Shown one piece after another: positions 1 through 64,000 of a stretch of 64,000 nt of DNA (position 1 is the first letter of the stretch; each line of letters begins with the position of its first letter). The notes under the pieces are model-generated. The model did not search any database. It was not told where the DNA came from and worked only from the letters and a program-made list of their open reading frames with translations. Location: NCBI RefSeq assembly GCF_014077005.1, contig NZ_JACGVC010000050.1, positions 1-64,000 of the forward strand, given 5' to 3'. This DNA is from Colwellia sp. MB3u-45 (GTDB lineage Bacteria > Pseudomonadota > Gammaproteobacteria > Enterobacterales > Alteromonadaceae). Position numbers and translations under genes: made by a program.

Positions 1-361
1 TGTGCGCAGAGAAAATGCATCTGGGCAAGACGCTTGATTGAGCAATAGCTGGCTATTGTGATTGAGAGCACCGTAGCCTTGGTGTATTTTAACCAGCACA
101 AGTGGGCAATAACTTAATGAAATTGATATAACTTAAACGGCAGCTATGAGTTTGTAAAGACATAGCGTTGTATTTATCCTGACAGATAACTGAGCCAACA
201 ATATAGTCTTTAACCTTTTTAAAAATTCAGATGGCAGAAGCTATTTACTCGATATAATCACTTTAGGGGCTAACCTATTACTTTGATTCAACGCCTTTCT
301 TATAATCTGCGATAAATTAAATATTGCCTATTCTCTGAGCGCTAAAGCGTTTGAACTCCCC
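1..361. other. left-edge intergenic stretch with one short palindrome
   Basis: No gene is recognisable. A 7-bp perfect inverted repeat (CAATAGC, TG, GCTATTG) lies at 43-58. A very similar palindrome (TAATAGC, CA, GCTATTA) with related flanks, GCTTGA before and GATTGA after, occurs at 3389-3404, so the two bracket the two genes between them. They may be REP-like units; nothing more can be shown. Confidence 0.4.
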
Positions 362-505
362 CTAATCCCTTGACAGAGCTTCAATAGGGTTCATTTTTGC
401 CGCATTACGGGCTGGAAGATAACCAAAAAAATACCTATGAGGCTCGAGCAAGCAGAAGCGGCTATTATGTCCTGCCACACTTGTAGCTGATAAAAAATGA
501 TGACA
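362..505 (-). pseudogene. C-terminal remnant of a MacB/FtsX-type ABC transporter permease
   Basis: Reading minus, the last 22 codons before a TAG at 362-364 give FFGYLPARNAAKMNPIEALS followed by RD, the typical C-terminal end of MacB-family permeases (last transmembrane helix plus PAR-A-x-x-P-IEALR). About 40 upstream codons (IIAASACSSLIGIF) are in another frame, so one base has been lost in the run of T residues near 427-433. No N-terminal part or partner ATPase is present. I infer a decayed, non-functional gene end. Confidence 0.6.
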
Positions 506-517
506 TTTAATCAGCTA

Positions 518-2173
518 TTAACTCATATGCCTTTGTTGTCGCTGCAATGATTTATTCTTAACCCTAGCTGCTGCTTGTGGCACCGCATAAAGGCTCAAGC
601 TGCTAAACAAGCTTTTCAATTTAGCTGCTTCGTAATCTTGCTCTATCTTTTCGATAACCGCTTCATGCTTTTCAGGATACAAAGCTTCAACCGCTTGTGA
701 AATTAGCTCAAATAACTTTTTCAGGTTAATTTTATGAATTTGCCCGGTTTTATTAAAAATCCACTCGGTAATCGCCATAAAATCATCAAACGGTTCATCC
801 GACAACATATGGGGTAAAGCGTATTTAAAACGTCCTGAATTACCAATCATGTCCCAATAGCGAGCAAAGCGATTAATACGTTGCATGGTGGTAAAGCTCA
901 CCCGGTCGGTACTTAAGATATTAAAAGGCGGCAAGGGATTAAAACGCAAATCAAATGCTTCGGTATGTCGAATAATCGGGCTACCTTTCAAACGTTTCAA
1001 TATACCCATTTGAATTTCATGCGGACGACAATGATAAAGTTGGTTGAAGCTGTCTTTAAAGGTCTCGAAGGTTTCGCCGGGTAAACCAAAAATAAGATCA
1101 GCATGAATATGCGCGTGGGTATGATCTTTTAACCAGATTAAATTGTCTTTCGACTTAGCGTTGTTTTGCTTACGGCTAATATTTTTTTGTACTTGTGTAT
1201 TAAAGGTTTGTATACCAATTTCAAATTGCAAACTGCCCTCTGGAAATTGCGCTAACACCTCTTTTAACTTTCTAGGCAGATGATCAGGTACAACTTCAAA
1301 ATGCAGATACAAGTCGTTAGTCATTCGGTCTAAGAAAAACTGCATAATTTTCATCGTGGTATTAATGTTTAAGTTAAAGGTTCTATCAATAAACTTAAAA
1401 TTACGTGCGCCACGGTTATATAAAATTTCCATTTGCTCCAGAAATATGACTATCTCAAATGGCACAGAGGTTTTATCTAAAGACGATAAACAAAACTCAC
1501 ACTTAAACGGGCAACCACGCGAGGCTTCAACATAAAGCAAACGATGAGTTAAATCTTCATCGGTATAATACTGATAAGGTGATGCTAACTCATTTAATTC
1601 AACGGGTTTAGAGTGAACTATTTTTTTATCGGGTGGCGTGTTATTTATAATGTCTTTACACAGTTGATAAAAACTTAAATCTGCCGGACCTGTCAATACA
1701 TAATCGGCATTGGCAACAATGGCTTGCTGCTCAGTTTCATAACTTACTTCTGGCCCACCTAAAATAATCTTAATGTCAGGCGCGATAACTTTTAATAAGC
1801 TAACCACATCGGTAGTTTCAACAATGTTCCAAATATAGACCCCAAACCCAACAATATCAGGTTTTGACGCAAGAATTTGTTCAACAATATCAATGGGGCG
1901 AGTTTGAATAATAAACTCTTTTATTTCACAATAATCCTGTAATTCTTTTAAATTAGCGTAAAGATAACGTAAACCAAAACTGGTGTGAAAGTATTTAGCG
2001 TTGAGGGTAGCAAGCACAATTTTAGGCACAGCTTTATCAATATCATCACTGTTTAACTCAGCAACCTGTGTACACTTTCTTATTGCCTCAGGTTTTATGG
2101 CATCTGAGGTATGTGCTTCAGTTAGATCAAGCTGGGTAAAGGTTAGTTCGGGATAATTTAATTGTTCTGCCAT
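518..2173 (-). CDS. B12-binding domain radical SAM protein (DUF4080 type)
   Basis: Radical SAM enzyme with an N-terminal cobalamin-binding-like domain (about residues 50-170, beginning KIVLATLNAKYFHTSFGLRYL-like and with an LGGPE turn) and the CxxxCxxC cluster motif CPFKCEFC at about residues 221-228, followed by the barrel and a C-terminal extension typical of DUF4080 proteins. The family binds [4Fe-4S] and S-adenosylmethionine; substrates are unknown. I prefer the ATG at 2173; the frame remains open to a TTG at 2251, but those 26 extra residues look unlike the family. It is followed by no operon partner; the SEC-C gene lies just upstream on the same strand. Confidence 0.85.
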   Translation of the reverse strand: MAEQLNYPELTFTQLDLTEAHTSDAIKPEAIRKCTQVAELNSDDIDKAVPKIVLATLNAKYFHTSFGLRYLYANLKELQDYCEIKEFIIQTRPIDIVEQILASKPDIVGFGVYIWNIVETTDVVSLLKVIAPDIKIILGGPEVSYETEQQAIVANADYVLTGPADLSFYQLCKDIINNTPPDKKIVHSKPVELNELASPYQYYTDEDLTHRLLYVEASRGCPFKCEFCLSSLDKTSVPFEIVIFLEQMEILYNRGARNFKFIDRTFNLNINTTMKIMQFFLDRMTNDLYLHFEVVPDHLPRKLKEVLAQFPEGSLQFEIGIQTFNTQVQKNISRKQNNAKSKDNLIWLKDHTHAHIHADLIFGLPGETFETFKDSFNQLYHCRPHEIQMGILKRLKGSPIIRHTEAFDLRFNPLPPFNILSTDRVSFTTMQRINRFARYWDMIGNSGRFKYALPHMLSDEPFDDFMAITEWIFNKTGQIHKINLKKLFELISQAVEALYPEKHEAVIEKIEQDYEAAKLKSLFSSLSLYAVPQAAARVKNKSLQRQQRHMS

Positions 2174-2280
2174 ACTGCTTTTTAAATACCTTTGATTAAA
2201 TACCTGATGATAATGTGCAATTATACTGTGATTGCTGATGTTATTCAGCAATCTTATTTTGGCTATTTCAACTTACTGTT

Positions 2281-3273
2281 TTACTGTAAACAACACTTTT
2301 TATATTTCTTGTTACTACCACACGGGCAAGGATCATTGCGGCCAGCCGTTGCTAATGAGCTTACGGGCACACTGTTCTCTAAAATGGTATTTTCGTCGTA
2401 CAAGATATTAGACAACAAACCGCCCTCGCCCATTAACGAATCAAATACATCAAGGTTGTCGTTTGAAAGGTTATCGCTTGAAAGGCTATCGATTGAAGGA
2501 TTGTCGAATACTTCATCATCTGAGCCATCACCTTCAGCCCAAGAGTTTAAGGTGTCAACAAGATTAAACTCTGTTTGAATAATGCCAGACTCAATCAACT
2601 TACGCCCATCAACACTTTGCCATGCTTTTACTTCATCTTGTTTAAAGCGGTATTCATCAAATACGTCTTTATCACATAAGCTAATAAACTGACTTTTAAG
2701 ATCATCAAGTTGATATTCGATACAAGAATCAGCTAATGCGCTCATTAAAAAACTACTGATTGAACTGGGTAAAGCCAAAAATGCGGCTAACCAAAGCGTA
2801 ATATGTTCACTTAATTCAGCTTTATCAATAGTGCCCACCTCGTATTGAGCAAATACCGCTTCCATAGCAGATGCTTTGCCATACATAGCTTGATGACCAT
2901 CAACAATATAGTCAGACAAGGCTTGTGTATTACCATTGGCGACATTATAAAATAAGGTTGATGTTAATTCAGTAATCGCATCACCAAACACCCCTTCAAT
3001 AGGCGTTAAAAACGAGTCACTGCACGAAAAAAGCTGTAAGCACTTTGACAGCGCAGGAGAATATTTTAATTCTGCTAATAATAAGGTGCCAAAAAATAAA
3101 ACGGCATTCTGCTCATCGGTTAGCGAACTATCATCTGCGACAAATTGATCTATTATCTGCTCTAATTCAGCATAAAATGCTGACCAATTCGTTTTAGCTA
3201 CGTCGAGCGCGGCAACAGGTAGTTCATTGTCATGTGCATTACCTATTACCAATAAAGCTTGTTCTAAATTCAT
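2281..3273 (-). CDS. DUF1186 / SEC-C motif protein
   Basis: A 330-aa mostly helical protein of the DUF1186 type ending in a SEC-C zinc-binding motif (GRNDPCPCGSNKKYKKCC, about residues 312-329), in which Cys-x-Cys and the terminal Cys-Cys bind zinc in SecA and many other proteins. An acidic, serine-rich linker (about residues 245-285) contains a short SL/NL-S-D/N-NL repetition. It is likely a cytoplasmic protein of unknown function; the SEC-C tail suggests ribosome, SecB or nucleic-acid contact but this is inference. It stands upstream of the radical SAM gene in the same direction, with about 100 bp between them. Confidence 0.8.
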   Translation of the reverse strand: MNLEQALLVIGNAHDNELPVAALDVAKTNWSAFYAELEQIIDQFVADDSSLTDEQNAVLFFGTLLLAELKYSPALSKCLQLFSCSDSFLTPIEGVFGDAITELTSTLFYNVANGNTQALSDYIVDGHQAMYGKASAMEAVFAQYEVGTIDKAELSEHITLWLAAFLALPSSISSFLMSALADSCIEYQLDDLKSQFISLCDKDVFDEYRFKQDEVKAWQSVDGRKLIESGIIQTEFNLVDTLNSWAEGDGSDDEVFDNPSIDSLSSDNLSNDNLDVFDSLMGEGGLLSNILYDENTILENSVPVSSLATAGRNDPCPCGSNKKYKKCCLQ

Positions 3274-3754
3274 GTAAATTCCGCGTTAAATAATCAATGA
3301 TGAGTGGCAAATGCCAAATGTTATGACCATTCAAAGTACGTAGATTTTAGTCGGATTAAAAATATTAACTACAAGGTACATGCTTGACTAATAGCCAGCT
3401 ATTAGGATTGAATGCAACAGGATAACGGGCTTTTTAAAGCGAATAAAACAAGAAATTTGAATGATGACGGGGGTATCTTAAACACTTCTTATTACCGTTA
3501 CCATGCAAAGCATCAGATTCAACCGAATTTTCATTTGATTTGCCACTATAACGTCCAAATTGCTCTTGTTTCGCTGCCATAAATTTAGCGTGCCAATTTA
3601 ACCAGAACACACACTCCTTGAAAAATGAACAACAAGGTTTAAGCCAACCTGACTTTATTTAGAATAACAATCATGACTTATAGGACTTTAGCTAGATATT
3701 TAGTACGATAGCTAGATATTTTACAGTGGTTTTTTAGCTTGTTCATTCAATAAA
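3274..3754. other. intergenic region at the distal end of the cassette array
   Basis: About 480 bp without a secure gene. It holds a palindrome at 3389-3404 and a short direct repeat of TAGCTAGATATTT near 3690-3720. A 48-codon minus-strand reading frame (3434-3580) starts with ATG but lacks a convincing ribosome site and resembles nothing I know, so I do not call it a gene. Confidence 0.4.
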
Positions 3755-3803
3755 AATAGCGTAGACGCAGCCAACCCTAATTTTTAGTTTAATATTTTGT
3801 TAA
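3755..3803 (-). other. degenerate attC half-site
   Basis: Read on the minus strand it begins TAACAAAATATTAAACT and continues with GTTGGCTGCGTCTACGCTATTTT, which follows the first half of the intact attC sites of this array (TAACAAGGCAATCAAACG, then GTTGGCTGCGTTTCGCTTCGC). The second half, ending GGCGTTA in the intact sites, is missing. It lies directly after the DTW gene, where the attC of that cassette would be. Confidence 0.5.
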
Positions 3804-3807
3804 GTTT

Positions 3808-4275
3808 TTAGCCATTAAATTGCTCAAATTTTAATGATAATTCTGCTGCCATTTTATCTTGTCCTTTAAGCCTTAATACTTCGATTATGCATTCGATGGT
3901 GCATAGGCCACCTTTAGGTTGATTGGCTCTCAGGTTATATAACGAAGCATTTGCCGTTTTCAAAGTGCATTGTGGCGCATTTTTTAAATACGAGCTCTGG
4001 TTGAAGATTTTATTTGATTCCTGCCATGTGCTATCAATAATAATAATGTTTTCATACTCTTCAATTGTTGGCCTTGATGCTGCAGACGATGATTCTGCCT
4101 TCGAATATAATAATACCGCCTCATTATTTTCTATGAGTCGAGTCAGGTCTTTATTAGGGTTTACTCTTTCCCAGATTATACGTTCAACAATTTCATTAGC
4201 ACTTTCTAGTGCCAGAGCGCCGGTATTAGTTGCCCTATGTAATTCACGCTCATGTGTAAGTAAAAATATTTTCAT
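3808..4275 (-). CDS. DTW domain protein (tRNA-uridine aminocarboxypropyltransferase-like)
   Basis: Contains the family signature IIIDSTWQES at about residues 78-87 (the D-x-T-W motif) and an N-terminal LLTHERELHRATNTG segment, which corresponds to the start of the SAM-binding fold of DTW proteins; relatives add a 3-amino-3-carboxypropyl group to uridine in tRNA. The protein is short (155 aa) and lacks the N-terminal Cys-rich zinc region of the longer members. The start lies only some 10 bases from the remnant of an IS end (4286-4311) and no good ribosome site is visible, so either this is a naturally short family member or its 5' end was replaced when the IS was lost. Confidence 0.75.
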   Translation of the reverse strand: MKIFLLTHERELHRATNTGALALESANEIVERIIWERVNPNKDLTRLIENNEAVLLYSKAESSSAASRPTIEEYENIIIIDSTWQESNKIFNQSSYLKNAPQCTLKTANASLYNLRANQPKGGLCTIECIIEVLRLKGQDKMAAELSLKFEQFNG

Positions 4276-4285
4276 TATTAGGTAT

Positions 4286-4311
4286 TGTTCCGCTTTATCG
4301 GGGGAAGATCA
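4286..4311. mobile_element. orphan terminal inverted repeat of an IS3-type element
   Basis: The 26 bases ending GGGGGAAGATCA match the terminal repeat of the complete IS3-type copy at 9934-11208 (outer end TGATCTTCCCCCG, then ACGGACAC) with a few differences. The rest of the element is gone. It abuts an attC half-site. Confidence 0.65.
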
Positions 4312-4334
4312 TTTTCCGTTTGAAGTTCTTGTTA
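4312..4334 (-). other. attC half-site cut by an IS end
   Basis: On the plus strand it reads TTTTCCGTTTGAAGTTCTTG then TTAG, identical over most of its length to the corresponding end of the intact site at 15781-15871. The other half is absent, replaced by the IS remnant. It belongs to the cassette with the 73-aa membrane protein. Confidence 0.7.
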
Positions 4335-4357
4335 GCATGCTTTACACCAAACTATTT

Positions 4358-4579
4358 TTATTTTGAATAAAGCCAATTGAAAAATTTTATCCAAATTTGA
4401 TAGAAGACTAAAATTGTAATAATTTTAATTACAAAATAAAGTGGGTCAAACGAATCAGGAAAAAAAAGATAATTAAAATTTAGCTTATAAAACGCAAATT
4501 CAGCCATAAAAAATGCAAAAATAAAAGCCAATACATTGGCTAGTTCAGAAGTAGGGTTTTGCCAAAAAGATTTAAACAT
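4358..4579 (-). CDS. small two-helix membrane protein, integron cassette gene
   Basis: About 73 aa with two hydrophobic stretches (roughly residues 14-33 and 45-64), the second followed by a Lys-Phe-Phe-Asn-Trp-Leu tail; an inner-membrane protein of unknown function. I place the start at the ATG preceded by AAGGA six bases upstream; the frame stays open nine codons further to a GTG inside the attC, which is unlikely to be used. The gene fills a cassette between two recombination sites. Confidence 0.55.
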   Translation of the reverse strand: MFKSFWQNPTSELANVLAFIFAFFMAEFAFYKLNFNYLFFPDSFDPLYFVIKIITILVFYQIWIKFFNWLYSK

Positions 4580-4596
4580 ATGCTTTCCTTGCATGC

Positions 4597-4691
4597 TAAC
4601 GCCCACTTAAGGGGCAAAATAGAGTTGGCTAAAATAGGTGAACGGAGTGAACAAAACAGCCAACTTTATTTTGTCCCTCTTTAAGTTGTTA
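4597..4691 (-). other. attC recombination site (95 bp)
   Basis: Minus strand: begins TAACAACTTAAAGAGGGAC and ends GCCCCTTAAGTGGGCGTTA, with imperfectly paired inner arms GTTGGCTG and AGCCAAC around a GTTCACTCCGTTCAC centre. This is the layout of chromosomal-integron attC sites such as the Vibrio VCR, whose end is GCCCCTTAGGCGGGCGTTA. Confidence 0.85.
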
Positions 4692-4703
4692 GGGCTAAAC
4701 GCC

Positions 4704-5140
4704 CTATTTAGATATACAATGCTTTTGAAAGCTACTATCAACAACATCTTTACTAAATTCAAAATCCATTTGAACCAAGGTTAAAACTGGTTGATTCGTT
4801 GTATTTTCCTTGGTAGGTTTATATTTCCATGTTGCTAATGAGGCTTGAGCGCTTTCATCAAATAGTCTTTTTGGATAAGATTTATTGATTTTATACTCTT
4901 GTACATCACCTTTTTCATTGATTTTTATAAGTAACTCTACACATCCAGAAATTTTTTTCATTGCTGCTTTTATTGGATATTTTGGGTTAACCCTTTCATT
5001 ATCTTCCAATATGTATCGAAAATACTTTGGTCATAATCATTTGTTAAATCTAAATACTCTGTTTTTTCTTGGTTAGTGTTTATCGATGAGCAGGAAATTA
5101 ACATTGATGAAAATGATAATATTAGTAATGTTTTTTTCAT
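4704..5140 (-). pseudogene. TonB C-terminal domain lipoprotein, frameshifted
   Basis: A lipoprotein start at 5140 (AAGGA before ATG; signal peptide with lipobox LISC) is open for 56 codons to a stop at 4970-4972. The TonB C-terminal-like domain (VNPKYPIKAAMKKISGCVEL at its start, YPKRLFDESAQASLATWKYKP further on) lies in a different frame from 5009 to 4704, with a stop just before it. The two parts fit one ancestral protein of about 145 aa: an indel between roughly 4985 and 5030 separates them. It is either a pseudogene or a sequencing error; translation from the internal TTG at 5009 cannot be excluded. Cassette gene. Confidence 0.7.
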
Positions 5141-5187
5141 TTTTCTATTCCTTTAGATGGATATGTCGCAGGCTAGAATTTTAGCCC

Positions 5188-5231
5188 TAACGCCCGCATA
5201 AACTGCGGAGTCAGATTTGATGCGTTTGTTA
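5188..5231 (-). other. short attC site (about 44 bp)
   Basis: Minus strand TAACAAACGCATCAAATCTG at one end and CAGTTTATGCGGGCGTTA at the other. The ACGCATCAAATC and the GTTTATGCGGGCGT arms can pair in part. It is far shorter than the neighbouring sites of about 90 bp and lacks their GTTGGCT arms, but it sits exactly between two cassettes. Confidence 0.6.
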
Positions 5232-5648
5232 TGTATTAATTGGAGGATTCTCTTCAAAGGCGGGTAATTCATGTGTTTCTTTAACCCAAGGAAGCATTCT
5301 TTTTGTCCAGCATTGAGCAGATGGCTTAATTAAGCTTTGATCATTTAAGCTGCCTGCCGCAAGTGCTGTGTAATTGGGAAGCCATGCAGAAGACTCGAAA
5401 ATATGTGTGCCGCATTCTGGGCAAAAAAACTTGCTCATAAGATTTCCAGAGTCGGTGGTTACTTTGAATTCTTTTAGCTTTCCTGTGATTGAAATATTCT
5501 TATCTTCAAACAGGCACATAGTTGCATAAGATGACCCAGTCCATTTTTGACATTCTAGACAATGACAAAGCATCGTTGCTTCTGGTTCGCTACTACATTG
5601 ATATGTTACTGATTCGCAAAGGCATCCGCCTTTTAATTTGTTATTCAT
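5229..5648 (-). CDS. GFA family (CENP-V/GFA domain) zinc protein
   Basis: A 139-aa single-domain protein with the family pattern of zinc cysteines: GGCLCESVTYQC near the N-terminus, LCHCLECQKWTGS at about 27-39, and FFCPECGTHIF at about 74-84. Relatives include glutathione-dependent formaldehyde-activating enzyme, though most small members have no known substrate. The fold is a compact beta protein binding one structural and one active-site zinc. The stop codon overlaps the start of the attC, as is common in cassettes. Confidence 0.85.
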   Translation of the reverse strand: MNNKLKGGCLCESVTYQCSSEPEATMLCHCLECQKWTGSSYATMCLFEDKNISITGKLKEFKVTTDSGNLMSKFFCPECGTHIFESSAWLPNYTALAAGSLNDQSLIKPSAQCWTKRMLPWVKETHELPAFEENPPINT

Positions 5649-5675
5649 TTTAATAGTACTCTAATATTGATATTG

Positions 5676-5769
5676 TCAACGTCCTGTTAAGGGGTAAATT
5701 TTAGTTGGCTAAAATGTAAAGCGAAACGGAACTAGCCAACTGTAATTTATCCCGCTTTAACAGCTTATA
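5676..5769 (-). other. attC recombination site
   Basis: Minus strand: TATAAGCTGTTAAAGCGGG at one end, CCCCTTAACAGGACGTTGA at the other, with GTTGGCTAG and TAGCCAAC inner arms. The GTTGACA end deviates from the GTTA of most sites here. Confidence 0.75.
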
Positions 5770-5784
5770 TGCCCAGTTTACCGC

Positions 5785-6012
5785 TCAACTTTTTGCGAAT
5801 AGCTTATTAAACAACTCTTCAGATTTTTTGAGCCCTTCATCTGTTAATACAACAGATTTAGCTTTACCAACGGGATCACAAATTAAACCTTTTTCATGTA
5901 ATCTCTTAGTCACTTCCCAGTCAATCTGTTTCCATGCTCGAAAGTGATCATGCAATGTGAGATACATTAAAGCTAGGGCTGCCTCATCTATTTTATTTTC
6001 ATCAATATCCAT
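5785..6012 (-). CDS. DUF6429 family protein
   Basis: Seventy-five residues starting MDIDENKIDEAALALMYLTL and continuing HDHFRAWKQIDW, LHEKGLICDPVGKAKSVVLT, then DEGLKKSEELFNKLF, which I recognise as the small DUF6429 family, probably a winged-helix-like fold; function unknown. The ATG at 6012 has GGAG six bases upstream and is preferred to the TTG at 6024. Single-gene cassette. Confidence 0.75.
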   Translation of the reverse strand: MDIDENKIDEAALALMYLTLHDHFRAWKQIDWEVTKRLHEKGLICDPVGKAKSVVLTDEGLKKSEELFNKLFAKS

Positions 6013-6035
6013 GATTAACTCCAAAACCCGAAGGG

Positions 6036-6188
6036 CATATAACGAACTTGTAAAATAACTCGTTTATTATGAATTCCCCCCTAAAATCGGGGTGCCAAAT
6101 GCATTACCTATATCGAGTAAATCGTCTACGGTGCGATACAGGAATACAAAGTATTAGTCGTTTTGGCTGAACTAGCTATTATACAGCC
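6036..6188 (-). repeat. 150-bp cassette leader repeat, copy 1
   Basis: About 150 bp between the attC at 6189 and the DUF6429 gene, repeated with roughly 85-90% identity at 6761-6911 upstream of the SRPBCC gene. Shared blocks include AATAACTCGTTTATTATGAA, CCAAATGCATTACCTATATC and GAGTAAATCGTCTAC. It contains no reading frame. It could be a promoter-bearing leader or an unusual recombination site; see findings. Confidence 0.7.
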
Positions 6189-6281
6189 TCAACGCCTACT
6201 TAAGCGGAAAAATATAGTTGGCTAAAATGTTGAACGGAGTGAAAACAGCCAACTATATTTTGTCCTTGTTGAACAGCTTAA
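6189..6281 (-). other. attC recombination site
   Basis: Minus strand from CTTAAGCTGTTCAACAAGG to CCGCTTAAGTAGGCGTTGA, with GTTGGCTGTTTT and TTTTAGCCAAC inner arms. Confidence 0.8.
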
Positions 6282-6292
6282 GTGATTACTTA

Positions 6293-6733
6293 TCAAGAAT
6301 GATCTATTTGTATGTCATTTGGAAAGGGGGTTCCCTTACCAGTTTCAAGCGCATCCTTGAGGCTGAGTAAGAATACTGCCCATTTAGTATTACAATGAGC
6401 CATAAAATCTGTCGTTTCATTCCAGTTTGAATGAGTAAACCTTACAAAGGTTTGATTCTCACCAGTTTCTAACTGAAATGAAATCTCTGTATCCATCCAT
6501 GATTCTGGTATATTACCCGAATGTTTCCAACATACAGTTTTATTTGGAATAAGTTTTGTAACCGTAAAATCTGGACCTCCACCGTTAAAACGAAATTTAA
6601 TCGTTGAGCCTTCCATTCCCGCTCCAGATATATCGTTAGTCCACCATTTTTTTAGACCATCATCTGTAGTTAATGCTTCATAGATTTTTTCAGGTAAAGC
6701 ATTAATACCAATTCGGTGATTTATATTAACCAT
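6293..6733 (-). CDS. SRPBCC / AHSA1-like protein
   Basis: A 146-aa START-like (SRPBCC) fold protein of the Aha1 C-terminal type: N-terminal INALPEKIYEALTTDDGLKKWW, central FRFNGGGPDFTVTKL, and C-terminal FMAHCNTKWAVFLLSLKDAL helix, all standard positions for the family. These small proteins bind hydrophobic ligands; no specific role can be assigned. The start is preceded by AGGAG (rc of ctcct at 6741-6745). Single-gene cassette carrying the 150-bp leader repeat. Confidence 0.8.
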   Translation of the reverse strand: MVNINHRIGINALPEKIYEALTTDDGLKKWWTNDISGAGMEGSTIKFRFNGGGPDFTVTKLIPNKTVCWKHSGNIPESWMDTEISFQLETGENQTFVRFTHSNWNETTDFMAHCNTKWAVFLLSLKDALETGKGTPFPNDIQIDHS

Positions 6734-6760
6734 AACAATCTCCTAAAGTTGAATAAGCAC

Positions 6761-6911
6761 ATAACGAACTTTTAGAATAACTCGTTTATTATGAATTCCT
6801 CCTAAAAATCGGGGTACCAAATGCATTACCTATATCGAGTAAATCGTCTACAGCGCGATACAGGAACACACAAATTTTAGTACTTTTGGCTGAATTAGTT
6901 ATTCTACAGCC
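6761..6911 (-). repeat. 150-bp cassette leader repeat, copy 2
   Basis: Second copy of the leader at 6036-6188. It ends at CTACAGCC, exactly where the IS1111-type element begins. In copy 1 the corresponding CTATTATACAGCC runs straight into the attC, which shows the uninterrupted arrangement. Confidence 0.7.
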
Positions 6912-7015
6912 ACAGACACAATGACTCCCCACAAGGTGCTAGCCTCTAAACGTGGGTTAGTTTTACAAACCAGCGCCATAATTAGTGTGTCAAACAACTA
7001 AAAAAAGAGGCTAGC

Positions 7016-8170
7016 ATGATAAAACATAACATACTTTTCATTGGCTTAGATACTCATAAAACATTTACTGAAGTCGCTTATATTGAAGACCAACGTGGCG
7101 CTAAATCAACGCATCTAGGTAAAATACTCAGTAATAAAGCCGCCTTTACAAAACTAGCGCGACAATTAGTCTCAAAATACCCAGATGCCACACTTCATTT
7201 TGTTTACGAAGCTGGCCCTTGTGGCTATTGGATTTACCGCTTGCTCACCAGTCTTAATCATTGCTGCTATGTCATTGCACCTTCGCTTATCCCTAAAAAA
7301 CCAGGAGAGAAAATCAAAACCGATAAACGTGATGCGCTCAAACTTGCCAAGCTGCTCAAGTCTGAAGATTTAACCCCTATCTATGTCCCTGAGCCCGAAG
7401 ATGAAGCCTTACGTGATTTATCACGAGCTCGTGAAACCGGCATGAAAGACTTAAAAGATGCTAAATATCAACTTAAAGCACTCTTGTTACGTAACAACAT
7501 TAACAGCAAAATAAAAGATAACTGGTCATTACAGTATTTGCGTTGGCTCGCTGAATTAGTGCTACCGCATCCTTGTTAGCAAATTGTTTTGCAAGAAGCG
7601 GTTTCAACCATTACTGAGCGACTAAAACGCTTAAAAAGGCTGGATAATGAATTAACACATCAAGTAAAAAACTGGCGGTTTTATCCTGTAGTTAAAGCGA
7701 TACAGGCTCTCCGTGGTGTGAGGTTATTAGTGGCCACAGGAGTGATTGCCGAATTAGGTGACTTATCACGATTCGACCATCCCAGAAAATTAATGAGTTA
7801 CCTTGGTCTGGTACCAAGTGAATATTCAAGTGGCGATAAACGCCACTTAGGTGCTATTACCAAATGCGGTAATAGCCGTGTAAGACGACTACTGGTCGAA
7901 GGTGCACACTCGTACAAACACAACGCCGATATATCAAAAGAAATGCAATTAAGGCAGGAAGGATTAAGTAAAAAAATCATCGATATGGCATGGCAAGCAC
8001 AATTGAGGTTATGCAGACGATATAATCGACTCATGCACAAAGGCAAACATCGTAATGTGGTCGTTACGGCCATCGCCAGAGAAATGATCGCTTATATTTG
8101 GGCTATTTCTCGCGAGGTAGTGCTACCAAAGATTGATGTGAAGCTAAGAATATCGAGAGTACCTGCATGA
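7016..8170 (+). pseudogene. IS1111-group transposase with in-frame stop
   Basis: Two reading frames, 7016-7579 and 7589-8170, are in the same phase and separated only by TAG at 7577-7579 (TGT TAG CAA). Together they give a 384-aa IS110-family transposase: RuvC-like N-terminal domain with GLDTHK, YEAGPCGYW and DKRDALKLAKLL carrying the DEDD residues, and a C-terminal Tnp_20 domain with ATGVIAELGDLSRF, LGLVPSEYSSG and GNSRVRRLLVEGA. A single CAG-to-TAG change would explain the break. A ribosome site (AGAGG) precedes the ATG. Probably inactive. Confidence 0.85.
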
Positions 8171-8189
8171 ATAACTGTCTAAAAAAAGG

Positions 8190-8410
8190 TGTTGAGTTAG
8201 CGCATGGGATCAAGCATAGGGTGTGGCACAACCACCGACGGCGTTAGGATGGCAATAGCCTAGCGGCTATTGAACCACGAACATAGACTGAAGACAGGTG
8301 CCACGACGAAATGAGTAAGGTAGGCGCTGCTAACTAATAGGTTAGTAATCCACGAATATCAGCATGATAACCGACGAAATTACTTGCTTCATTCTATGCG
8401 TTAACTCACT
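8190..8410 (+). ncRNA. candidate bridge RNA of the IS1111-type element
   Basis: The non-coding 3' end can fold: GAGTTAGCGCAT (8194-8205) pairs with ATGCGTTAACTC (8396-8407) with one G-T pair; GTGGCAC (8223-8229) pairs with GTGCCAC (8298-8304); CAATAGCC (8253-8260) pairs with GGCTATTG (8265-8272). The two inner stems enclose an internal loop whose 5' strand is GGCGTTAGG (8240-8248), matching the attC core GGCGTTAG and complementary to the plus-strand junction sequence. A second loop follows with weaker pairing. Bridge RNAs of IS110-family elements have this layout; its identity as such is inferred. Confidence 0.5.
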
Positions 8411-8488
8411 TAATACTAAAAGTGAATACAATGGTGCTTAAATTAATGAACAAGGATCAGTGTATTTAACTTGACGTGGGGAGTCATA

Positions 8489-8538
8489 CCAACGCCCCAT
8501 TAAGAGGCTAAATTTAGTCCTACTTAATTGCCTTGTTA
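8489..8538 (-). other. short attC site (about 50 bp) next to the IS
   Basis: Minus strand starts CTAACAAGGCAATTAAGTAGG and ends TAGCCTCTTAATGGGGCGTT. The arms GGCAATTAAGTAGG and CCTCTTAATGGGGC pair imperfectly. The GTTGGCT inner arms of the long sites are missing. The gene upstream reads its last codons through this site. Confidence 0.7.
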
Positions 8539-8858
8539 GGTGTTAATAGCGATGTAGTTAAAATCTCTATTTTATCGGTTGCATTTGAACAATATTTGCT
8601 AAACGCATTACTGAGGGCTAACTCGCTAGTTCGTTGATAGTTGAATGAATAATTAATTAACTGGTTAACTTCATTCTGTGAGGGCAGTTTTCTTAAAAAG
8701 CTTTTTAATGTATTAGCTTCATTTATATTTCTCGATAATTCATGTGCAACGTAACATTGCGCTAACTCTTTTGTAAGATCGTAGTTTTCCTCGTTGCTTT
8801 TAGCTAATGCATTTGGAATGTATGTAATTACCGCTAATAAAAGTATGTATTTAGTCAT
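8520..8858 (-). CDS. small exported protein, cassette gene
   Basis: A 112-aa protein with a clear N-terminal signal peptide (MTKYILLLAVITYIPNALA, cleavage after ALA), then a helical, mildly acidic mature part with two cysteines (CYVAHEL, KYCSNATDK) that could form a disulfide. No family is recognised. AAGGA lies ten bases upstream of the ATG. Its stop codon TAG lies inside the attC, so the last residues NKAIK are encoded by the recombination site. Confidence 0.65.
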   Translation of the reverse strand: MTKYILLLAVITYIPNALAKSNEENYDLTKELAQCYVAHELSRNINEANTLKSFLRKLPSQNEVNQLINYSFNYQRTSELALSNAFSKYCSNATDKIEILTTSLLTPNKAIK

Positions 8859-8921
8859 TATAAAAGTCCTTATTTAAAAATTCATTATTTAGTATAGAAC
8901 AATTTGAATGTTAATAAACAC

Positions 8922-9002
8922 CAACGCCCCAATAAGGGGCTAAAATAAGCGACGCAGGAGCAAACAGCCAACTGTTTTTTGTCCTGCTTTAATGACTTGT
9001 TA
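8922..9002 (-). other. attC recombination site
   Basis: Minus strand CTAACAAGTCATTAAAGCAGG to TAGCCCCTTATTGGGGCGTTGG, with a GTTGGCTGTTTGCTCC centre and GCGTCGCTTATTTTAGCC; about 81 bp. Confidence 0.8.
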
Positions 9003-9009
9003 GCCGTAT

Positions 9010-9309
9010 TTAACTCTGTAGAAGAAATCTACGAAGATCTCGCTCATGACGCATGACATGTAAAATATAAACTTTGTCACTATCCACTTTATAGAAAATA
9101 CGACAAGGATTAACATTAACTTCACGGTAATTTAAGTTGCTTAATTCAAGTGGCCTTTTACCTGATTCAGGATGATCTTCTAGCCTAGATATTTTATCAA
9201 ATATTTTGTGAGTCAATTTCTTAGCCGCATCAATATTACTTAAAGCAATATACTCAGCAATATCGTTTAAATCATCAAGAGCTGGAGATGTCCAAATTAT
9301 TTCAGCCAT
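9010..9309 (-). CDS. RelE/ParE family toxin
   Basis: A 99-aa type II toxin: MAEIIWTSPALDDLNDIAEY start, HPESGKRP loop, NPCRIFYKVDSDKVYILHVMRHERD towards the end, which is the ParE/RelE fold pattern with conserved Arg, Tyr and His-Glu-Arg region. It would act on gyrase (ParE) or ribosome-bound mRNA (RelE); the sequence alone does not settle which. Its start overlaps the antitoxin stop by 13 bp, so the pair is translated as one unit. Toxin-antitoxin cassettes are known to stabilise large integron arrays. Confidence 0.85.
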   Translation of the reverse strand: MAEIIWTSPALDDLNDIAEYIALSNIDAAKKLTHKIFDKISRLEDHPESGKRPLELSNLNYREVNVNPCRIFYKVDSDKVYILHVMRHERDLRRFLLQS

Positions 9310-9554
9310 TTGCCCATTTTCTCTTTTGCTTCTTGATTCGAGAATGTATTACCGTTTTTAATTGCTTGCTCACCGCGTGCAACACCCTCAAGAATTGCCA
9401 TTCGTTGTTGCATAAATTCATAATCTTCAACATCAACTAAATAAGCTGATGGTTGGCCATGCTCAGTAATTAACACTGGTTCTTTAGATATGTGGAGATC
9501 AGCTAAAATTTTGGTCGCTTGACGCTTAAGTGTCGTAACAAGTTCAACTCTCAT
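9297..9554 (-). CDS. Phd/YefM family antitoxin
   Basis: An 85-aa antitoxin with the Phd/YefM N-terminal DNA-binding fold (RVELVTTLKRQATKILADLH, PVLITEHGQPSAYLVDVEDYEFM) and an extended, charged C-terminal tail that would wrap the toxin. It is the first gene of the pair and presumably represses its own promoter. AGGAT stands just upstream of the ATG, which is within the cassette's own leader. Confidence 0.85.
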   Translation of the reverse strand: MRVELVTTLKRQATKILADLHISKEPVLITEHGQPSAYLVDVEDYEFMQQRMAILEGVARGEQAIKNGNTFSNQEAKEKMGKWLK

Positions 9555-9830
9555 GGTAAATCCTATTTAGAACTCAAATAATGTATCACTATAGTATCAC
9601 ACAAACTTGAGGTTACAACTATACGGCTAACGAGCCTGTAGAATTACTCGTTTTTATTATAATTATTTAATCAAAATACTCTAACTGGATTATTTTCTTT
9701 TAACAATCAAAAACGTTTACGTTTTTGGCGATTTTAATTTTTGCATTGTTAAATATTAAATAATGGGGAATGTCTTTCTTACTCTATGTTTTTAGACGGT
9801 TTTAATGGTGTGATGATGGGATTTCAAGCC
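9555..9830. other. cassette leader and IS1182-type end without gene
   Basis: Bases 9626-9665 repeat the first 40 bases of the 150-bp leader (TAACGAGCCTGTAGAATTACTCG, cf. TAACGAACTTGTAAAATAACTCG). After that the similarity stops. A short hairpin AAAAACGTTTACGTTTTT lies near 9709-9726. The remainder probably belongs to the non-coding end of the IS1182-type remnant that follows. Confidence 0.4.
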
Positions 9831-9933
9831 CTAATACAGGCTAATTCTTAACTTCTCAATGTTATGAACAAGGCAATACAGTTGCCATTGAGTATTCACT
9901 TTTTCTTGTCCGCGCAACGTGAATTTATTCATG
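9831..9933 (-). pseudogene. C-terminal remnant of an IS1182-family transposase
   Basis: Minus-strand translation up to the TAG at 9831-9833 gives MNKFTLRGQEKVNTQWQLYC, then LVHNIEKL, which is the conserved C-terminal segment of IS1182-family transposases (K-FTLRG-EKV-QW-LYCLVHNI-K). Everything upstream has been cut off at the left end of the IS3-type element at 9934. Confidence 0.75.
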
Positions 9934-9967
9934 TGATCTTCCCCCGATAAAACGGACACATTTTTTA

Positions 9968-10861
9968 TCACGCCGCTATAGCTTCATATTCCATCGGTGA
10001 ACAATAGTTTATACCTGAATGCATCCTCAACGCATTGTAGTATTTGTTGATGTAACTGCCAAGCGTTCCCCGTAATTCCTTATCGCTTTTAAAAATATTA
10101 CCGCGAATAACTTCTGTTTTCATTGAATGAAAAAATGACTCCATATGGGCATTGTCCGTACATTTCCCTGCTCGACTCAAGCTATGAATTATCCCATGTC
10201 GTTTCAATACTTTTTGATAAACTTGCCCTCGATATTCTACACCTCTATCGGTATGGAGCATTAAATCACCTGGCGGTTTACGTTTCTTAATCGCATTTTT
10301 TAGTGTCCGTTTGGTGACTTCCATGGTTCTATTTTTATCTAAACTCCAACTAATAATACGCCGTGAGTATAAATCCATGATGACCGATAAATAACGCCAT
10401 ACGCCTTTCACTTTCACTTTCAAATACGTGACATCGGCTACCCATACTTTATCTTTAACCAATGGCACTTCACCATCAGGTCGTAAATTTTTTCCTGTGG
10501 TAAGAAAGCGCTTATAAAGCGCAGAGCGTGTTGTCACTCTCATCACTCTAGCAACTAGCCCAAGCGCACGATACAAGCGTTCAACACGTTTCTTACCGAT
10601 ATTGTATCCTTGCTTTTGTAGGGTCTTAAATATGCGAGGACTACCATAGCGCCCTTTATACTCGGTGAATATTTGTTGGATTTTTTGTTTAAGCTCCACA
10701 TCTTCTATCGCACGGGCACTCGGTTGACGTTCACGCCAATCGTAATAGCCACTTTTAGATACATCAAAAAATTCCAGTAACCTCACGACCTTTATATCGG
10801 CTCTGAGTTTTTCGATGCATCGATATCGGCTTGATGTTCTTCCCCAAGAAACCTTTGCCAC
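9968..10861 (-). CDS. IS3-family transposase OrfB (DDE catalytic part)
   Basis: A 297-aa HTH_21 plus rve integrase-core protein. DDE residues: VWADVTYLKV (first Asp), LHTDRGVEYRG (second Asp) and AHMESFFHSMKTE (Glu). N-terminal FDVSKSGYYDWRERQPS and YGSPRIFKTL are typical of OrfB. It begins at a GTG that overlaps the slippery run in orfA, so the active transposase is likely an OrfAB fusion. It looks complete. Confidence 0.9.
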   Translation of the reverse strand: MAKVSWGRTSSRYRCIEKLRADIKVVRLLEFFDVSKSGYYDWRERQPSARAIEDVELKQKIQQIFTEYKGRYGSPRIFKTLQKQGYNIGKKRVERLYRALGLVARVMRVTTRSALYKRFLTTGKNLRPDGEVPLVKDKVWVADVTYLKVKVKGVWRYLSVIMDLYSRRIISWSLDKNRTMEVTKRTLKNAIKKRKPPGDLMLHTDRGVEYRGQVYQKVLKRHGIIHSLSRAGKCTDNAHMESFFHSMKTEVIRGNIFKSDKELRGTLGSYINKYYNALRMHSGINYCSPMEYEAIAA

Positions 10862-11166
10862 TTTTTTAGGATATACAGCTCCTCCTTGAGTTGTTTGTTT
10901 TCGCGTTCAAGTTGTTGCTCTTTGGTGAGCACTTTTTTGGTTTTTTTTTGACCCGCTACTTTTTTACGTTTATCCACCACAATGATCCCTTCACGATACT
11001 CTTTTCGCCATCGTGACATCATAAATGGGTGTATGTCGAGTTTTTCAGCAACGGATTTTATGGTGACGCTGACAACAAAACTCAGTTGTACAGCGTTGAC
11101 TTTAAAGTCGTTTGAATACTTCCAAGTACGCCTTGGATTGTTGTACTTTGGCATAGAACACCTCAT
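10792..11166 (-). CDS. IS3-family transposase OrfA
   Basis: A 124-aa helix-turn-helix protein (YSNDFKVNAVQLSFVVSVTI, VAEKLDIHPFMMSRWRKEYREG) followed by a leucine-zipper-like coiled coil (LTKEQQLERENKQLKEELYILKK). It binds the IS ends. A classical AAAAAAG slippery heptamer at 10861-10867 (minus strand) in its last quarter allows a -1 shift into orfB. Confidence 0.9.
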   Translation of the reverse strand: MRCSMPKYNNPRRTWKYSNDFKVNAVQLSFVVSVTIKSVAEKLDIHPFMMSRWRKEYREGIIVVDKRKKVAGQKKTKKVLTKEQQLERENKQLKEELYILKKWQRFLGEEHQADIDASKNSEPI

Positions 11167-11208
11167 CTTTAGTTAGATTTTGGTGTCCGTTAAAGCGGGG
11201 GAAGATCA

Positions 11209-11231
11209 TCACCTGCTTGAATGGCTTGTTA
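11209..11231 (-). other. attC half-site cut by the IS3-type element
   Basis: Plus strand CACCTGCTTGAATGGCTTG then TTAT is the outer end of an attC (compare CCTGCTTTAATGACTTGTTA at the intact site 8922-9002). The other half is missing. It is the attC of the cassette with the DUF2306-like gene. Confidence 0.7.
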
Positions 11232-11241
11232 TGCTCTGTAT

Positions 11242-11895
11242 CTATTGACTCAACTTACCACTTAAAAGAGTAGAACCCTTCCCAATTACATCTTTTCTTT
11301 TGTCAAACCACTTCGTAAATAATACGCGAATTAGCCAATAAAAAATTATTACAATTAACAAATAAATCGGTAAGTTTGCATCAATGAAATTAGGCCATTT
11401 ATCTGATGTATTCGCAACAAAGGAAAGTACCGCTCCTAGTAATGCATAACACATACGCCACAGATGTCGCGCAATACGATGAGCACCGGATATTCCACCA
11501 CGTATAATCATATTCAAATCGAGAAGTGCTGCAAGTAAAGCAACACTTCCAAATATATAAAACATAGTAACCATGAAGCCTGGTTCTGAAGTGATTGCAG
11601 CATAAAAGAAATTCGCACTTATAACTGAAATGACAATAAACGCTACTATGTCAAAAACACCTATTTTCTTTTCTGGCATCAGAACTATAACCCATGCTGT
11701 TGAAGCGAAGTACACAGATGAAATAGCGATCGTAGGGTCATCGGCAAAATAGGCCCCACTTCCTGCCATTAGTAACAATGAAAAGAAAAACAAATTACCA
11801 CTATACCTATGTAATTTTTCTCCTTTAGAGAAGATCAAAGCGCCTATACCAAATAATAGTACAAATGAACCTGCGATGATGTGAAACAAAAGCAT
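11242..11895 (-). CDS. DUF2306-like multi-pass membrane protein
   Basis: A 217-aa protein with about six or seven hydrophobic helices. It starts MLLFHIIAGSFVLLFGIGAL and contains KGEKLHRYSGNLFFFSLL and AHRIARHLWRMCYALLGAVLSF, the histidine-bearing helices characteristic of the DUF2306 family of putative inner-membrane proteins. Function unknown. It is the only gene of its cassette. Confidence 0.7.
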   Translation of the reverse strand: MLLFHIIAGSFVLLFGIGALIFSKGEKLHRYSGNLFFFSLLLMAGSGAYFADDPTIAISSVYFASTAWVIVLMPEKKIGVFDIVAFIVISVISANFFYAAITSEPGFMVTMFYIFGSVALLAALLDLNMIIRGGISGAHRIARHLWRMCYALLGAVLSFVANTSDKWPNFIDANLPIYLLIVIIFYWLIRVLFTKWFDKRKDVIGKGSTLLSGKLSQ

Positions 11896-11953
11896 AATAA
11901 TTCCCTTTAATAAACTTTAGATAATATAAACCTGACCATCAGGCTTAAGAGCA

Positions 11954-12047
11954 TAACGCCTCACTAAGAGGCAAAAAATTGTTGGTTAAAATTAGCGACG
12001 AAGGAGCAAAAAGCCAACTGTTTTTTGTCCTTTTGAGTGACTTGTTA
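11954..12047 (-). other. attC recombination site
   Basis: Minus strand CTAACAAGTCACTCAAAAGG to GCCTCTTAGTGAGGCGTTA, with GTTGGCTTTTTGCTCCTTCG centre; about 94 bp. Confidence 0.85.
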
Positions 12048-12058
12048 GCATGATGTCC

Positions 12059-13084
12059 TTAAGTCTCAACCGAATTATTCTTTCCTAGCTGGATCTTTAA
12101 CGCATCTCTAATTTTGTACAGAGTTGATTTATTGCCGTCACTAGACATTAGTATTATTGTATAGTCGTTTTTAAAATCAGAATGTTTGATTGTGTGATGG
12201 CTAGGATTAGAACCATCATGCTCCCAATAGACAATACTTCCATGTTTATCGTTGTAAAACTTCCCAAAGTCAAAGTAAGCGCGATTACGCTTCCCGGATA
12301 ATTCATCACCTAGCAAGGTCTTTTTTATCTTCTCGATGGGCAGAAGTAAGGAACCCCTTAAGGCAGTTTCAAATTTTAACAAGTCGAGTGGTGTAACATA
12401 TAAAGTCACCCCATTCACAGCAGTTGGATAGTCACCTGTTACTTTTAACTTGGAAAGATTATTAGCATCTACTTGAAAATATGAATCAGTCATTCCTGCA
12501 ACATCGAAAATAAACTCTTTAGCAAAATTAGAATAAGTGTCGCCCGTTATTCTCTCTACAATCAAAGCTCGCACAACTACATTTAAATTTGTATAAAGAT
12601 AATCATTTCCAGGTTCGAAAGCTAGAGTGCTATTTTTCATCTGCTTTATCACATCGGAAGTATCAATATATTTTTCCCATTTGACCTTAGGTAAACCTGA
12701 AGTATGAGTAAGTATATGCTCTACAGTTATATTTTTTGCCCAAAAAGGAAAACCTGGTATATAGTCAGAAATGCTGTCTTCATAACTTAATTTCCCTTGC
12801 TCAACGAGCTGCATAATCGATATGGTAGTAAACTCTTTACCTACTGAGCCTGGGCAAAACAAGTGTTTGTTTGATATTGGGGTTGTCCTATCATCATCGG
12901 AAAACCCTATATTTTCATGAAAAATCATACGTCCATCTTTACTTATCAAAACGGTGCCATTAAACCCAGTATTTGCAATCGTTTCTTCAACAACATTATG
13001 ATATTGAATATCTTTTTCGGATTCTACCGCAAGAACAATTGGGCAAAAAACTATCATCCATATTAATAAAAACATTTGTCTCAT
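12059..13084 (-). CDS. serine hydrolase of the beta-lactamase (class C/PBP-like) family
   Basis: About 341 aa with a signal peptide (MRQMFLLIWMIVFCPIVLA) and the active-site set of the family: S-x-x-K (SVGK, about residues 80-83), Y-x-N (YTN, about 164-166), the VEHILTHTSGLP segment and a HDGS box near residue 280 in place of KTG. Relatives are esterases, D-peptidases or beta-lactamase-like enzymes in the periplasm; resistance cannot be inferred. I prefer this start because AGGA lies eight bases upstream; two earlier ATGs at 13102 and 13093 overlap the neighbouring attC end. It is the largest cassette gene here. Confidence 0.8.
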   Translation of the reverse strand: MRQMFLLIWMIVFCPIVLAVESEKDIQYHNVVEETIANTGFNGTVLISKDGRMIFHENIGFSDDDRTTPISNKHLFCPGSVGKEFTTISIMQLVEQGKLSYEDSISDYIPGFPFWAKNITVEHILTHTSGLPKVKWEKYIDTSDVIKQMKNSTLAFEPGNDYLYTNLNVVVRALIVERITGDTYSNFAKEFIFDVAGMTDSYFQVDANNLSKLKVTGDYPTAVNGVTLYVTPLDLLKFETALRGSLLLPIEKIKKTLLGDELSGKRNRAYFDFGKFYNDKHGSIVYWEHDGSNPSHHTIKHSDFKNDYTIILMSSDGNKSTLYKIRDALKIQLGKNNSVET

Positions 13085-13104
13085 ATTGAACATCCTAATC
13101 ATGC

Positions 13105-13199
13105 TAACGCCGCAATAAGCGGCTAAGTAATAGTTGGCTAAAATGTGTAGCGAAGCGAAACGCAGCCAACTATTGCGTGTCCGTTTGATTGCCTTGTTA
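13105..13199 (-). other. attC recombination site
   Basis: Minus strand CTAACAAGGCAATCAAACGG to AGCCGCTTATTGCGGCGTTA, centre GTTGGCTGCGTTTCGCTTCG. Identical over its whole length to the site at 15400-15494. Confidence 0.9.
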
Positions 13200-13487
13200 G
13201 TTGCTGGTAGTTAAAACCACTAATATTACAATAAGTTATCATGTTAAAGAGGCAGGAGGAAGAACCAAAGAACCTTTCCGCAATAGACACCTAAACATGA
13301 ACTTTGAGCCTTAAAAAAACTAAAGCGATTAAAACTATTAAACTGCGAAAGGCGAAAACTGGGTTGGGAAAAAAGGAAGCTAGATTGAACGACACTTCCA
13401 TTGCCAAACCAAAGAATTGAACCAAACGCAAAACTATGCGATTTGCACTAAACGATAAATAAAATCATTCGATTTAGTGCGGACAAC
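13200..13487 (-). repeat. gene-less integron cassette, copy 1
   Basis: About 290 bp between two attC sites with no plausible gene. It is nearly identical to 15495-15780. A hairpin lies at the cassette 5' end (minus strand GCACTAAATCGA paired with TCGTTTAGTGC, one bulge). A 35-codon minus frame exists here but is frameshifted in the other copy (20 versus 21 bases near 13340), which argues against a protein. It may carry a promoter or a small RNA. Confidence 0.75.
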
Positions 13488-13577
13488 TAACGCCCTGTTA
13501 AGGGGCAAATTGTAGTTGGCTATAATGTGAGCGGAGCGAAACAGCCAACTGTAATTTGTCCCGCTTGAACAGCTTAT
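13488..13577 (-). other. attC recombination site bordering an IS110 element
   Basis: Minus strand from TATAAGCTGTTCAAGCGGG to GCCCCTTAACAGGGCGTTA with GTTGGCTGTTTCGCTCC centre. The lipoprotein cassette on the far side of the IS (15121) has only an R''-like end (GTTGTTATA) next to its stop, so this body is most simply its attC, split by the IS. Confidence 0.75.
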
Positions 13578-13624
13578 AGTTCGACCAAGCCACTTAATTC
13601 AATAAAGTAACTTACTATTAGATT

Positions 13625-13715
13625 AGGTGGAACATGCTTCTGTTGGTTACGAATATTGAATTTCAAACATCCAATGTTTCTAACAAGACGTTCGAGCCAA
13701 CAGAGCAACTCATTT
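13625..13715 (+). ncRNA. candidate bridge RNA of the IS110-group element
   Basis: CTGTTGG (13640-13646) pairs with CCAACAG (13697-13703), and AAACAT (13665-13670) pairs with ATGTTT (13674-13679) as an apical hairpin. They enclose an internal loop with TTACGAATATTGAATTTC on the 5' side and CTAACAAGACGTTCGAG on the 3' side. CTAACAAG is also how most attC sites here begin on the minus strand, i.e. it is complementary to CTTGTTAG on the plus strand. The stem-loop is visible; the role as bridge RNA is inferred from family knowledge. Confidence 0.4.
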
Positions 13716-13819
13716 CAAAACGCATACTCAGGGATCGCCCACCACGACTATCTATAAGACCTGCGAGAAACGAGATTTAAGCACATTCCATCTATAACTT
13801 TACTCGCTGGAGCATCAAA

Positions 13820-15082
13820 ATGAAAGAATATAACGTCGATGATTTCGCTGCCCTTATTGGGATCGATTGGGCTGACAAAAAACATGATATTTGTGAGCAC
13901 CCAAAAAACACTGAACAATATCACTACACCGTTATAAAACATAAACCCGAAGCGCTTCAAAAATGGGCAATGGATCTTAAATGGCGTTATCCCGATCAGA
14001 AAATTGCTATTGTGTGTGAACTTAAAAAAGGTCCTTTAATTTATGCGCTCGCAAAATATGACCACCTCGTCTTATTTACGGTGAATCCATCCGCGGTCGC
14101 AAATTACCGCAAAGCATTCACGCCTAGCGGCGCAAAAAATGACCCGACCGATGCATTCATACAAGTTGAAATGATTAAATTTCACATAGATAAACTCTCA
14201 GTGATAGTACCTGAATCAACATCAATGAGAGCATTAGCGCAACTGGTTGAGTATCGTCGTAGTTTAGTACAAGATAGCGTCGATTTATCAAATAAAATAA
14301 CCGCAACTTTGAAGAACTACTACCCTCAAGCGCTTGAATGGTTTAAAGAAAAAGATACCTTTATCTTTTGTGATTTCATCAGTCAATGGCCATCGCTCAC
14401 CGCAGTTAAAAAAGCCAGAAAGCAAACCTTATTAGACTTCTTTAATCGTCACAACTCACATTATGAAACCGTCAATAATGCTCGATTACTTAGCATTAAA
14501 GCAGCCGTTCCGTTAACCGAAGATGAAGGTGTAATAGCCCCTAATCAACTGTTAGTGGAAGTGCTTATCGCACAATTCAAGGTGTTGCTTACGGGTATTG
14601 AACAATTGGATAAAGCAATAAAACAGCTGTATAAAAAACAACAAGACAAGGCTATTTTTGATAGTTTACCTGGCGCAGGTCCACAACTAGCACCGCGCTT
14701 ATTAGTCGCTTTTGGGCACAATAGAGAACGTTATACGGATGCTTCACAGATGCAGAAGTATGCGGGTATTGCACCCGTTATTGAAAGCAGCGGTAAAAAG
14801 ACATGGACACATTGGCGCTATAGTTGTCCTACTTTTTTAAGGCAAACGTTTGTTGAATGGGCTGGTTTTTCGATACGATATTCATTCTGGGCGAAGGCTT
14901 ATTATGAGCAACAAAAAAGTAAAGGAAAGCCACATAATAGTATTATAAGAGCACTGGCTTTCAAGTGGATCAGGATCGTATTTAGGTGCTGGAAGACCAA
15001 TACTCCTTACGACGAATCAAAATATTTAGAAGCACTGAAACGAAGAGGTTCGCCGCTGTTAAAATTTGCAATAAATAGCTAA
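13820..15082 (+). CDS. IS110-family transposase (IS110 group)
   Basis: Full-length 420-aa recombinase: N-terminal RuvC-like DEDD domain with IGIDWADKKHDI, VCELKKGPLIYAL and GAKNDPTDAFIQVEM, a coiled-coil linker, and a C-terminal Tnp_20 domain with FDSLPGAGPQLAPRLLVAFG, MQKYAGIAPVIESSGKKTW carrying the catalytic Ser region, and FVEWAGFSIRYSFWAKAYY. GGAG precedes the ATG by nine bases. It cuts DNA as a guide-RNA-directed serine/DEDD recombinase. No disruption is seen, so it may be active. Confidence 0.9.
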   Translation: MKEYNVDDFAALIGIDWADKKHDICEHPKNTEQYHYTVIKHKPEALQKWAMDLKWRYPDQKIAIVCELKKGPLIYALAKYDHLVLFTVNPSAVANYRKAFTPSGAKNDPTDAFIQVEMIKFHIDKLSVIVPESTSMRALAQLVEYRRSLVQDSVDLSNKITATLKNYYPQALEWFKEKDTFIFCDFISQWPSLTAVKKARKQTLLDFFNRHNSHYETVNNARLLSIKAAVPLTEDEGVIAPNQLLVEVLIAQFKVLLTGIEQLDKAIKQLYKKQQDKAIFDSLPGAGPQLAPRLLVAFGHNRERYTDASQMQKYAGIAPVIESSGKKTWTHWRYSCPTFLRQTFVEWAGFSIRYSFWAKAYYEQQKSKGKPHNSIIRALAFKWIRIVFRCWKTNTPYDESKYLEALKRRGSPLLKFAINS

Positions 15083-15120
15083 TTTAAACTTGTTGTCCAC
15101 CTCAGGGCGTGTTGTTATAT

Positions 15121-15378
15121 TTATTTATTACTTGCATCACTGATATGTTTTTTTAAAGATTCTACTTGCGCTTCACAAGACTTTCTTTTATCACCTGTCA
15201 TATCTGAACATTTTCGAGAAGAGTCTCCGTCATTAGTAATCATATCTTCAGTAGCTGCTATTGCTAAACATACAGGGGTTAAGGATCCGCAACTAGCCGC
15301 TGAATTATAACTTGGATTAGAACTACAACCGCTTAATCCGACAACCCACAATAAAGAAAGTAATTTGGTAAATGACAT
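15121..15378 (-). CDS. small lipoprotein, cassette gene
   Basis: About 85 aa with a lipoprotein signal peptide and lipobox (LLWVVGLSGC, Cys at about residue 18). The mature part has four further cysteines (ASCGSLTPVC, RKCSDMTGDKRKSCEAQ). The C-terminal half resembles the other lipoprotein cassette at 15875 (pattern SS-KC, D-R/K-x-C, a Q-V stretch, and SS/SN-K end), so the two may be related. The ATG at 15378 has GGAG nine bases upstream; the TTG at 15393 is less likely. Confidence 0.65.
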   Translation of the reverse strand: MSFTKLLSLLWVVGLSGCSSNPSYNSAASCGSLTPVCLAIAATEDMITNDGDSSRKCSDMTGDKRKSCEAQVESLKKHISDASNK

Positions 15379-15399
15379 ATCCGTATGCTCCAATAAATA

Positions 15400-15494
15400 T
15401 AACGCCGCAATAAGCGGCTAAGTAATAGTTGGCTAAAATGTGTAGCGAAGCGAAACGCAGCCAACTATTGCGTGTCCGTTTGATTGCCTTGTTA
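15400..15494 (-). other. attC recombination site
   Basis: Same sequence as the site at 13105-13199; belongs to the second copy of the gene-less cassette. Confidence 0.9.
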
Positions 15495-15780
15495 GTTGCT
15501 AGTAGTTAAAACTACCAATATTACAATAAGTTATCATGTTTACATATAGGAGGAAGAACCAAAGAACGCTTCCGCAATAGACACCTAAACATGAACTTTG
15601 AGCCTTAAAAAAACTAAAGCGATTAAACCCTTAAACTGCGAAAGGCGAAAACTGGGTTGGGCAAAAAGGAAGCTAGATTGAACGGCACTTCCATTGCCAA
15701 ACCAAAGAATTGAACCAAACGCAAGACTATGCGATTTGCACTAAACGATAAATAAAATCATTCGATTTAGTGCGGACAAC
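15495..15780 (-). repeat. gene-less integron cassette, copy 2
   Basis: Near-identical to 13200-13487 with about a dozen differences, including a single-base indel and a short divergent patch near 15545. The 5' hairpin is fully conserved. Both copies lie in the same orientation with the same attC, so they arose by copying or re-insertion of one cassette. Confidence 0.75.
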
Positions 15781-15871
15781 TAACGCCTACTTAAGCGGAA
15801 AAATATAGTTGGCTATAATGTGAACGGAGTGAAACAGCCAACTGTATTTTTTCCGTTTGAAGTTCTTGTTA
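15781..15871 (-). other. attC recombination site
   Basis: Minus strand ATAACAAGAACTTCAAACGG to CCGCTTAAGTAGGCGTTA with GTTGGCTGTTTCACTCC centre. The end at 15847-15871 is the intact counterpart of the half-site at 4312-4334. Confidence 0.85.
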
Positions 15872-15874
15872 TAT

Positions 15875-16108
15875 TTATTTACTACTGCTTTTCTTAATAG
15901 ACTTATTAATTGCATCTACTTGTGCCTGTTTTCTGTTACGGCAATTCACCCTATCTTGGGCATGACCTTGTTCGCATTTTGATGAAGCACCTTTACTGTC
16001 TATTACAGCGGAGGTTCCCGAATAAATTGCATCAAAAACATCATTACCTGTTTGAATAGTCCCACACGCAGATAGAAGAAAGGTTAAAATTATAATTAAA
16101 AACTTCAT
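15875..16108 (-). CDS. small lipoprotein, cassette gene
   Basis: A 77-aa protein with a signal peptide and lipobox (LTFLLSAC, Cys at residue 15). The mature part GTIQTGNDVFDAIYSGTSAV is followed by a charged, cysteine-bearing tail (SSKCEQGHAQDRVNCRNRK) and ends SSSK. It is probably anchored in the outer membrane; function unknown. GGAG lies ten bases upstream of the ATG. See the 15121 gene for a possible relative. Confidence 0.65.
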   Translation of the reverse strand: MKFLIIILTFLLSACGTIQTGNDVFDAIYSGTSAVIDSKGASSKCEQGHAQDRVNCRNRKQAQVDAINKSIKKSSSK

Positions 16109-16133
16109 GCTTACTCAACTCCTTTGATAAATA

Positions 16134-16224
16134 TAACGCCACGTTAAGCGGCAAAAAATTGTTGGCTATAATGTGAACGGAGTGAAACAGCCAACTGTTT
16201 TTTGTCCGTTTGAACGCCTTGTTA
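16134..16224 (-). other. attC recombination site, first in the array
   Basis: Minus strand TTATAACAAGGCGTTCAAACGG to GCCGCTTAACGTGGCGTTA, centre GTTGGCTGTTTCACTCC. This is the attC nearest the integrase end. Confidence 0.85.
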
Positions 16225-16539
16225 TAAGCCAACTCTAATTACCCAAAGAACTCGGACAAATTCAATCGCAACTAACGCATAAAGTACAAGCAGTGGTACT
16301 TTCAGCCATAGATTTGAAATGACTGTATCAAGTTTTTTCCACGCATGTACTACATTTAAAGAGAATAAACCAATGCCTGCGATTAGAGATATTGTCCCTA
16401 TGAAATATTGATACGTATTATGATCCGCTGCATAATTATCTCGCAAGATAATTACTGATATGGCTATAACAACTGATGAAAGAACAAAATTTCTGATGTT
16501 ATCGAATATACTTTTTACTAGATTATCAGTTAATTGCAT
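16222..16539 (-). CDS. three-helix membrane protein, first cassette
   Basis: A 105-aa protein with three hydrophobic segments (about residues 17-34, 43-63 and 80-100) and no family I can name. GGGAG lies four bases before the ATG. The last residues overlap the attC. Being the first cassette it would have been the last one inserted and the closest to any promoter at the integrase end. Confidence 0.6.
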   Translation of the reverse strand: MQLTDNLVKSIFDNIRNFVLSSVVIAISVIILRDNYAADHNTYQYFIGTISLIAGIGLFSLNVVHAWKKLDTVISNLWLKVPLLVLYALVAIEFVRVLWVIRVGL

Positions 16540-16798
16540 ACTACTCCCTGAAGCATTGGCTTATAACAGCTTATTAGACGGATTAAATCCCACTTTCAAC
16601 AAAGGTGAGTGTCCAACTAATGAATATTTATTCAAATTAATATACATAACTTAATATTAACATTCAACACGTTAATTTTACTTTTTGAATACAGCGATGT
16701 AGAAAGACAGATTAAATCCCACTTTATACATAAAAGCGGGATATGAAGTTAAGCTGTACTTATACACAGTGCCTATTTAAGGTTAATAAGGAATGATT
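16540..16798. other. probable attI region
   Basis: Lies between the first cassette and the intI remnant, where attI is expected. Near 16559-16575 the minus strand reads CTAATAAGCTGTTATAAGCC, a GTTA core point like those of the attC sites. A 16-bp direct repeat GATTAAATCCCACTTT occurs at 16581-16596 and 16710-16725, the second forming a hairpin with AAAGCGGGAT. Whether these are IntI-binding repeats or terminators cannot be told from sequence. Confidence 0.5.
16754..16769 (+). promoter_or_regulatory. LexA (SOS) box upstream of the intI remnant
   Basis: CTGTACTTATACACAG is a perfect CTG-N10-CAG operator with CTGT and ACAG ends, 29 bases before the intI start codon. LexA control of integron integrase genes is established, so this supports the identity of the short remnant. 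Confidence 0.75.
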
Positions 16799-16864
16799 AT
16801 GAAATCTGAATTTCTCTCGCATATCGAAGAAACTATGTGGACAGTATGTTTCGCCAAGTCGTAA
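16799..16864 (+). pseudogene. intI: 5' remnant of an integron integrase gene
   Basis: ATG with AAGGA six bases upstream opens a 21-codon frame beginning MKSEFLSHIEETMWTV and ending CFAKS before TAA. It aligns with the start of chromosomal integron integrases (MKSQFLLSVREFMQTRYYAK in Vibrio IntIA: M, K, S, F, L, E, M, T, A and K match). Position and direction, just beyond the first cassette and pointing away from the array, are as expected for intI, and a LexA box precedes it. The rest of the tyrosine recombinase is missing, so the array has no integrase in this window. Confidence 0.7.
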
Positions 16865-16974
16865 ATCCAACGAACATATACAGCTAATATTTTCCTCTAC
16901 TTGATATTCCAGCAAACGAATCTCATTAAGCTCGGTTTTCGCTAATTCAGTTTGACGTTCATAAAGATTATAGC

Positions 16975-17478
16975 TGCGTTGACTTTTAGGAATTTGAACC
17001 TTACTCGAAAGATTAGCGCTATAAACCTTACTTTGTCGTAGTTCACTAAATTTTAGACGAAAAAAATCGCCAATCTTTTGATTAGTGGTTTTTTATAATT
17101 TGGCCGTGAGCTAGGGAGTTGAACCCTACTCGAAGGATTGGCGCTATAAACCCTAGGTTGTTGTAGTTCGCTAAATTCTAGATGAAAAAAAACCGCCAAT
17201 CTTTTGATTAGCGGTTTTTTATAATTTGGCCGTGAGCTAGGGAGTTGAACCCTACTCGAAGGATTGGGGCTATAAACCCTAGGTTGTTGTAGTTCGCTAA
17301 ATTCTAGATGAAAAAAAACCGCCAATCTTTCGATTAGCGGTTTTTTATAGTTTGGCGGAGAGCTAGGGATTTGAACCCTACTCGAAAGATTGGCGCTATA
17401 AACCCTACATTGCTGTAGTTCACTAAATTTTAGACGAAAAAAAACCGCCAATCTTTCGATTAGCGGTTTTTTATAGTT
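16975..17478 (-). repeat. 126-bp tandem array of tRNA-Ser tails with terminators
   Basis: Units begin at about 16975 (degenerate), 17101, 17227 and 17353, in exact 126-bp steps leading to the real tRNA at 17479. Each unit has a copy of the T-arm and acceptor 3' strand (minus strand GGGTTCAA...CCTA...GCCA), a spacer of about 55 bp, and a GC-rich hairpin with T run. Because 126 is divisible by three, a minus-strand frame of 132 codons stays open across the units; I do not regard it as a gene. Confidence 0.85.
17437..17472 (-). terminator. Rho-independent terminator after tRNA-Ser
   Basis: Minus-strand stem AACCGCTAATC paired with GATTGGCGGTT (one mismatch), loop GAAA, followed by a run of eight T. 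Copies of the same hairpin occur at 126-bp intervals downstream. Confidence 0.8.
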
Positions 17479-17569
17479 TGGCGGAGAGATAGGGATTTGA
17501 ACCCTAGAAGGGCTATAAACCCTTGCTGGTTTTCAAGACCAGTGCTTTCGACCACTCAGCCATCTCTCC
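17479..17569 (-). tRNA. tRNA-Ser(UGA)
   Basis: Minus-strand GGAGAGATGGCTGAGTGGTC starts the acceptor and D arm; the anticodon arm is CTGGT-CTTGAAA-ACCAG with anticodon TGA; the long variable arm AAGGGTTTATAGCCCTT is typical of serine tRNAs; the T arm is TAGGG-TTCAAAT-CCCTA; CCA is encoded. All stems pair. Confidence 0.97.
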
Positions 17570-17605
17570 AGTGTTCGAAAGCATTGCTGCTTCAGAACGG
17601 GGCGA

Positions 17606-17634
17606 ATAATAGATACTGTTCACTGCTTTGTAAA
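17606..17634 (-). promoter_or_regulatory. promoter of tRNA-Ser
   Basis: Minus strand TTTACA (17629-17634), 17 bases, TATTAT (17606-17611), then a GC-rich discriminator TCGCCCCG, as in growth-rate controlled stable RNA promoters. About 36 bases separate the -10 box from the tRNA. Confidence 0.75.
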
Positions 17635-17763
17635 GTGCTAATTTATCTTATTAGGCTTTTTATTTGATTTTTACTGTCAAGTGCTCAATAAAGCATCAAA
17701 TGGTGGTTTTTACTCGCGGTTTTCTCACATTTATCTCATTTTTGCAGTGGGCTTAACTTTCAC

Positions 17764-17799
17764 CTGATGAATACGATTTGTAACAATCGTATTCATCAG
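17764..17799. promoter_or_regulatory. perfect 15-bp inverted repeat upstream of the MATE gene
   Basis: CTGATGAATACGATT (17764-17778), loop TGTAAC, AATCGTATTCATCAG (17785-17799). It ends 19 bases before an extended -10 box TGTTATACT (17816-17824), so it covers the -35 area of the MATE promoter. It could be the operator of a dimeric repressor or activator; no T run follows, so it is not a normal terminator. Confidence 0.6.
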
Positions 17800-17852
17800 T
17801 AATTACCGCGGCAACTGTTATACTATCCTATTGCGAGTTTCCCGGAGATATT

Positions 17853-19301
17853 GTGCCTAAATCAAGTCAATCAGTTGCTGACCGAAGTCTTTTAAGTTTA
17901 ACCTGGCCCATTTTTATTGATCTATTTTTCATTTTCATGATCAATGTGACTGACGCCTGGTTTTTAAGCCGTATATCTGATTCTGCAGCTGCGTCAATAG
18001 GTGCTGTTATGCCTATTTTAGGTATTGCCTTTGCGCTTTACAGTACTATGCATCAAGGCGGTAGTAGTATTGCATCACAGCGTATTGGCGCTGGAGATCA
18101 TAACAAGTTAGCCGCAACTTATGGTGTGTTGTTTGCCATTCTGCTCTTTATCGGTATTTTATTAAGCATTATCATGATGGCTTTTGCGCCTCTCTTCGCG
18201 CAATGGATGGGTTTAACCGATGATATGGCAGGTATGGCAAGCATATACTTAAGCACCATAGGTATGGGCACTGCGATATTAGCCATACGCTTTGCTGCCG
18301 CCGCTGTTTTAACCTCTCAAGGTAAAACACATTGGAATATGTGGTCGACTTTCGTAATGACCATAGTCAATATATTATTTAACTATCTATTAATTGACGG
18401 AAAACACGGCTTCCCTGATTTAGGAGTACAAGGCGTTGCTTATGCGTCGGTCATCGCTTGGGTTGTCAGTTTATGCTTTACCCTTGTGATCATTATTAAA
18501 CATTTACATATCAAGATTACTTTACCCAAGCGCTGGCTATTATTTAAAACAGATAGTGCTCCCATCTTAAAAATAGCACTGCCATCGGTGTTAGAGCCCA
18601 TGTCGTGGCATCTAACCCAAATATTAATGACAGTTATGATCGTCACTATGGGTGAGCTTGCTTTAGCCACGCGTATTTATAGCTTTAATTTACTTTTTAC
18701 CGCTATTTTATATGGTTTTGCTATCAGTTCAGGCGTACAAATTAAGGTCGCCCATTATATTGGTGCCAAGCGTTTTGAAGAGGCTGATCAACAACTGATG
18801 TTGGGACTTAAGCTAGGTATTGCCGGCGCGATGTTTTTTGTTTTCACATTATTGGCATTTTCTGACCAGTTGTTTGCAATATTTACCAGCAATATTGAAA
18901 TTTGGGCGTTGGGCAAGCTGATATTGATTATTGCCATCATTGGTGAGTTTGGCCGAAGTTTTAATCTGATTGTTGGCGCATCATTGCGTGCGTCTGGCGA
19001 TGCACGTTATGTGTCAATGGTTGGCTTTATTATTATGTGGTTTATGGCCTTACCCTTAGCTTGGCTTTTAGGGCTACATTATGGTTATGGTTTAGTGGGT
19101 ATTTGGCTGGCAACCAGTTTAGATGAATGTATTCGCGGCATTATAGCCTTAAAGCGTTGGAATACAGGAATATGGCGCAGCAAAGGCATATATGTTGCCG
19201 AGTTACCTGCACCACTGAGTATTAATAAGCGTACTGATGACCCAGAAGTTATTAATCAGGAGATAACACAACAGCACAATGTTCAAGCATCAAAAACTTG
19301 A
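17853..19301 (+). CDS. MATE family efflux transporter
   Basis: A 482-aa protein with about 12 transmembrane helices in two related halves of the MATE (DinF/NorM) family: SLTWPIFIDLFFIFMINVTDAWFLSR in the first half and LPSVLEPMSWHLTQILMTVMI in the second. Such proteins export drugs or natural products using Na+ or H+ gradients. Start is GTG at 17853 with GGAG six bases upstream. It is not in an operon. Its neighbour to the right, convergent, is the M14 peptidase; a link to the peptide-ligase genes there is possible but unproven. Confidence 0.88.
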   Translation: MPKSSQSVADRSLLSLTWPIFIDLFFIFMINVTDAWFLSRISDSAAASIGAVMPILGIAFALYSTMHQGGSSIASQRIGAGDHNKLAATYGVLFAILLFIGILLSIIMMAFAPLFAQWMGLTDDMAGMASIYLSTIGMGTAILAIRFAAAAVLTSQGKTHWNMWSTFVMTIVNILFNYLLIDGKHGFPDLGVQGVAYASVIAWVVSLCFTLVIIIKHLHIKITLPKRWLLFKTDSAPILKIALPSVLEPMSWHLTQILMTVMIVTMGELALATRIYSFNLLFTAILYGFAISSGVQIKVAHYIGAKRFEEADQQLMLGLKLGIAGAMFFVFTLLAFSDQLFAIFTSNIEIWALGKLILIIAIIGEFGRSFNLIVGASLRASGDARYVSMVGFIIMWFMALPLAWLLGLHYGYGLVGIWLATSLDECIRGIIALKRWNTGIWRSKGIYVAELPAPLSINKRTDDPEVINQEITQQHNVQASKT

Positions 19302-19416
19302 TAAAACACTTGATAAAAAAAAGCCCGTATCATTATTGTTGATGGTTTTCATGTGTTGGTGACAAAGCCCATTGTTGCCTTAATTAGAGCGAGTAAAATG
19401 ACACTTAATAAGCAGG

Positions 19417-22089
19417 CTATTCAATATCTCCGTCATCATTCTCATACTCGCTCAACATTTCATCAAAATGATCGATGTCTATAAAATCTTCATTAACAAC
19501 AAAGGTATCAGTCACTTTATAACAGATACTTGCGGGCTTCGAATAGTTTGGCACCACATCATAGCTAAAAACAGAATAGTATTTGGGAATGTTGGCGTTA
19601 CCATATTTATCGTAGGTATACTGGTCTTTTCCCGCATAGAGCTTAACCCCATCGAAAGGTGACATGGGTGGATGAAAACAATTTCTCACCACATAACAAC
19701 CAATAAAATCTTTATCTTCTGGGTTATCCCAACTCAATTTCACCATTGAATTTTCAATCGTTAGCGTTAAATTAGTGGGTAATGACACGGCATTTTTACG
19801 ACGTGTGACATAATTAATCATTAGACTCGGTTCGTTATTCTTGTCATTGCATGACCAGTCAATAATAGCGTCACGTTCTTGAGAGATCGCCGTCGGTCTG
19901 ATAATGAAGTAGACAGGCTTTTCTTCAGAGTGAAGCCGTTCCAAATCTTGACGACAATAGCTGTCAAAAATCAGATGGTGTTGGGCACTTTTTTTAAGCT
20001 GTGTGTTACTGATTTCATAACCGATAAATTCAATTTTCTGTCGATTCTTGACGCTAACATAATCCAGATCTTTAAGCTCTGCCAGTTCAATCGTAAAGCG
20101 AATATCTTTGTTAGTATTAATACTGTTTTTATTCTGCATAACAAGATAGGCCTCAGTGATCACCGTTTCCTGGGGGTCTGGTAACTGATCCAATGTAAAA
20201 GCCATTTGACCATAAACAACCCCTCCTTCACTGTCAAATCCGCAGCTCAGACAATCTTCGTCAATCTTGTGCCTTGAGATGGTATTTAACGCTACTGGCG
20301 TTAATCTAAGCTCTGTGGGTTTCGCGCGATAAATAATATCAAGGAAAGGTCGATAATGGACCCCACCACCAAATGGACCATAACCAATATCAAACTGCAT
20401 AAGTTGAGATTTTTGCCCTAAGGGCAATGTGTTTGGCCCCTGTATTCTAAACAAAATACGACCACTCGTAATTTGATTTTGTAATAACGCACGCTCAACG
20501 CCGTTAAAGTGCCATTCTTTCCATATACCTTGTCTGAGATGATCAGACTCAATGGTTTGTCCTAAGGTATGTAAAGGCACAGCATTTTGAACCTGATTAA
20601 AATCAGAGATGTCTTCCAGCGTATTAGCATCAAGGATCGAAATACTCCATTCGCCGTAGGTTTCAATTTTGGCACCCACTCTATTCATCGGATATAAAGA
20701 AAAAATGGCCGATTTGATGGTTAGCTCAGGAGATAAGTTTTTCAGTGAAAAAGCAATTAAGCCAAAACAGATCCCTTTTTTACTAGAAACACCAATAAAC
20801 ATAGAATTTCGACCAAAATGTTTTTTATTGGCATCAAGACTATATTCGCCAAGGTAACCAATATCGCTTTTGCCCGGGAGTAACGCACGAGAAAATTCAT
20901 CTGGTGCCAACTTTGTTTTTAACCTAATTTCTGGACTAAACGGTGAGTTCAGCATATTGCTGGGATCAATCGCGTGAAGATTATAATAATACATTTGACC
21001 GCTCTTCAATTGAATATCGGTAAACTCGCCACTATGAGTGATCGCAATCAAATTCTCTCTTGAACAAGCTGATTTAGAGGTGTCACTGCGAAATATTTCA
21101 AAATATATCGCTTTATTTTCCAGACTGTCCCAACTCAAACTAACGCTATCAGCAGTGATATCAGTCACATTGAAATTTTCAATACGCGGTGGCGCCTCTT
21201 TAACGTAATTTCTCACTGTTCTGAAAGCAAGCAACAAGGCCGGAATATTTTCATCAATCGATTGCGCCATATATTGCAAATAATCGGGAATATTTCGGCT
21301 ACCCACTTCAACCACTATGCTCATTATTCCTCTATCATAATAATACTCTCGGCCGCTACCGTGGATCAAATTAAACGGTGGTTTTCCTCGATGAATACCG
21401 TATTCTCGTCCGGTAACTTTCCTGATTTCATTGTTCATGTTGGCGCACAACACATTCAAATCAGTGCCTTCAATTTCTTTCTCGTGATTGAATTTATGCG
21501 CAGGGAAAAAAACATTACCTTGTGAATGATAATCAAGAGCAACACGAATATTGGGGTGAGTCTCAACAAACACTTTGATGGCTTGAGTTTCAGGCTCAGA
21601 AAATGCGGCTGGACCTGAATATATCGCCGAACTGGTATCCGTTCCTTTTTTAAAACGCACGCCAAAATTACGATTAAGGTCAACACCAAAGGTATTGTCG
21701 CCGTTGTCCCTCCTATTTTTGCGCCAAAATGAAAAATGGGTATGCGAATATTCAAAACCGTCAGGGTTAAGACAAGGCACAATATAAAGACTACTACTAT
21801 TGAGTGCCGATGCTAACATCGGATGATATTGATGGTTATCAATAATATATTGAATAAACTTTATCGCTAACTCATTGCCAATCCACTCGCGCGCATGAAT
21901 TGAGCCGGTATAAAGCAAAGCCGGTTTATTGCCCGCGTTACTCACATCATTGGAAATTGTTGCCATCATGATGGGCCGTTTTTCCCACGTTTCACCTATG
22001 CTATTAACCTGAATTAGATCAGGGTATTCGCGCATCGCATTGGCCAAAAATTCACAGGTTTGCTGATAAGTTGAATATTGTTTTTTCAT
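19417..22089 (-). CDS. M14 zinc carboxypeptidase with FN3 and DNRLRE-like modules
   Basis: An 890-aa protein. Residues 1-300 are an M14 peptidase: zinc ligands His65 and Glu68 (HARE) and His188 (DYHSQG), substrate residues NRNFG near 139, catalytic Glu261 (VVEVGS). Two fibronectin-III-like modules follow (about 300-390 and 765-850), with two DNRLRE-like beta modules between (about 410-590 and 605-755). Such tails normally occur in secreted proteins, yet no signal peptide is seen at this start and no upstream extension fits. It lies 41 bp after the second ATP-grasp gene, in one likely operon, and would trim C-terminal residues from a peptide. Confidence 0.85.
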   Translation of the reverse strand: MKKQYSTYQQTCEFLANAMREYPDLIQVNSIGETWEKRPIMMATISNDVSNAGNKPALLYTGSIHAREWIGNELAIKFIQYIIDNHQYHPMLASALNSSSLYIVPCLNPDGFEYSHTHFSFWRKNRRDNGDNTFGVDLNRNFGVRFKKGTDTSSAIYSGPAAFSEPETQAIKVFVETHPNIRVALDYHSQGNVFFPAHKFNHEKEIEGTDLNVLCANMNNEIRKVTGREYGIHRGKPPFNLIHGSGREYYYDRGIMSIVVEVGSRNIPDYLQYMAQSIDENIPALLLAFRTVRNYVKEAPPRIENFNVTDITADSVSLSWDSLENKAIYFEIFRSDTSKSACSRENLIAITHSGEFTDIQLKSGQMYYYNLHAIDPSNMLNSPFSPEIRLKTKLAPDEFSRALLPGKSDIGYLGEYSLDANKKHFGRNSMFIGVSSKKGICFGLIAFSLKNLSPELTIKSAIFSLYPMNRVGAKIETYGEWSISILDANTLEDISDFNQVQNAVPLHTLGQTIESDHLRQGIWKEWHFNGVERALLQNQITSGRILFRIQGPNTLPLGQKSQLMQFDIGYGPFGGGVHYRPFLDIIYRAKPTELRLTPVALNTISRHKIDEDCLSCGFDSEGGVVYGQMAFTLDQLPDPQETVITEAYLVMQNKNSINTNKDIRFTIELAELKDLDYVSVKNRQKIEFIGYEISNTQLKKSAQHHLIFDSYCRQDLERLHSEEKPVYFIIRPTAISQERDAIIDWSCNDKNNEPSLMINYVTRRKNAVSLPTNLTLTIENSMVKLSWDNPEDKDFIGCYVVRNCFHPPMSPFDGVKLYAGKDQYTYDKYGNANIPKYYSVFSYDVVPNYSKPASICYKVTDTFVVNEDFIDIDHFDEMLSEYENDDGDIE

Positions 22090-22130
22090 AATAGAAGGCC
22101 ATTTTATTTTTCAATCAAATAATATTACTG

Positions 22131-23372
22131 TTATTCACTGCTAACAGGCAGTACCGGCGGCAATTGCTCTTTTACTTGTATGTTTTCCCTACCTACATTT
22201 TCCAAAGGTGATAAATCACTCTCCTGTGCATCAACTGATTGAACAGCCACTGCAGAGGTTTTATCAAGGCTTGGTTGATAACGCGCATAATTATCTTGAT
22301 AATTCCAAACATCACTCGGCCATTCTTCGTACTGATTTGGCTCAGCATTAAGTAATGGGGAACCGTCTGTACTTATTTTGTCGAAGGTTTCGCCGCTATC
22401 ATTGACGCTCTGGTGACATTGTTTTGAAAAACTGATGTGGCGCATAGTGCGAAGCAAAGCAGAATTTATTTTCCCTAACTCTTCCCAGTTATAAAGCGGG
22501 ATATAGGGCTTAGAAAATTGGCCTGAAGACAAACTCCACATCAGGTACTGGCCTATCCAGTCTCTGATATAAGAAAATGCGGCAAAAGCCGTGGCGCATT
22601 CTAAAATGCGGTATTGACCATCTTTTCCTACGGCGATATCACATGCCCAAAATTCAGCGTTAGCTGCTTTTGATGCCTTAACCGATAATTGCAAAACTTT
22701 TCGGGGTACTGCTTTATAATCCATGGAGCCACCTTGGCTCGTGTTGGTTAGCCATTTACCTAGCGGGGGTCTGCGCCAAAAGGCACATACTGGTTTGTGG
22801 CCAATTAACATCACCCGAATATCTGCTGCCATCGGGATAAAGTCTTGTACGTATACGGGGTAATATTTTTTGCTCTCTAAAAGTTCACAGGCCTGCGCAA
22901 ATGAATCTACTTTGTGAACGAAATAGCCGCCATAGTTAGAGGGGCCATAAGATTTTTTGATGATTAGCGGATACGCTGACTTAGACAAAAAATCAAAGGC
23001 CTTTTGTGGTTGGTAAAAAATATGCGTATTAGGGATCGGCAGTGCATATTTTTTACAAAACCGAGTCACATTTTCCTTCGATTTATTTGAGAATTGGCTA
23101 TCTAGGGAGGGGATAAATTGTACTGCTGGTAACGCGCGCGCAATTTCACGAAAAGTCTCATAAGCAGTCGCCGGAATATTACCGATCAATACCTCAATTT
23201 CTTTACTTTTTACCGTAGCAATAAAGCGTTCTTTGTCTTTACCCCAATGATAAACCACCTTTTCTATTTTATCAGGCCAGCCTTTAAAATTAGAGTAATC
23301 AAAAAAACGCTGTACATGGTCGAGATATAAAAAGGCAATTTTAGGCAATGTATTTGGCAAGTGCTTGCTCAT
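22131..23372 (-). CDS. ATP-grasp ligase, RimK-like (second of pair)
   Basis: A 413-aa protein with an ATP-grasp fold at about residues 100-290: YPLIIKKSYGPSNYGGYFV (ATP-binding Lys), YVQDFIPMAADIRVMLIG, and FWACDIAVGKDGQYRILECATAFAAF with the metal-binding Glu-x-x segment. About 100 C-terminal residues are polar, acidic and low in complexity. Related enzymes form amide bonds between a carboxylate and an amino group with ATP. Its start overlaps the preceding ATP-grasp gene by 32 bp, which indicates translational coupling. Substrate unknown. Confidence 0.8.
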   Translation of the reverse strand: MSKHLPNTLPKIAFLYLDHVQRFFDYSNFKGWPDKIEKVVYHWGKDKERFIATVKSKEIEVLIGNIPATAYETFREIARALPAVQFIPSLDSQFSNKSKENVTRFCKKYALPIPNTHIFYQPQKAFDFLSKSAYPLIIKKSYGPSNYGGYFVHKVDSFAQACELLESKKYYPVYVQDFIPMAADIRVMLIGHKPVCAFWRRPPLGKWLTNTSQGGSMDYKAVPRKVLQLSVKASKAANAEFWACDIAVGKDGQYRILECATAFAAFSYIRDWIGQYLMWSLSSGQFSKPYIPLYNWEELGKINSALLRTMRHISFSKQCHQSVNDSGETFDKISTDGSPLLNAEPNQYEEWPSDVWNYQDNYARYQPSLDKTSAVAVQSVDAQESDLSPLENVGRENIQVKEQLPPVLPVSSE

Positions 23373-24294
23373 GAATATTTCCTATAGCATTAAGTTTAAC
23401 TTTGCGTTCGATTAAGTTGACGATTTTCTCAATTTTTAGCGCATTAAAATCCAGTCCGAATTTTTCTTGCTCCGGTGTGGCAAAGGCGGGAATACCGTTG
23501 ACTTCCAATACCACAAATTGTTCGCGTTCTCGGTCATAAATCAGGTCAACCCCTGCAATATCTAAGCCTGTTAACCTAGCTGCGCGTAGCGAAAGAGCGG
23601 CTATTTGATCGTTTAGCTCGCGTAAAATTATCGAACCACCACAAGAAATATTTGTACGCCAGTCGCCTTGGGCTGCTTTGCGTCCGTAGCAACCCACAAT
23701 TGTCCCGTCAACCACGTCTACTCTAAAATCTGTAAAGTCATTGTCTATCCATCTTTCGAGATAAAAATAACCAGGCTTAGTCTCATTCAATAACGGTAAT
23801 AATCGTTCGAACTCGGCTACACTTTCAATGTTAATAATACCCTTGCCGCCCCAGCCGTTAGTGGGTTTAAACAGTGCTTTGCCGCCCCAGTTACGCAATA
23901 TTTCTCTGGCCCTTTCCAACTCTTGGTGATGACATAATTGATAATTAGCGGTTGGGACACCATGTTGATTAAGTAAATGAGAGGTTTTAAACTTGTCTTC
24001 CGACACACAAAAAGCTTCAAAGCTGTTAATACAAGGCACCGTCATATTGAGCGCTTGGTAGAGATAAACTTGATAATCACTCTGCTCACTAGCGTTATAG
24101 GAAAAGTAGAGATCTAGGTTTGCCATGTCCACCTCGCCAGAAAAAATATGACCATTATTTGCATAGCCATTTTTTAAGCTCAGATTATTAATCACTGCGA
24201 TCCCGTTTTGATTTAGTTGCTCAATAATACGTTGTTGTATTACTTCCCCACCGCCATTTCGGTACATCCACATCCCAACAGTGTAATCAGTCAT
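23341..24294 (-). CDS. ATP-grasp ligase, RimK-like (first of pair)
   Basis: About 317 aa of the RimK/glutathione-synthetase-like family: pre-ATP-grasp domain to about 100, LFKPTNGWGGKGIINI (ATP loop), YLERWIDNDFTDFRVDVVDG, CYGRKAAQGDWRTNISCGG and GVDLIYDREREQFVVLEVNGIPAF with the catalytic Glu and Asn. Members ligate amino acids, often glutamate, to peptides or proteins. The ATG at 24294 gives the family N-terminus MTDYTVGMWMYRNGG; the frame also opens at a TTG six codons earlier. It is the first gene of a likely three-gene unit with the second ligase and the M14 peptidase. Confidence 0.82.
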   Translation of the reverse strand: MTDYTVGMWMYRNGGGEVIQQRIIEQLNQNGIAVINNLSLKNGYANNGHIFSGEVDMANLDLYFSYNASEQSDYQVYLYQALNMTVPCINSFEAFCVSEDKFKTSHLLNQHGVPTANYQLCHHQELERAREILRNWGGKALFKPTNGWGGKGIINIESVAEFERLLPLLNETKPGYFYLERWIDNDFTDFRVDVVDGTIVGCYGRKAAQGDWRTNISCGGSIILRELNDQIAALSLRAARLTGLDIAGVDLIYDREREQFVVLEVNGIPAFATPEQEKFGLDFNALKIEKIVNLIERKVKLNAIGNIHEQALAKYIA

Positions 24295-24419
24295 ATAGTT
24301 GCCACTCAGCAAAGTTAATCAAAAAAATAAACGCTTATATCGTTATCAAATATCAAGCTTAGTTCGAACCGTTATTAACCTCATCTGAATAATTATAAAT
24401 TAATTAAGCGGCAACTAAT

Positions 24420-24449
24420 TTGACAAATGTCAGGGTGAGGGATTATTAA
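24420..24449 (+). promoter_or_regulatory. probable promoter of the M20 peptidase gene
   Basis: TTGACA (24420-24425), 18 bases, TATTAA (24444-24449). The -35 box overlaps an inverted repeat TGACA-AA-TGTCA, which could be a small operator in the divergent intergenic region. Confidence 0.45.
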
Positions 24450-24520
24450 ATTTTTTAACCTTTGTTCTAAGTCACCATCCGTATTTTTATCGCCTATATT
24501 ATTGACCAGTAAGGAACCAC

Positions 24521-25681
24521 ATGAAGATTAATCTAGATTTAAAAGCTGGCACTGAGCCAATGAAATTGGACGGATCAAGTTATGATTTTTCGGAGCTCGC
24601 AGAACTCATAAAAATGAACTCCAATACCCACAACAAAAAAGGCGTCGATCTTTTAGGTAAGCGCTATCAAAGCCTGTTTGAAATACTGGGGTATCACACC
24701 AAACGATACCCCAGAAGTCATATCGGCGATCATCTGCTATTTAGCTCTCAAACTAAGAGCGGCAATAAACTTTTACTGCTGGGTCACCTAGATACTGTTT
24801 TGCCGCCAGAAGTACCTAACCTGTTTAGTGAAGATAAAGATTGGATCTACGGACAAGGCGTCTGTGATATGAAAGGCGGCATTCATGTCGCCATTTGCGC
24901 CCTTAGGGAAGTAGCGAAAAGGCATGGAAGTATTGCTGATATTGACGTACTGCTAGTAAGCGATGAAGAAACAGGCAGTGATGATAGCCGTCAGATTACC
25001 GCTGTATTAGCAAAAAGCTATCAGGCCTGTCTGGTATTTGAAGCCGCAGGTAAAAACGGTGAAGTAGTGGTTGGACGCAAAGGTGTTGGTACTTTTGCTA
25101 TTGATCTTAGCGGTAAAGCCGCGCATGCCGGTAACAATTATCAACAGGGTGCTGATGCTAATTTAGCGGCAGCAAAAATGCTTATCAAACTCAATCAGCT
25201 GACCAATCTTGCACAAGGCACAACAGTAAATGTTGGAAAAATTAGCGGCGGAATCGGTGCCAATACGATTTCACCCAATGCACATTTGCTACTGGAAATT
25301 CGTTACAAAACACACAACGAACGAGATCGTTTACTCGCTGCAATCAATCACATTGTCGCAACCGAGCAGGTAAAAGGGGTCACCGCCAAATTGTCTGGTG
25401 GTATTCAACGCGACGTTATGCAAGCTAACGATAAGCAGGCTCAATTTCTCGCCAAGCTAGAATCTATTTTAGATGAAAAATTACCGACAGAAACAAGAGG
25501 CGGAGTTAGTGATGCCAATATTGTTTCAGCAGCCGGCGTAGTGACAATTGACGGTTTTGGTCCCTTTGGAGAACACGACCATACAAAAGACGAGCGAGCA
25601 TGTAAAAAGAGTTTCGTAAAGCGTGTTCAACAAGTCAGCCTAATTTTACTAGAATATAATGGTGTAAAAACTAATATTTAG
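24521..25681 (+). CDS. M20 family metallopeptidase (glutamate carboxypeptidase-like)
   Basis: A 386-aa two-domain M20 enzyme: GHLDTVLP (zinc His89, Asp91), YGQGVCDMKGG (bridging Asp116), SDEETGSDD (catalytic Glu149, Glu150), the dimerisation domain with GKAAHAGNNYQQGADAN, and a C-terminal GEHDHTKDE carrying the last zinc His. It is closest in layout to CPG2-type carboxypeptidases that release C-terminal glutamate. It is transcribed divergently from the ATP-grasp genes. AAGGA precedes the ATG. Confidence 0.85.
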   Translation: MKINLDLKAGTEPMKLDGSSYDFSELAELIKMNSNTHNKKGVDLLGKRYQSLFEILGYHTKRYPRSHIGDHLLFSSQTKSGNKLLLLGHLDTVLPPEVPNLFSEDKDWIYGQGVCDMKGGIHVAICALREVAKRHGSIADIDVLLVSDEETGSDDSRQITAVLAKSYQACLVFEAAGKNGEVVVGRKGVGTFAIDLSGKAAHAGNNYQQGADANLAAAKMLIKLNQLTNLAQGTTVNVGKISGGIGANTISPNAHLLLEIRYKTHNERDRLLAAINHIVATEQVKGVTAKLSGGIQRDVMQANDKQAQFLAKLESILDEKLPTETRGGVSDANIVSAAGVVTIDGFGPFGEHDHTKDERACKKSFVKRVQQVSLILLEYNGVKTNI

Positions 25682-25705
25682 TGGCACATTGGGCGCATAA
25701 AGCCC

Positions 25706-27415
25706 TTACCTTTGCGCCTCTTCATCGGCAATTTGTTTACTTTTATTTATTCTCAACGCTAAATACAAGTCAGAATGAACATAAATGCCCTCGCTACCTG
25801 ATTTAATATCTGCGTTTTTAAACCACGCCAGCAGTTGGCGTTTTCTACCGGCAAGTTCAAGGCGTACCCCGCGCTTTTTAAAGATAGTATTCAAATCTGC
25901 CAGCATGGCCATAACACTTAAATCTAAATGGGTGAAGCACGGCACCGCGTCAATAATGACACACTCAATACCATCTTTTTGTCGGGCATATTGCTCTAAT
26001 AACCTACGTTTAAAAAAACTAGAATTAAAGTAGGTTAACGGTGAATTAAAACGATAGATGAAAACACCGTCTATCGCTTTGGCTTTATCGCTGGTATCTA
26101 AACTTCGCACCACACCATTGATATCAACACCAAGTATATTGTCTGTCGGGCGCATTACGGTGCGAATAAATTGAAATAAACCCAGTAATACCGCCAGCGT
26201 AATACCAGGAATAACACCAATAAACAGCACCGCAAATAATGTGATTAAGGTTAAGTAAAATGCTTGCCGGTCTTTTAATCTTAATCGCCATACCGCTTTT
26301 AAATCTAAAAGATGTATTGAAGCAATGATCAATACAACACCCAATGCAGCGCTAGGAATAAACTCAAGTGGCGCCGTTAAAAAAATCGCAATAATGGCAA
26401 TAATAATCGCCGCTATAATAGAGACTAATTGTGTTTTACCACCATTGGCATCATTCACTGCCGTGCGAGAGTCTGCGCCGCTCACTGCGAAGCCTTGTGA
26501 TAAAGCAGACGCAAAATTTGCCATGCCCAAGGCCATAAACTCTTTATCTGGATCAATATCGTAGCTATTTTTTTCAGCAAAGCTGCGTGCGGTTAGCATC
26601 ATACTCACAAAGCTGACTATCGCTAGGTTAAGTGCTGGCATAACTAGCCCACGAATAATACCAAGATCAAAATCAGGCGCTTTAAATAAGGGTAAACCAC
26701 CTTCAACAATACCAATGGTTTTTATCTCAAACTGCTCTAAATTAAAAAACCATACTAACGTAGCTGCAAAAGCGATGGCGAACATAGAAGCGGGAAAAGT
26801 GGGTTTTAAGCGTTTAATAAAAAAATAAATGCTGACAGTAAATAAGGCCATTAATAGCGTTGGCACATGCGCTTGCGAGAGATATTCAGGTACACCCCCT
26901 AAACGCTCAACCAGGTGCCTTTCGTCAAATGTAAAACCAAAAACTTTAGAAAACTGACCCACAATAATGGTAATGGCGACACCATTTAATAGTCCCATCA
27001 AAATAGGTTTGGATAAAAAATCTGCCAATACGCCAAGCTTAAAACGACTGGCAATTATGCACCAAAAACCTGTCATCGCCGTCATGGTGATCACTAATTG
27101 CCAATGTTTAACAATGTCACCTGCGGCTAAAGGCGTTACCACGGCGGCAATAACCGCACAGGTCGCGGCATCAGGGCCAACAATCAATTGCTTGGAGGTG
27201 CCAAATAGCGCATATATGATCATGGGTAAAACACAGGAATATAAGCCAACAACAGCATTAACACCGGTCAGCTGTGCATAAGCGATAGCAACCGGTAAAG
27301 CAACTGCTGCAACCGACAATGCTGCTTTTGCATCATCAGCGAGCCATTTACGCTGATAATTGAACAAAACGTTTAAGCCAGGCATAAAGTTATATAAACG
27401 TGAAAACAAAGCCAT
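25706..27415 (-). CDS. SulP family anion transporter with STAS domain
   Basis: A 569-aa inner-membrane protein of the SLC26/SulP family. The N-terminal transport domain carries 12-14 helices, with AALSVAAVALPVAIAYAQLTGVNAVVGLYSC and GPDAATCAVIAAVVTPLA, and a family motif around SQGFAVSGADSRTAVND. The C-terminal STAS domain spans about residues 440-555 (DGVFIYRFNSPLTYFNSSFF, VIIDAVPCFTHLDLSVMAML). The substrate may be sulfate, bicarbonate or another anion. It ends about 20 bp from the M20 gene, convergent to it. Expressed singly. Confidence 0.88.
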   Translation of the reverse strand: MALFSRLYNFMPGLNVLFNYQRKWLADDAKAALSVAAVALPVAIAYAQLTGVNAVVGLYSCVLPMIIYALFGTSKQLIVGPDAATCAVIAAVVTPLAAGDIVKHWQLVITMTAMTGFWCIIASRFKLGVLADFLSKPILMGLLNGVAITIIVGQFSKVFGFTFDERHLVERLGGVPEYLSQAHVPTLLMALFTVSIYFFIKRLKPTFPASMFAIAFAATLVWFFNLEQFEIKTIGIVEGGLPLFKAPDFDLGIIRGLVMPALNLAIVSFVSMMLTARSFAEKNSYDIDPDKEFMALGMANFASALSQGFAVSGADSRTAVNDANGGKTQLVSIIAAIIIAIIAIFLTAPLEFIPSAALGVVLIIASIHLLDLKAVWRLRLKDRQAFYLTLITLFAVLFIGVIPGITLAVLLGLFQFIRTVMRPTDNILGVDINGVVRSLDTSDKAKAIDGVFIYRFNSPLTYFNSSFFKRRLLEQYARQKDGIECVIIDAVPCFTHLDLSVMAMLADLNTIFKKRGVRLELAGRKRQLLAWFKNADIKSGSEGIYVHSDLYLALRINKSKQIADEEAQR

Positions 27416-27640
27416 TTCCTTACTGACAAAGTGAGTGTCTAAATAATAGAGTGCCTAAATAATAGAGTGATAAGACACTAATATAGCGAATATAGGGTCT
27501 AGACACTCCTGACTGCTTTAAAAATCTCATTAAGGAATGAAGACAAAAACAAACGTATAAAGCATTGAAACCTAGATAAAAAACTTGTCAATAAATCAGT
27601 TCATAAAGCCACTAACAACCAATTTTTATCACAAAATCCC

Positions 27641-28177
27641 TTAGCCTTTAATCGTATAATAACCCTTAATTGATAACGAAACTGTTACCGGTTGTTGCGT
27701 GGTGTTTTTCCAATACCAACCGTGAGAGCCTTTAAAGGGTGTCGTTAGTGAACCTTGCATATTGTTTGTGGTGGCAATTGAAAAGCTTTCAAAATATCCC
27801 GTTGTATCCCCTGCTGGCTCACCGTGAAAATCAAAATAAAGTGCTGTAACACCTGATGTCCACTCGTACTCCACATGGGCATATTTATCCATATATAATT
27901 TATATTCTAAGCCTTTGCCTGCAGGGATAATAATCTCAACGTTATCAGTTCGTAATAAATCATTTTGTTTACCTCGCTCAACTATCAAGATTGGCGACTT
28001 TTCTGACGCTTCGGCTATTGCCGTTAGCCCTAATGCTTTGCCACTACCCGTTGGGTCAATATTATATTCTGCTGGTAAAATGCAGGTGATCAGTAGCGTT
28101 ATGGCCACTAGAAGCGCAATAGCAGTGGCTTTAACTAAAGTTGTCGTGCTATGTACAGGTATATTAAATTTATGCAT
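27641..28177 (-). CDS. membrane-anchored periplasmic protein found beside HupE/UreJ genes
   Basis: 178 aa: a single N-terminal transmembrane anchor (VKATAIALLVAITLLITCIL, about residues 15-34), then a beta-rich domain (VEIIIPAGKGLEYKLYMDKY, EYEWTSGVTALYFDFHGEP, GWYWKNTTQQPVTVSLSIKG). I know this as a conserved companion of HupE/UreJ-type membrane proteins in marine Gammaproteobacteria, annotated only as transmembrane anchor protein. The upstream gene is such a HupE homologue on the same strand, so the two probably form an operon, perhaps in metal handling. Confidence 0.65.
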   Translation of the reverse strand: MHKFNIPVHSTTTLVKATAIALLVAITLLITCILPAEYNIDPTGSGKALGLTAIAEASEKSPILIVERGKQNDLLRTDNVEIIIPAGKGLEYKLYMDKYAHVEYEWTSGVTALYFDFHGEPAGDTTGYFESFSIATTNNMQGSLTTPFKGSHGWYWKNTTQQPVTVSLSIKGYYTIKG

Positions 28178-28287
28178 GTTATATCCTAAATATCTTTTTA
28201 TTTGTTTTATTGATTTACTTGATACGGTAACAACTCGCTAAAATAGCCCTAAGTTGATGGTACTTTAATGAGCGTAAATCACTAACG

Positions 28288-28983
28288 CTAACTGATAAAA
28301 TAGCCTGTGAGTTGTAAACCTATCAGCATAAAGCCAGCGCTTATTAGGCCGGTATTGGTCAATGTTGCAAAGCTTAAGTAGCTACTATGTTTTCGCCAAA
28401 AACTTAATACGATTAACACCATGGCAAGTGCTAAAAGCTGACCTATTTCGACCCCCAGATTGAATGAAATAATATTGCTCACTAAGCCATTACTGGGTAA
28501 CTGAAATTCTTGTATTTTAGTGGCTAAACCAAAACCATGAAATAAACCAAATACTGTGACAGCAATTTTAGTGTTGGGTTGGTAGTTAAATAGCCGTTGA
28601 AAACCGCCTAAGTTATCAAAACCTTTATAGACCACAGATAGCCCGATAATGGCATCGATAATATAGGGATTAATTTCAATCTGGCTAAATACGCCATAGA
28701 GCAAAGTTAAACTATGGCCTAGCGTGAATAAGCTGACATAAAGCAACACGTCTTTGCTGCGAAACAAAAAGAACACTACACCAACTAGAAATAATAAATG
28801 GTCATAACCTGTTAGCATGTGTTTTGCGCCAATATAAATAAACGGGAATATTGCGCTCCCTTCATTAGCCTCTAAAAACTGTTTTGTAACATCGTCTACG
28901 CCGTGAGCCAACAGTGAAAATGACGAAAAAATTCCTGTCGTTATTAAGAGTAAAAGTATAAAGTTTTTACGGGTGTCATTCAC
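28288..28983 (-). CDS. HupE/UreJ-family membrane protein
   Basis: A 231-aa protein with a signal-like first helix and six further helices: GAKHMLTGYDHLLFLVGVVFF and LFTLGHSLTLLYGVF are the histidine/aspartate-bearing HupE motifs, and GLFHGFGLATKIQEF and NLGVEIGQLLALAMVLI complete the family pattern. HupE and UreJ are thought to move nickel or other metals. Its partner here is the 178-aa anchored protein, not hydrogenase or urease, so the metal is open. Confidence 0.82.
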   Translation of the reverse strand: MNDTRKNFILLLLITTGIFSSFSLLAHGVDDVTKQFLEANEGSAIFPFIYIGAKHMLTGYDHLLFLVGVVFFLFRSKDVLLYVSLFTLGHSLTLLYGVFSQIEINPYIIDAIIGLSVVYKGFDNLGGFQRLFNYQPNTKIAVTVFGLFHGFGLATKIQEFQLPSNGLVSNIISFNLGVEIGQLLALAMVLIVLSFWRKHSSYLSFATLTNTGLISAGFMLIGLQLTGYFIS

Positions 28984-29219
28984 TGAGTGTTCCTTATTAC
29001 TAGAGCTTGTTACTAGAGCTTGTTACTAGCGTTTTTATTAAATATGTTATCGCCGTGTTATACACTAAATTTGTATCTAAAGGTAATATACTAAATAATA
29101 GTTTCACCTTTATAAATAATTTGATCAACCCATAAGCGAATTTTCCTAATAGCGCGCTTTTAACGCTTATTATTATTGTTAACAAAAAGCTTATTCAAAC
29201 CTTAGGTTAAATACTTTTA

Positions 29220-29966
29220 ATGCCCGTAAATAATACCCTGCAAATGATCAGCTTAGTTGATCTATCTATTGCTTTTATCCCCGTTGTAATTGCGCTAGCT
29301 TTTTTATATTTATGGTCTCTCAATGTAAAACAAGCGAGCTATGCCCTTTCACGTATGCTCGTTCAGCTATTATTTATCGGCTACGCACTAAGCTATATTT
29401 TTTATTCCGACAACGTGTGGTTAATCACGGCAATTTTATTAGCTATGGTCAGTATTTCTTGCTGGATTGCCTTACGCACATTACCTGCATATCGATTAGT
29501 GCTGTTTAAACAAGGTTTTATTGCCATATTATGTGGCGGTGGCTTTACTTTATTGGTGATTAGCCAAGGCGCATTGTCTTTAAGCCCATGGTATCAAGCA
29601 CAAGTTATTATTCCACTGGCAGGTATGATATTCGCCACCGCGATGAACAGCATTAGTTTGTCTGCAGAACGAATATTTTCAGAACTGGACAATAAAACCC
29701 CCTATCCAATAGCACGTAAACAAGCACTTAATGCGGCGACAATACCCGTAATCAATTCATTATTCGCTGTGGGTTTAGTCTCATTACCCGGCATGATGAC
29801 AGGACAAATTCTGTCAGGGATTTCTCCTTTGATTGCCGTAAGATATCAAATTATTGTCATGTGTATGATTTTCGCCGCCGCCATACTTTCTGCGGTAATA
29901 TTTTTACTCTTATCAGAAAAAACCCTTAAAAAAATTATCCAAAAAAAGCACAGCACCCAAGTCTAA
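29220..29966 (+). CDS. fetB: FetB/YbbM-family ABC permease
   Basis: A 248-aa protein of the UPF0014 (FetB) family with about seven helices: LSIAFIPVVIALAFLYLWSL, YALSRMLVQLLFIGYALSYI, IPLAGMIFATAMNSISLSAER and ATIPVINSLFAVGLVSLPGMMTGQILSG. In Escherichia coli FetB works with the ATPase FetA in iron export. No ATPase gene lies next to it: upstream is the HupE gene on the other strand and downstream a toxin-antitoxin pair. The partner must be elsewhere or lost. Confidence 0.8.
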   Translation: MPVNNTLQMISLVDLSIAFIPVVIALAFLYLWSLNVKQASYALSRMLVQLLFIGYALSYIFYSDNVWLITAILLAMVSISCWIALRTLPAYRLVLFKQGFIAILCGGGFTLLVISQGALSLSPWYQAQVIIPLAGMIFATAMNSISLSAERIFSELDNKTPYPIARKQALNAATIPVINSLFAVGLVSLPGMMTGQILSGISPLIAVRYQIIVMCMIFAAAILSAVIFLLLSEKTLKKIIQKKHSTQV

Positions 29967-30057
29967 CTAGCTTGCTAATTACCTTATTATTTAAAAAATG
30001 AATCATTTGAGGCTGATTATTGATAAAAGTACCATTTGAAACTACACTTAAGTTGAT

Positions 30058-30085
30058 ATAATAAGATTAGTAATAATAAGATTAG
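30058..30085. promoter_or_regulatory. direct repeat upstream of the Xre-RES operon
   Basis: ATAATAAGATTAG occurs twice (30058-30070 and 30073-30085), 38 bases upstream of the antitoxin start. In this position it could be the binding site of the antitoxin, as autoregulation is the rule for such operons. Confidence 0.4.
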
Positions 30086-30123
30086 CGACTTTTATGGCAC
30101 ATCGGTTTTATCAGGAGATCTAA

Positions 30124-30519
30124 ATGAAGGCTGCAAATAAACAAAATCAAGCACCAAAAATTAACAGCGCTGTGGCTTTTAAACTCGGTAGTAATATATT
30201 AGAGAAATGGCAATGCAGTGCTAGCGACAAGCAAGCTATTTTAGGGTTGAGCAAAAGTAGCTATTATCGTTTTAACCATAATGAAAGCGCCAGCCTTTCT
30301 AACGACCAATTAGAGCGTATTAGTTACATTGCTAATATTCATCAAGCATTAAAAATGGTTTTTTCTAATCCTGACAATGTTTATGGCTTTATGGCGATGA
30401 AAAATGATAATCCTTACTTTAATGGCCACTCGCCACTATCGCTGATCTCAAGTGGAAATTTTGGCACCTTATACGAAGTTTTCAAGCGGATAGACGCCAT
30501 GCGTAACGGGCAGTGGTAA
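30124..30519 (+). CDS. Xre/MbcA/ParS-type antitoxin (DUF2384)
   Basis: A 131-aa antitoxin: N-terminal helix-turn-helix-like part (VAFKLGSNILEKWQCSASDKQAILGLSKSSYYRF) and C-terminal toxin-binding domain (ISYIANIHQALKMVFSNPDNVYGFM, FNGHSPLSLISSGNFGTLYEVFKRIDAM). It neutralises the RES toxin encoded one base downstream. AGGAG lies seven bases before the ATG. Confidence 0.88.
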   Translation: MKAANKQNQAPKINSAVAFKLGSNILEKWQCSASDKQAILGLSKSSYYRFNHNESASLSNDQLERISYIANIHQALKMVFSNPDNVYGFMAMKNDNPYFNGHSPLSLISSGNFGTLYEVFKRIDAMRNGQW

Positions 30520-30520
30520 G

Positions 30521-31210
30521 ATGAAGGCCAACACTAAAAAAGTAAAGTTGCTGAACAAAATTGCCTTTAGGTTAGTAAACTCAAAATTTCCTCCTATGAC
30601 GCTTTTTGATGATGTGTTCAGTCAAGAAGACTTTGCAACGGTTTACGCTATTCAAGCGCTCACCAACCCAAGAATATTAAATGAGCTTGGCGACTTATCA
30701 CTACTATCAAGTAATGAAATTCCTTTTGGCATTGATGGTGTAAATTATGTAACTGCGCCTTTTACCCATATTAATCCTGAAGGCTCACGCTTTAGCAATG
30801 GTGACTTTGGTGTGCTTTATCTTGCCGACACGATTGATACCGCCATTAAAGAAACCCTTTACCATCAAGACAAGTACTTTCAAAACCTGCAGGGTTTACA
30901 TTATGACACTGTGGATATGCGTTGTTTAAAAGTAACCTTTAGTGCAAGTGTTGTTGATTTATTTCAGGTTAAAGGTATTTATGAACCAGAGAATTACTCG
31001 CTACCAAGGCGGCTTGGCGCAGAGCTTAAAAAGAATGCTCAGCAAGGTTTTCAATATTACTCGGTAAGAAATAAAGGTGCCACCTGTTGGGGATTATTTT
31101 CACCTATTCATGTCACTAGCGCTATTCAAACTAAACACTTTGAGTTTATCTTTGACGGAAAATCAATGTCGAAGGTTAGAGAGTTAGTTCATCAGCCACT
31201 GTTAAGCTAG
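30521..31210 (+). CDS. RES domain toxin
   Basis: A 229-aa RES-domain protein: Arg17 in FRLVNSKFPP, SRFSNGDFGVLYLADTIDTAIKE (the Arg-x-x, Tyr and Glu of the active site), and QYYSVRNKGATCWGLFSP. RES toxins are ADP-ribosyltransferase-like enzymes that degrade NAD+ or modify a target. The protein is directly coupled to the antitoxin with one base between the genes. The second-position order antitoxin-toxin is standard. Confidence 0.88.
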   Translation: MKANTKKVKLLNKIAFRLVNSKFPPMTLFDDVFSQEDFATVYAIQALTNPRILNELGDLSLLSSNEIPFGIDGVNYVTAPFTHINPEGSRFSNGDFGVLYLADTIDTAIKETLYHQDKYFQNLQGLHYDTVDMRCLKVTFSASVVDLFQVKGIYEPENYSLPRRLGAELKKNAQQGFQYYSVRNKGATCWGLFSPIHVTSAIQTKHFEFIFDGKSMSKVRELVHQPLLS

Positions 31211-31280
31211 CTTATTTTTAATGCAAGGTATGAGTTGATAGCCATGCGCACTGAAGATTAACACCTGATATAAGGTAAAA

Positions 31281-31317
31281 ATGGTTATGTATTGCTATTT
31301 AAACAAGACATAACCAT
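31281..31317. terminator. inverted repeat after the RES toxin gene
   Basis: ATGGTTATGT (31281-31290) and ACATAACCAT (31308-31317), a perfect 10-bp stem with a 17-base loop between the convergent toxin and acyl-CoA dehydrogenase genes. No T run follows, so the terminator role is a guess. Confidence 0.35.
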
Positions 31318-31398
31318 GAATTACTTAGCGAAAAAAGAGGCTTTCAACGCTAAGTGTTTCTGCTATATTTTTTAGTAAAACATTACTATTTCAAGCAA

Positions 31399-33195
31399 TT
31401 AAAAAGCGAAGTCTTCACTCGCTAATGCCATCATTGAATCAACACCACCTTCAATACAAGCGGCGTGTCCTTTTGCACGTGGCAGTATGCGTTTAAAGTA
31501 AAAGTTTGCTGTTTTAATTTTTGCTTGGTAAAACGCTTTATCTTCATCGCTATTTTTTAATTTATCTTCAGCCACTGCAGCCATTCTTGCCCAGAAATAA
31601 GCTAAAGTAACATAGCCAGCAAACATCAAATAGTCGACTGATGCGCCGCCAATTTCATCTGCGTTGCTCATGGCTTTTTTACCTACGTCAGCGGTTAATT
31701 CTTGCCATTGCTGAGAATAAGCCCCTAGTGCTTGAATATGCTCTGCCATTTCTGGATTACCTGCATGCTGTTGGCAGAATGCGCCAATATCAGTCATGAA
31801 AGGTTTTAAAATGGCGCCTTTACTGCCTAAAATTTTACGCGCAAGTAAATCTAAGGCTTGAATACCGGTAGTGCCTTCATATATGCAACTTATTTTAGTA
31901 TCGCGCACTAATTGTTCCATGCCCCATTCTTTGATAAAGCCATGGCCACCTAATATTTGTATACCATGACTGGTACACTCAAAGCCTAATTCACTCAACA
32001 ATGCTTTAGCTATCGGCGTTAACAAGGCAAGTCTTGTTTCAGCGTCTGCTACTTTGGCTGCATCTTTTTCGGCATGTGTTACATCAACTAACTGTGACAA
32101 ATAACCCAATAACGCTCGGCCGCCTTCAGCAATAGATTTTTGCGTTAACAACATTCTACGCACATCTGGATGCACAATAATCGGGTCTGCCGGACCATTT
32201 GGGTTTTTAACACCGCTAATTGATCGCATTTGCAAACGGTCTTTAGCATAAGCTAATGCCCCTTGAAAAGACGCTTCTGTTGCTGCCGTACCTTCAAGTG
32301 CTACACCCAAGCGCGCTGCATTCATAAAGGTAAACATACAGTTTAAACCGCGGTTAACTTCACCAATTAAATAGCCTTTAGCATTATCAAAATTAATCAC
32401 ACAAGTAGCGTTAGCGTTAATACCCATTTTGTGTTCAATAGAACCACAACTTACCGCGTTTTTGTCGGCTATTGTGCCATCATCGTTAATGTTGAATTTT
32501 GGTACGATGAAAAGAGAAATACCTTTACTACCTTCAGGCGAACCTGGAATACGGGCAATAACGATATGCACAATGTTGTCAGACAAATCATGCTCACCCG
32601 CTGAAATAAATATTTTTGAGCCAGTTAATGAATAGCTACCATCGTCTGTTAGTTCTGCTTTGGTGCGCAACATGCCTAAGTCGGTACCACAATGCGCTTC
32701 AGTTAAACACATAGTGCCGGTCCAGCTGCCTTCAACTAGCTTTGGCATAAATTGTTGCTTTTGTTTATCAGTACCATGCGCTTCAATGGTAGCCATTGCA
32801 CCATGACTTAAACCAGGATACATAGCAAAACTATGATTCGCTGCTGACATCATTTCGCTGATCGCGCCATTCAATGAATGTGGCAAGCCTTGACCGCCAA
32901 ACTCTACACTTTGAGATAATGTGGGCCAACCACCGTCAACATACTGTTTATAAGCATCTTTAAAGCCATCTGGTGTAGTTACTACGCCATCGGTCCATGT
33001 ACAACCTTGTTGATCACCTATTTGATTAATGGGCGCAATAACCTGCTCAGTAAATTTGGCAGCTTCGCTAAGAATAGCATCAACCATATCTTCACTGGCA
33101 TCAGTATAACCAAGTTCTTGGTAATGTTTGTTGCAGTCTAACAACTCTTGCATAACAAACTTTATATCTCTAATCGGGGCTTTATACTCAGGCAT
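31399..33195 (-). CDS. large acyl-CoA dehydrogenase (DmdC/FadE5-like)
   Basis: A 598-aa FAD enzyme with the extended C-terminal domain. Opens MPEYKAPIRDIKFVMQELLD, the usual start of this subfamily; TMCLTEAHCGTDLGML and LTGSKIFISAGEHDL form the FAD/substrate site, and GFECTSHGIQILGGHGFIKE and RDTKISCIYEGTTGIQALDLL the C-terminal catalytic area. Similar proteins include 3-methylmercaptopropionyl-CoA dehydrogenase DmdC, though the substrate cannot be told here. It is monocistronic, 600 bp from the nitroreductase gene, and a paralogue lies at 45201. Confidence 0.85.
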   Translation of the reverse strand: MPEYKAPIRDIKFVMQELLDCNKHYQELGYTDASEDMVDAILSEAAKFTEQVIAPINQIGDQQGCTWTDGVVTTPDGFKDAYKQYVDGGWPTLSQSVEFGGQGLPHSLNGAISEMMSAANHSFAMYPGLSHGAMATIEAHGTDKQKQQFMPKLVEGSWTGTMCLTEAHCGTDLGMLRTKAELTDDGSYSLTGSKIFISAGEHDLSDNIVHIVIARIPGSPEGSKGISLFIVPKFNINDDGTIADKNAVSCGSIEHKMGINANATCVINFDNAKGYLIGEVNRGLNCMFTFMNAARLGVALEGTAATEASFQGALAYAKDRLQMRSISGVKNPNGPADPIIVHPDVRRMLLTQKSIAEGGRALLGYLSQLVDVTHAEKDAAKVADAETRLALLTPIAKALLSELGFECTSHGIQILGGHGFIKEWGMEQLVRDTKISCIYEGTTGIQALDLLARKILGSKGAILKPFMTDIGAFCQQHAGNPEMAEHIQALGAYSQQWQELTADVGKKAMSNADEIGGASVDYLMFAGYVTLAYFWARMAAVAEDKLKNSDEDKAFYQAKIKTANFYFKRILPRAKGHAACIEGGVDSMMALASEDFAF

Positions 33196-33801
33196 TTATT
33201 TATTCTCCAGTTATTATTAGATACAGTCTTTTTTTAATAGAAATTAACTTTACTACCGTTGAAAATAACACAGTGGTAGTACCAGTACGAGCAATTAAGT
33301 TTTTTAGATTACTTTTAAATAAAATAACCATGAAAAAGCGTGTCACACTTAATTTCTGTAGCCTTAACCTCGAACAATCAAGAGTATTCTGGCCATCATG
33401 GCTAGTAGTCTTATAATTTTATGTTAATCACAAGACAGTTATAAAACAAATGACTATTTTTTATTACCTACTATTATGTTTTCGTATACAAGAAGTCATC
33501 AAACACATCAATAATTTGACTAGTGTCAAGATAGCTTGTAACTTAGTTAACTATCGTTAAGTTTAGTGCCGTTTGTATCTCATATATCATCACTACTATA
33601 TGTTTTTATAATACCGTCTTATTAAAACTATTCATTGGTATTATAAAAACATCGGCTTTAGCATAAGTAACACTAAAAGCATGATTTTATGCTGTAAGTT
33701 ATTATTAAGCTTAGATTCAAATTAAACTAGCTTCACATTAAACTTAGCTTCAAGCAGTAAATTAATCATCCGCTATTTTAAATCATTATAAAGGACCTGT
33801 T
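33196..33801. other. 600-bp divergent intergenic region with a perfect inverted repeat
   Basis: No gene seen. It contains TGTTTTTATAATACC (33601-33615) and GGTATTATAAAAACA (33637-33651), a perfect 15-bp inverted repeat with a 21-base spacer, about 150 bp before the nitroreductase start. The rest is AT-rich without clear structure; promoters for both flanking genes must lie here. Confidence 0.6.
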
Positions 33802-34464
33802 ATGTCAGTGATTGCCCTGTTAGAAAAACGCTATTCTACCCGTGCTTATTTGGATAAACCCATACCACAACCATTACTTGAATCCATTTTTACACAAGCA
33901 CAACAAGCGCCTTCAAACTGTAATGTGCAACCTTGGCAAACCTGTGTAGTGTCGGGTGAGAAGAAAGAGCAGTTAAAAAACGCTCTGATATCAACCGTCA
34001 TGAAAGGTGCGGCACCCAATCCTGATTTTAACTGGCTACCTAAATATGAAGGCGTTCATCGCGATCGACAATTTGGTTCAGCGAATGCACTGTATAGTGC
34101 TATCGGCGTGACCCGAGAAGATAAGCAAGGCAGACAGCGTGCGATGATACGAAACTGGAGCTTTTTTGATGCTCCTCATGTTGCTTTTTTTACCATGGAT
34201 AAATATTTAGATATTATGGGAGCCGTTGATCTGGGTATTTATGCCCAAACGCTTTCATTAATACTCGCAGAGCATGGGTTGTCATCTTGTATGCAAGGCG
34301 CACTGGGCCAATTCCCCGACCCCATAAAAGCAGCACTTAACTTACCAGAACAGCGTGGCATTTTATTTGGTATGTCATTTGGTTATGCTGATGAAAGCGC
34401 TGCCGTGAATAACACCCGAACTGAGCGTGAAGATATGGCCAATGCGGTGACCTTTTTTAGCTAA
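33802..34464 (+). CDS. nitroreductase family protein
   Basis: A 220-aa FMN-dependent NADH/NADPH oxidoreductase: LLEKRYSTRAYLDKPIP start (FMN phosphate-binding Arg and Ser), QQAPSNCNVQPWQTCVVSG, DLGIYAQTLSLILAEHGLSSCMQG and ILFGMSFGYAD. Acts on quinones, nitro compounds or related acceptors. AAGGA precedes the ATG. A C-terminal -NNTRTERE- matches the usual helix that contacts FMN. Confidence 0.88.
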   Translation: MSVIALLEKRYSTRAYLDKPIPQPLLESIFTQAQQAPSNCNVQPWQTCVVSGEKKEQLKNALISTVMKGAAPNPDFNWLPKYEGVHRDRQFGSANALYSAIGVTREDKQGRQRAMIRNWSFFDAPHVAFFTMDKYLDIMGAVDLGIYAQTLSLILAEHGLSSCMQGALGQFPDPIKAALNLPEQRGILFGMSFGYADESAAVNNTRTEREDMANAVTFFS

Positions 34465-34756
34465 TCTTAAAAAGCAGAGCAACATTTAATGGCTATATTG
34501 CCAATGAAATATAACGCTATTTTTAATCCATTTAAAATTTTTAAACAAACGCATATTTTTTGCTGGCGATTGTTTCAGTGCCGCTGATACTATGATGGTA
34601 ATTATATTAGCAATGACCGAAAACCTGGGGTTATGAGCAAATCACACCATAACCCAAACTTATTTTGTTAACATTAATAAAGGCATCCGACCAAAAAGCA
34701 ACAGGTTTTGGTTTGCAAGGCCATTTCATTCAAATTAGATAACTTTAGGAAGAACC

Positions 34757-35449
34757 GTGGAATTAATCGATTTAGACATTAATGAAAAAATTGCAACAAT
34801 CACTTTAAAAAATGGCAAAGTTAACGCTATTTCTCACCAAGTGATAGCCGAAATAAATGACGCTTTAGATCAAGCTGAATCCGCCGGCGCTGTGGTTATT
34901 TTAACCGCTCAACCCGGCATATTCTCTGCTGGATTTGACTTAAAAACCATGAAAGAAAGTTCAGAATCAGCGGTGGCCTTAGTTACCGCAGGTTCTACTT
35001 TGTCTCGTCGTATGTTGTCATTTCCTTTGCCAATTATCGGTGCATGTTCTGGTCATGCTATTGCTAAGGGGGCATTTTTATTACTGAGTTGTGATTATCG
35101 TATCGGCAGTTTAGGTAAATTTAAAATCGGCTTAAACGAAGTCACTATTGGTATGACTATGCACCAGGCCGGCATTGAAATAGCCCGCAATCGCATACCC
35201 ACTAACTATTTAACCCGCTCGGTGATTAATGCAGAATTATTCTCGCCAGAAACAGCAGTTTTAGCTGGGTTTTTAGACACCTTAGTAGAACCAGAACAGT
35301 TAATGGCAACAGCGAAGGCAGCTGCTACTCATATGCTGACATTGAATATGGATGCGCATCACGGTACTAAGTTAAAAACAAGAAAAGATATTTTAGCGAC
35401 GTTAGATGCGGCAATTGCGCTTGATGCAGCTATGGTTATCGCTTTATAG
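34757..35449 (+). CDS. enoyl-CoA hydratase/isomerase family (crotonase) protein
   Basis: A 230-aa crotonase fold protein: LKNGKVNAISHQVIAEINDA, ILTAQPGIFSAGFDLKTM (oxyanion hole), GACSGHAIAKGAFLLLSCDYR (second oxyanion loop), FKIGLNEVTIGMTMHQAGIEI. It is somewhat shorter than the usual 255-260 aa. Start is GTG at 34757 with AGGAAG upstream. Probably an enoyl-CoA hydratase or isomerase in fatty acid turnover. Confidence 0.83.
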   Translation: MELIDLDINEKIATITLKNGKVNAISHQVIAEINDALDQAESAGAVVILTAQPGIFSAGFDLKTMKESSESAVALVTAGSTLSRRMLSFPLPIIGACSGHAIAKGAFLLLSCDYRIGSLGKFKIGLNEVTIGMTMHQAGIEIARNRIPTNYLTRSVINAELFSPETAVLAGFLDTLVEPEQLMATAKAAATHMLTLNMDAHHGTKLKTRKDILATLDAAIALDAAMVIAL

Positions 35450-35562
35450 AAGTTCTTTAAAGTCTGTTGATAACCTGCCTATGCACTTAAATCGGAAAGT
35501 CAGTTTAAGTGCATAATGATCATTTGTAGTAAGTCCGATACAGAAACAATCTAGGTATAAAC

Positions 35563-36330
35563 GTAGGATGGACTTCAGTCCATCAGGTTAAATGAAATTT
35601 AACTGCTTTTAGTATTAAGACTCATTAAAAAAAACAAGACTAACTGCCGTTTTTTTTGGCCAATAGCATTAATCACCCGCTTAACGGTGACGGACTAAAG
35701 TCCGCCCTACAAAAAATCACCTAAATCTACATCGTCACCCGTAGGCTTTATGTAGGATGGACTTCAGTCCATCAGGTTAAATGAAATTTAACTGCTTTTG
35801 GTATTAAGACTCATTAAGAAAAATAATACCTGCTGCCGATGTTTTTTGGCCCATAGCATTAATCAACTGCTTAGCGGTTGACGGACTAAAGTCCGACCTA
35901 AAAAAATCACCTAAATCTATATAGTCACCCGTAGGCCCTATGTAGGATGGACTTCAGTCCATCAAGTTAAATGAAATTTAACTGCTTTTGGTATTAAGAC
36001 TCATTAAGAAAAATAATACCTGCTGCCGATGTTTTTTTGCCTATACCATTAATCACTCGCTTAACGGTTGACGGACTAAAGTCCGCCCTACAAAAAATCA
36101 CCTAAATCTACATCGTCACCCGTAGGCCTTATGTAGGATGGACTTCAGTCCATCAGGATAAATGAAATTTAACTGCTTTTGGCATTAAGACTAATTAAGA
36201 AAAATAATACCGGCTGCCTAGGTTTTTTGGCCGATACCATTAATCACTCGCTTAACGGTTGACGGACTAAAGTCCGACCTACAAAAAATCTACCAAGCTA
36301 GATTATCACCCGTATTTTTTCTGTAGGCCT
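35563..36330. repeat. tandem array of about 190-bp REP-like units (four copies)
   Basis: GTAGGATGGACTTCAGTCC starts at 35563, 35752, 35942 and 36133, so units are 189-191 bp. Each unit carries two palindromes, TGGACTTCAGTCCA and GACGGACTAAAGTCCG, separated by about 110 bp, plus conserved spacer text such as AAATGAAATTTAACTGCTTT. A single related palindrome occurs at 53622-53645. It lies between convergent genes and has no reading frame. Confidence 0.85.
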
Positions 36331-36369
36331 GATATAGATTAGACTTTTTATTTATACTTACATGAGTCT

Positions 36370-37542
36370 TTAGCTCACTTCTTTAATAGCACGACCAATA
36401 CCATCAACCGTTAGTGGAAACATTTTGTCGTCAATTAACCCTTTGATAATTGAAATTGACTGATGATAATCCCATTGATTTTCTGGTTGTGGGTTTAACC
36501 ATGCCACCTTATTAAAATGCCCCAAGATTCGTTGCATATAATCAATGCCGGCTTTTTTATTCCAATGTTCAACACTGCCACCCGGTGCGATTATTTCATA
36601 AGGCCCCATGGTAGCGTCACCGACAAAAAGTACCTTATAATCACTACCAAACGTTCTTATTATCTCTTCTAGATCAACGGTGTTAGTACGACGACGGCTG
36701 TTGTCTTTCCATAAACTTTCGTAAACACAATTATGAAAATAGAAAAACTCAAGGTGTTTAAACTCAGTATGCGCCGCTGAGAATAGCTCCTCACAGGTAT
36801 GAATGTATTCATCCATAGAGCCGCCAATATCAAAAAACATCAATACTTTTACCGAATTATGACGCTCAGGCTCCATATGCACGTCGAGTAAGCCACCATT
36901 TTTTGCAGTAGAGCGTATGGTGGTATTAATATCAAGCTTTTCACTGGCGCCAGTACGAGCAAATTTTCTCAGTTTTTTAAGCGCAAGTTTGATATTGCGC
37001 GTACCGAGTTCTTTATCTTGGTCAAAGTTTCTAAACTCTCGCTTATCCCACACTTTTACCGCTCGGTTATTACGATTGCCGTCTTGACCCACACGAATAC
37101 CTTCTGGGTGATAACCATAGGCGCCAAACGGTGATTTACCGCCGGTACCAACCCATTTATTACCACCTTCGTGTCGTTTCTCTTGCTCTGCAAGGCGCTC
37201 TTTTAAGGTTTTCATTAATTCGTCAAGACCACCCAAGGCCTTTAACTTGTCTTTCTCTTCTTGGCTGAGTTGGCTTTCAAACTTTTTTCTTAGCCATTCA
37301 TCCGGTACAACCTTGTCGAAAATATCGATCTTTTGCACACCGTCAAAATATTCAGCGAATGCACCATCAAACTTGTCATAATGGATCTCGTCTTTAACCA
37401 TCACGATTTTAGCTAAATGATAAAAGGCTTCAACATCGGCAAAAACTACGCCTTTTTTTAGTAACGCAATAAGATCTAAGAGCTCGCGCAAACTCACCGG
37501 TACTTTGTGCTTTCTAAGGGTTAAAAATAAATCAATAAACAC
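36370..37542 (-). CDS. VWA domain protein (CoxE-like)
   Basis: A 390-aa protein with a CoxE-type von Willebrand A domain at about residues 200-390; the metal-binding site is partly altered (DIGGSMDEYIH instead of DxSxS) with FVGDATMGPYEI later. The N-terminal part (VPVSLRELLDLIALLKKG) is typical of the family. It acts together with the MoxR ATPase, whose stop lies three bases from this start, in protein maturation or chelatase-like assembly; the client is unknown. Confidence 0.85.
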   Translation of the reverse strand: MFIDLFLTLRKHKVPVSLRELLDLIALLKKGVVFADVEAFYHLAKIVMVKDEIHYDKFDGAFAEYFDGVQKIDIFDKVVPDEWLRKKFESQLSQEEKDKLKALGGLDELMKTLKERLAEQEKRHEGGNKWVGTGGKSPFGAYGYHPEGIRVGQDGNRNNRAVKVWDKREFRNFDQDKELGTRNIKLALKKLRKFARTGASEKLDINTTIRSTAKNGGLLDVHMEPERHNSVKVLMFFDIGGSMDEYIHTCEELFSAAHTEFKHLEFFYFHNCVYESLWKDNSRRRTNTVDLEEIIRTFGSDYKVLFVGDATMGPYEIIAPGGSVEHWNKKAGIDYMQRILGHFNKVAWLNPQPENQWDYHQSISIIKGLIDDKMFPLTVDGIGRAIKEVS

Positions 37543-37544
37543 GT

Positions 37545-38381
37545 TTATTGCCTGTTTCTGCGACTAATAAAAGCGAGCTTTTCGAGTAATGACACATCTT
37601 GCTCATTTTTAAGTAAGGCGCCAAATAAAGGAATGATGTCTGACTTTTTATTGATCAATACATCTTGAGCAACATCGTCGGCAACTAGCAGTTTTAACCA
37701 GTCAATTAACTCAGACGTTGACGGTTTTTTCTTAATACCTTGCACCTCCCTAAGATCAAAAAACACCTCTAAAGTATGCGCTAACAGGTCTTGTTTTACA
37801 TGCGGGTGATGGACGGCAATAATTTGTTCCATTTCTACTTTGGTTGGAAATTTAATGTAATGAAAGAAGCAGCGGCGCAAAAATGCATCGGGTAGCTCTT
37901 TTTCATTATTGGAGGTAATAATGATAATCGGTCGTTGTTTAGCTTTGATCACCTGTTGAGTTTCATAAACAAAAAACTCCATTTTATCAAGTTCTTGCAA
38001 TAAATCATTGGGGAATTCTATATCGGCTTTGTCTATTTCATCAATTAATAATATCGGGCGTTGTTCTTCTTCAAACGCCTGCCAAAGCTTACCTTTAATA
38101 ATATAATTTGAAATATCATTAACCCGTTCATCGCCTAATTGACTATCTCGTAAACGCGACACAGCGTCATATTCATACAAGCCCTGCTGTGCTTTAGTGG
38201 TCGATTTAATATGCCATTGATATAACTTACAATTAAGTGACTTTGCTAACTCTTCTGCTAGCTGGGTTTTACCCGTACCCGGTTCACCTTTGATCAATAG
38301 TGGTTTTTCTAAGGTAATTGCTGCGTTTACCGCTAAGCGAAGTTCGTCTGATGCAATATAATTTTCTGTGCTGTTAAACAT
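37545..38381 (-). CDS. MoxR-family AAA+ ATPase
   Basis: A 278-aa AAA+ protein: Walker A GEPGTGKTQLAEELA (about 37-51), Walker B ILLIDEIDKAD (about 110-120), sensor FIIITSNNEKELPDAFLRRC and a C-terminal helical domain. Partner of the VWA protein encoded next, translated in the same direction with a 2-base gap. Such pairs are thought to insert cofactors or remodel a protein complex. Confidence 0.9.
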   Translation of the reverse strand: MFNSTENYIASDELRLAVNAAITLEKPLLIKGEPGTGKTQLAEELAKSLNCKLYQWHIKSTTKAQQGLYEYDAVSRLRDSQLGDERVNDISNYIIKGKLWQAFEEEQRPILLIDEIDKADIEFPNDLLQELDKMEFFVYETQQVIKAKQRPIIIITSNNEKELPDAFLRRCFFHYIKFPTKVEMEQIIAVHHPHVKQDLLAHTLEVFFDLREVQGIKKKPSTSELIDWLKLLVADDVAQDVLINKKSDIIPLFGALLKNEQDVSLLEKLAFISRRNRQ

Positions 38382-38730
38382 GGTTTTCCCTATAAAGGTG
38401 ATGCCCTGTAATGTTAGGCGCCATTAAAAATTGATGGATTAATATAACTATCGGACTCAATAATTACTCAGACCGGAAAAAGGTCTGGCGTGTCTGCTGA
38501 TTGCTTTTATATTCACAAAACGCTTAAGGCTAATAATATCGTCTTAAGCTAAATAAGAGCAAACACTCAGTGAGTTTATTTTTAGTATCCTCCTACATGG
38601 CTTCACAAATATTACAGTTACGATAATGGCTTTTAATTTCACTCATAAATATTGCCTAACTTAATAATGAGCAAATCGGTTAGTACTGCTTGAACACCGA
38701 TCTACTCACTTTAGTTTCCTTAGATTTAGG
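38382..38730. other. 350-bp intergenic region
   Basis: No gene. A small hairpin CAGACC-N7-GGTCTG lies near 38469-38487 and GCTTAAG-N14-CTTAAGC near 38522-38549; neither has a T run. The promoter of the MoxR gene should lie here. Confidence 0.35.
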
Positions 38731-39396
38731 TTAAAACTTTTCTTCAAACCATTTTTTAGTTAAACCTATTGTAACCATGCTTTTAAGTTTAAAAAGTGCC
38801 ATCCAATCACCGTCTTCAGGTACTTCCTTGCCACAACGTGGGTCTGAACGCTGCAGTGCTCCCGTCATTTTATGGTCGATTGGAATTGGCTCACAACCAT
38901 GACCTGATTCACAGATAAAGTCCCAAGGGTCACGAGCCGGTACATGACAAGCAAAACAGTTGCCGTCAAAACGGTTTACCACATCCACAAAGCCACGTTT
39001 GGCGATTGTAGAGCCATTTTCATTAACTTCAAGTTCAAAAAATTCCCAGTCGCCCGTCGCTGGAGATGTTCCTGACTCGCGCTTAACCATCACTTCTGTA
39101 GGCACCAGTTGTACTACTGAGCCTGGAGGATAGATTGCGCCTTCTGGAGTGTTTGCCGCGGCTAAGGTACTTTTGATGTCACCTAAAAGGTTATCGACAT
39201 AAAAGTGCCTTACGGGTGTCATTTCTCTTATACAACTGAAACTTGTTTCATCGACCTTAACAGCCTTTGTATCTAAAACGCTTCTAGCAACCACTGCTTC
39301 AGCCTTTACTGCGCTTGCTTGTGGCGTTTCTGCTTTAACAGATAACGCTGTCAAAGCAGCGAGTATCACTAAGCTACGGCTCAAATTAATCAACAA
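38731..39396 (-). CDS. exported haem protein, cytochrome P460-like
   Basis: A 221-aa protein with a signal peptide (LVILAALTALSVKA) and one c-type haem motif CFACH at about residues 151-155. The segment VVQLVPTEVMVKRESGTSPATGDWEFFELEVN before it is like the cytochrome P460 family domain. Further cysteines follow (ICESGHGCEPIP, DPRCGKE). Function unknown; P460 proteins are linked to hydroxylamine or related oxidation, but this should not be assumed. Confidence 0.6.
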   Translation of the reverse strand: MLINLSRSLVILAALTALSVKAETPQASAVKAEAVVARSVLDTKAVKVDETSFSCIREMTPVRHFYVDNLLGDIKSTLAAANTPEGAIYPPGSVVQLVPTEVMVKRESGTSPATGDWEFFELEVNENGSTIAKRGFVDVVNRFDGNCFACHVPARDPWDFICESGHGCEPIPIDHKMTGALQRSDPRCGKEVPEDGDWMALFKLKSMVTIGLTKKWFEEKF

Positions 39397-39545
39397 TTTT
39401 TGCTACCTTCTCATTTCCATATAAATTTAACGCTATAGACTAGCAACATCCTTATTTGACTATAGCGTATTTTTTCTGCGCGAACATTATCTGAAAAAAG
39501 GTTATAAATACATATTTTATCTGCAGATACTGTTCATTTGCCGAA

Positions 39546-40544
39546 TTAAATTTTAACGATTAATTTGCCTTTATTTTTACCAGTGAAGAATAAGTTTAAG
39601 CCTGTGATTGCCGACTCAAGCCCTTCTAAAACGTGCGCACGATGTTTGATTTTCCCTTGCATCACGTAAGGGGTCAGCTTGGTTAATAAGGCTGGAATTT
39701 CGCCAAAATGATCTGGCATGGTAAAACCTTGTATCGTTAGACGTTTTTTGATGATCGGGATCCAATTTGGCGCTAAGTCAGGGTTTTGTTTTGGATAATC
39801 TGCAATTAAGCCACAAACGACAATACGACCATGCGCATTCATTCTTTCAAAGACATGGTGCTGTATTGGGCCACCCGTATTTTCAAAGTAAACGTCAACA
39901 CCACTTGGGGTAAGTTCGGCTAATTTTTCAGATAAATTATCTGTTTTATAATTAATAGCACCGTCAAAGCCTAATTCGTTAACAATCCAATCAGCTTTTT
40001 CATCACTACCAACCACGCCAATAACTCTAAGGCCATCCGCTTTCGCTAACTGCCCGACAATTGAACCAACCGAGCCTGCCGCACCAGAAACAACCAGGGT
40101 TTCACCACTTTTTGGCTTACCTATGCTGTACAAACCTTGTGTGGCGGTTAAGCCCGGTAAAGCAAATACCGATAAAATCGCTTCATCTGGCAGTGGCGCA
40201 GCAACTTTATTCAAGCCTGCACCGTCACTTAAGTGATATTCTTTCCAGCCCATCATGCCCATAACACGGTCGCCCACTTTAAAGTCAGCATGTTGACTTT
40301 CGACGACTTCGCCGATACCTGAACTGCGCATCACATCACCTAATGCCACCGGCGGAATATAACTTTCGGTGTCAGCACTCATCCAACCAAACATGGCTGG
40401 GTCAAGCGACATATGGTTTTGTTTTACTAAAAACTGCCCTTCTGCAACGGTTGGCATGGCGACTTGCACAACCTCAAATAATTCTGGGCCAATGGGGCCA
40501 GTACCTGGACGAGCGATTAAATTAATTGCGGTATAAGTAGTCAT
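39546..40544 (-). CDS. NADP-dependent MDR oxidoreductase (CurA-like)
   Basis: A 332-aa zinc-free medium-chain reductase: FEVVQVAMPTVAEGQFLVK, LPGLTATQGLYSIGKPKSGE, VVSGAAGSVGSIVGQLAKADG (nucleotide-binding AxxGxxG), PNWIPIIKKRLTIQGF and ITGLNLFFTGKNKGKLIV. Relatives reduce alpha,beta-unsaturated ketones. It lies 126 bp downstream of the acyl-CoA ligase and could be the last gene of the acyl-CoA cluster or independent. Confidence 0.85.
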   Translation of the reverse strand: MTTYTAINLIARPGTGPIGPELFEVVQVAMPTVAEGQFLVKQNHMSLDPAMFGWMSADTESYIPPVALGDVMRSSGIGEVVESQHADFKVGDRVMGMMGWKEYHLSDGAGLNKVAAPLPDEAILSVFALPGLTATQGLYSIGKPKSGETLVVSGAAGSVGSIVGQLAKADGLRVIGVVGSDEKADWIVNELGFDGAINYKTDNLSEKLAELTPSGVDVYFENTGGPIQHHVFERMNAHGRIVVCGLIADYPKQNPDLAPNWIPIIKKRLTIQGFTMPDHFGEIPALLTKLTPYVMQGKIKHRAHVLEGLESAITGLNLFFTGKNKGKLIVKI

Positions 40545-40669
40545 TATATTTCTCCTAGTTATCTGCTTTACTGAATATACAGAGCCAGATTAATAAAGCC
40601 TGATAAACAGATAAAGCAATGGTTAATTTTTATTAAGCCGATAGTGGCAAATAGTGTTGATTTAACGGT

Positions 40670-42328
40670 TTAGCTGCGTAATTCTTTTCGCAGCACTTTG
40701 CCGACATTGCTCTTGGGTAATTCATCCATAAATTCTACAAACTTAGGACGTTTATAATTGGTTAGCATTTCATGACAGTGATCAAAAATGTCTTGTTCGG
40801 TTAAGTTAGGATCTTTTTTAACAATGAACACTTTTACTGCTTCACCGCTAGCATCGTTTTTAACACCAATGGCTGCCGCTTCGAGTACCCCTTGGTGCAT
40901 CACAAGAACTTCTTCTATTTCATTTGGAAAAACGTTAAAACCAGAGACAATAATCATGTCTTTTTTACGATCGACAATCTTAAAAAAGCCATTCTCGTCC
41001 ATGGTGGCGATATCACCTGTTGCTAACCAACCGTCTTTTAATACTTCATCGGTGGCGGCTTGACGATTAAAATAACCTTTCATCACTTGTGGGCCTTTTA
41101 CCCACATTTCGCCCGGTTGTCCTAGCGCAACATCCATACCATCATCATCGACTAAACGAATATCTGTTGAAGAAACAGGAATACCGATAGAGCCATTGTA
41201 GTTTTCTTGGTTATAGGGGCTCATCGTCACTAGGGGTGCGCACTCAGTTAAGCCGTAACCTTCTAATAAACGTGTGCCAGTGACCTTTTCCCAAAGTTCT
41301 GCGACGGGACGTTGCACAGACATACCCCCCCCAAAACCAAGCTTTAGTGGACTAAAGTCAAGTTTGTCAAAACCTGGGGTATGTAACAAACCATTAAATA
41401 AAGTGTTTACACCGGTTATGATGGTAAAAGGATATTTAGCTAATTCTTTAACAAAACCGGCCATATCTCTAGGGTTGGTAATTAATAGATTAGTGCCACC
41501 AAAGGGGATAAAACACAGACAATTAGAGGTTAAGGCATAAACATGATAAAGCGGTAACGCGGTAACCATAATTTCTTTGCCAACCTCGTAAACATTTTTA
41601 GTCGCGGCATTAGATTGCTCAAGATTAGCAACCATATTACGGTGGGTTAACATCGCGCCTTTTGAAGGTCCGGTTGTGCCGCCAGTATATTGTAAGAAAG
41701 CTAAATCAGTTCCCACCACCTCAACCGGCGTAAAATTAAGCGCCGCGCCTTTTGCCATTGCCCGATTAAATTTTACTGCTTGAGGTAAATGGTACGCGGG
41801 TACTTGTTTCTTAACATACTTTAGTACGCCATTAATTATAGCGCCTTTAATTTTACTCAACCTATCACCAACACCAGTAATAATAACCTGCTCTACGTCC
41901 GTTTTATCAATAACGGCGGCAAGTACATGAGCAAAGTTTTCAAGAATAAGAATGCCTTTTGCGCCCGAGTCTTTTAATTGGTGTTGTAATTCACGCGCGG
42001 TATAAAGCGGATTGACATTAACCACAGTGAGTCCGGCAATCAATGCGCCAAATAATGCGATAGGATATTGCAGGGTATTTGGGATCATAATGGCAAATTT
42101 ATCGCCTTTAACTAATCCTAAATCTTGTTGCAAATAAGCAGCAAAGTCGTTAGCTTGTTGTGCAAGTTCTTGATAAGAAATGCTGGCACCCATATTAATA
42201 AATGCGGTATTGTTTTTATAAAGTTTGGTGTATTTTAAAAACAAATCTGCCAAAGAGTTATATTTGTCTGGATCTATTTCAAATGCTAGACCCTTTGGGT
42301 AACTTTTTTCAAGCCAAATTCTTTCCAT
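40670..42328 (-). CDS. long-chain acyl-CoA ligase (AMP-binding)
   Basis: A 552-aa adenylating enzyme: [18 protein letters not shown] (P-loop, about 212-229), [38 protein letters not shown], and C-terminal [15 protein letters not shown] with the catalytic Lys. It is FadD-like by length and motifs and would activate fatty acids to CoA thioesters to feed the rest of this cluster. In the same direction as the thiolase gene, 90 bp downstream of it. Confidence 0.88.
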
Positions 42329-42417
42329 TTTATTCTCTCCCCAATTATTGATTTTTTAAGTGACTTTTTAAGCCACCTTATTATTATTTTACCGCCGTAC
42401 TACATTGCCTTTAATGT

Positions 42418-43599
42418 TTAAAGTACTTCAAATAAACCTGCTGCACCTTGACCACCACCAATGCACATGCTGATCACCACATATTTTACACCGCGTCGTT
42501 TACCTTCAATTAACCCATGCATAACCATACGTGTGCCGCTCATGCCGTATGGATGACCAATTGAAATAGCACCGCCATTTACATTCAGACGATCTTCTGG
42601 AATACCCAGCTGTTGAGCACAATATAAAACTTGTACGGCAAAGGCTTCGTTAATTTCCCATAAACCAATATCATCCATAGTTAGCTTATTACGCGCTAGT
42701 AATTTTGGTATCGCATAAATGGGACCAATACCCATTTCATCAGGTTCACAACCCGCAACGGCCATGCCGCGATAAACGCCTAATGGCTTAAGTCCGCGCT
42801 GCTCGGCTAATTCACGCTCCATTAATACCACAGCGGCTGCACCATCAGATAACTGTGACGCATTGCCACCGGTAATTGAACCATGTTCTTTTACTGCTTT
42901 CAACGCCGATAAACCTGCAATATGAGTTGATGGACGGTTGCCTTCATCTTGCGTTAAGGTCACTTCTACTTTACTAATAGCACCGGTTGCTTTGTCCATC
43001 ACTAATTTTGTTGCTGTAACTGGCACAATTTCATCATCAAACTTATTCTCGGCTTGTGCGGCTGCCGTGCGTTGTTGAGATTTAAGTGCATAAGCATCTT
43101 GTGCTGCTCTTGATATATCATAACGATTAGCTACCACTTCTGCAGTATCTAGCATAGGCATATATATCGCTGGGCGATAGGCTTTTACACTGGGGTCAAC
43201 CAGGCGATGCATATTCATTTTATCGTTTTGCACTAAACTAATGGAGTCACAACCACCGGCAACCATCACTTGTGCGCCATCGCAAACAATATGATTTGCC
43301 GCGGTTGCTATCGACATTAAACCTGATGAACATTGTCTATCAATCGTCATACCCGCAACAGAAACCGGTAACTCGGCCGCCATAGCCACTTGACGAGCAA
43401 AGTTCATCCCTTGATTACCTTGTGTTAACGCGGCACCAAAAATACAGTCTTCAATATCATTTACATCAATTCCTGCCCGTTCTACTGCAGCTTTTACCGC
43501 CACAGCAGCCAATGTTGGTGCTGATAAATCATTAAATGCGCCACGGTACGCCTTACCAATTGGCGTACGAGCTACTGATACAATAACGGCTTCTCTCAT
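42418..43599 (-). CDS. acetyl-CoA C-acyltransferase (thiolase)
   Basis: A 393-aa thiolase: active-site Cys in [16 protein letters not shown] (about 89), [17 protein letters not shown] (His about 349), [15 protein letters not shown] with the second Cys (about 379). Cleaves 3-ketoacyl-CoA in the last step of beta-oxidation. It lies between the SDR and the acyl-CoA ligase genes and has good Shine-Dalgarno context (GGATG..). Nothing unusual. Confidence 0.9.
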
Positions 43600-43663
43600 G
43601 ATACATCCATATTAAGTCTTTGATAATTAATCGATAGTTATTTAGCTAAATAGTTACGCGTGA

Positions 43664-44593
43664 CTATTTTGTTGTGTTTTGTTGTGATTTCATAAAAGCC
43701 ATAGCTTTTAAAACAAACTTTTCACCTTGTTTTGCACCTGACGCTAATGTCGTTTGGCCTGTTTGATTAGTTAACTCGGGCCATTGTTCGCGCACAGTTT
43801 CAGGATTTTGGTTTTGCCCGGCAATAAAACAACCCTGGGTTTCAACAATACTGGCACTTGAATAGCCGCCTGCGCCAGCACATAAAATAAAGCGATTAGG
43901 GGCATCGTCATCACACAGTGTTAACAGGCCGGCCGTTACCGCTTCAGGTGCAAAAGCTTGGACAATTTCTGCCGGCATTAAATCTTCCGTCATACGTGTG
44001 CCTGCAGTTGGCGCTAGGGCATTGACGCGAATATTATTTTTTGCGCCTTCAAGCACTAAGGTATTCATTAAACCTAACACCGCCATTTTTGCCGCGCCGT
44101 AATTTGCTTGACCGAAATTACCGTACATACCGCTTGAAGAGGTGGTCATCACGATACGGCCATAGTTTTGTTCGCGCATGATGTCCCAAACCGCTTTAGT
44201 GCAATTAACTGAGCCCATAACATGAACATCCATCACCAGTTTAAAGTCATCTATGCTCATTTTAGCAAAAGATTTATCACGTAAAATACCGGCATTATTA
44301 ATCAAGATATCAACACGACCCCATTTTTCCATGGCTTGGTTCACCATGTCTTGTACTTCATCAAAATTGGCAACGTTAGCACCGTGACTGATAGCTTCAC
44401 CGCCATTTTCTGTAATTAAACGCACCACTTCTTCAGAGGCTTGTGACGATGCACCGCTACCATCGCGCGCACCACCTAAGTCATTAACCAGCACTTTTGC
44501 ACCACGTACTGCAAGTGCTAAGGCGTGTGAACGGCCTAAACCATTACCCGCGCCCGTAACAATGGCGACCTTACCTTCAAAACTTATTGGCAT
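43664..44593 (-). CDS. SDR oxidoreductase, 3-hydroxyacyl-CoA dehydrogenase type (MFE-2-like)
   Basis: About 309 aa: VTGAGNGLGRSHALALA (NAD binding), LVNDLGGARDGSG (characteristic of the peroxisomal multifunctional enzyme type 2 dehydrogenase part), VNNAG-like INNAGILRDKSFAKMS, TSSSGMYGNFGQANYGAAKMA with Ser, Tyr and Lys. Oxidises 3-hydroxyacyl-CoA. The adjacent MaoC gene is the hydratase of the same multifunctional pathway. Start at 44593 with AAGGAAG six bases upstream. Confidence 0.85.
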   Translation of the reverse strand: MPISFEGKVAIVTGAGNGLGRSHALALAVRGAKVLVNDLGGARDGSGASSQASEEVVRLITENGGEAISHGANVANFDEVQDMVNQAMEKWGRVDILINNAGILRDKSFAKMSIDDFKLVMDVHVMGSVNCTKAVWDIMREQNYGRIVMTTSSSGMYGNFGQANYGAAKMAVLGLMNTLVLEGAKNNIRVNALAPTAGTRMTEDLMPAEIVQAFAPEAVTAGLLTLCDDDAPNRFILCAGAGGYSSASIVETQGCFIAGQNQNPETVREQWPELTNQTGQTTLASGAKQGEKFVLKAMAFMKSQQNTTK

Positions 44594-44660
44594 AATATAC
44601 TTCCTTAACATGCTTTAATTAGTTGTTTATTAATAGTTCACATTGAGACGATAGATAAGG

Positions 44661-45122
44661 TTATTTCACCATTTGCACTGAAAGCCATTCCGCCACTAAT
44701 GCCGGTGTGTCGCAACCTTCAATTTCAACCGTCACTTGTGTAGATAAACGATATTGCCCTGGTTTTTTCTCTTCAATCGCTAGCGTTTTAGCATGTGCTC
44801 TAACGCGACTATTTACCTTAACCGGTTGCAAGAACCTGACTTTGTCAAAACCCGCGTTTAAGCCCATATAGAATCCCTCAATAATGACACTGAAGTCTTC
44901 CGCAAAATGAGAAAGCATTGATAAAGATAAAAAACCATGGGCTATGGTTGAGCCAAATGGCGTTGCTTTTGCCTTTTCTTCATCAATATGGATAAATTGA
45001 TGATCTAGGGTGCAATCCGCAAATTTATTAATTTGCGCCTGCGTTATTTGGTGCCAAGGTGTTGGCTCAGCTTCAAAGCCAATGTAGTTGGCTAATTGAT
45101 CTTTTGTTATTATGGTTGGCAT
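44661..45122 (-). CDS. MaoC-family (R)-enoyl-CoA hydratase
   Basis: A 153-aa hot-dog fold protein with the hydratase motif FADCTLDHQFIHIDEEKAKATPFGSTIAHGFLSLSML (Asp and His of the catalytic dyad at about 37 and 42). Hydrates enoyl-CoA to (R)-3-hydroxyacyl-CoA, which the MFE-2-like SDR next to it would oxidise. Genes are 50 bp apart. Confidence 0.88.
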   Translation of the reverse strand: MPTIITKDQLANYIGFEAEPTPWHQITQAQINKFADCTLDHQFIHIDEEKAKATPFGSTIAHGFLSLSMLSHFAEDFSVIIEGFYMGLNAGFDKVRFLQPVKVNSRVRAHAKTLAIEEKKPGQYRLSTQVTVEIEGCDTPALVAEWLSVQMVK

Positions 45123-45200
45123 AGTAAATTTCCCTTTAAGCGCATGATTATTTAAGACCCTGGTTATGTAAGTAGATAGTTATTTAAGGCCCGTTAAGCT

Positions 45201-47006
45201 TTAAAACCAGTCTACTTTCATGTCATAGGTTGTACTGTCTGAATTTGCTAAAATACTCGACCATAGCGCTATTTTTGGTAACTCAAAGCGATAAAAATAC
45301 TGTAATGCTTGTAGCTTTCCGTGATAAAAATGCTCATCGCTTTGATGTGGTTTTTTGCTCAGTGCTTCGCTGGCCACTATGCCTTGTTTTAACCATAACC
45401 AGGCGACAATAACCTGACCAAAAAATTCAAGGTATTTTACTGAGTTAGCTAAAGCCAAATCGATATTGCCGGTCGACATTGCGCCTAATACCACTTGAGT
45501 TGTTTGTTTTAAGGTCTCAACAGCGGCACTGAGTTGACTAGAAAATTCAGCTAAATTTTTATAGGATTTTGCTTGTTCAATGGTTTTATAAATTTCCGCT
45601 AGGGTTGCTGTGTAGCCGGCCATTTTATTCATCGGTACTTTTCGGGTTAATAAATCTAACGACTGAATACCTGTGGTGCCTTCATGAATAGCATTTAAGC
45701 GATTGTCACGATAAAACAACTCCACAGGATGCTCGTTAATATAACCATGTCCACCCAATACTTGAATAGCTAAGTCGTTAGCTTTAGTACCATATTCTGA
45801 CGGCCAGGTTTTTATAATTGGCGTTAAAAAATCTAATAACACTTGTGCATCTTGTTGTGCTTCAATTGTGGGGGCTGTTTTTTCGTCGTCGCTCAGTTGT
45901 GAGCCATAAAGCACCAGTGCAAGTGCGCCTTCAGCATAGGCTTTTTGTGCGAGTAACATACGGCGAACATCGGCGTGTTCAATAATATTAACCATGGGAG
46001 AAAGTGGATCTTTGCATGATGGCAAGCGCCCTTGTGGACGATTTTTTGCGTAATCAAGCGAATATTGATAACCGGCAACCGCGAGTGTTGCAGCGCTAGT
46101 ACCCACCATAATACGTGCCTCATTCATCATATGAAACATGTACTTAAGCCCTTGATTCTCTTCACCAACCAAGTAGCCCACTGAGCCATTTTTCTCACCA
46201 AAGCTTAAGGCTGTTGAGGTGTGAGCGCGACCGCCCATTTTGTGAAATAAGCCCGCTAGCGCCACCTCATTATCCTCACCCAAAGTGCCATCAGGGTTCA
46301 CTAAAAATTTAGGCACGACAAATAATGAAATCCCTTTAATACCTTTCACTGCGCCTTTTACACGCGCAAGTACTAGATGGACAATATTCTCACTTAAGTC
46401 ATGATCGCCACCAGAAATATAGATTTTATTACCGCTAATGCGATAAGTATCATCTGCTGACTTAACCGCCTTGGTGATTAAATCGCCAAGCCCTGAGCCG
46501 CTGCCTGGTTCGGTCATCGCCATGGTGCCCATGAATCGTCCTGAGCGCATGGGTTTAACCCATTTTTCAATCAGGGCTTTGCTACCATGGGCTTGCAGTA
46601 AATTTGCATTAGCCGTGGTCAACATGTTGTAACCTAAGCCAACACCCCCTGCGGCGGTTAGATAGGTGTTAGCCGCGCTTGCAATAATGGGCGGTAATTG
46701 CATGCCATTTGAGGCGAAATCTGCACTCGCTGAAGAAATACCCGAGGCTATTACTGCTTCAATAGCCGGTTTTAACTCAGGTATAAGGCTGACGTTTTTA
46801 CCGTCAAAAGTAGGTTGATGCGTATCAAGTTTTTGTCGAATAGGTAAGAAGTGTTTCTCAGCTATGGCTTTAGCCGTATTAATGACCTCATTAAAAGTCT
46901 GACGGTCATGGTCTTGATAGCGTGCTCGTTTTATCAGTGATTCACTATCAAAAAGCTCATAGAGCATAAATTCAAGATCACGTTCATTCATTAATGTTGC
47001 AGACAT
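45201..47006 (-). CDS. large acyl-CoA dehydrogenase
   Basis: A 601-aa protein with the same extended architecture as the one at 31399: MGTMAMTEPGSGSGLGDL, RISGNKIYISGGDHDLSENIVHLVLARV, MNEARIMVGTSAATLAVAGY, YGTKANDLAIQVLGGHGYINEHPVEL, FYRDNRLNAIHEGTTGIQSLDLLTRKV. Introduces the double bond in acyl-CoA. It lies between an SDR and the MaoC gene in the minus-strand run. Confidence 0.86.
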   Translation of the reverse strand: MSATLMNERDLEFMLYELFDSESLIKRARYQDHDRQTFNEVINTAKAIAEKHFLPIRQKLDTHQPTFDGKNVSLIPELKPAIEAVIASGISSASADFASNGMQLPPIIASAANTYLTAAGGVGLGYNMLTTANANLLQAHGSKALIEKWVKPMRSGRFMGTMAMTEPGSGSGLGDLITKAVKSADDTYRISGNKIYISGGDHDLSENIVHLVLARVKGAVKGIKGISLFVVPKFLVNPDGTLGEDNEVALAGLFHKMGGRAHTSTALSFGEKNGSVGYLVGEENQGLKYMFHMMNEARIMVGTSAATLAVAGYQYSLDYAKNRPQGRLPSCKDPLSPMVNIIEHADVRRMLLAQKAYAEGALALVLYGSQLSDDEKTAPTIEAQQDAQVLLDFLTPIIKTWPSEYGTKANDLAIQVLGGHGYINEHPVELFYRDNRLNAIHEGTTGIQSLDLLTRKVPMNKMAGYTATLAEIYKTIEQAKSYKNLAEFSSQLSAAVETLKQTTQVVLGAMSTGNIDLALANSVKYLEFFGQVIVAWLWLKQGIVASEALSKKPHQSDEHFYHGKLQALQYFYRFELPKIALWSSILANSDSTTYDMKVDWF

Positions 47007-47078
47007 AAAATTATCTTCTCATCTTTTTACTTAGCTAAATCACAGCGAGTTAGTGCAAGTTACTACATGGTTATTAAC

Positions 47079-47840
47079 TTATTGCGCTGAAACACCGCCA
47101 TCTATGGCGATACATTGCCCTGTCATGTAGGTATTCGCTGGAGATAACATCATCAGCATCATGGCAACAATTTCTTTAGGTTCGCCTAAGCGATTCATTG
47201 GGGCGCCTCTAGCCATTTTCTGTTGTTGTTCTTGGTCTGCAAAATTAGTCACCATAGGCGTTAAGGTAAAAAATGGACAAATGGCATTGATACGAATATT
47301 GTCACGACCATATTCAACCGCACCAGATTTGGTTAAACCAATCACCGCATGTTTAGCCATCGCATAAGCACTACCTCTGGCGGCACCACTTAGGCCAGCC
47401 ATAGAACTCACATTGAGAATGCTACCTTCACCTTGTTGCAACATTTGTTGTATTTGATGGCGCATGCCAAATTGAACACCTTTAACATTAATGGCAAATT
47501 GACTGTCCATTATGGCTTCGTCTATCTCATGTAGTGGCATAAATTCGTGGGCGACACCGGCATTATTTACCCCTATATCAACACGGCCAAAGTGTTTAAT
47601 CGCGGTGTCGACCATAGCTTTACAGTCATCATTTTTTGAAACATCACAGGCCAGTGCAATAACCTCAGCGCCGGTTGATGCTATATCTTCAGCCACTTTT
47701 AACACACCAGACTCGTTAATATCACTGATCACTAACTTGGCACCACGCTTAGCCAACTCTTGTGCTAACAGCTGACCAAAGCCTTGCGCTGCGCCGGTAA
47801 TAACCGCTACTTTTCCTGTAAAATCTAATAGTGCATCCAT
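47079..47840 (-). CDS. SDR family oxidoreductase
   Basis: About 253 aa: VITGAAQGFGQLLAQELA (NAD site), VNNAGVAHEFMPLHEID, NVSSMAGLSGAARGSAYAMAKHAVIG (Ser, Tyr, Lys), INAICPFFTLTPM. Start at 47840 is preferred because AAGGG precedes it by seven bases. Probably oxidises an alcohol intermediate in this cluster. Its reading is complete. Confidence 0.85.
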   Translation of the reverse strand: MDALLDFTGKVAVITGAAQGFGQLLAQELAKRGAKLVISDINESGVLKVAEDIASTGAEVIALACDVSKNDDCKAMVDTAIKHFGRVDIGVNNAGVAHEFMPLHEIDEAIMDSQFAINVKGVQFGMRHQIQQMLQQGEGSILNVSSMAGLSGAARGSAYAMAKHAVIGLTKSGAVEYGRDNIRINAICPFFTLTPMVTNFADQEQQQKMARGAPMNRLGEPKEIVAMMLMMLSPANTYMTGQCIAIDGGVSAQ

Positions 47841-47945
47841 GGTATTTCCCTTACATTTCAAATATTGTTGATGAATTTTTTGTTATAACGCGCCGTTATC
47901 ACTCAATTTACATGGCTATATTTTATTCAAAACTTACCTTTGACA

Positions 47946-49022
47946 TTACTTATCTGTTGTTTGTTCGTCTGTTTTTTCGGCTGCCTGTTCGCCTTCCTGC
48001 TCGATAATACTTAAAGCCATTTGCGCTAAAGGTTCAACAAAGGCCCCCACTTTATCGGCCTGTTTATTTGATGCGTTACCCTCTGACGCGCGTTTTGCCA
48101 CGCCTTGCACTATTGCCGCTAATCTAAAAAAGCTAAATGCTAAGTAGAAGGTCCAATTGTCGATACGGTCAATGCCCATACGTTGACAGTAACTTGCAAC
48201 ATATTCTGCTTCTGTGGGTATGCCTAAACTCACCCTATCAACACCTTGCAGGCCATCGATAGCGCCCATCCCTTGTGGCATACGCAGCTGCATACATTGA
48301 TAAGCTAAATCAGAAAAAGGATGTCCTAACGTCGATAATTCCCAATCCAACACAGCCATGACTTCAGGCTTGTCTTTGGCAAACATCATATTGTCTAGGC
48401 GAAAGTCACCATGTACTAAGCAAACTCGGCCATCATCTTCAGGCAGGTGTTTTTCAAGCCAAAGTATCAGCTGGTCCATAGCCGAAATTTGCTGTAATTC
48501 TGTTGTGCGATATTGCGAAGACCAACGACCAAATTGTCGTTCAAAGTAGTTACCTGCTTTGCCATAATCTCCTAAACCCACTAGCTCAATATCAACGCTG
48601 TGCAGAGCGACTAAGGTTTTATTCATCGCATCATATAGTTGGCTGCGATAAGCATTGGTTGAAATTTCAGCTAATGACGGACTCCAGTAAACGCTACCAT
48701 CACAAAACTCCATCAAGTAAAACATAGCGCCAATAATACCGGTGTCGCGACAAAGGTGATAAACCTGAGCAACAGGTACGTCAGTACCTTTAAGAGCATC
48801 AAGCACTTCAAACTCTCGATCAACGGCGTGGGCAGATTTTAACAATTTTCCCGGTGGTTGGCTGCGCAATACATACAAACCCGATTCAGCCGTTACTTTA
48901 AAAGTAGGATTTGACTGCCCACCGGTAAACTTGCTTAATGTGATAGGGCCAATAAAACCTGCGACATGAGACTCAAGGTATTGAGTTAATTTTTCTACAT
49001 CAAAAGCAAAGCTTGCTGTCAT
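47946..49022 (-). CDS. APH-type phosphotransferase (ACAD10/11 or LvaA-like kinase)
   Basis: A 358-aa aminoglycoside-phosphotransferase-fold kinase: GGQSNPTFKVTAESGLYVLR (nucleotide loop with Lys replaced by Arg context), LVHGDFRLDNMMF (catalytic Asp about 204 and Asn), AVLDWELSTLGHPFSDLAY (metal Asp). Members beside acyl-CoA dehydrogenases phosphorylate 4-hydroxyacyl-CoA. It lies 37 bp downstream of an acyl-CoA dehydrogenase of matching type, so the pair is probably a functional unit. Antibiotic resistance is unlikely. Confidence 0.85.
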   Translation of the reverse strand: MTASFAFDVEKLTQYLESHVAGFIGPITLSKFTGGQSNPTFKVTAESGLYVLRSQPPGKLLKSAHAVDREFEVLDALKGTDVPVAQVYHLCRDTGIIGAMFYLMEFCDGSVYWSPSLAEISTNAYRSQLYDAMNKTLVALHSVDIELVGLGDYGKAGNYFERQFGRWSSQYRTTELQQISAMDQLILWLEKHLPEDDGRVCLVHGDFRLDNMMFAKDKPEVMAVLDWELSTLGHPFSDLAYQCMQLRMPQGMGAIDGLQGVDRVSLGIPTEAEYVASYCQRMGIDRIDNWTFYLAFSFFRLAAIVQGVAKRASEGNASNKQADKVGAFVEPLAQMALSIIEQEGEQAAEKTDEQTTDK

Positions 49023-49059
49023 CTGTTTATCTCTTTCATCGGTTTAACCTGCTCAATGT

Positions 49060-50283
49060 TTATAGCAATTGACCTGAGGTTGTCTTTTTCACTAAATCGC
49101 GGCCAAGTTGCATCATGTGTACTTGATCTGGGCCATCGGCTAAACGCAAGGTTCTTTGACCAGCAAAGGCATGGGCCAAAAAGGTATCTTGGCTGACACC
49201 AACTGCGCCATGGCATTGAATAGCACGGTCAAGTACATCAAGTGCCATACTCGGCGCGACAATTTTAATCATAGCGATAATATCTTTAGCGGCTTTATTG
49301 CCGTCAGTGTCCATTTTTTGCGCCGCTTTTAAGGTCATCAAGCGTGCTTGTTCAATCTGACAAGCAGAAATAGCAATATCTTCACGCACTGATTGCTGTT
49401 TGATCATAGGGCGACCAAAAACAATGCGCTCGTTAACTCGCTGACACATTAAATCCAGCGCTCGTTGTGCTACGCCAATAGAGCGCATGCAATGATGAAT
49501 GCGGCCTGGGCCTAAACGACCTTGGGCAATCTCAAAACCTTTGCCTTCACCAACAATAATGTTTTCAACCGGTACGCGAACATTGTCAAAGGTGATTTCA
49601 GCATGCCCTTCGGGGGCGTCGTTATAACCGAACACTTGCATTGGACGTACCATAGTGACGCCCGGTGTTTTCATCGGCACTAGCACTTGAGACTGCTGAA
49701 TATAGCGGTTGCTATTGTCAGGATCAGTTTTGCCCATCACGATCATAATTTCACATTGTTTGCGACAGGCGCCACTGATATAAAATTTACGACCATTGAT
49801 AACATATTCATCACCTTCGCGTTCTATGCGAAGTGCTATGTTGGTCGCATCACTTGAGGCAACTTCTGGCTCGGTCATAGCAAATGCTGAACGAATTTTG
49901 CCTTCAAGTAGCGGCTCTAACCATTTTTTTTTCTGCGCTTCATCACCATATTTAGCCAATACTTCCATATTGCCAGTATCAGGGGCCGCGCAATTAAACA
50001 CTTCTGGTGCCCACATCACTTTGCCCATAATTTCGGCAAGGGGAGCGTATTCTAAGTTAGTTAGCCCGGCACTATATTTACCGTAACTTACCGGTAAAAA
50101 TAAATTCCATAAGCCTTGCGCTTTCGCCTTGGCTTTAAGTGCTTCCATTAAGGGCGGGGTTGACCATTGATCCTGAGCTACTTGCTCATGCATTTGTGCT
50201 TCAACAGGATAAACATGGCTGTCCATAAATGTGCTGACACGTGCCATTAATTCTTTAACTTTGTCGCTGTATTCAAAATCCAT
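49060..50283 (-). CDS. acyl-CoA dehydrogenase (ACAD11/LvaC-like)
   Basis: A 407-aa dehydrogenase: [21 protein letters not shown] and [25 protein letters not shown] (FAD site), [60 protein letters not shown]. The RIHHCMR and ACR segments are typical of the ACAD10/11 group. Its companion kinase would make a 4-phosphoacyl-CoA, which this enzyme group converts further. Monofunctional, no domain fusion. Confidence 0.86.
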
Positions 50284-50393
50284 GGGTGATCCTTATTATT
50301 TTTTAGTATCTGGCTGTTATTTTTGTCGTTTTAGCGCCGTTAACCCTCTGCAGTTTTAAATTCACACTATCGCGAACATTTCTGCGATGGCGA

Positions 50394-51593
50394 TTAACTT
50401 AATTTCATCAGCGCGGCTTTATTAAATTGTGCTATTTCATCAGCTTTATTGTCTTTAATTTTATTGACCCACTCTGGATCAACTAACAATGCTCGGCCGA
50501 TAGCGACCAGATCAAATTCATCATTATTTAAACGGGCCAATAAACCATCGATACTGGTTGGGTTGGATGTCCCTCCAAGGTCGACACTACCTTCACCGGT
50601 AAAATCACTATCTAAACCCACACTACCGACAGTGATAACCGGTTTATTAGTGATTTTTTTCGTCCAACCGGCAAGATTAAGGGCTGAACCTTCAAATTCA
50701 GGTAGCCAAAATCGGCGCGTGCTGGCGTGAAAAATATCTACACCGGCATTGCTGAGTAACAATAAAAATGTTGTTAACTCTTCAGGTGTTTGACAAAGCT
50801 TAGCCTCATAATCTTGTTGTTTCCATTGAGAAAATCTAAAAATAATTGGAAAGTCTTCACCAACCGCAAGACGAATGGCTTGCACTATTTCAACAGCGAA
50901 ACGTGCTCTATTTTCTAATGAGCCGCCATATTTATCGCTACGTTGATTGGTGCCTTGCCAAAAAAATTGGTCAACTAAATAACCATGCGCGCCATGCACT
51001 TCAATTGCGTCAAAACCAATAGCTTTAGCATCACCGGCCGCTTGAGCAAATGCGCTAACCACTTCATCAATATCTGCTTGGCTCATGGCAATACCGTTAG
51101 GTGTGCCCGGCTTATACAAACCTGAGGGGCTATAAGCCGGTATGGTTTTATCTGGGCCTATGCCTTCTTTACGTACTGAGCCTACATGCCATAACTGCGG
51201 GGCAATTTTTCCACCGGCGGCATGAACTTCATCAACCACATGTTTCCAACCCGCTAAGGCTTCTTCACCAAAAATAGCCGGCACACGCTCATAACCGTTG
51301 GCGGCTTTATGTGAGATAAACGTGCCTTCGGTAATAATTAAGCCAACATTACCTTCGGCTCTGCGACGATAATATTGAGCTACCTCGTCGGTTGGGATAT
51401 AGTTTGGCGAAAATGTCCGAGTCATCGGTGCCATGACAGTGCGATTTTTTAAGGTTAAACCACCGATGGATAAGGGTTGAAAAAGTTTAGCGGCACTATT
51501 TACGGTGTTAGTTAAGGTGTTAGTTACGCCCTTATTTTCAGCTTTTGTTTCTACACTTTTTTCTACATTTTTTTCTGCGTCAATGCTAGTCAT
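50394..51593 (-). CDS. NADH:flavin oxidoreductase (old yellow enzyme family)
   Basis: A 399-aa TIM-barrel flavoprotein: LFQPLSIGGLTLKNRTVMAPM, GLIITEGTFISHKAANGYERVP, PQLWHVGSVRK, FDAIEVHGAHGYLVDQFFWQGTNQRSDKYGGSLENRARF (substrate His residues), LVAIGRALLVDPEWVNKI. About 35 N-terminal residues are a charged low-complexity extension unusual for the family. It could reduce an enoyl-CoA or an enone in the cluster's pathway. Confidence 0.86.
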   Translation of the reverse strand: MTSIDAEKNVEKSVETKAENKGVTNTLTNTVNSAAKLFQPLSIGGLTLKNRTVMAPMTRTFSPNYIPTDEVAQYYRRRAEGNVGLIITEGTFISHKAANGYERVPAIFGEEALAGWKHVVDEVHAAGGKIAPQLWHVGSVRKEGIGPDKTIPAYSPSGLYKPGTPNGIAMSQADIDEVVSAFAQAAGDAKAIGFDAIEVHGAHGYLVDQFFWQGTNQRSDKYGGSLENRARFAVEIVQAIRLAVGEDFPIIFRFSQWKQQDYEAKLCQTPEELTTFLLLLSNAGVDIFHASTRRFWLPEFEGSALNLAGWTKKITNKPVITVGSVGLDSDFTGEGSVDLGGTSNPTSIDGLLARLNNDEFDLVAIGRALLVDPEWVNKIKDNKADEIAQFNKAALMKLS

Positions 51594-51717
51594 CTTATTC
51601 CCTAAACTCGTTCATTTTTATTTGCTCTGCGTAAATTAACTAAAGTGGCGACAATAAGTCTAACAGCCTGAACCAACACTAATTGACGCTTGTTATATCA
51701 ATTTAAAGGGCTATTAC

Positions 51718-52485
51718 CTAGCCAATCAAATAGCCGCCATCAACATTAATCGCCGTACCTGTGGTGTAGCTTGAAGCGTTGGAAACCAAGTACAAGACAG
51801 TACCCGCCATTTCTTCAGGCTGAGCCACTCGCTTCATCGGCACGTGATGTAACATTTGTGCTAATATTTTTGGATTATTAACTAAGGTAGAAGCAAACTT
51901 AGTGTCTGTGCCACCGGGTAATATGGCATTAACACGAATGTTAAATTGGGCACATTCTTTCGCAAAAGTTTTGGTCATCGAAATAACCGCAGCTTTAGTA
52001 ATAGAATATATACCTTGATAATCGCCCGGTATAACACCATTGATAGAGGCCACGTTAACAATCGCCCCACCGTTATTTGCTTTCATCAATTTAGCGCCAA
52101 TCGTTGACATGAAAAAATAGCCACGAATATTAACGTCAACCGTTTTTTGAAACGCCGCTAAATCAGTATCTAATACATGGCCAAAGTATGGATTTGTCGC
52201 GGCATTGTTGACTAATATATCTAACTTACCGTGCTCTGCTGAAATTTGAGCAAATATGGCTTCTATCTGCTCCATTTCACCAATATGACAAGCAATGGCT
52301 TGTGCACTGCCACCCGCGGCAATAATTTGCTCAACAACGGCTTGGCAACCTGCTATTTTACGACTCGAGACAATCACATGAGCGCCGTTTTCTGCCAGCA
52401 GTTTAGCGATATGCTCACCAATGCCTCTGCTTGCACCGGTAACTAAAGCAATTTTTCCTGTTAAATCAAATAAATTGGTACTCAT
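51718..52485 (-). CDS. SDR family oxidoreductase
   Basis: About 255 aa: IALVTGASRGIGEHIAKLLAE, VNNAATNPYFGHVLDTD, VNVASINGVIPGDYQGIYSITKAAVISM (Ser, Tyr, Lys), INVDGGYLIG end. Preferred start at 52485, with AAGGA nine bases upstream; the frame opens to a GTG at 52524. It lies between the histidine phosphatase and OYE genes. Confidence 0.85.
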   Translation of the reverse strand: MSTNLFDLTGKIALVTGASRGIGEHIAKLLAENGAHVIVSSRKIAGCQAVVEQIIAAGGSAQAIACHIGEMEQIEAIFAQISAEHGKLDILVNNAATNPYFGHVLDTDLAAFQKTVDVNIRGYFFMSTIGAKLMKANNGGAIVNVASINGVIPGDYQGIYSITKAAVISMTKTFAKECAQFNIRVNAILPGGTDTKFASTLVNNPKILAQMLHHVPMKRVAQPEEMAGTVLYLVSNASSYTTGTAINVDGGYLIG

Positions 52486-52543
52486 ATCTTCATTCCTTGT
52501 TATAAATTTTGTCTTTATTTTCACTTATCTCTTAACGCTTATC

Positions 52544-53266
52544 TCACCTAAACGTTACCCAGTCAGCACCTGCTTGAGTTAGATGACTATAATTATTAAG
52601 ATAATCAATGCTTAAGTTTTTATTTGAAAAGAGTAATTTGGTCACACCGGTATTACGTAACTGTTGAATGATGGCCAGTGTATTTTGATCTGATAACCCT
52701 AATATATGTTGAACAAGCACAGAGATTGTACCGCCCGAGGTAAAAATACATATATCGGTTGAGTGCTTGGCGTTATTTAAAGGTTTTTTAATCATTAATG
52801 CTTGGTTAATAACGTCTTGCAAAGCTGTGATACAACGTTTTTTAAATTGTGGCCAGCTCTCAATATAATCACTGTCGTATGCACCACCAACCCAGCGTTT
52901 AATGGCCAATGAAAATTCTGCTTGAAAAACGTGATTGGCGTTGGCTAACTGATTGGTTTTTTGTACTTTATCAGCAAAATTTTTCCATTGGGCATCATAA
53001 CGTGTCAGCACTTCTACATGGTTAAATTCATTAAAACCTGAATGTAAAATCCTCGCAGGTTTATTACCCTGATACCCTAATAAAAAATTTTCAAGGGTTT
53101 GTTCATGGCGCAGTAAATCGCCCGAAAAAATGTACTCAGGTGCCGGCAAGGACTGCCAACACTTACCCAATAACTGAGATTGCATCGCACCTTTTTTAGA
53201 TAACTGATCATAATCAGCTTTACCAAATGAGGCTTGGCCATGACGAATCAGATAAATAGCGGCCAT
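52544..53266 (-). CDS. histidine phosphatase family protein
   Basis: A 240-aa branch-2 style RHG phosphatase: YLIRHGQASFGKADYDQLS (catalytic His9), FSGDLLRHEQTLEN (Arg and Glu), CIFTSGGTISVLVQHILG (second His replaced by Thr-Ser-Gly-Gly-Thr pattern). It is first in the minus-strand run, 562 bp from the divergent LysR gene. In this context it might remove a phosphate from an intermediate made by the kinase, which is speculation. Confidence 0.8.
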   Translation of the reverse strand: MAAIYLIRHGQASFGKADYDQLSKKGAMQSQLLGKCWQSLPAPEYIFSGDLLRHEQTLENFLLGYQGNKPARILHSGFNEFNHVEVLTRYDAQWKNFADKVQKTNQLANANHVFQAEFSLAIKRWVGGAYDSDYIESWPQFKKRCITALQDVINQALMIKKPLNNAKHSTDICIFTSGGTISVLVQHILGLSDQNTLAIIQQLRNTGVTKLLFSNKNLSIDYLNNYSHLTQAGADWVTFR

Positions 53267-53828
53267 AAAACTAGGCTACTGCCATAACGTATTGGTTTTG
53301 CATTAGATTTAAATATTCTTTTATGATCATTTTATTGCTTACCACTTTATTGCTTATCTGTTTATTACTTGCCATTGTCATGATTAAAATATCAGCTTAA
53401 CGCGATTAATCTATGCTAAGTGCCCGCAAAAAATTAAGCAAATGAATAGTTCTTATAACTTACTATTCAAATTATGAATAGATAATAAAGAGGATTACTT
53501 GTAACATAACTAAAGGATAACTCATCACCGTTGACACTATTTTAATTGGCTTGTTATTAATTGCCTTGGTATCAATGATTATGCTTTTACGGATGATAAT
53601 ACAATTGTGGGTGATTTTTTGTAGGTCGGACTTTAGTCCGTCAACGGTTAAACCAGCTATTAACCTAGTGAGTTAACAAAGATCTACAGCGAGCTATTTT
53701 TTATCGGTCTTAATACCATAAGGAAAAAATGAATAGTGCTAGCTAACTAGTAGCCAAAAATGCACATAGATTAAAATAATAACATGACCAATAGTGGCTT
53801 AATGCTTGCTAAATTAAATGGAGAAAGT
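53267..53828. other. 560-bp divergent control region with one REP-like palindrome
   Basis: No gene. GGTCGGACTTTAGTCCGTC (about 53624-53645) is the same palindrome as in the 35.6-36.3 kb array. The promoter and LysR-binding sites of the acyl-CoA cluster are expected here, but I cannot pick them out securely. Confidence 0.4.
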
Positions 53829-54752
53829 ATGAAAGTAGATTTAAATCTATTTGTGGTGTTTGAAGCGATTTACTGCGAAGGAAATATTACCAAAGCGGCT
53901 TCAGCCCTTAACTTATCGCAACCTGCCGTGAGTCATTCATTAAGTAAACTTCGGCATAATTTTGATGATGCTTTATTTATTCGTCAAGGTAACCAGATGC
54001 GGCCAACACCGGTTGCCAATAATGTTATTGCCGATGTGCGTGAAGCCTTACAACAATTAAAAGTTTGCTTGGCGCAGTCTAGACAGTTCGAACCTTTAGT
54101 CTCGCGTAATAACTTCAATGTTTCGTTACATGGCGCTTTAGAAGCCTCATACTTACCCCCTTTAATGCAGCGCATCAGAAAAGAAGCGCCTTTAATTAAT
54201 TTACAAAGTAGTCGCCGAGTCAATCGCCATGAATTGGAAAACAAATTGGCCAGTGGTGATATTGATTTAGCGATAGACACCTTATTACCGGTTAGTGACA
54301 ATATTTTGCATACCCAATTAGATCAAAGTAAATTAGTGGTGCTAGCACGAAAAAACCACCCTATTGTAAAATCGACACTTGATTTAGCGACCTACCTCGC
54401 ACAAGAGCATGTACTGGTTTCATCTCGCACAGTAGGATTAAGTATTGAAGATTTTGAGTTAGGACGGTTAGGACTACAACGAAAAATTGGCTTGAGGTGT
54501 CAGCATGCCTTTTCTGCCTGCCAAGTTATTGCCGATAACAACATGTTGCTTACACTGACCGAAACAACAGCGAAAATGTACAGCCAGCTGCTTGATTTGC
54601 AAGTATTTTCTTTACCCGTGAGTTTGCACGATATTGACGTGCATTTATATTGGCACCGCAATGTCGATTTTGACCCCGCCAATAAATGGTTAAGAAATCA
54701 AATTATTCAAACTACATCGACGAGTTCAACCCTTAACGGCCAAAATACGTAA
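53829..54752 (+). CDS. LysR-family transcriptional regulator
   Basis: About 307 aa: N-terminal winged helix (DLNLFVVFEAIYCEGNITKAASALNLSQPAVSHSLSKLR) and a substrate-binding domain (FNVSLHGALEASYLPPLMQRIRKEAP onward). Start at 53829 with GGAG five bases upstream; an earlier ATG at 53784 is possible. Divergent from the acyl-CoA cluster, so it is the likely regulator of it. Confidence 0.88.
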   Translation: MKVDLNLFVVFEAIYCEGNITKAASALNLSQPAVSHSLSKLRHNFDDALFIRQGNQMRPTPVANNVIADVREALQQLKVCLAQSRQFEPLVSRNNFNVSLHGALEASYLPPLMQRIRKEAPLINLQSSRRVNRHELENKLASGDIDLAIDTLLPVSDNILHTQLDQSKLVVLARKNHPIVKSTLDLATYLAQEHVLVSSRTVGLSIEDFELGRLGLQRKIGLRCQHAFSACQVIADNNMLLTLTETTAKMYSQLLDLQVFSLPVSLHDIDVHLYWHRNVDFDPANKWLRNQIIQTTSTSSTLNGQNT

Positions 54753-55180
54753 CCGAAAACACTTAACCGAAAACAATCGCGGCAATGAACTTATACCCAT
54801 TTCATTAATTAGGTGGTCTACTTTATACACAGGAATAATGGCCAAATAGAAGGCATTTATTTAATAACGAGTTGTTCTAATTATTAAATAAATAACGCAG
54901 CAGTGGATTATTTTAACCCGTAAAAATGATCAGATAATTAGTGAGATTGGTATTAATAAGAAAATAATACTAACGTTGAAATTTAGTCTATGGGGCTAGC
55001 TGGCCTAAGACCGGCTAAGATTTAAAAACAGTTGTCACCAACTCGGAGGAGTCAGCTTTAAAGCTCAGATAAGATGTTTATATTATTTTTACCGGAACCG
55101 GTCTAACTTAACAGCCAACAAGTGTGGTTTTACATTTATTCATCCGTATTGAAACCCAGTATTGAAACCTGATTTTACAC
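54753..55180. other. 430-bp intergenic stretch with an inverted repeat
   Basis: ATTTATTTAATAA (54855-54867) and TTATTAAATAAAT (54881-54893) form a perfect 13-bp stem with 13-base loop, in an AT-rich setting after the LysR gene. No gene is seen. A second patch, GGCTAGCTGGCCTAAGACC, near 54995 is GC-richer but unexplained. Confidence 0.5.
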
Positions 55181-55936
55181 TTAATTAAGTTGGTTCCATT
55201 TATTAATTATTTTATCTAACTCACCCGATTTTTTTAAATCACCAATGGCCTGATTAATCGCTGTAACCACGTCAGGTTTAACTGATTTTTTGCTGAAAAT
55301 AATATGAATGTCTGCCTGGTAAATACTTAAAGCATGCTTTTCAAATTCTCCAGCCATTTTGTACTTGTCAGAGAAGGCTTTAATGGTGGCCGGATCAACC
55401 AAAAAACCATCAATGTGCCCGGCTAATAGTAATTTTACATTCTCTTCAATATCAACAACTTCAAGAATATGTTCTTGAAATTCAGCCGTTTTCATTAACT
55501 TTTGATATTCATCACCGTAATAATAACCACTTTCGATACCAATCATGTAATTGCTGTTGGTTAAGTCTGATAAACCACCTAACTTAATACTATTAGCTTG
55601 GCCATTTCTAACAAATAAATTCACTGTCTCTTGTCTATAAGGTTCACTAAATATAGCGTAACGCTGTCTTTCTTCGCTTAATGACGCGCCCATAGCAACA
55701 TCCATTTCACCGGTTTTTATATAGTGTAAATGTCGCTTCCAGGGTAATTCAGTATATTCTGCTGTATAACCAACTTTGGCAAATATTGTGTTGAAAATTT
55801 CTAAATCTAAGCCGACAAGCTCTTGCTGGCTATTACGATATTGATAAGGAAACCAAAGTTCCCAGCCAACATAGAAATTTTTGGCATAACTAGTAAAATT
55901 TACCATTAAACAAACTAAGAGGAGAAATTTTTTCAC
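55181..55936 (-). CDS. periplasmic solute-binding protein family 3
   Basis: A 251-aa protein with signal peptide (MKKFLLLVCLMVNFTSYA) and the SBP_bac_3 fold: YVGWELWFPYQYRNSQQELVGLDLEIF, MDVAMGASLSEERQRYAIFSEPYRQE, LTNSNYMIGIESGYYYGDEY. Binds amino acids or a similar polar ligand; no permease gene is adjacent, so it may act as a sensor or orphan receptor. Confidence 0.85.
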   Translation of the reverse strand: MKKFLLLVCLMVNFTSYAKNFYVGWELWFPYQYRNSQQELVGLDLEIFNTIFAKVGYTAEYTELPWKRHLHYIKTGEMDVAMGASLSEERQRYAIFSEPYRQETVNLFVRNGQANSIKLGGLSDLTNSNYMIGIESGYYYGDEYQKLMKTAEFQEHILEVVDIEENVKLLLAGHIDGFLVDPATIKAFSDKYKMAGEFEKHALSIYQADIHIIFSKKSVKPDVVTAINQAIGDLKKSGELDKIINKWNQLN

Positions 55937-55970
55937 AGCAACCTCACTTATGGCCTTAGCTAAATTATTT

Positions 55971-56813
55971 TTATTTCAAAGGCTTGAGCTTTAAGACTAA
56001 CGCAGGATCTAAGCGCATATTAAACCAGTTTATGCGCCAATCTAAGTGTGGGCCTGTCGCTCGACCACTTGCGCCAACAGCAGCAACAAGTTGTCCTTTG
56101 CTTACTTTGTCGCCAACACTGACATATGAAGCGCTTAAATGCAAAAATGTTGAACTAACACCATGGCCATGATCTATGATCATTGTGCCACCTGAGTAGA
56201 ACATATCAGAGACAAACATCAGCACAGTACCATCGGCAGGCGCTTTAACAGCGTCACCTGTATCACCCGCATAATCTAAACCATAATGTGGCCATTTAGG
56301 CACGCCGTTATAATAACGTTGACTACCATAAACGCCGGTAATTACTCCTTCAATAGGGGCAATAAATCCCTGAGCAAAGGCGATTAAGTTACTGTCAATT
56401 TTTCGAGCGGCTTTAATTTTTTTATTATCTTCCCTAACACGAATATTGGCCTTTTTGTTAGGGTTCATAATGCTTTTAGCAATACCTTCAACCCGTTGAA
56501 TATTGTATTCACGTTTTAGCGGTTTTAATATCTGCTGTTCAATTACGCCACTTGGGCTAATGATGGTGAGTTCACTATTATTTTTTTCATCTCGGCTGAA
56601 GCCTAAGGCATAGTCGCCGTTTAAAGAAACCTTAATCACTTTACCATTAAGCATGACTTTATTTTCTGGCGCTGTTTTACCTACAATTAACGCCCCTTGA
56701 AAAAACTGCTCACTCAGTTGCGTTTGAGTTGACGTTTTTGCTGACACCTCTTGCGTGGCCAGTAAACTAGCTGTAAAGGTGAGTATTAATAATAATGAAC
56801 ACTGTTTAGCCAT
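55971..56813 (-). CDS. M23 family metallopeptidase
   Basis: A 280-aa exported LytM-domain protein: signal peptide (LLLILTFTASLLATQEVSA), then a beta-rich N-terminal part, and the M23 domain with HYGLDYAGDTGDAVKAPADG (zinc His and Asp), HGHGVSSTFLHLS (His-x-His) and GPHLDWRINW. All metal and catalytic residues seem present, so it is probably an active peptidoglycan endopeptidase. Start overlaps the preceding gene by 8 bp. Confidence 0.87.
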   Translation of the reverse strand: MAKQCSLLLILTFTASLLATQEVSAKTSTQTQLSEQFFQGALIVGKTAPENKVMLNGKVIKVSLNGDYALGFSRDEKNNSELTIISPSGVIEQQILKPLKREYNIQRVEGIAKSIMNPNKKANIRVREDNKKIKAARKIDSNLIAFAQGFIAPIEGVITGVYGSQRYYNGVPKWPHYGLDYAGDTGDAVKAPADGTVLMFVSDMFYSGGTMIIDHGHGVSSTFLHLSASYVSVGDKVSKGQLVAAVGASGRATGPHLDWRINWFNMRLDPALVLKLKPLK

Positions 56814-57687
56814 TAGCTATAGCTCCTTTAGCAACACCTTCAAAAGCAACCACTTTAAATTCATCGTTCGGAGCTTGCTTTTTAAGTTGGCGCAAAATAA
56901 AGTCAGCCAATAACTCAACCGTTGAGTCGCAATCAACCACATCTAAAATGTTACTTGGCACGGCAATATCAAATCGACCTTGTGGCGCAAAGTAAGAAAA
57001 CAATTGGTGATCGGGAGTCAAATTAGCCATAGCTGTAGCTGACAATTCTATCTCACTTAACGCCATGCGGTCAGCTTCACTAGCAAGATATATATCTTGC
57101 CAACGTGAACTCCAAGCCGCTTCATGTGCTGCTGAGCGTTGACCATTTTTATAGATATGAATTTTTGAACGATGACCATGAGCGATACGCTGACAATTAC
57201 CATCATGCAATTTCAAACCATGGGTATAGTGATAATAAGCACCATCAATATTTTCTGGCCGTAACTTTAGTATCAAACCTTGGACATTTTTTGGTAAATG
57301 ACTCAAAATTATATCGGTTAAATAATGGGTCACCGCCGCGATGTCTATTTGCTTGGTATCTATTTTGGCAAATGCACAGCTCGGTGATTGTAAATAGTAG
57401 CTACCCTGCTTGGCACTGAAATTGACAGATTCATGACCTGCTCGATGAGAGGATACTTCCACACTAACGGTGTTATTTTGCATGGGCAATAATAACTTAT
57501 GATCAACCGCATCATCTATAATGGCCTTAATTTGCTTTTTAACCACAGCAAAATCAAGCACCATACTCATTTCATTTAAACTACCCTCAAGCAAAACATC
57601 AACAATCCAACTTTCGCCCACAATGCCACGTTCAGCACAACAGTACGAGAAGTCGATAACGGTTAAATCATTTACAAATAACTGCAT
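56806..57687 (-). CDS. 6-pyruvoyl-tetrahydropterin synthase-like (QueD-like) protein
   Basis: A 293-aa protein with two PTPS-type halves. The second half keeps the zinc site and catalysis region: YHYTHGLKLHDGNCQRIAHGHRSKIHIYKNGQ (His of HxH) and the Asp-Ser-Thr near the end. The first half has a degenerate copy (SYCCAERGIVGESWIVDVLLEG). Zinc-dependent QueD makes 6-carboxytetrahydropterin for queuosine; this double-length form is found in marine Gammaproteobacteria and its product is not certain. Confidence 0.75.
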   Translation of the reverse strand: MQLFVNDLTVIDFSYCCAERGIVGESWIVDVLLEGSLNEMSMVLDFAVVKKQIKAIIDDAVDHKLLLPMQNNTVSVEVSSHRAGHESVNFSAKQGSYYLQSPSCAFAKIDTKQIDIAAVTHYLTDIILSHLPKNVQGLILKLRPENIDGAYYHYTHGLKLHDGNCQRIAHGHRSKIHIYKNGQRSAAHEAAWSSRWQDIYLASEADRMALSEIELSATAMANLTPDHQLFSYFAPQGRFDIAVPSNILDVVDCDSTVELLADFILRQLKKQAPNDEFKVVAFEGVAKGAIANG

Positions 57688-57699
57688 TTAATAACTCTC

Positions 57700-58731
57700 C
57701 TACAACTTAACTTGCCAAGCAATGGTTTCATTCGCGCGAATAGGCACCACTTCGTCGTTACCAAAAGCCATGGTGGCCGGTACAGTCCATGCGGCTTTAA
57801 CTAGGGTTATTTTATCAGTGTTTACCGGTAAATTATAAAATTTAGGACCATGTAAACTAGCAAAACCTTCAAGCTTATCAAGCGCACCGGCTTGTTCAAA
57901 TGCTTCAGCATATAACTCGATAGCAGCATGTGCGGTGTAAGCACCGGCACAACCACAGGCATTCTCTTTTGCATGTTGTGAATGCGGCGCAGAATCTGTA
58001 CCTAGAAAAAATTTATCACTGCCACTGGTTGCCGCGGCAACTAAGGCGTCTTGATGAATATTACGTTTTAATATTGGCAAACAATAATAATGTGGACGAA
58101 TACCGCCCACTAACATGTGGTTACGATTAAATAATAAATGATGAACGGTAATGGTTGCGGCTACGTTGTCACCCGCTGCTTTAACAAAATCAACCGCATT
58201 TTTGGTGGTGATATGCTCTAACACTATTTTTAATGTCGGATGCTTTGCCACTAGTGGCCGCAATATAGTATCGATAAAGACCGCTTCACGGTCAAAAATA
58301 TCAATATCGTGACTGGTTACTTCGCCATGCACCAACAACGGCATGTTCTCGCCTTCCATCGCCGCAAATACGGGGGCAAGATTGTCGATGTTAGTTACGC
58401 CAGATGAAGAATTTGTTGTGGCTCCTGCTGGGTAAAGTTTGGCCGCATAAACAATACCTGAGGCTTTTGCCGCTTTAATATCTTCTGCGCTGGTTTGATC
58501 GGTTAAATACAACACCATTAGCGGTTGGAACTGTGCACTCGGCTTTGCCGCCATAATACGCTGATGATATTGACGCGCTAATTCAGCATTGGTTACCGGT
58601 GGTACTAGGTTTGGCATAATAATAGCGCGGCCAAAATAGCGGCTAATATCAGCAACTGTGTTATTTAAGCTGGCGCCATCGCGCAAATGTACATGCCAGT
58701 CGTCTGGTCGAGTAATGGTTAATGTGGTCAT
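57700..58731 (-). CDS. pyrC: dihydroorotase
   Basis: About 343 aa of the class II (PyrC) dihydroorotase family: [12 protein letters not shown] (zinc His-x-His), [17 protein letters not shown] (carboxylated Lys), LVHGEVT and EHITTKNAV (His ligands), [14 protein letters not shown] (catalytic Asp). Converts N-carbamoyl-aspartate to dihydroorotate in pyrimidine synthesis. Start at 58731 with AGGAAAG six bases upstream. Confidence 0.94.
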
Positions 58732-58817
58732 TTTCTTTCCTAATGTCATCTATTCATCTGCTACTGCCGTTAGTAGGCAATATGGCTTATCACTTATTAG
58801 CTTAGCTTGAGCTAATA

Positions 58818-59930
58818 CTAGTATTCGTCTTCTGAGCTTTCTGAACTTTCTGTGCTTAGCCCTGACGTTATGCCTTGGCCTTGGCTCGCGCTCTGGTTAG
58901 CATTACTTTCTAATAACGCTAGTAGTTGATCTTTTAAATTTGGCGGCACTTTATAAATGGTAATACTTTCATTGGCTGGATTATAAACCACATCTTGGCC
59001 AAAATGACTACGCTCGAAACTTAAACTGATACCGTTACCATAACCCGCATATTTAGTGACTTTATTTACTATGGCCTGATCATGAGGAAACGATTCCTCA
59101 ATGGGGTATGATTGCTCTTGGCAAAACTTATAAAAGTCTTGGCCGCTCTCTTCGGTTTTAATCACATCACTTATTTCTTGCAATGAAACATCTTGCGCCG
59201 ACTCTTTTTGCTCTTTGCAGTAACTTAAGAGTTCTTTACGACTGTGTTGTTTTTCATTGGCGTCAAATTGATTAACCGCAACATAATCTTCAACCGCTTG
59301 CACTAAAGTTTGGGTTTGTTCTTTTGAGTTTAAGCCTTCTTCACAGCTTAAAAAATCTAAGAAAAAGTCAGACACTTTTCTGCCCGCGCGACCTTTAATA
59401 AAAGAAATATAACGGTTACCTTGGGCATTATTCTGATAATCGAATAAATCGATACGAGCCGCTAACTGAAGCTTATTGGTATCAAGGTGTTGATCAGCTG
59501 AAATATGTAAATCACCGTCAACTGAATAATGTTCAGAAATAGGAATTATCGCCGCCAGTAAGTAGCGTCCACCCATATATTCGTAATGACAAACAATTAA
59601 ATAACCGGTTTCTGCCAGGTCATATTTTTCTAATTCATTTTTAAGTAAATTTCCCGCTTGGCTACTAAATTCATGAAAACTTTGTGAATCACCTAAATAG
59701 CTTTCCATAATATCAACAAATCGGGCTTTGTCGCCTTGGGCTGGCATAGCAGAAAAATGTCCGTAGGCCTTACTGCCTTTGCTGTTGTAAATTTTATGTA
59801 GTGCATCAACAAAACTTTCAATTTTGCTGCTAGCTGCAACATTCTCAGGACCTAACCTGAGTACAACTTCGCCAGTTTCTTCTTTTTTGGTTAAAAAATG
59901 CAGTGCAATATTCGAAATTATTAAGCTCAT
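58818..59930 (-). CDS. yejK: nucleoid-associated protein NdpA/YejK
   Basis: A 370-aa YejK: MSLIISNIALHFLTKKEE start, GYLIVCHYEYMGGRYLLAAIIPI, RYISFIKGRAGRKVSDFFLDFLSCEEG, and KVTKYAGYGNGISLSFERSHFGQDVVYN. Associates with the nucleoid. Divergent from yejL-yejM with only about 70 bp between, the arrangement known from many Gammaproteobacteria. A serine-rich tail (QSASQGQGITSGLSTESSES) ends the protein and is longer than usual. Confidence 0.92.
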   Translation of the reverse strand: MSLIISNIALHFLTKKEETGEVVLRLGPENVAASSKIESFVDALHKIYNSKGSKAYGHFSAMPAQGDKARFVDIMESYLGDSQSFHEFSSQAGNLLKNELEKYDLAETGYLIVCHYEYMGGRYLLAAIIPISEHYSVDGDLHISADQHLDTNKLQLAARIDLFDYQNNAQGNRYISFIKGRAGRKVSDFFLDFLSCEEGLNSKEQTQTLVQAVEDYVAVNQFDANEKQHSRKELLSYCKEQKESAQDVSLQEISDVIKTEESGQDFYKFCQEQSYPIEESFPHDQAIVNKVTKYAGYGNGISLSFERSHFGQDVVYNPANESITIYKVPPNLKDQLLALLESNANQSASQGQGITSGLSTESSESSEDEY

Positions 59931-59999
59931 AGATAAAGGTCAGTATTATATTGTTCGGGCATTTGATAAACTTATGTCTGTTTATTAAATTACCATTAA

Positions 60000-60230
60000 G
60001 TGTATAAGATGCCCATTGTATCCAAGTATTCCAACGAACGTGTAGAAAAAATTATTAAAGATTTGCTTGATGTACTCGTTAACGAGTCTGCAACCCCTGA
60101 TCTAGCGCTAATGTGCCTAGGAAATACCCTAACAGAAATTATTACAAATAATGTGCCGAAAAAGGAACGAGAGGCAATAGTAGACAATTTTACCAAGGCA
60201 TTAAAACAATCTATACAAAATTCTAAATAA
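60000..60230 (+). CDS. yejL: YejL (DUF1414, UPF0352)
   Basis: A 76-aa all-helical small protein: [39 protein letters not shown], and [10 protein letters not shown]. Matches the YejL family in length and motif. The 57-bp gap to yejM suggests one transcript. Confidence 0.9.
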
Positions 60231-60286
60231 AACGTATAAATAATTAGCGACATTCATAAAAAATAATAAGAGAATTAAACGACGCA

Positions 60287-62020
60287 ATGGTTTCATTTGA
60301 ATCAAAACCCTATAGTAAGCGACTATTACAGTTAATTAGCTGGAGCCACTGGTTCACTTTTTTTAATATTATTGCGGCGATCTTATTATCGTCAATTTAT
60401 GTATTTAGTGAAGCAATGCCTGACACTTTGTTAGGGCAAACCTACTTAGTCACCACTTGGTTAAGCCATATAGCTTTCTTAACTTTTATGAGTTTTGTGC
60501 TCATTTTGTTTCCAATCACCCTGTTGTTTCCTCGAACCCGATTTATTCGGGTGGTCGCTTCTATCATTTTTAGTGCCCAGTTATTGCTTTTACTGCTCGA
60601 CGCATTTATCTATACCCGCTTAGGCTATCATTTAAATATTTCATCAAGTGCGCCCATACTTGACCTTATTAATAACGAAATACAACAAAATAGCCGAGCG
60701 TTCTGGTTTGTTAGTCTAGTATTGACCATGGTGATATTATCGTTTGAACTGATAGCGTCAAATTATGCTTGGAAGCACCTAAAAGAATTACAAAAAACTA
60801 TTTTTGCGCGCTTTATCGTTATTCCTCTGGTGAGCTTTTTCTTTTTTAGTCATATTATTCATATTTGGGCTGATGCCAACCTGGAATATGACGTATTACG
60901 CCAAGACACAGTATTGCCCTTGTCTTATCCATCAACCGCCAAAACCTTATTAACCAAATACGGTATGTTCGATCAAGTGGATTATATTGCCCGTCGCACT
61001 AGCCCGCTTGCCTTTACAGATGCCGTACCCCAGTACCCGCTTTATCAAGGCCAATGTCTCAATGACACCAAATTAAAACAGTCGGTTTTCATGGTGATTA
61101 CAGATCAAATATTGCAAACTCAACAACTAGATAAAATAAAACAAAGAGCCAAGCAAGGTGTACTATCGCTAGACAATCATATTGATAACGCGTCACCAAA
61201 AGAAGCCTGGTTTAACTTGTTTTATAGCTTGCCAAGTATTTACAAAAAAGCCTTGTTCGAACAGCAAGCACAACCGCTATTATTTCAAATTATGGCTCAG
61301 AAAAATTTAGCCACATCACTTACTATTGTCGGTGAAGACCACAATGAAGCCTCAGTCATTAATACCGATGGTTTGTTAAGCCTGACCCATAAACTATTTC
61401 CAACAGTAACAAAACTAGCCGATATATCGAGTTTGATATTTGCGGATAAACTCAATAGTTATGCCCCAGGTTTACACGTGTTTTATTTTAAAGGTAACAA
61501 TAGCTATCAGTTTGAACTGTTTTTAGACGCTTTAATGTCGGTGCAAAATAACCAACGAGGCGATAAGCAACTCAAGGATATCCTTTGGATCAGCTCTATT
61601 GGTAATAGCACCACAGAAACAAGTTTATCGATTAAACCTGCGTTACTGGTTTTACCGGCAAGTAAAAATAGATCGATTGATAAACTCACGAGTCATATGG
61701 ATATGCAACCTACGCTGATTAAAAACTGGCTAAACTGCAATATTAAAGCAACCAGCTATAGCAACGGTACTGATATCAAAAAATTAAATAATGACCGTAT
61801 TATTGCTAATACCATGGACAACGGCATTGTAGTGTTTAATAAAGATAAATCGATGTTTGTTGATCAAAATGGTAACTTTCAAAGTTATTCTATTCAACTG
61901 GCCGCCCCTATTACGGCAAAGCCTGATTTTCCATTAATGATTGATGGTGTTCACTTTATTAAGCAATTTAGTAAACAATTCGATGAACAAGTGGATAAAC
62001 AATTGAATAACGTACAATAA
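60287..62020 (+). CDS. yejM: YejM/PbgA-like inner-membrane protein (DUF3413 + sulfatase-like domain)
   Basis: A 577-aa protein with five N-terminal transmembrane helices (LISWSHWFTFFNIIAAILLS onward) of DUF3413 and a periplasmic sulfatase-fold domain. In Escherichia coli this protein (PbgA, YejM, LapC) senses lipopolysaccharide and controls LpxC turnover through LapB. The sulfatase-like part here is divergent and lacks the usual C-x-P-x-R catalytic site, as expected for a regulatory protein. Confidence 0.88.
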   Translation: MVSFESKPYSKRLLQLISWSHWFTFFNIIAAILLSSIYVFSEAMPDTLLGQTYLVTTWLSHIAFLTFMSFVLILFPITLLFPRTRFIRVVASIIFSAQLLLLLLDAFIYTRLGYHLNISSSAPILDLINNEIQQNSRAFWFVSLVLTMVILSFELIASNYAWKHLKELQKTIFARFIVIPLVSFFFFSHIIHIWADANLEYDVLRQDTVLPLSYPSTAKTLLTKYGMFDQVDYIARRTSPLAFTDAVPQYPLYQGQCLNDTKLKQSVFMVITDQILQTQQLDKIKQRAKQGVLSLDNHIDNASPKEAWFNLFYSLPSIYKKALFEQQAQPLLFQIMAQKNLATSLTIVGEDHNEASVINTDGLLSLTHKLFPTVTKLADISSLIFADKLNSYAPGLHVFYFKGNNSYQFELFLDALMSVQNNQRGDKQLKDILWISSIGNSTTETSLSIKPALLVLPASKNRSIDKLTSHMDMQPTLIKNWLNCNIKATSYSNGTDIKKLNNDRIIANTMDNGIVVFNKDKSMFVDQNGNFQSYSIQLAAPITAKPDFPLMIDGVHFIKQFSKQFDEQVDKQLNNVQ

Positions 62021-62054
62021 TTAGACGCTTAGCTCAATTGATGATGTTTTTTAA

Positions 62055-62082
62055 TTGCATTCGAGCGATAAATCATTAATAT
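62055..62082 (+). promoter_or_regulatory. promoter of tRNA-Pro
   Basis: TTGCAT (62055-62060), 16 bases, TAATAT (62077-62082), then GCCC. The distance of about 38 bases to the tRNA fits. Confidence 0.65.
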
Positions 62083-62120
62083 AGCCCACATAAGCTTTTA
62101 TCCCCATTAAGCTTATCAAT

Positions 62121-62197
62121 CGGGGTATAGCGCAGCTTGGTAGCGCGCGCGTCTGGGGGACGTGAGGTCGCAAGTTCGAATCTTGCTACTCCGACCA
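62121..62197 (+). tRNA. tRNA-Pro(GGG)
   Basis: CGGGGTATAGCGCAGCTTGG opens the acceptor and D arm; anticodon arm CGCGT-CTGGGGG-ACGTG with anticodon GGG; T arm CAAG-TTCGAAT-CTTG; CCA is encoded. All stems pair. Confidence 0.97.
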
Positions 62198-62210
62198 CAT
62201 TTCAACTATT

Positions 62211-62237
62211 AAAGCCCTGTTTTTACAGGGCTTTTTT
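62211..62237 (+). terminator. Rho-independent terminator of tRNA-Pro
   Basis: AAAGCCCTGT, loop TTTT, ACAGGGCTTT followed by more T: perfect 10-bp stem right after the tRNA. Confidence 0.9.
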
Positions 62238-62334
62238 GTAACTGTTATATGTTAACTCGATGTAATACCCAGTTGATTAATTATCTACTCATGTTTTATC
62301 GCTTATTGACCAAGATAAATGACCAAGATAAACC

Positions 62335-63591
62335 TTAACAGCTAATTTTAGGTATATCTCGCCACTTACTCGTAAAGCTTGGCGAAAGAAATTCACGTCG
62401 CATATGCCACTTATCAATTTTACCTTGTGCGGCTAATTGCAAAGTATCATTACCGTAACGATTATTTATCCCGTCATAACAGCGCATCAGCTCTGGATCA
62501 TCTTCATTTAGCGAAAACAAATCACCTTGTTGAAATTGAGTATTTTCAAGCTCAATGGCTCCTACCCCACAACGATAAAAGTTAACACCGCCGGCATAAA
62601 CACAATCAAAAACGGCTGATATAGCGTTCGCGATACTTAGGGTGTTATCTGTTGCCACTAAAAATTCATAAATTATCGATTTGTGGTAATAATTATCATC
62701 ATGAGGGGAGCTAGCAGCGGATATCACCAGACGTTTTACGCGCGAATGCTGTTGCCTTAATTTACGACCTACAATGGCGCCGTGGCTCACTAAAGCCGCT
62801 TTTAATTGATGTTCTTCATTTATCCGTTGACCAAAGCTTCTAGTGGAAAATATTTCTTTTTTTGCCTGCTTAACTTCATCCCAGTTTAAACAAACCATAC
62901 CGTTTAACTCGTTAACCGTTCGTTCAACCATAACGCTAAATTGGCTGCGCATAGTTTTAGGTGACTGGTTGGCTAAATCCCAGGCGGAATTTATTCCCAA
63001 CACGTTTAAACGCTTGCCTAATCGACTACCAATACCCCAGACGTCAGTAACCGCCATTTTTGATAATATGTCTTTACGTGACGTGACATCATCCACAACT
63101 GCCACACCGTTATAGCCCGGCAACTTTTTAGCCGCGTGGTTTGCGGCTTTCGCTAATGTCGGCGTTGAGCCAAAGCCAACACCCACCGGCAAACGCGTTT
63201 CCTGCCAAACCGCACGTCGTATTTCATGGCCATATTTATGCCAATCATTAATAATTTGGTTATAGTTTTTAAATTGTAGAAAAGACTCGTCAATCGAGTA
63301 AACATATTGGTTATCGCAGAAACGGCCAATAACATTCATCATTTTGTCACTGAGATCCGCATATAGCTCATAGTTAGACGAGCGAACAACCACATGGTGT
63401 TTGGCTAAAAAATGTTTAATTTGAAAATAAGGTTTAAATTTTGGTATACCTAAACGCCGACCAATTGGACACACAGCACATATACAGCCATCGTTATTTG
63501 TTAGTACGACCACAGGCCGATTTCTGATTGAGGGGTCAAACACCTTCTCACAAGACGCGTAGAAAGATACGGCATCAACTAACGCATACAT
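62335..63591 (-). CDS. umuC: DNA polymerase V catalytic subunit UmuC
   Basis: A 418-aa Y-family polymerase: YALVDAVSFYASCEKVFDPS (metal Asp6), VVVLTNNDGCICAVCPIGRRLG, VYSIDESFLQF (Asp-Glu catalytic pair), VWGIGSRLGKRL (helix-hairpin-helix), and the UmuC C-terminal DUF4113 part. Synthesises past DNA lesions with UmuD'. Start overlaps umuD by 13 bp, indicating coupling. Confidence 0.93.
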   Translation of the reverse strand: MYALVDAVSFYASCEKVFDPSIRNRPVVVLTNNDGCICAVCPIGRRLGIPKFKPYFQIKHFLAKHHVVVRSSNYELYADLSDKMMNVIGRFCDNQYVYSIDESFLQFKNYNQIINDWHKYGHEIRRAVWQETRLPVGVGFGSTPTLAKAANHAAKKLPGYNGVAVVDDVTSRKDILSKMAVTDVWGIGSRLGKRLNVLGINSAWDLANQSPKTMRSQFSVMVERTVNELNGMVCLNWDEVKQAKKEIFSTRSFGQRINEEHQLKAALVSHGAIVGRKLRQQHSRVKRLVISAASSPHDDNYYHKSIIYEFLVATDNTLSIANAISAVFDCVYAGGVNFYRCGVGAIELENTQFQQGDLFSLNEDDPELMRCYDGINNRYGNDTLQLAAQGKIDKWHMRREFLSPSFTSKWRDIPKISC

Positions 63592-63992
63592 GCGCTTAAC
63601 TCCCTTAGCTGTCGATGCAAACGAATTGAACGGGTAACGACTCCCTCTATTTGAAATTCATCCTCAGGTGTAATGCTGACCGGTTGATGCTTGAACGATG
63701 CGGATAATAGCCTAGCGTTCTTTTTATCAATAAGTTTACAAGTAAAACAGCCATTGTAATTCGCCACAATAACATCACCATCTTTTACTGGCTCGCTACG
63801 ATCGACTAGCAATAAATCACCATCAAAAATGCCAACCTCTTGCATCGACTGCCCTTGCGCCAAACCGATAAAAGTGGCATCGGGGTGTGCTATCAAGAGT
63901 TGATCTAACGATAAGCAGAGTTCTTTATATTCAGCTGCAGGTGATTCAAAGCCGGATATACCCGCCTCAATAAAAATCGGAATAACTTTCAT
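63579..63992 (-). CDS. umuD: UmuD, S24 peptidase-fold mutagenesis protein
   Basis: A 137-aa UmuD: self-cleavage region GISGFESPAAEY (Ser13-Gly14, where Cys-Gly or Ala-Gly is usual), catalytic Ser49 in GLAQGQSMQEVGIFDGD and Lys86 in GCFTCKLIDK. Activated by RecA to UmuD', it joins UmuC. The ATG is 8 bases from the window end, so any SOS box lies outside. Confidence 0.92.
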   Translation of the reverse strand: MKVIPIFIEAGISGFESPAAEYKELCLSLDQLLIAHPDATFIGLAQGQSMQEVGIFDGDLLLVDRSEPVKDGDVIVANYNGCFTCKLIDKKNARLLSASFKHQPVSITPEDEFQIEGVVTRSIRLHRQLRELSACMR

Positions 63993-64000
63993 AAAATACA

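Follow-up and report, generated by a model that had tools for sequence, protein, structure and literature searches.

What directs an insertion sequence to one particular end of an integron attC site? The question is raised by a cassette array in the window analysed here, a 64-kb stretch of contig C50 within a 4.17-Mb genome, where an IS1111-type element is inserted at the GTTRRRY end of an attC, as in the IS1111-attC group. Judging from comparison with its relatives, we consider it very probable that the element is a member of this group and that a downstream seekRNA would present two guides, one reading T|AACGCC and the other ACAT| (bars mark the insertion point). The attC-end pattern has eight matches in the window, all at 4.6-16.2 kb, against 0.12 expected, and the cassette genes around the element lie on the minus strand. 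A complete integron integrase is encoded on another contig (C25:19545-20492, 445 bits) and an integrase fragment lies on C50 itself at 122656. The array also holds an ORF with rve and HTH_21 domains (9968-11166), which we take to be IS3-like and which is overlapped on its upstream side by a smaller ORF. In a scan of window positions 1-20000 at the Rfam gathering threshold the sole match was a tRNA gene; a repeat of about 120 bases, seen by eye in several copies at 17080-17480, resembles the stretch around that gene.

The preliminary description had placed an element at 6912-8538, exactly at the attC junctions. The element is real and does lie at the GTTRRRY end, but alignment with relatives gives the narrower limits listed in Table 1: the attC itself had been included on the right, and two bases of the left flank had been missed. 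These limits follow from the inverted repeats and from the conserved ends of the relatives (T|AGACA..A and CATACC|AAC). The left junction is CTACAGCCAC|AGACACA, with C as the last flank base where T is usual, and the right flank is attC, with AACGCCCC at 8491. Alignment thus shows an element with sub-terminal inverted repeats, ends conserved across relatives and extensions outside the repeats of 7 bp on the left (AGACACA) and 3 bp on the right (ACC). A 3-bp right extension beside sub-terminal inverted repeats is a feature of the IS1111 family. So is a 7-bp left extension, according to the excerpted text of a study of seekRNAs (PMC11187229). The transposase ORF pieces match Pfam PF01548 (9e-18) and PF02371 (1.8e-20), that is, DEDD_Tnp_IS110 and Transposase_20, and the gene, remarked on earlier as broken, is interrupted by one in-frame stop; the present copy is unable to make an uninterrupted transposase, and another copy would have to supply one. 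That stop falls in a CTTGTTAG octamer (7572-7579), whose letters are also those of the attC end that the IS110-type element described below would read; the match is probably due to chance. Altogether the host genome has four places matching the IS1111-type element, this one included; the other three are a full-length copy on contig C28 (75% identity, 391-aa ORF) and two truncated ones. The closest named relative found is from Colwellia sp. (L005, 96% over 187 aa).

Table 1. Positions in the window of the features discussed, with strand and supporting evidence where given.
Feature	Position	Strand	Evidence or remark
IS1111-type insertion sequence, 1577 bp	6914..8490	+	ends aligned with relatives
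Left sub-terminal inverted repeat ATGACTCCCCAC	6921..6932	+	
DEDD transposase gene, broken by in-frame stop 7577-7579	7016..8170	+	two same-frame ORFs
Putative seekRNA/bridge RNA target-binding domain	8219..8308	+	covariation in 44 and 46 sequences; model R1
Outer stem GTGGCAC / GTGCCAC	8223-8229 / 8298-8304		
Putative top-strand (T) guide CGGCGTTA	8239..8246	+	faces target +7 to -1; guide-flank covariation at +3, +4, +5, +7
Apical hairpin CAATAGCC / GGCTATTG	8253-8260 / 8265-8272		
Putative bottom-strand (B) guide ACAT, same sense as target -4 to -1	8281..8284	+	guide-flank covariation at -2, -4
Second RNA domain, hairpin 8330-8335/8340-8345	8309..8385	+	hairpin covaries
Right sub-terminal inverted repeat GTGGGGAGTCAT	8476..8487	-	
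attC with insertion in its GTTRRRY end	8491..8543	-	attC-end pattern and cassette gene strand
IS110-type element, same array, at opposite (RYYYAAC) end of another attC	13576..15113	+	
Putative T guide TAACAAG of IS110-type element	13681..13687	+	in upstream bridge RNA, about 13640-13785
IS110-type transposase gene, 420-aa ORF	13820-15082		
tRNA gene	17482-17569		

Downstream of the transposase gene lies a long non-coding region (8171-8475) with a conserved RNA fold, which is a feature of the IS1111 family. The two stems described earlier and the motif GGCGTTAGG at 8240-8248 are all found there. The 320-nt non-coding end folds better than all of 100 shuffles (z -4.21) and the first RNA domain (90 nt) better than 198 of 200 (z -2.74); the second domain alone, folded as a single sequence, does no better than its shuffles (z -0.50). 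The covariation check proposed with the preliminary description was run, and comparison of relatives shows an RNA structure kept through change: in 44 distinct sequences, that of the window included, the outer stem, the apical hairpin and the hairpin of the second domain have 97.8% of 873 cells paired and two-sided changes at 14 of 20 pairs, amounting to 148 cells against a shuffled mean of 42.5, and none of 500 shuffles scored as high on any of five measures. Sliding the helix partners by one to three columns brought pairing down to 27-47%, a comparison that favours the real register because the structure was derived from the same 44 sequences. The alignments began from 82 sequences (the window, L002 and 80 loci), of which 7 were too short and 6 were excluded as having the RNA outside the stretch taken, although one of these six (L080) later turned out to have an RNA; the remaining 69 gave 53 distinct sequences. 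Alignment A1 was built from 46 of these and alignment A2 from 44, insertions or truncations keeping the others out. When genomes sampled from the order and from the family were searched with a covariance model of the first domain, 14 of 295 and 66 of 395, respectively, had a match. The two samples overlap, G000 and G263 being matched genomes in each, and a few of the matches are weak, with E near 1e-4. Two smaller family-level surveys centred on other hits comprised just 11 and 12 genomes and gave matches in 3 and 4. In two relatives (L020 and L047) the guide loop is interrupted, between GGGCG and TTAGG, by some 45-47 inserted bases that include CCTACATGGATGTAGG, and a similar break in the profile alignment is seen in L105, L228 and L230; L023, L025 and L032 share an insertion (CAAAATT.TCAGGAACAATTTTG...) within the second RNA domain. 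That second domain is possibly the donor-binding half, and its ATATCAG (8356-8362) resembles the circle junction ATACC|AG.

We propose that the downstream non-coding end would be transcribed into a seekRNA, the IS1111 form of bridge RNA, which would bind the DEDD transposase. Two short guides would be exposed in its internal loop: GGCGTTA, which would pair with T|AACGCC on the target's top strand, and ACAT, which would pair with the bottom strand in the left half of the target (ACAT|). In these genomes many attC sites have T|AACGCC as their GTTRRRY end plus spacer, so that sequence and not fold would bring the element to attC. Transcription, the RNA-protein complex and a circular intermediate of the element we infer by analogy with published relatives. 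The preliminary description had taken the loop as the target guide; what we retain of that proposal is GGCGTTA (8240-8246), to which a second guide, ACAT, reading the left half of the target, has to be added. In the present copy GGCGTT pairs at all six positions with the AACGCC of its own right flank, as the claimed complementarity to the target would have it; the left flank, CCAC, agrees with the B guide in just 2 of 4 positions, with C at -1. The motif GGCGTTAGG occurs twice in the window against 0.27 expected, and since 4 of 100 shuffles also reach two, it is weak evidence by itself and the relatives carry the case.

Comparison of relatives shows a conserved stem-loop whose guides match both target strands, the top-strand match coming first, as in IS1111 types. 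The 224 profile hits, in 220 loci, came down to 177 distinct insertions once copies at the same site had been merged and hits with no end read at all set aside; each count omits positions where there is a gap or the flank is too short, and some insertions with mis-read or damaged ends (flanks such as CCAATA and AGGGTA) were kept. As far as these sequences tell, guide and flanking DNA change together over the 177 insertions. Where at least six bases of right flank were read, 126 of 165 insertions have AACGCC, and where both flanks were read, 107 of 137 have T|AACGCC, with T at -1 in 134 of 137. The comparison of loop with target at other insertions, also suggested earlier, came out as the guide reading would have it: elements with a GGCGTTA loop lie at an exact AACGCC in 123 of 151 cases (28 are not exact), and variant loops fit their own sites better in 7 of 10. 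Position by position, target +3 is T for both elements whose guide asks for T and for 1 of 169 others (L108); +4 is A in 3 of 5 with the matching guide against 7 of 160 others, and T in 2 of 2 against 3 of 163; +5 is T in 2 of 2 against 11 of 163. At +7 the support is weak (C in 41 of 75 against 29 of 82), and target +1 and +2 are invariant and -1 nearly so, which makes them untestable by co-change. The B guide, on the 3' side of the loop, takes the forms GAACAT, GAGCAT, GAACCT and others across the family; it goes with C at -2 (11 of 14 against 26 of 130, p 1.8e-5, uncorrected) and with G at -4 (21 of 63 against 11 of 74), shows no co-change at -3 over the 177 insertions (72 matches, 71.2 expected) and is invariant at -1. 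The Fisher tests behind these comparisons assume independent insertions, same-genome ones included, whereas the guide changes represent few events, and their p values are uncorrected. At +5 and +6, flank bases other than C that face a guide G are T in 28 of 35 cases (17 of 22 at +6 and 11 of 13 at +5), as G-T wobble pairing would allow; the sequence background of attC could also account for this.

Insertions with a guide other than GGCGTTA, and with six flank bases read, number ten. The element's own guide fits better than the standard one in seven (L146, L147, L201, L076, L053, L038 and L040), equally in two and worse in one. L053 (guide GAAGTTA) lies at AACTTC and L076 (AAAGTTA) at AACTTT, each with a fit of 6/6, and the variant guide of L038 fits its flank at 4/6. 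L052 and L045, both with GGTGTTA and both at AACTTC, fit at 4/6, no better than the standard guide would, and for L211 (GTCGTTA) the standard guide would fit better; L078 has the standard guide and is located at AACTTT. A count of attC core types around the variant guides, asking whether guides track the attC type of the host, gave nothing clear. One genome, G651, provides a strong example. It has six copies, and the five full-length ones compared differ from one another by 1 to 6 of 1573 bases. Four copies carry GGCGTTA, three of them at AACGCC (L112, L145 and L142, the last with its left end not read) and one at AACACT (L141), and the flanks of all four fold strongly (z -4.0 to -8.1). L147 and its sister L145, itself at T|AACGCC, are separated by 2 differences in 1573 positions, and one of these falls in the guide, turning GGCGTTA into GGCATTA; L147 is inserted at T|AATGCT between pieces of a UvrD-type helicase gene (Pfam matches above cut-off on both sides). 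L146, one base away from L147, has the same GGCATTA guide, is inserted at T|AATGTC and separates two pieces of a gene, each with a weak OMPP1/FadL match that stays below the Pfam cut-off. G651 represents one guide change and two insertions, and is a strong example rather than a statistic. Two copies with the standard guide also lie at T|AACGCC in other settings: L158 in a lysR-type gene, with HTH_1 on one side and LysR_substrate on the other, and L153 in a flank devoid of fold signal (z -0.08). These two show that insertion does not require an attC.

An alternative is that the transposase would recognise attC as a folded, single-stranded hairpin, the match with the loop being incidental. Such recognition has precedent, as group IIC introns use the attC fold. 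They are also reported at attC in the excerpted text of a study of Shewanella integrons (PMC9229058), and 141 of 161 right flanks here have a fold z-score below -2. This score is a rough measure, based on mononucleotide shuffles and on the best of up to five lengths, and L158 and L147, in coding genes, also reach -3.25 and -2.91, so that it fails to separate them from attC. It replaced two attempts at detecting attC in the flanks, both poor: a 7-nt arm detector called 46 of 171 flanks attC-like, with some long flanks mis-placed, and an arm-alignment detector put 73 of 161 above its 95% control, many of the rest resembling attC by eye. Recognition of a fold, however, does not account for the exact linear core that L158 has in its lysR-type gene, for L147 and L146 standing at T|AATG in a uvrD and a FadL-like gene with their guide changed to match, or for the flanks of L146 and L153, which have no fold signal (z -0.04 and -0.08). 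Guide letters, moreover, co-vary with flank letters, and we regard fold recognition with an incidental loop match as very improbable.

Two further alternatives concern the motif itself. GGCGTTA might be no guide at all but a remnant of the target, such as a captured piece of attC, that the element keeps for other reasons: it equals the attC end, and the window has a second GGCGTTAGG. Against this, GGCGTTA occupies a constant position in the alignment of relatives, within the loop of a structure that covaries, and changes in the motif go along with changes of the insertion site; we give the idea almost no credence. Alternatively, the guide might be the entire 9-mer GGCGTTAGG, as the preliminary description implied in calling the whole motif complementary to the target. 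All nine bases are able to pair with CCTAACGCC, and C is found at -2 in 37 of 145 sites. The T guide nonetheless shows no co-change at -2 (37 matches against 48.8 expected) or at -3 (72 against 72.6), so the last two G of GGCGTTAGG are not guide, and it is the B guide that co-changes at -2; elements with GGCGTTATG in its place occupy the same kind of site. We would allow a nine-base guide only a slight chance. The reading that we prefer remains that of two short guides, GGCGTTA and ACAT, addressing the two sides of the junction.

The same array holds a second element, of IS110 type, at the opposite (RYYYAAC) end of another attC, with junctions GAACAGCTT|ATAGTT ... GGGCGTGTT|GTTATAT. It is flanked by two stretches (13106-13488 and 15401-15782), each an attC plus cassette of about 380 bases, that by eye are almost identical. 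Among elements with at least 62% protein identity, 22 of 23 end in GGGCGTGTT|GTTA, the exception (L276) being partial, and by a simple pattern the left flank has an attC arm in 14 of the 18 elements with a left end read; the exceptions are three copies in G340 and L252, which the pattern missed though its flank resembles attC by eye. The region upstream of the transposase gene folds (z -2.47) and carries TAACAAG, complementary to the attC end at which the element lies. This candidate T guide matches the right flank at 6/6 positions in all 18 members of the clade, itself included. In 18 more distant IS110 relatives with other guides and targets, 98 of 108 positions match against 70.5 when shuffled, with none of 5000 shuffles as high; in both groups of 18 the guide was located by its constant spacing from TTCGA, an anchor picked with the sequences already in view, and same-genome copies were counted separately. 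The 44 IS110 elements comprised the 36 in the test, 2 that were skipped and 6 without the region. A longest-common-string test on the IS110 outgroup, which the anchored test replaced, had given weak results (own 5.9 and 5.6, shuffled means 5.3 and 5.0), as several of the left ends had been called wrongly. When a B-before-T order of matches was examined, GAATTTCAA was found to resemble the left flank only partly. We think it likely that attC is attacked at both ends in this one array by two RNA-guided IS lineages, the downstream RNA of the IS1111 type reading GTTRRRY (T|AACGCC) and the upstream RNA of the IS110 type reading RYYYAAC (CTT|GTTA) through TAACAAG, and that the IS1111 guide drifts by single letters, possibly off attC and into ordinary genes as in G651. 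Should the IS110-type clade be confirmed, integron arrays would have been reached by RNA-guided elements at least twice, making them a good place to study the evolution of guides.

IS1111-attC elements reportedly target one attC end, as the present element does, according to Tetu and Holmes (2008) and likewise Post and Hall (2009). The preliminary description had offered an account of this preference at the level of RNA, and it was right in substance: that an RNA guide explains the choice of attC is already published for ISKpn4 and ISPst6, which, in the excerpted text of Siddiquee et al. (2024), target one attC end and make seekRNAs complementary to both target strands (PMC11187229). The same excerpts predict such a seekRNA for ISPa25 too and include a natural case of redirection, between ISEc11 and ISXne4 (PMC11187229). 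What natural copies add is a readable code of which target letters go with each guide letter, and a case in which one natural guide base change goes with leaving attC. In the open-licence literature we found no paper on a single-letter natural guide change, nor one that places an IS110-type element at the RYYYAAC end, and the excerpted Shewanella integron study found no IS interrupting attC (PMC9229058).

The present element shares with ISKpn4 and ISPst6, as excerpted, the IS1111 type, the attC-end target, an RNA downstream of the transposase gene and the order of matches, top strand before bottom; the peak forms of their RNAs are 82 and 86 nt (PMC11187229). It differs from them in host and sequence, its RNA being known from sequence alone and its transposase gene interrupted. 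Durrant et al. (2024), in the portion drawn on here, locate the bridge RNA of IS1111 elements at the right end and predict it there in 93.0% of IS1111s (PMC11208160). From that portion, IS621 and the IS110/IS1111 bridge RNAs carry their guides in internal loops, as the present RNA would, whereas in IS110 types including IS621 the RNA is in the left end and here it would be in the right, with a putative donor loop (PMC11208160). An RNA domain 88.9% identical to the present one is carried by an IS110-family element (L284) on a Klebsiella pneumoniae plasmid (NZ_CP095763.1), where it adjoins the arr-3 cassette of a class 1 integron at T|AACGCC. Its T guide is GGTGTTA, one wobble away from perfect pairing with AACGCC, in place of the GGCGTTA seen here, and its B guide, ATCT, has the same letters as the left flank of that element, ATCT, whereas the marine elements mostly have ACAT or GCAT; this is a single case. 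The attC-guide mechanism is thus already published and the present element is a further member, for which the comparison of natural copies sharpens the reading of the guide.
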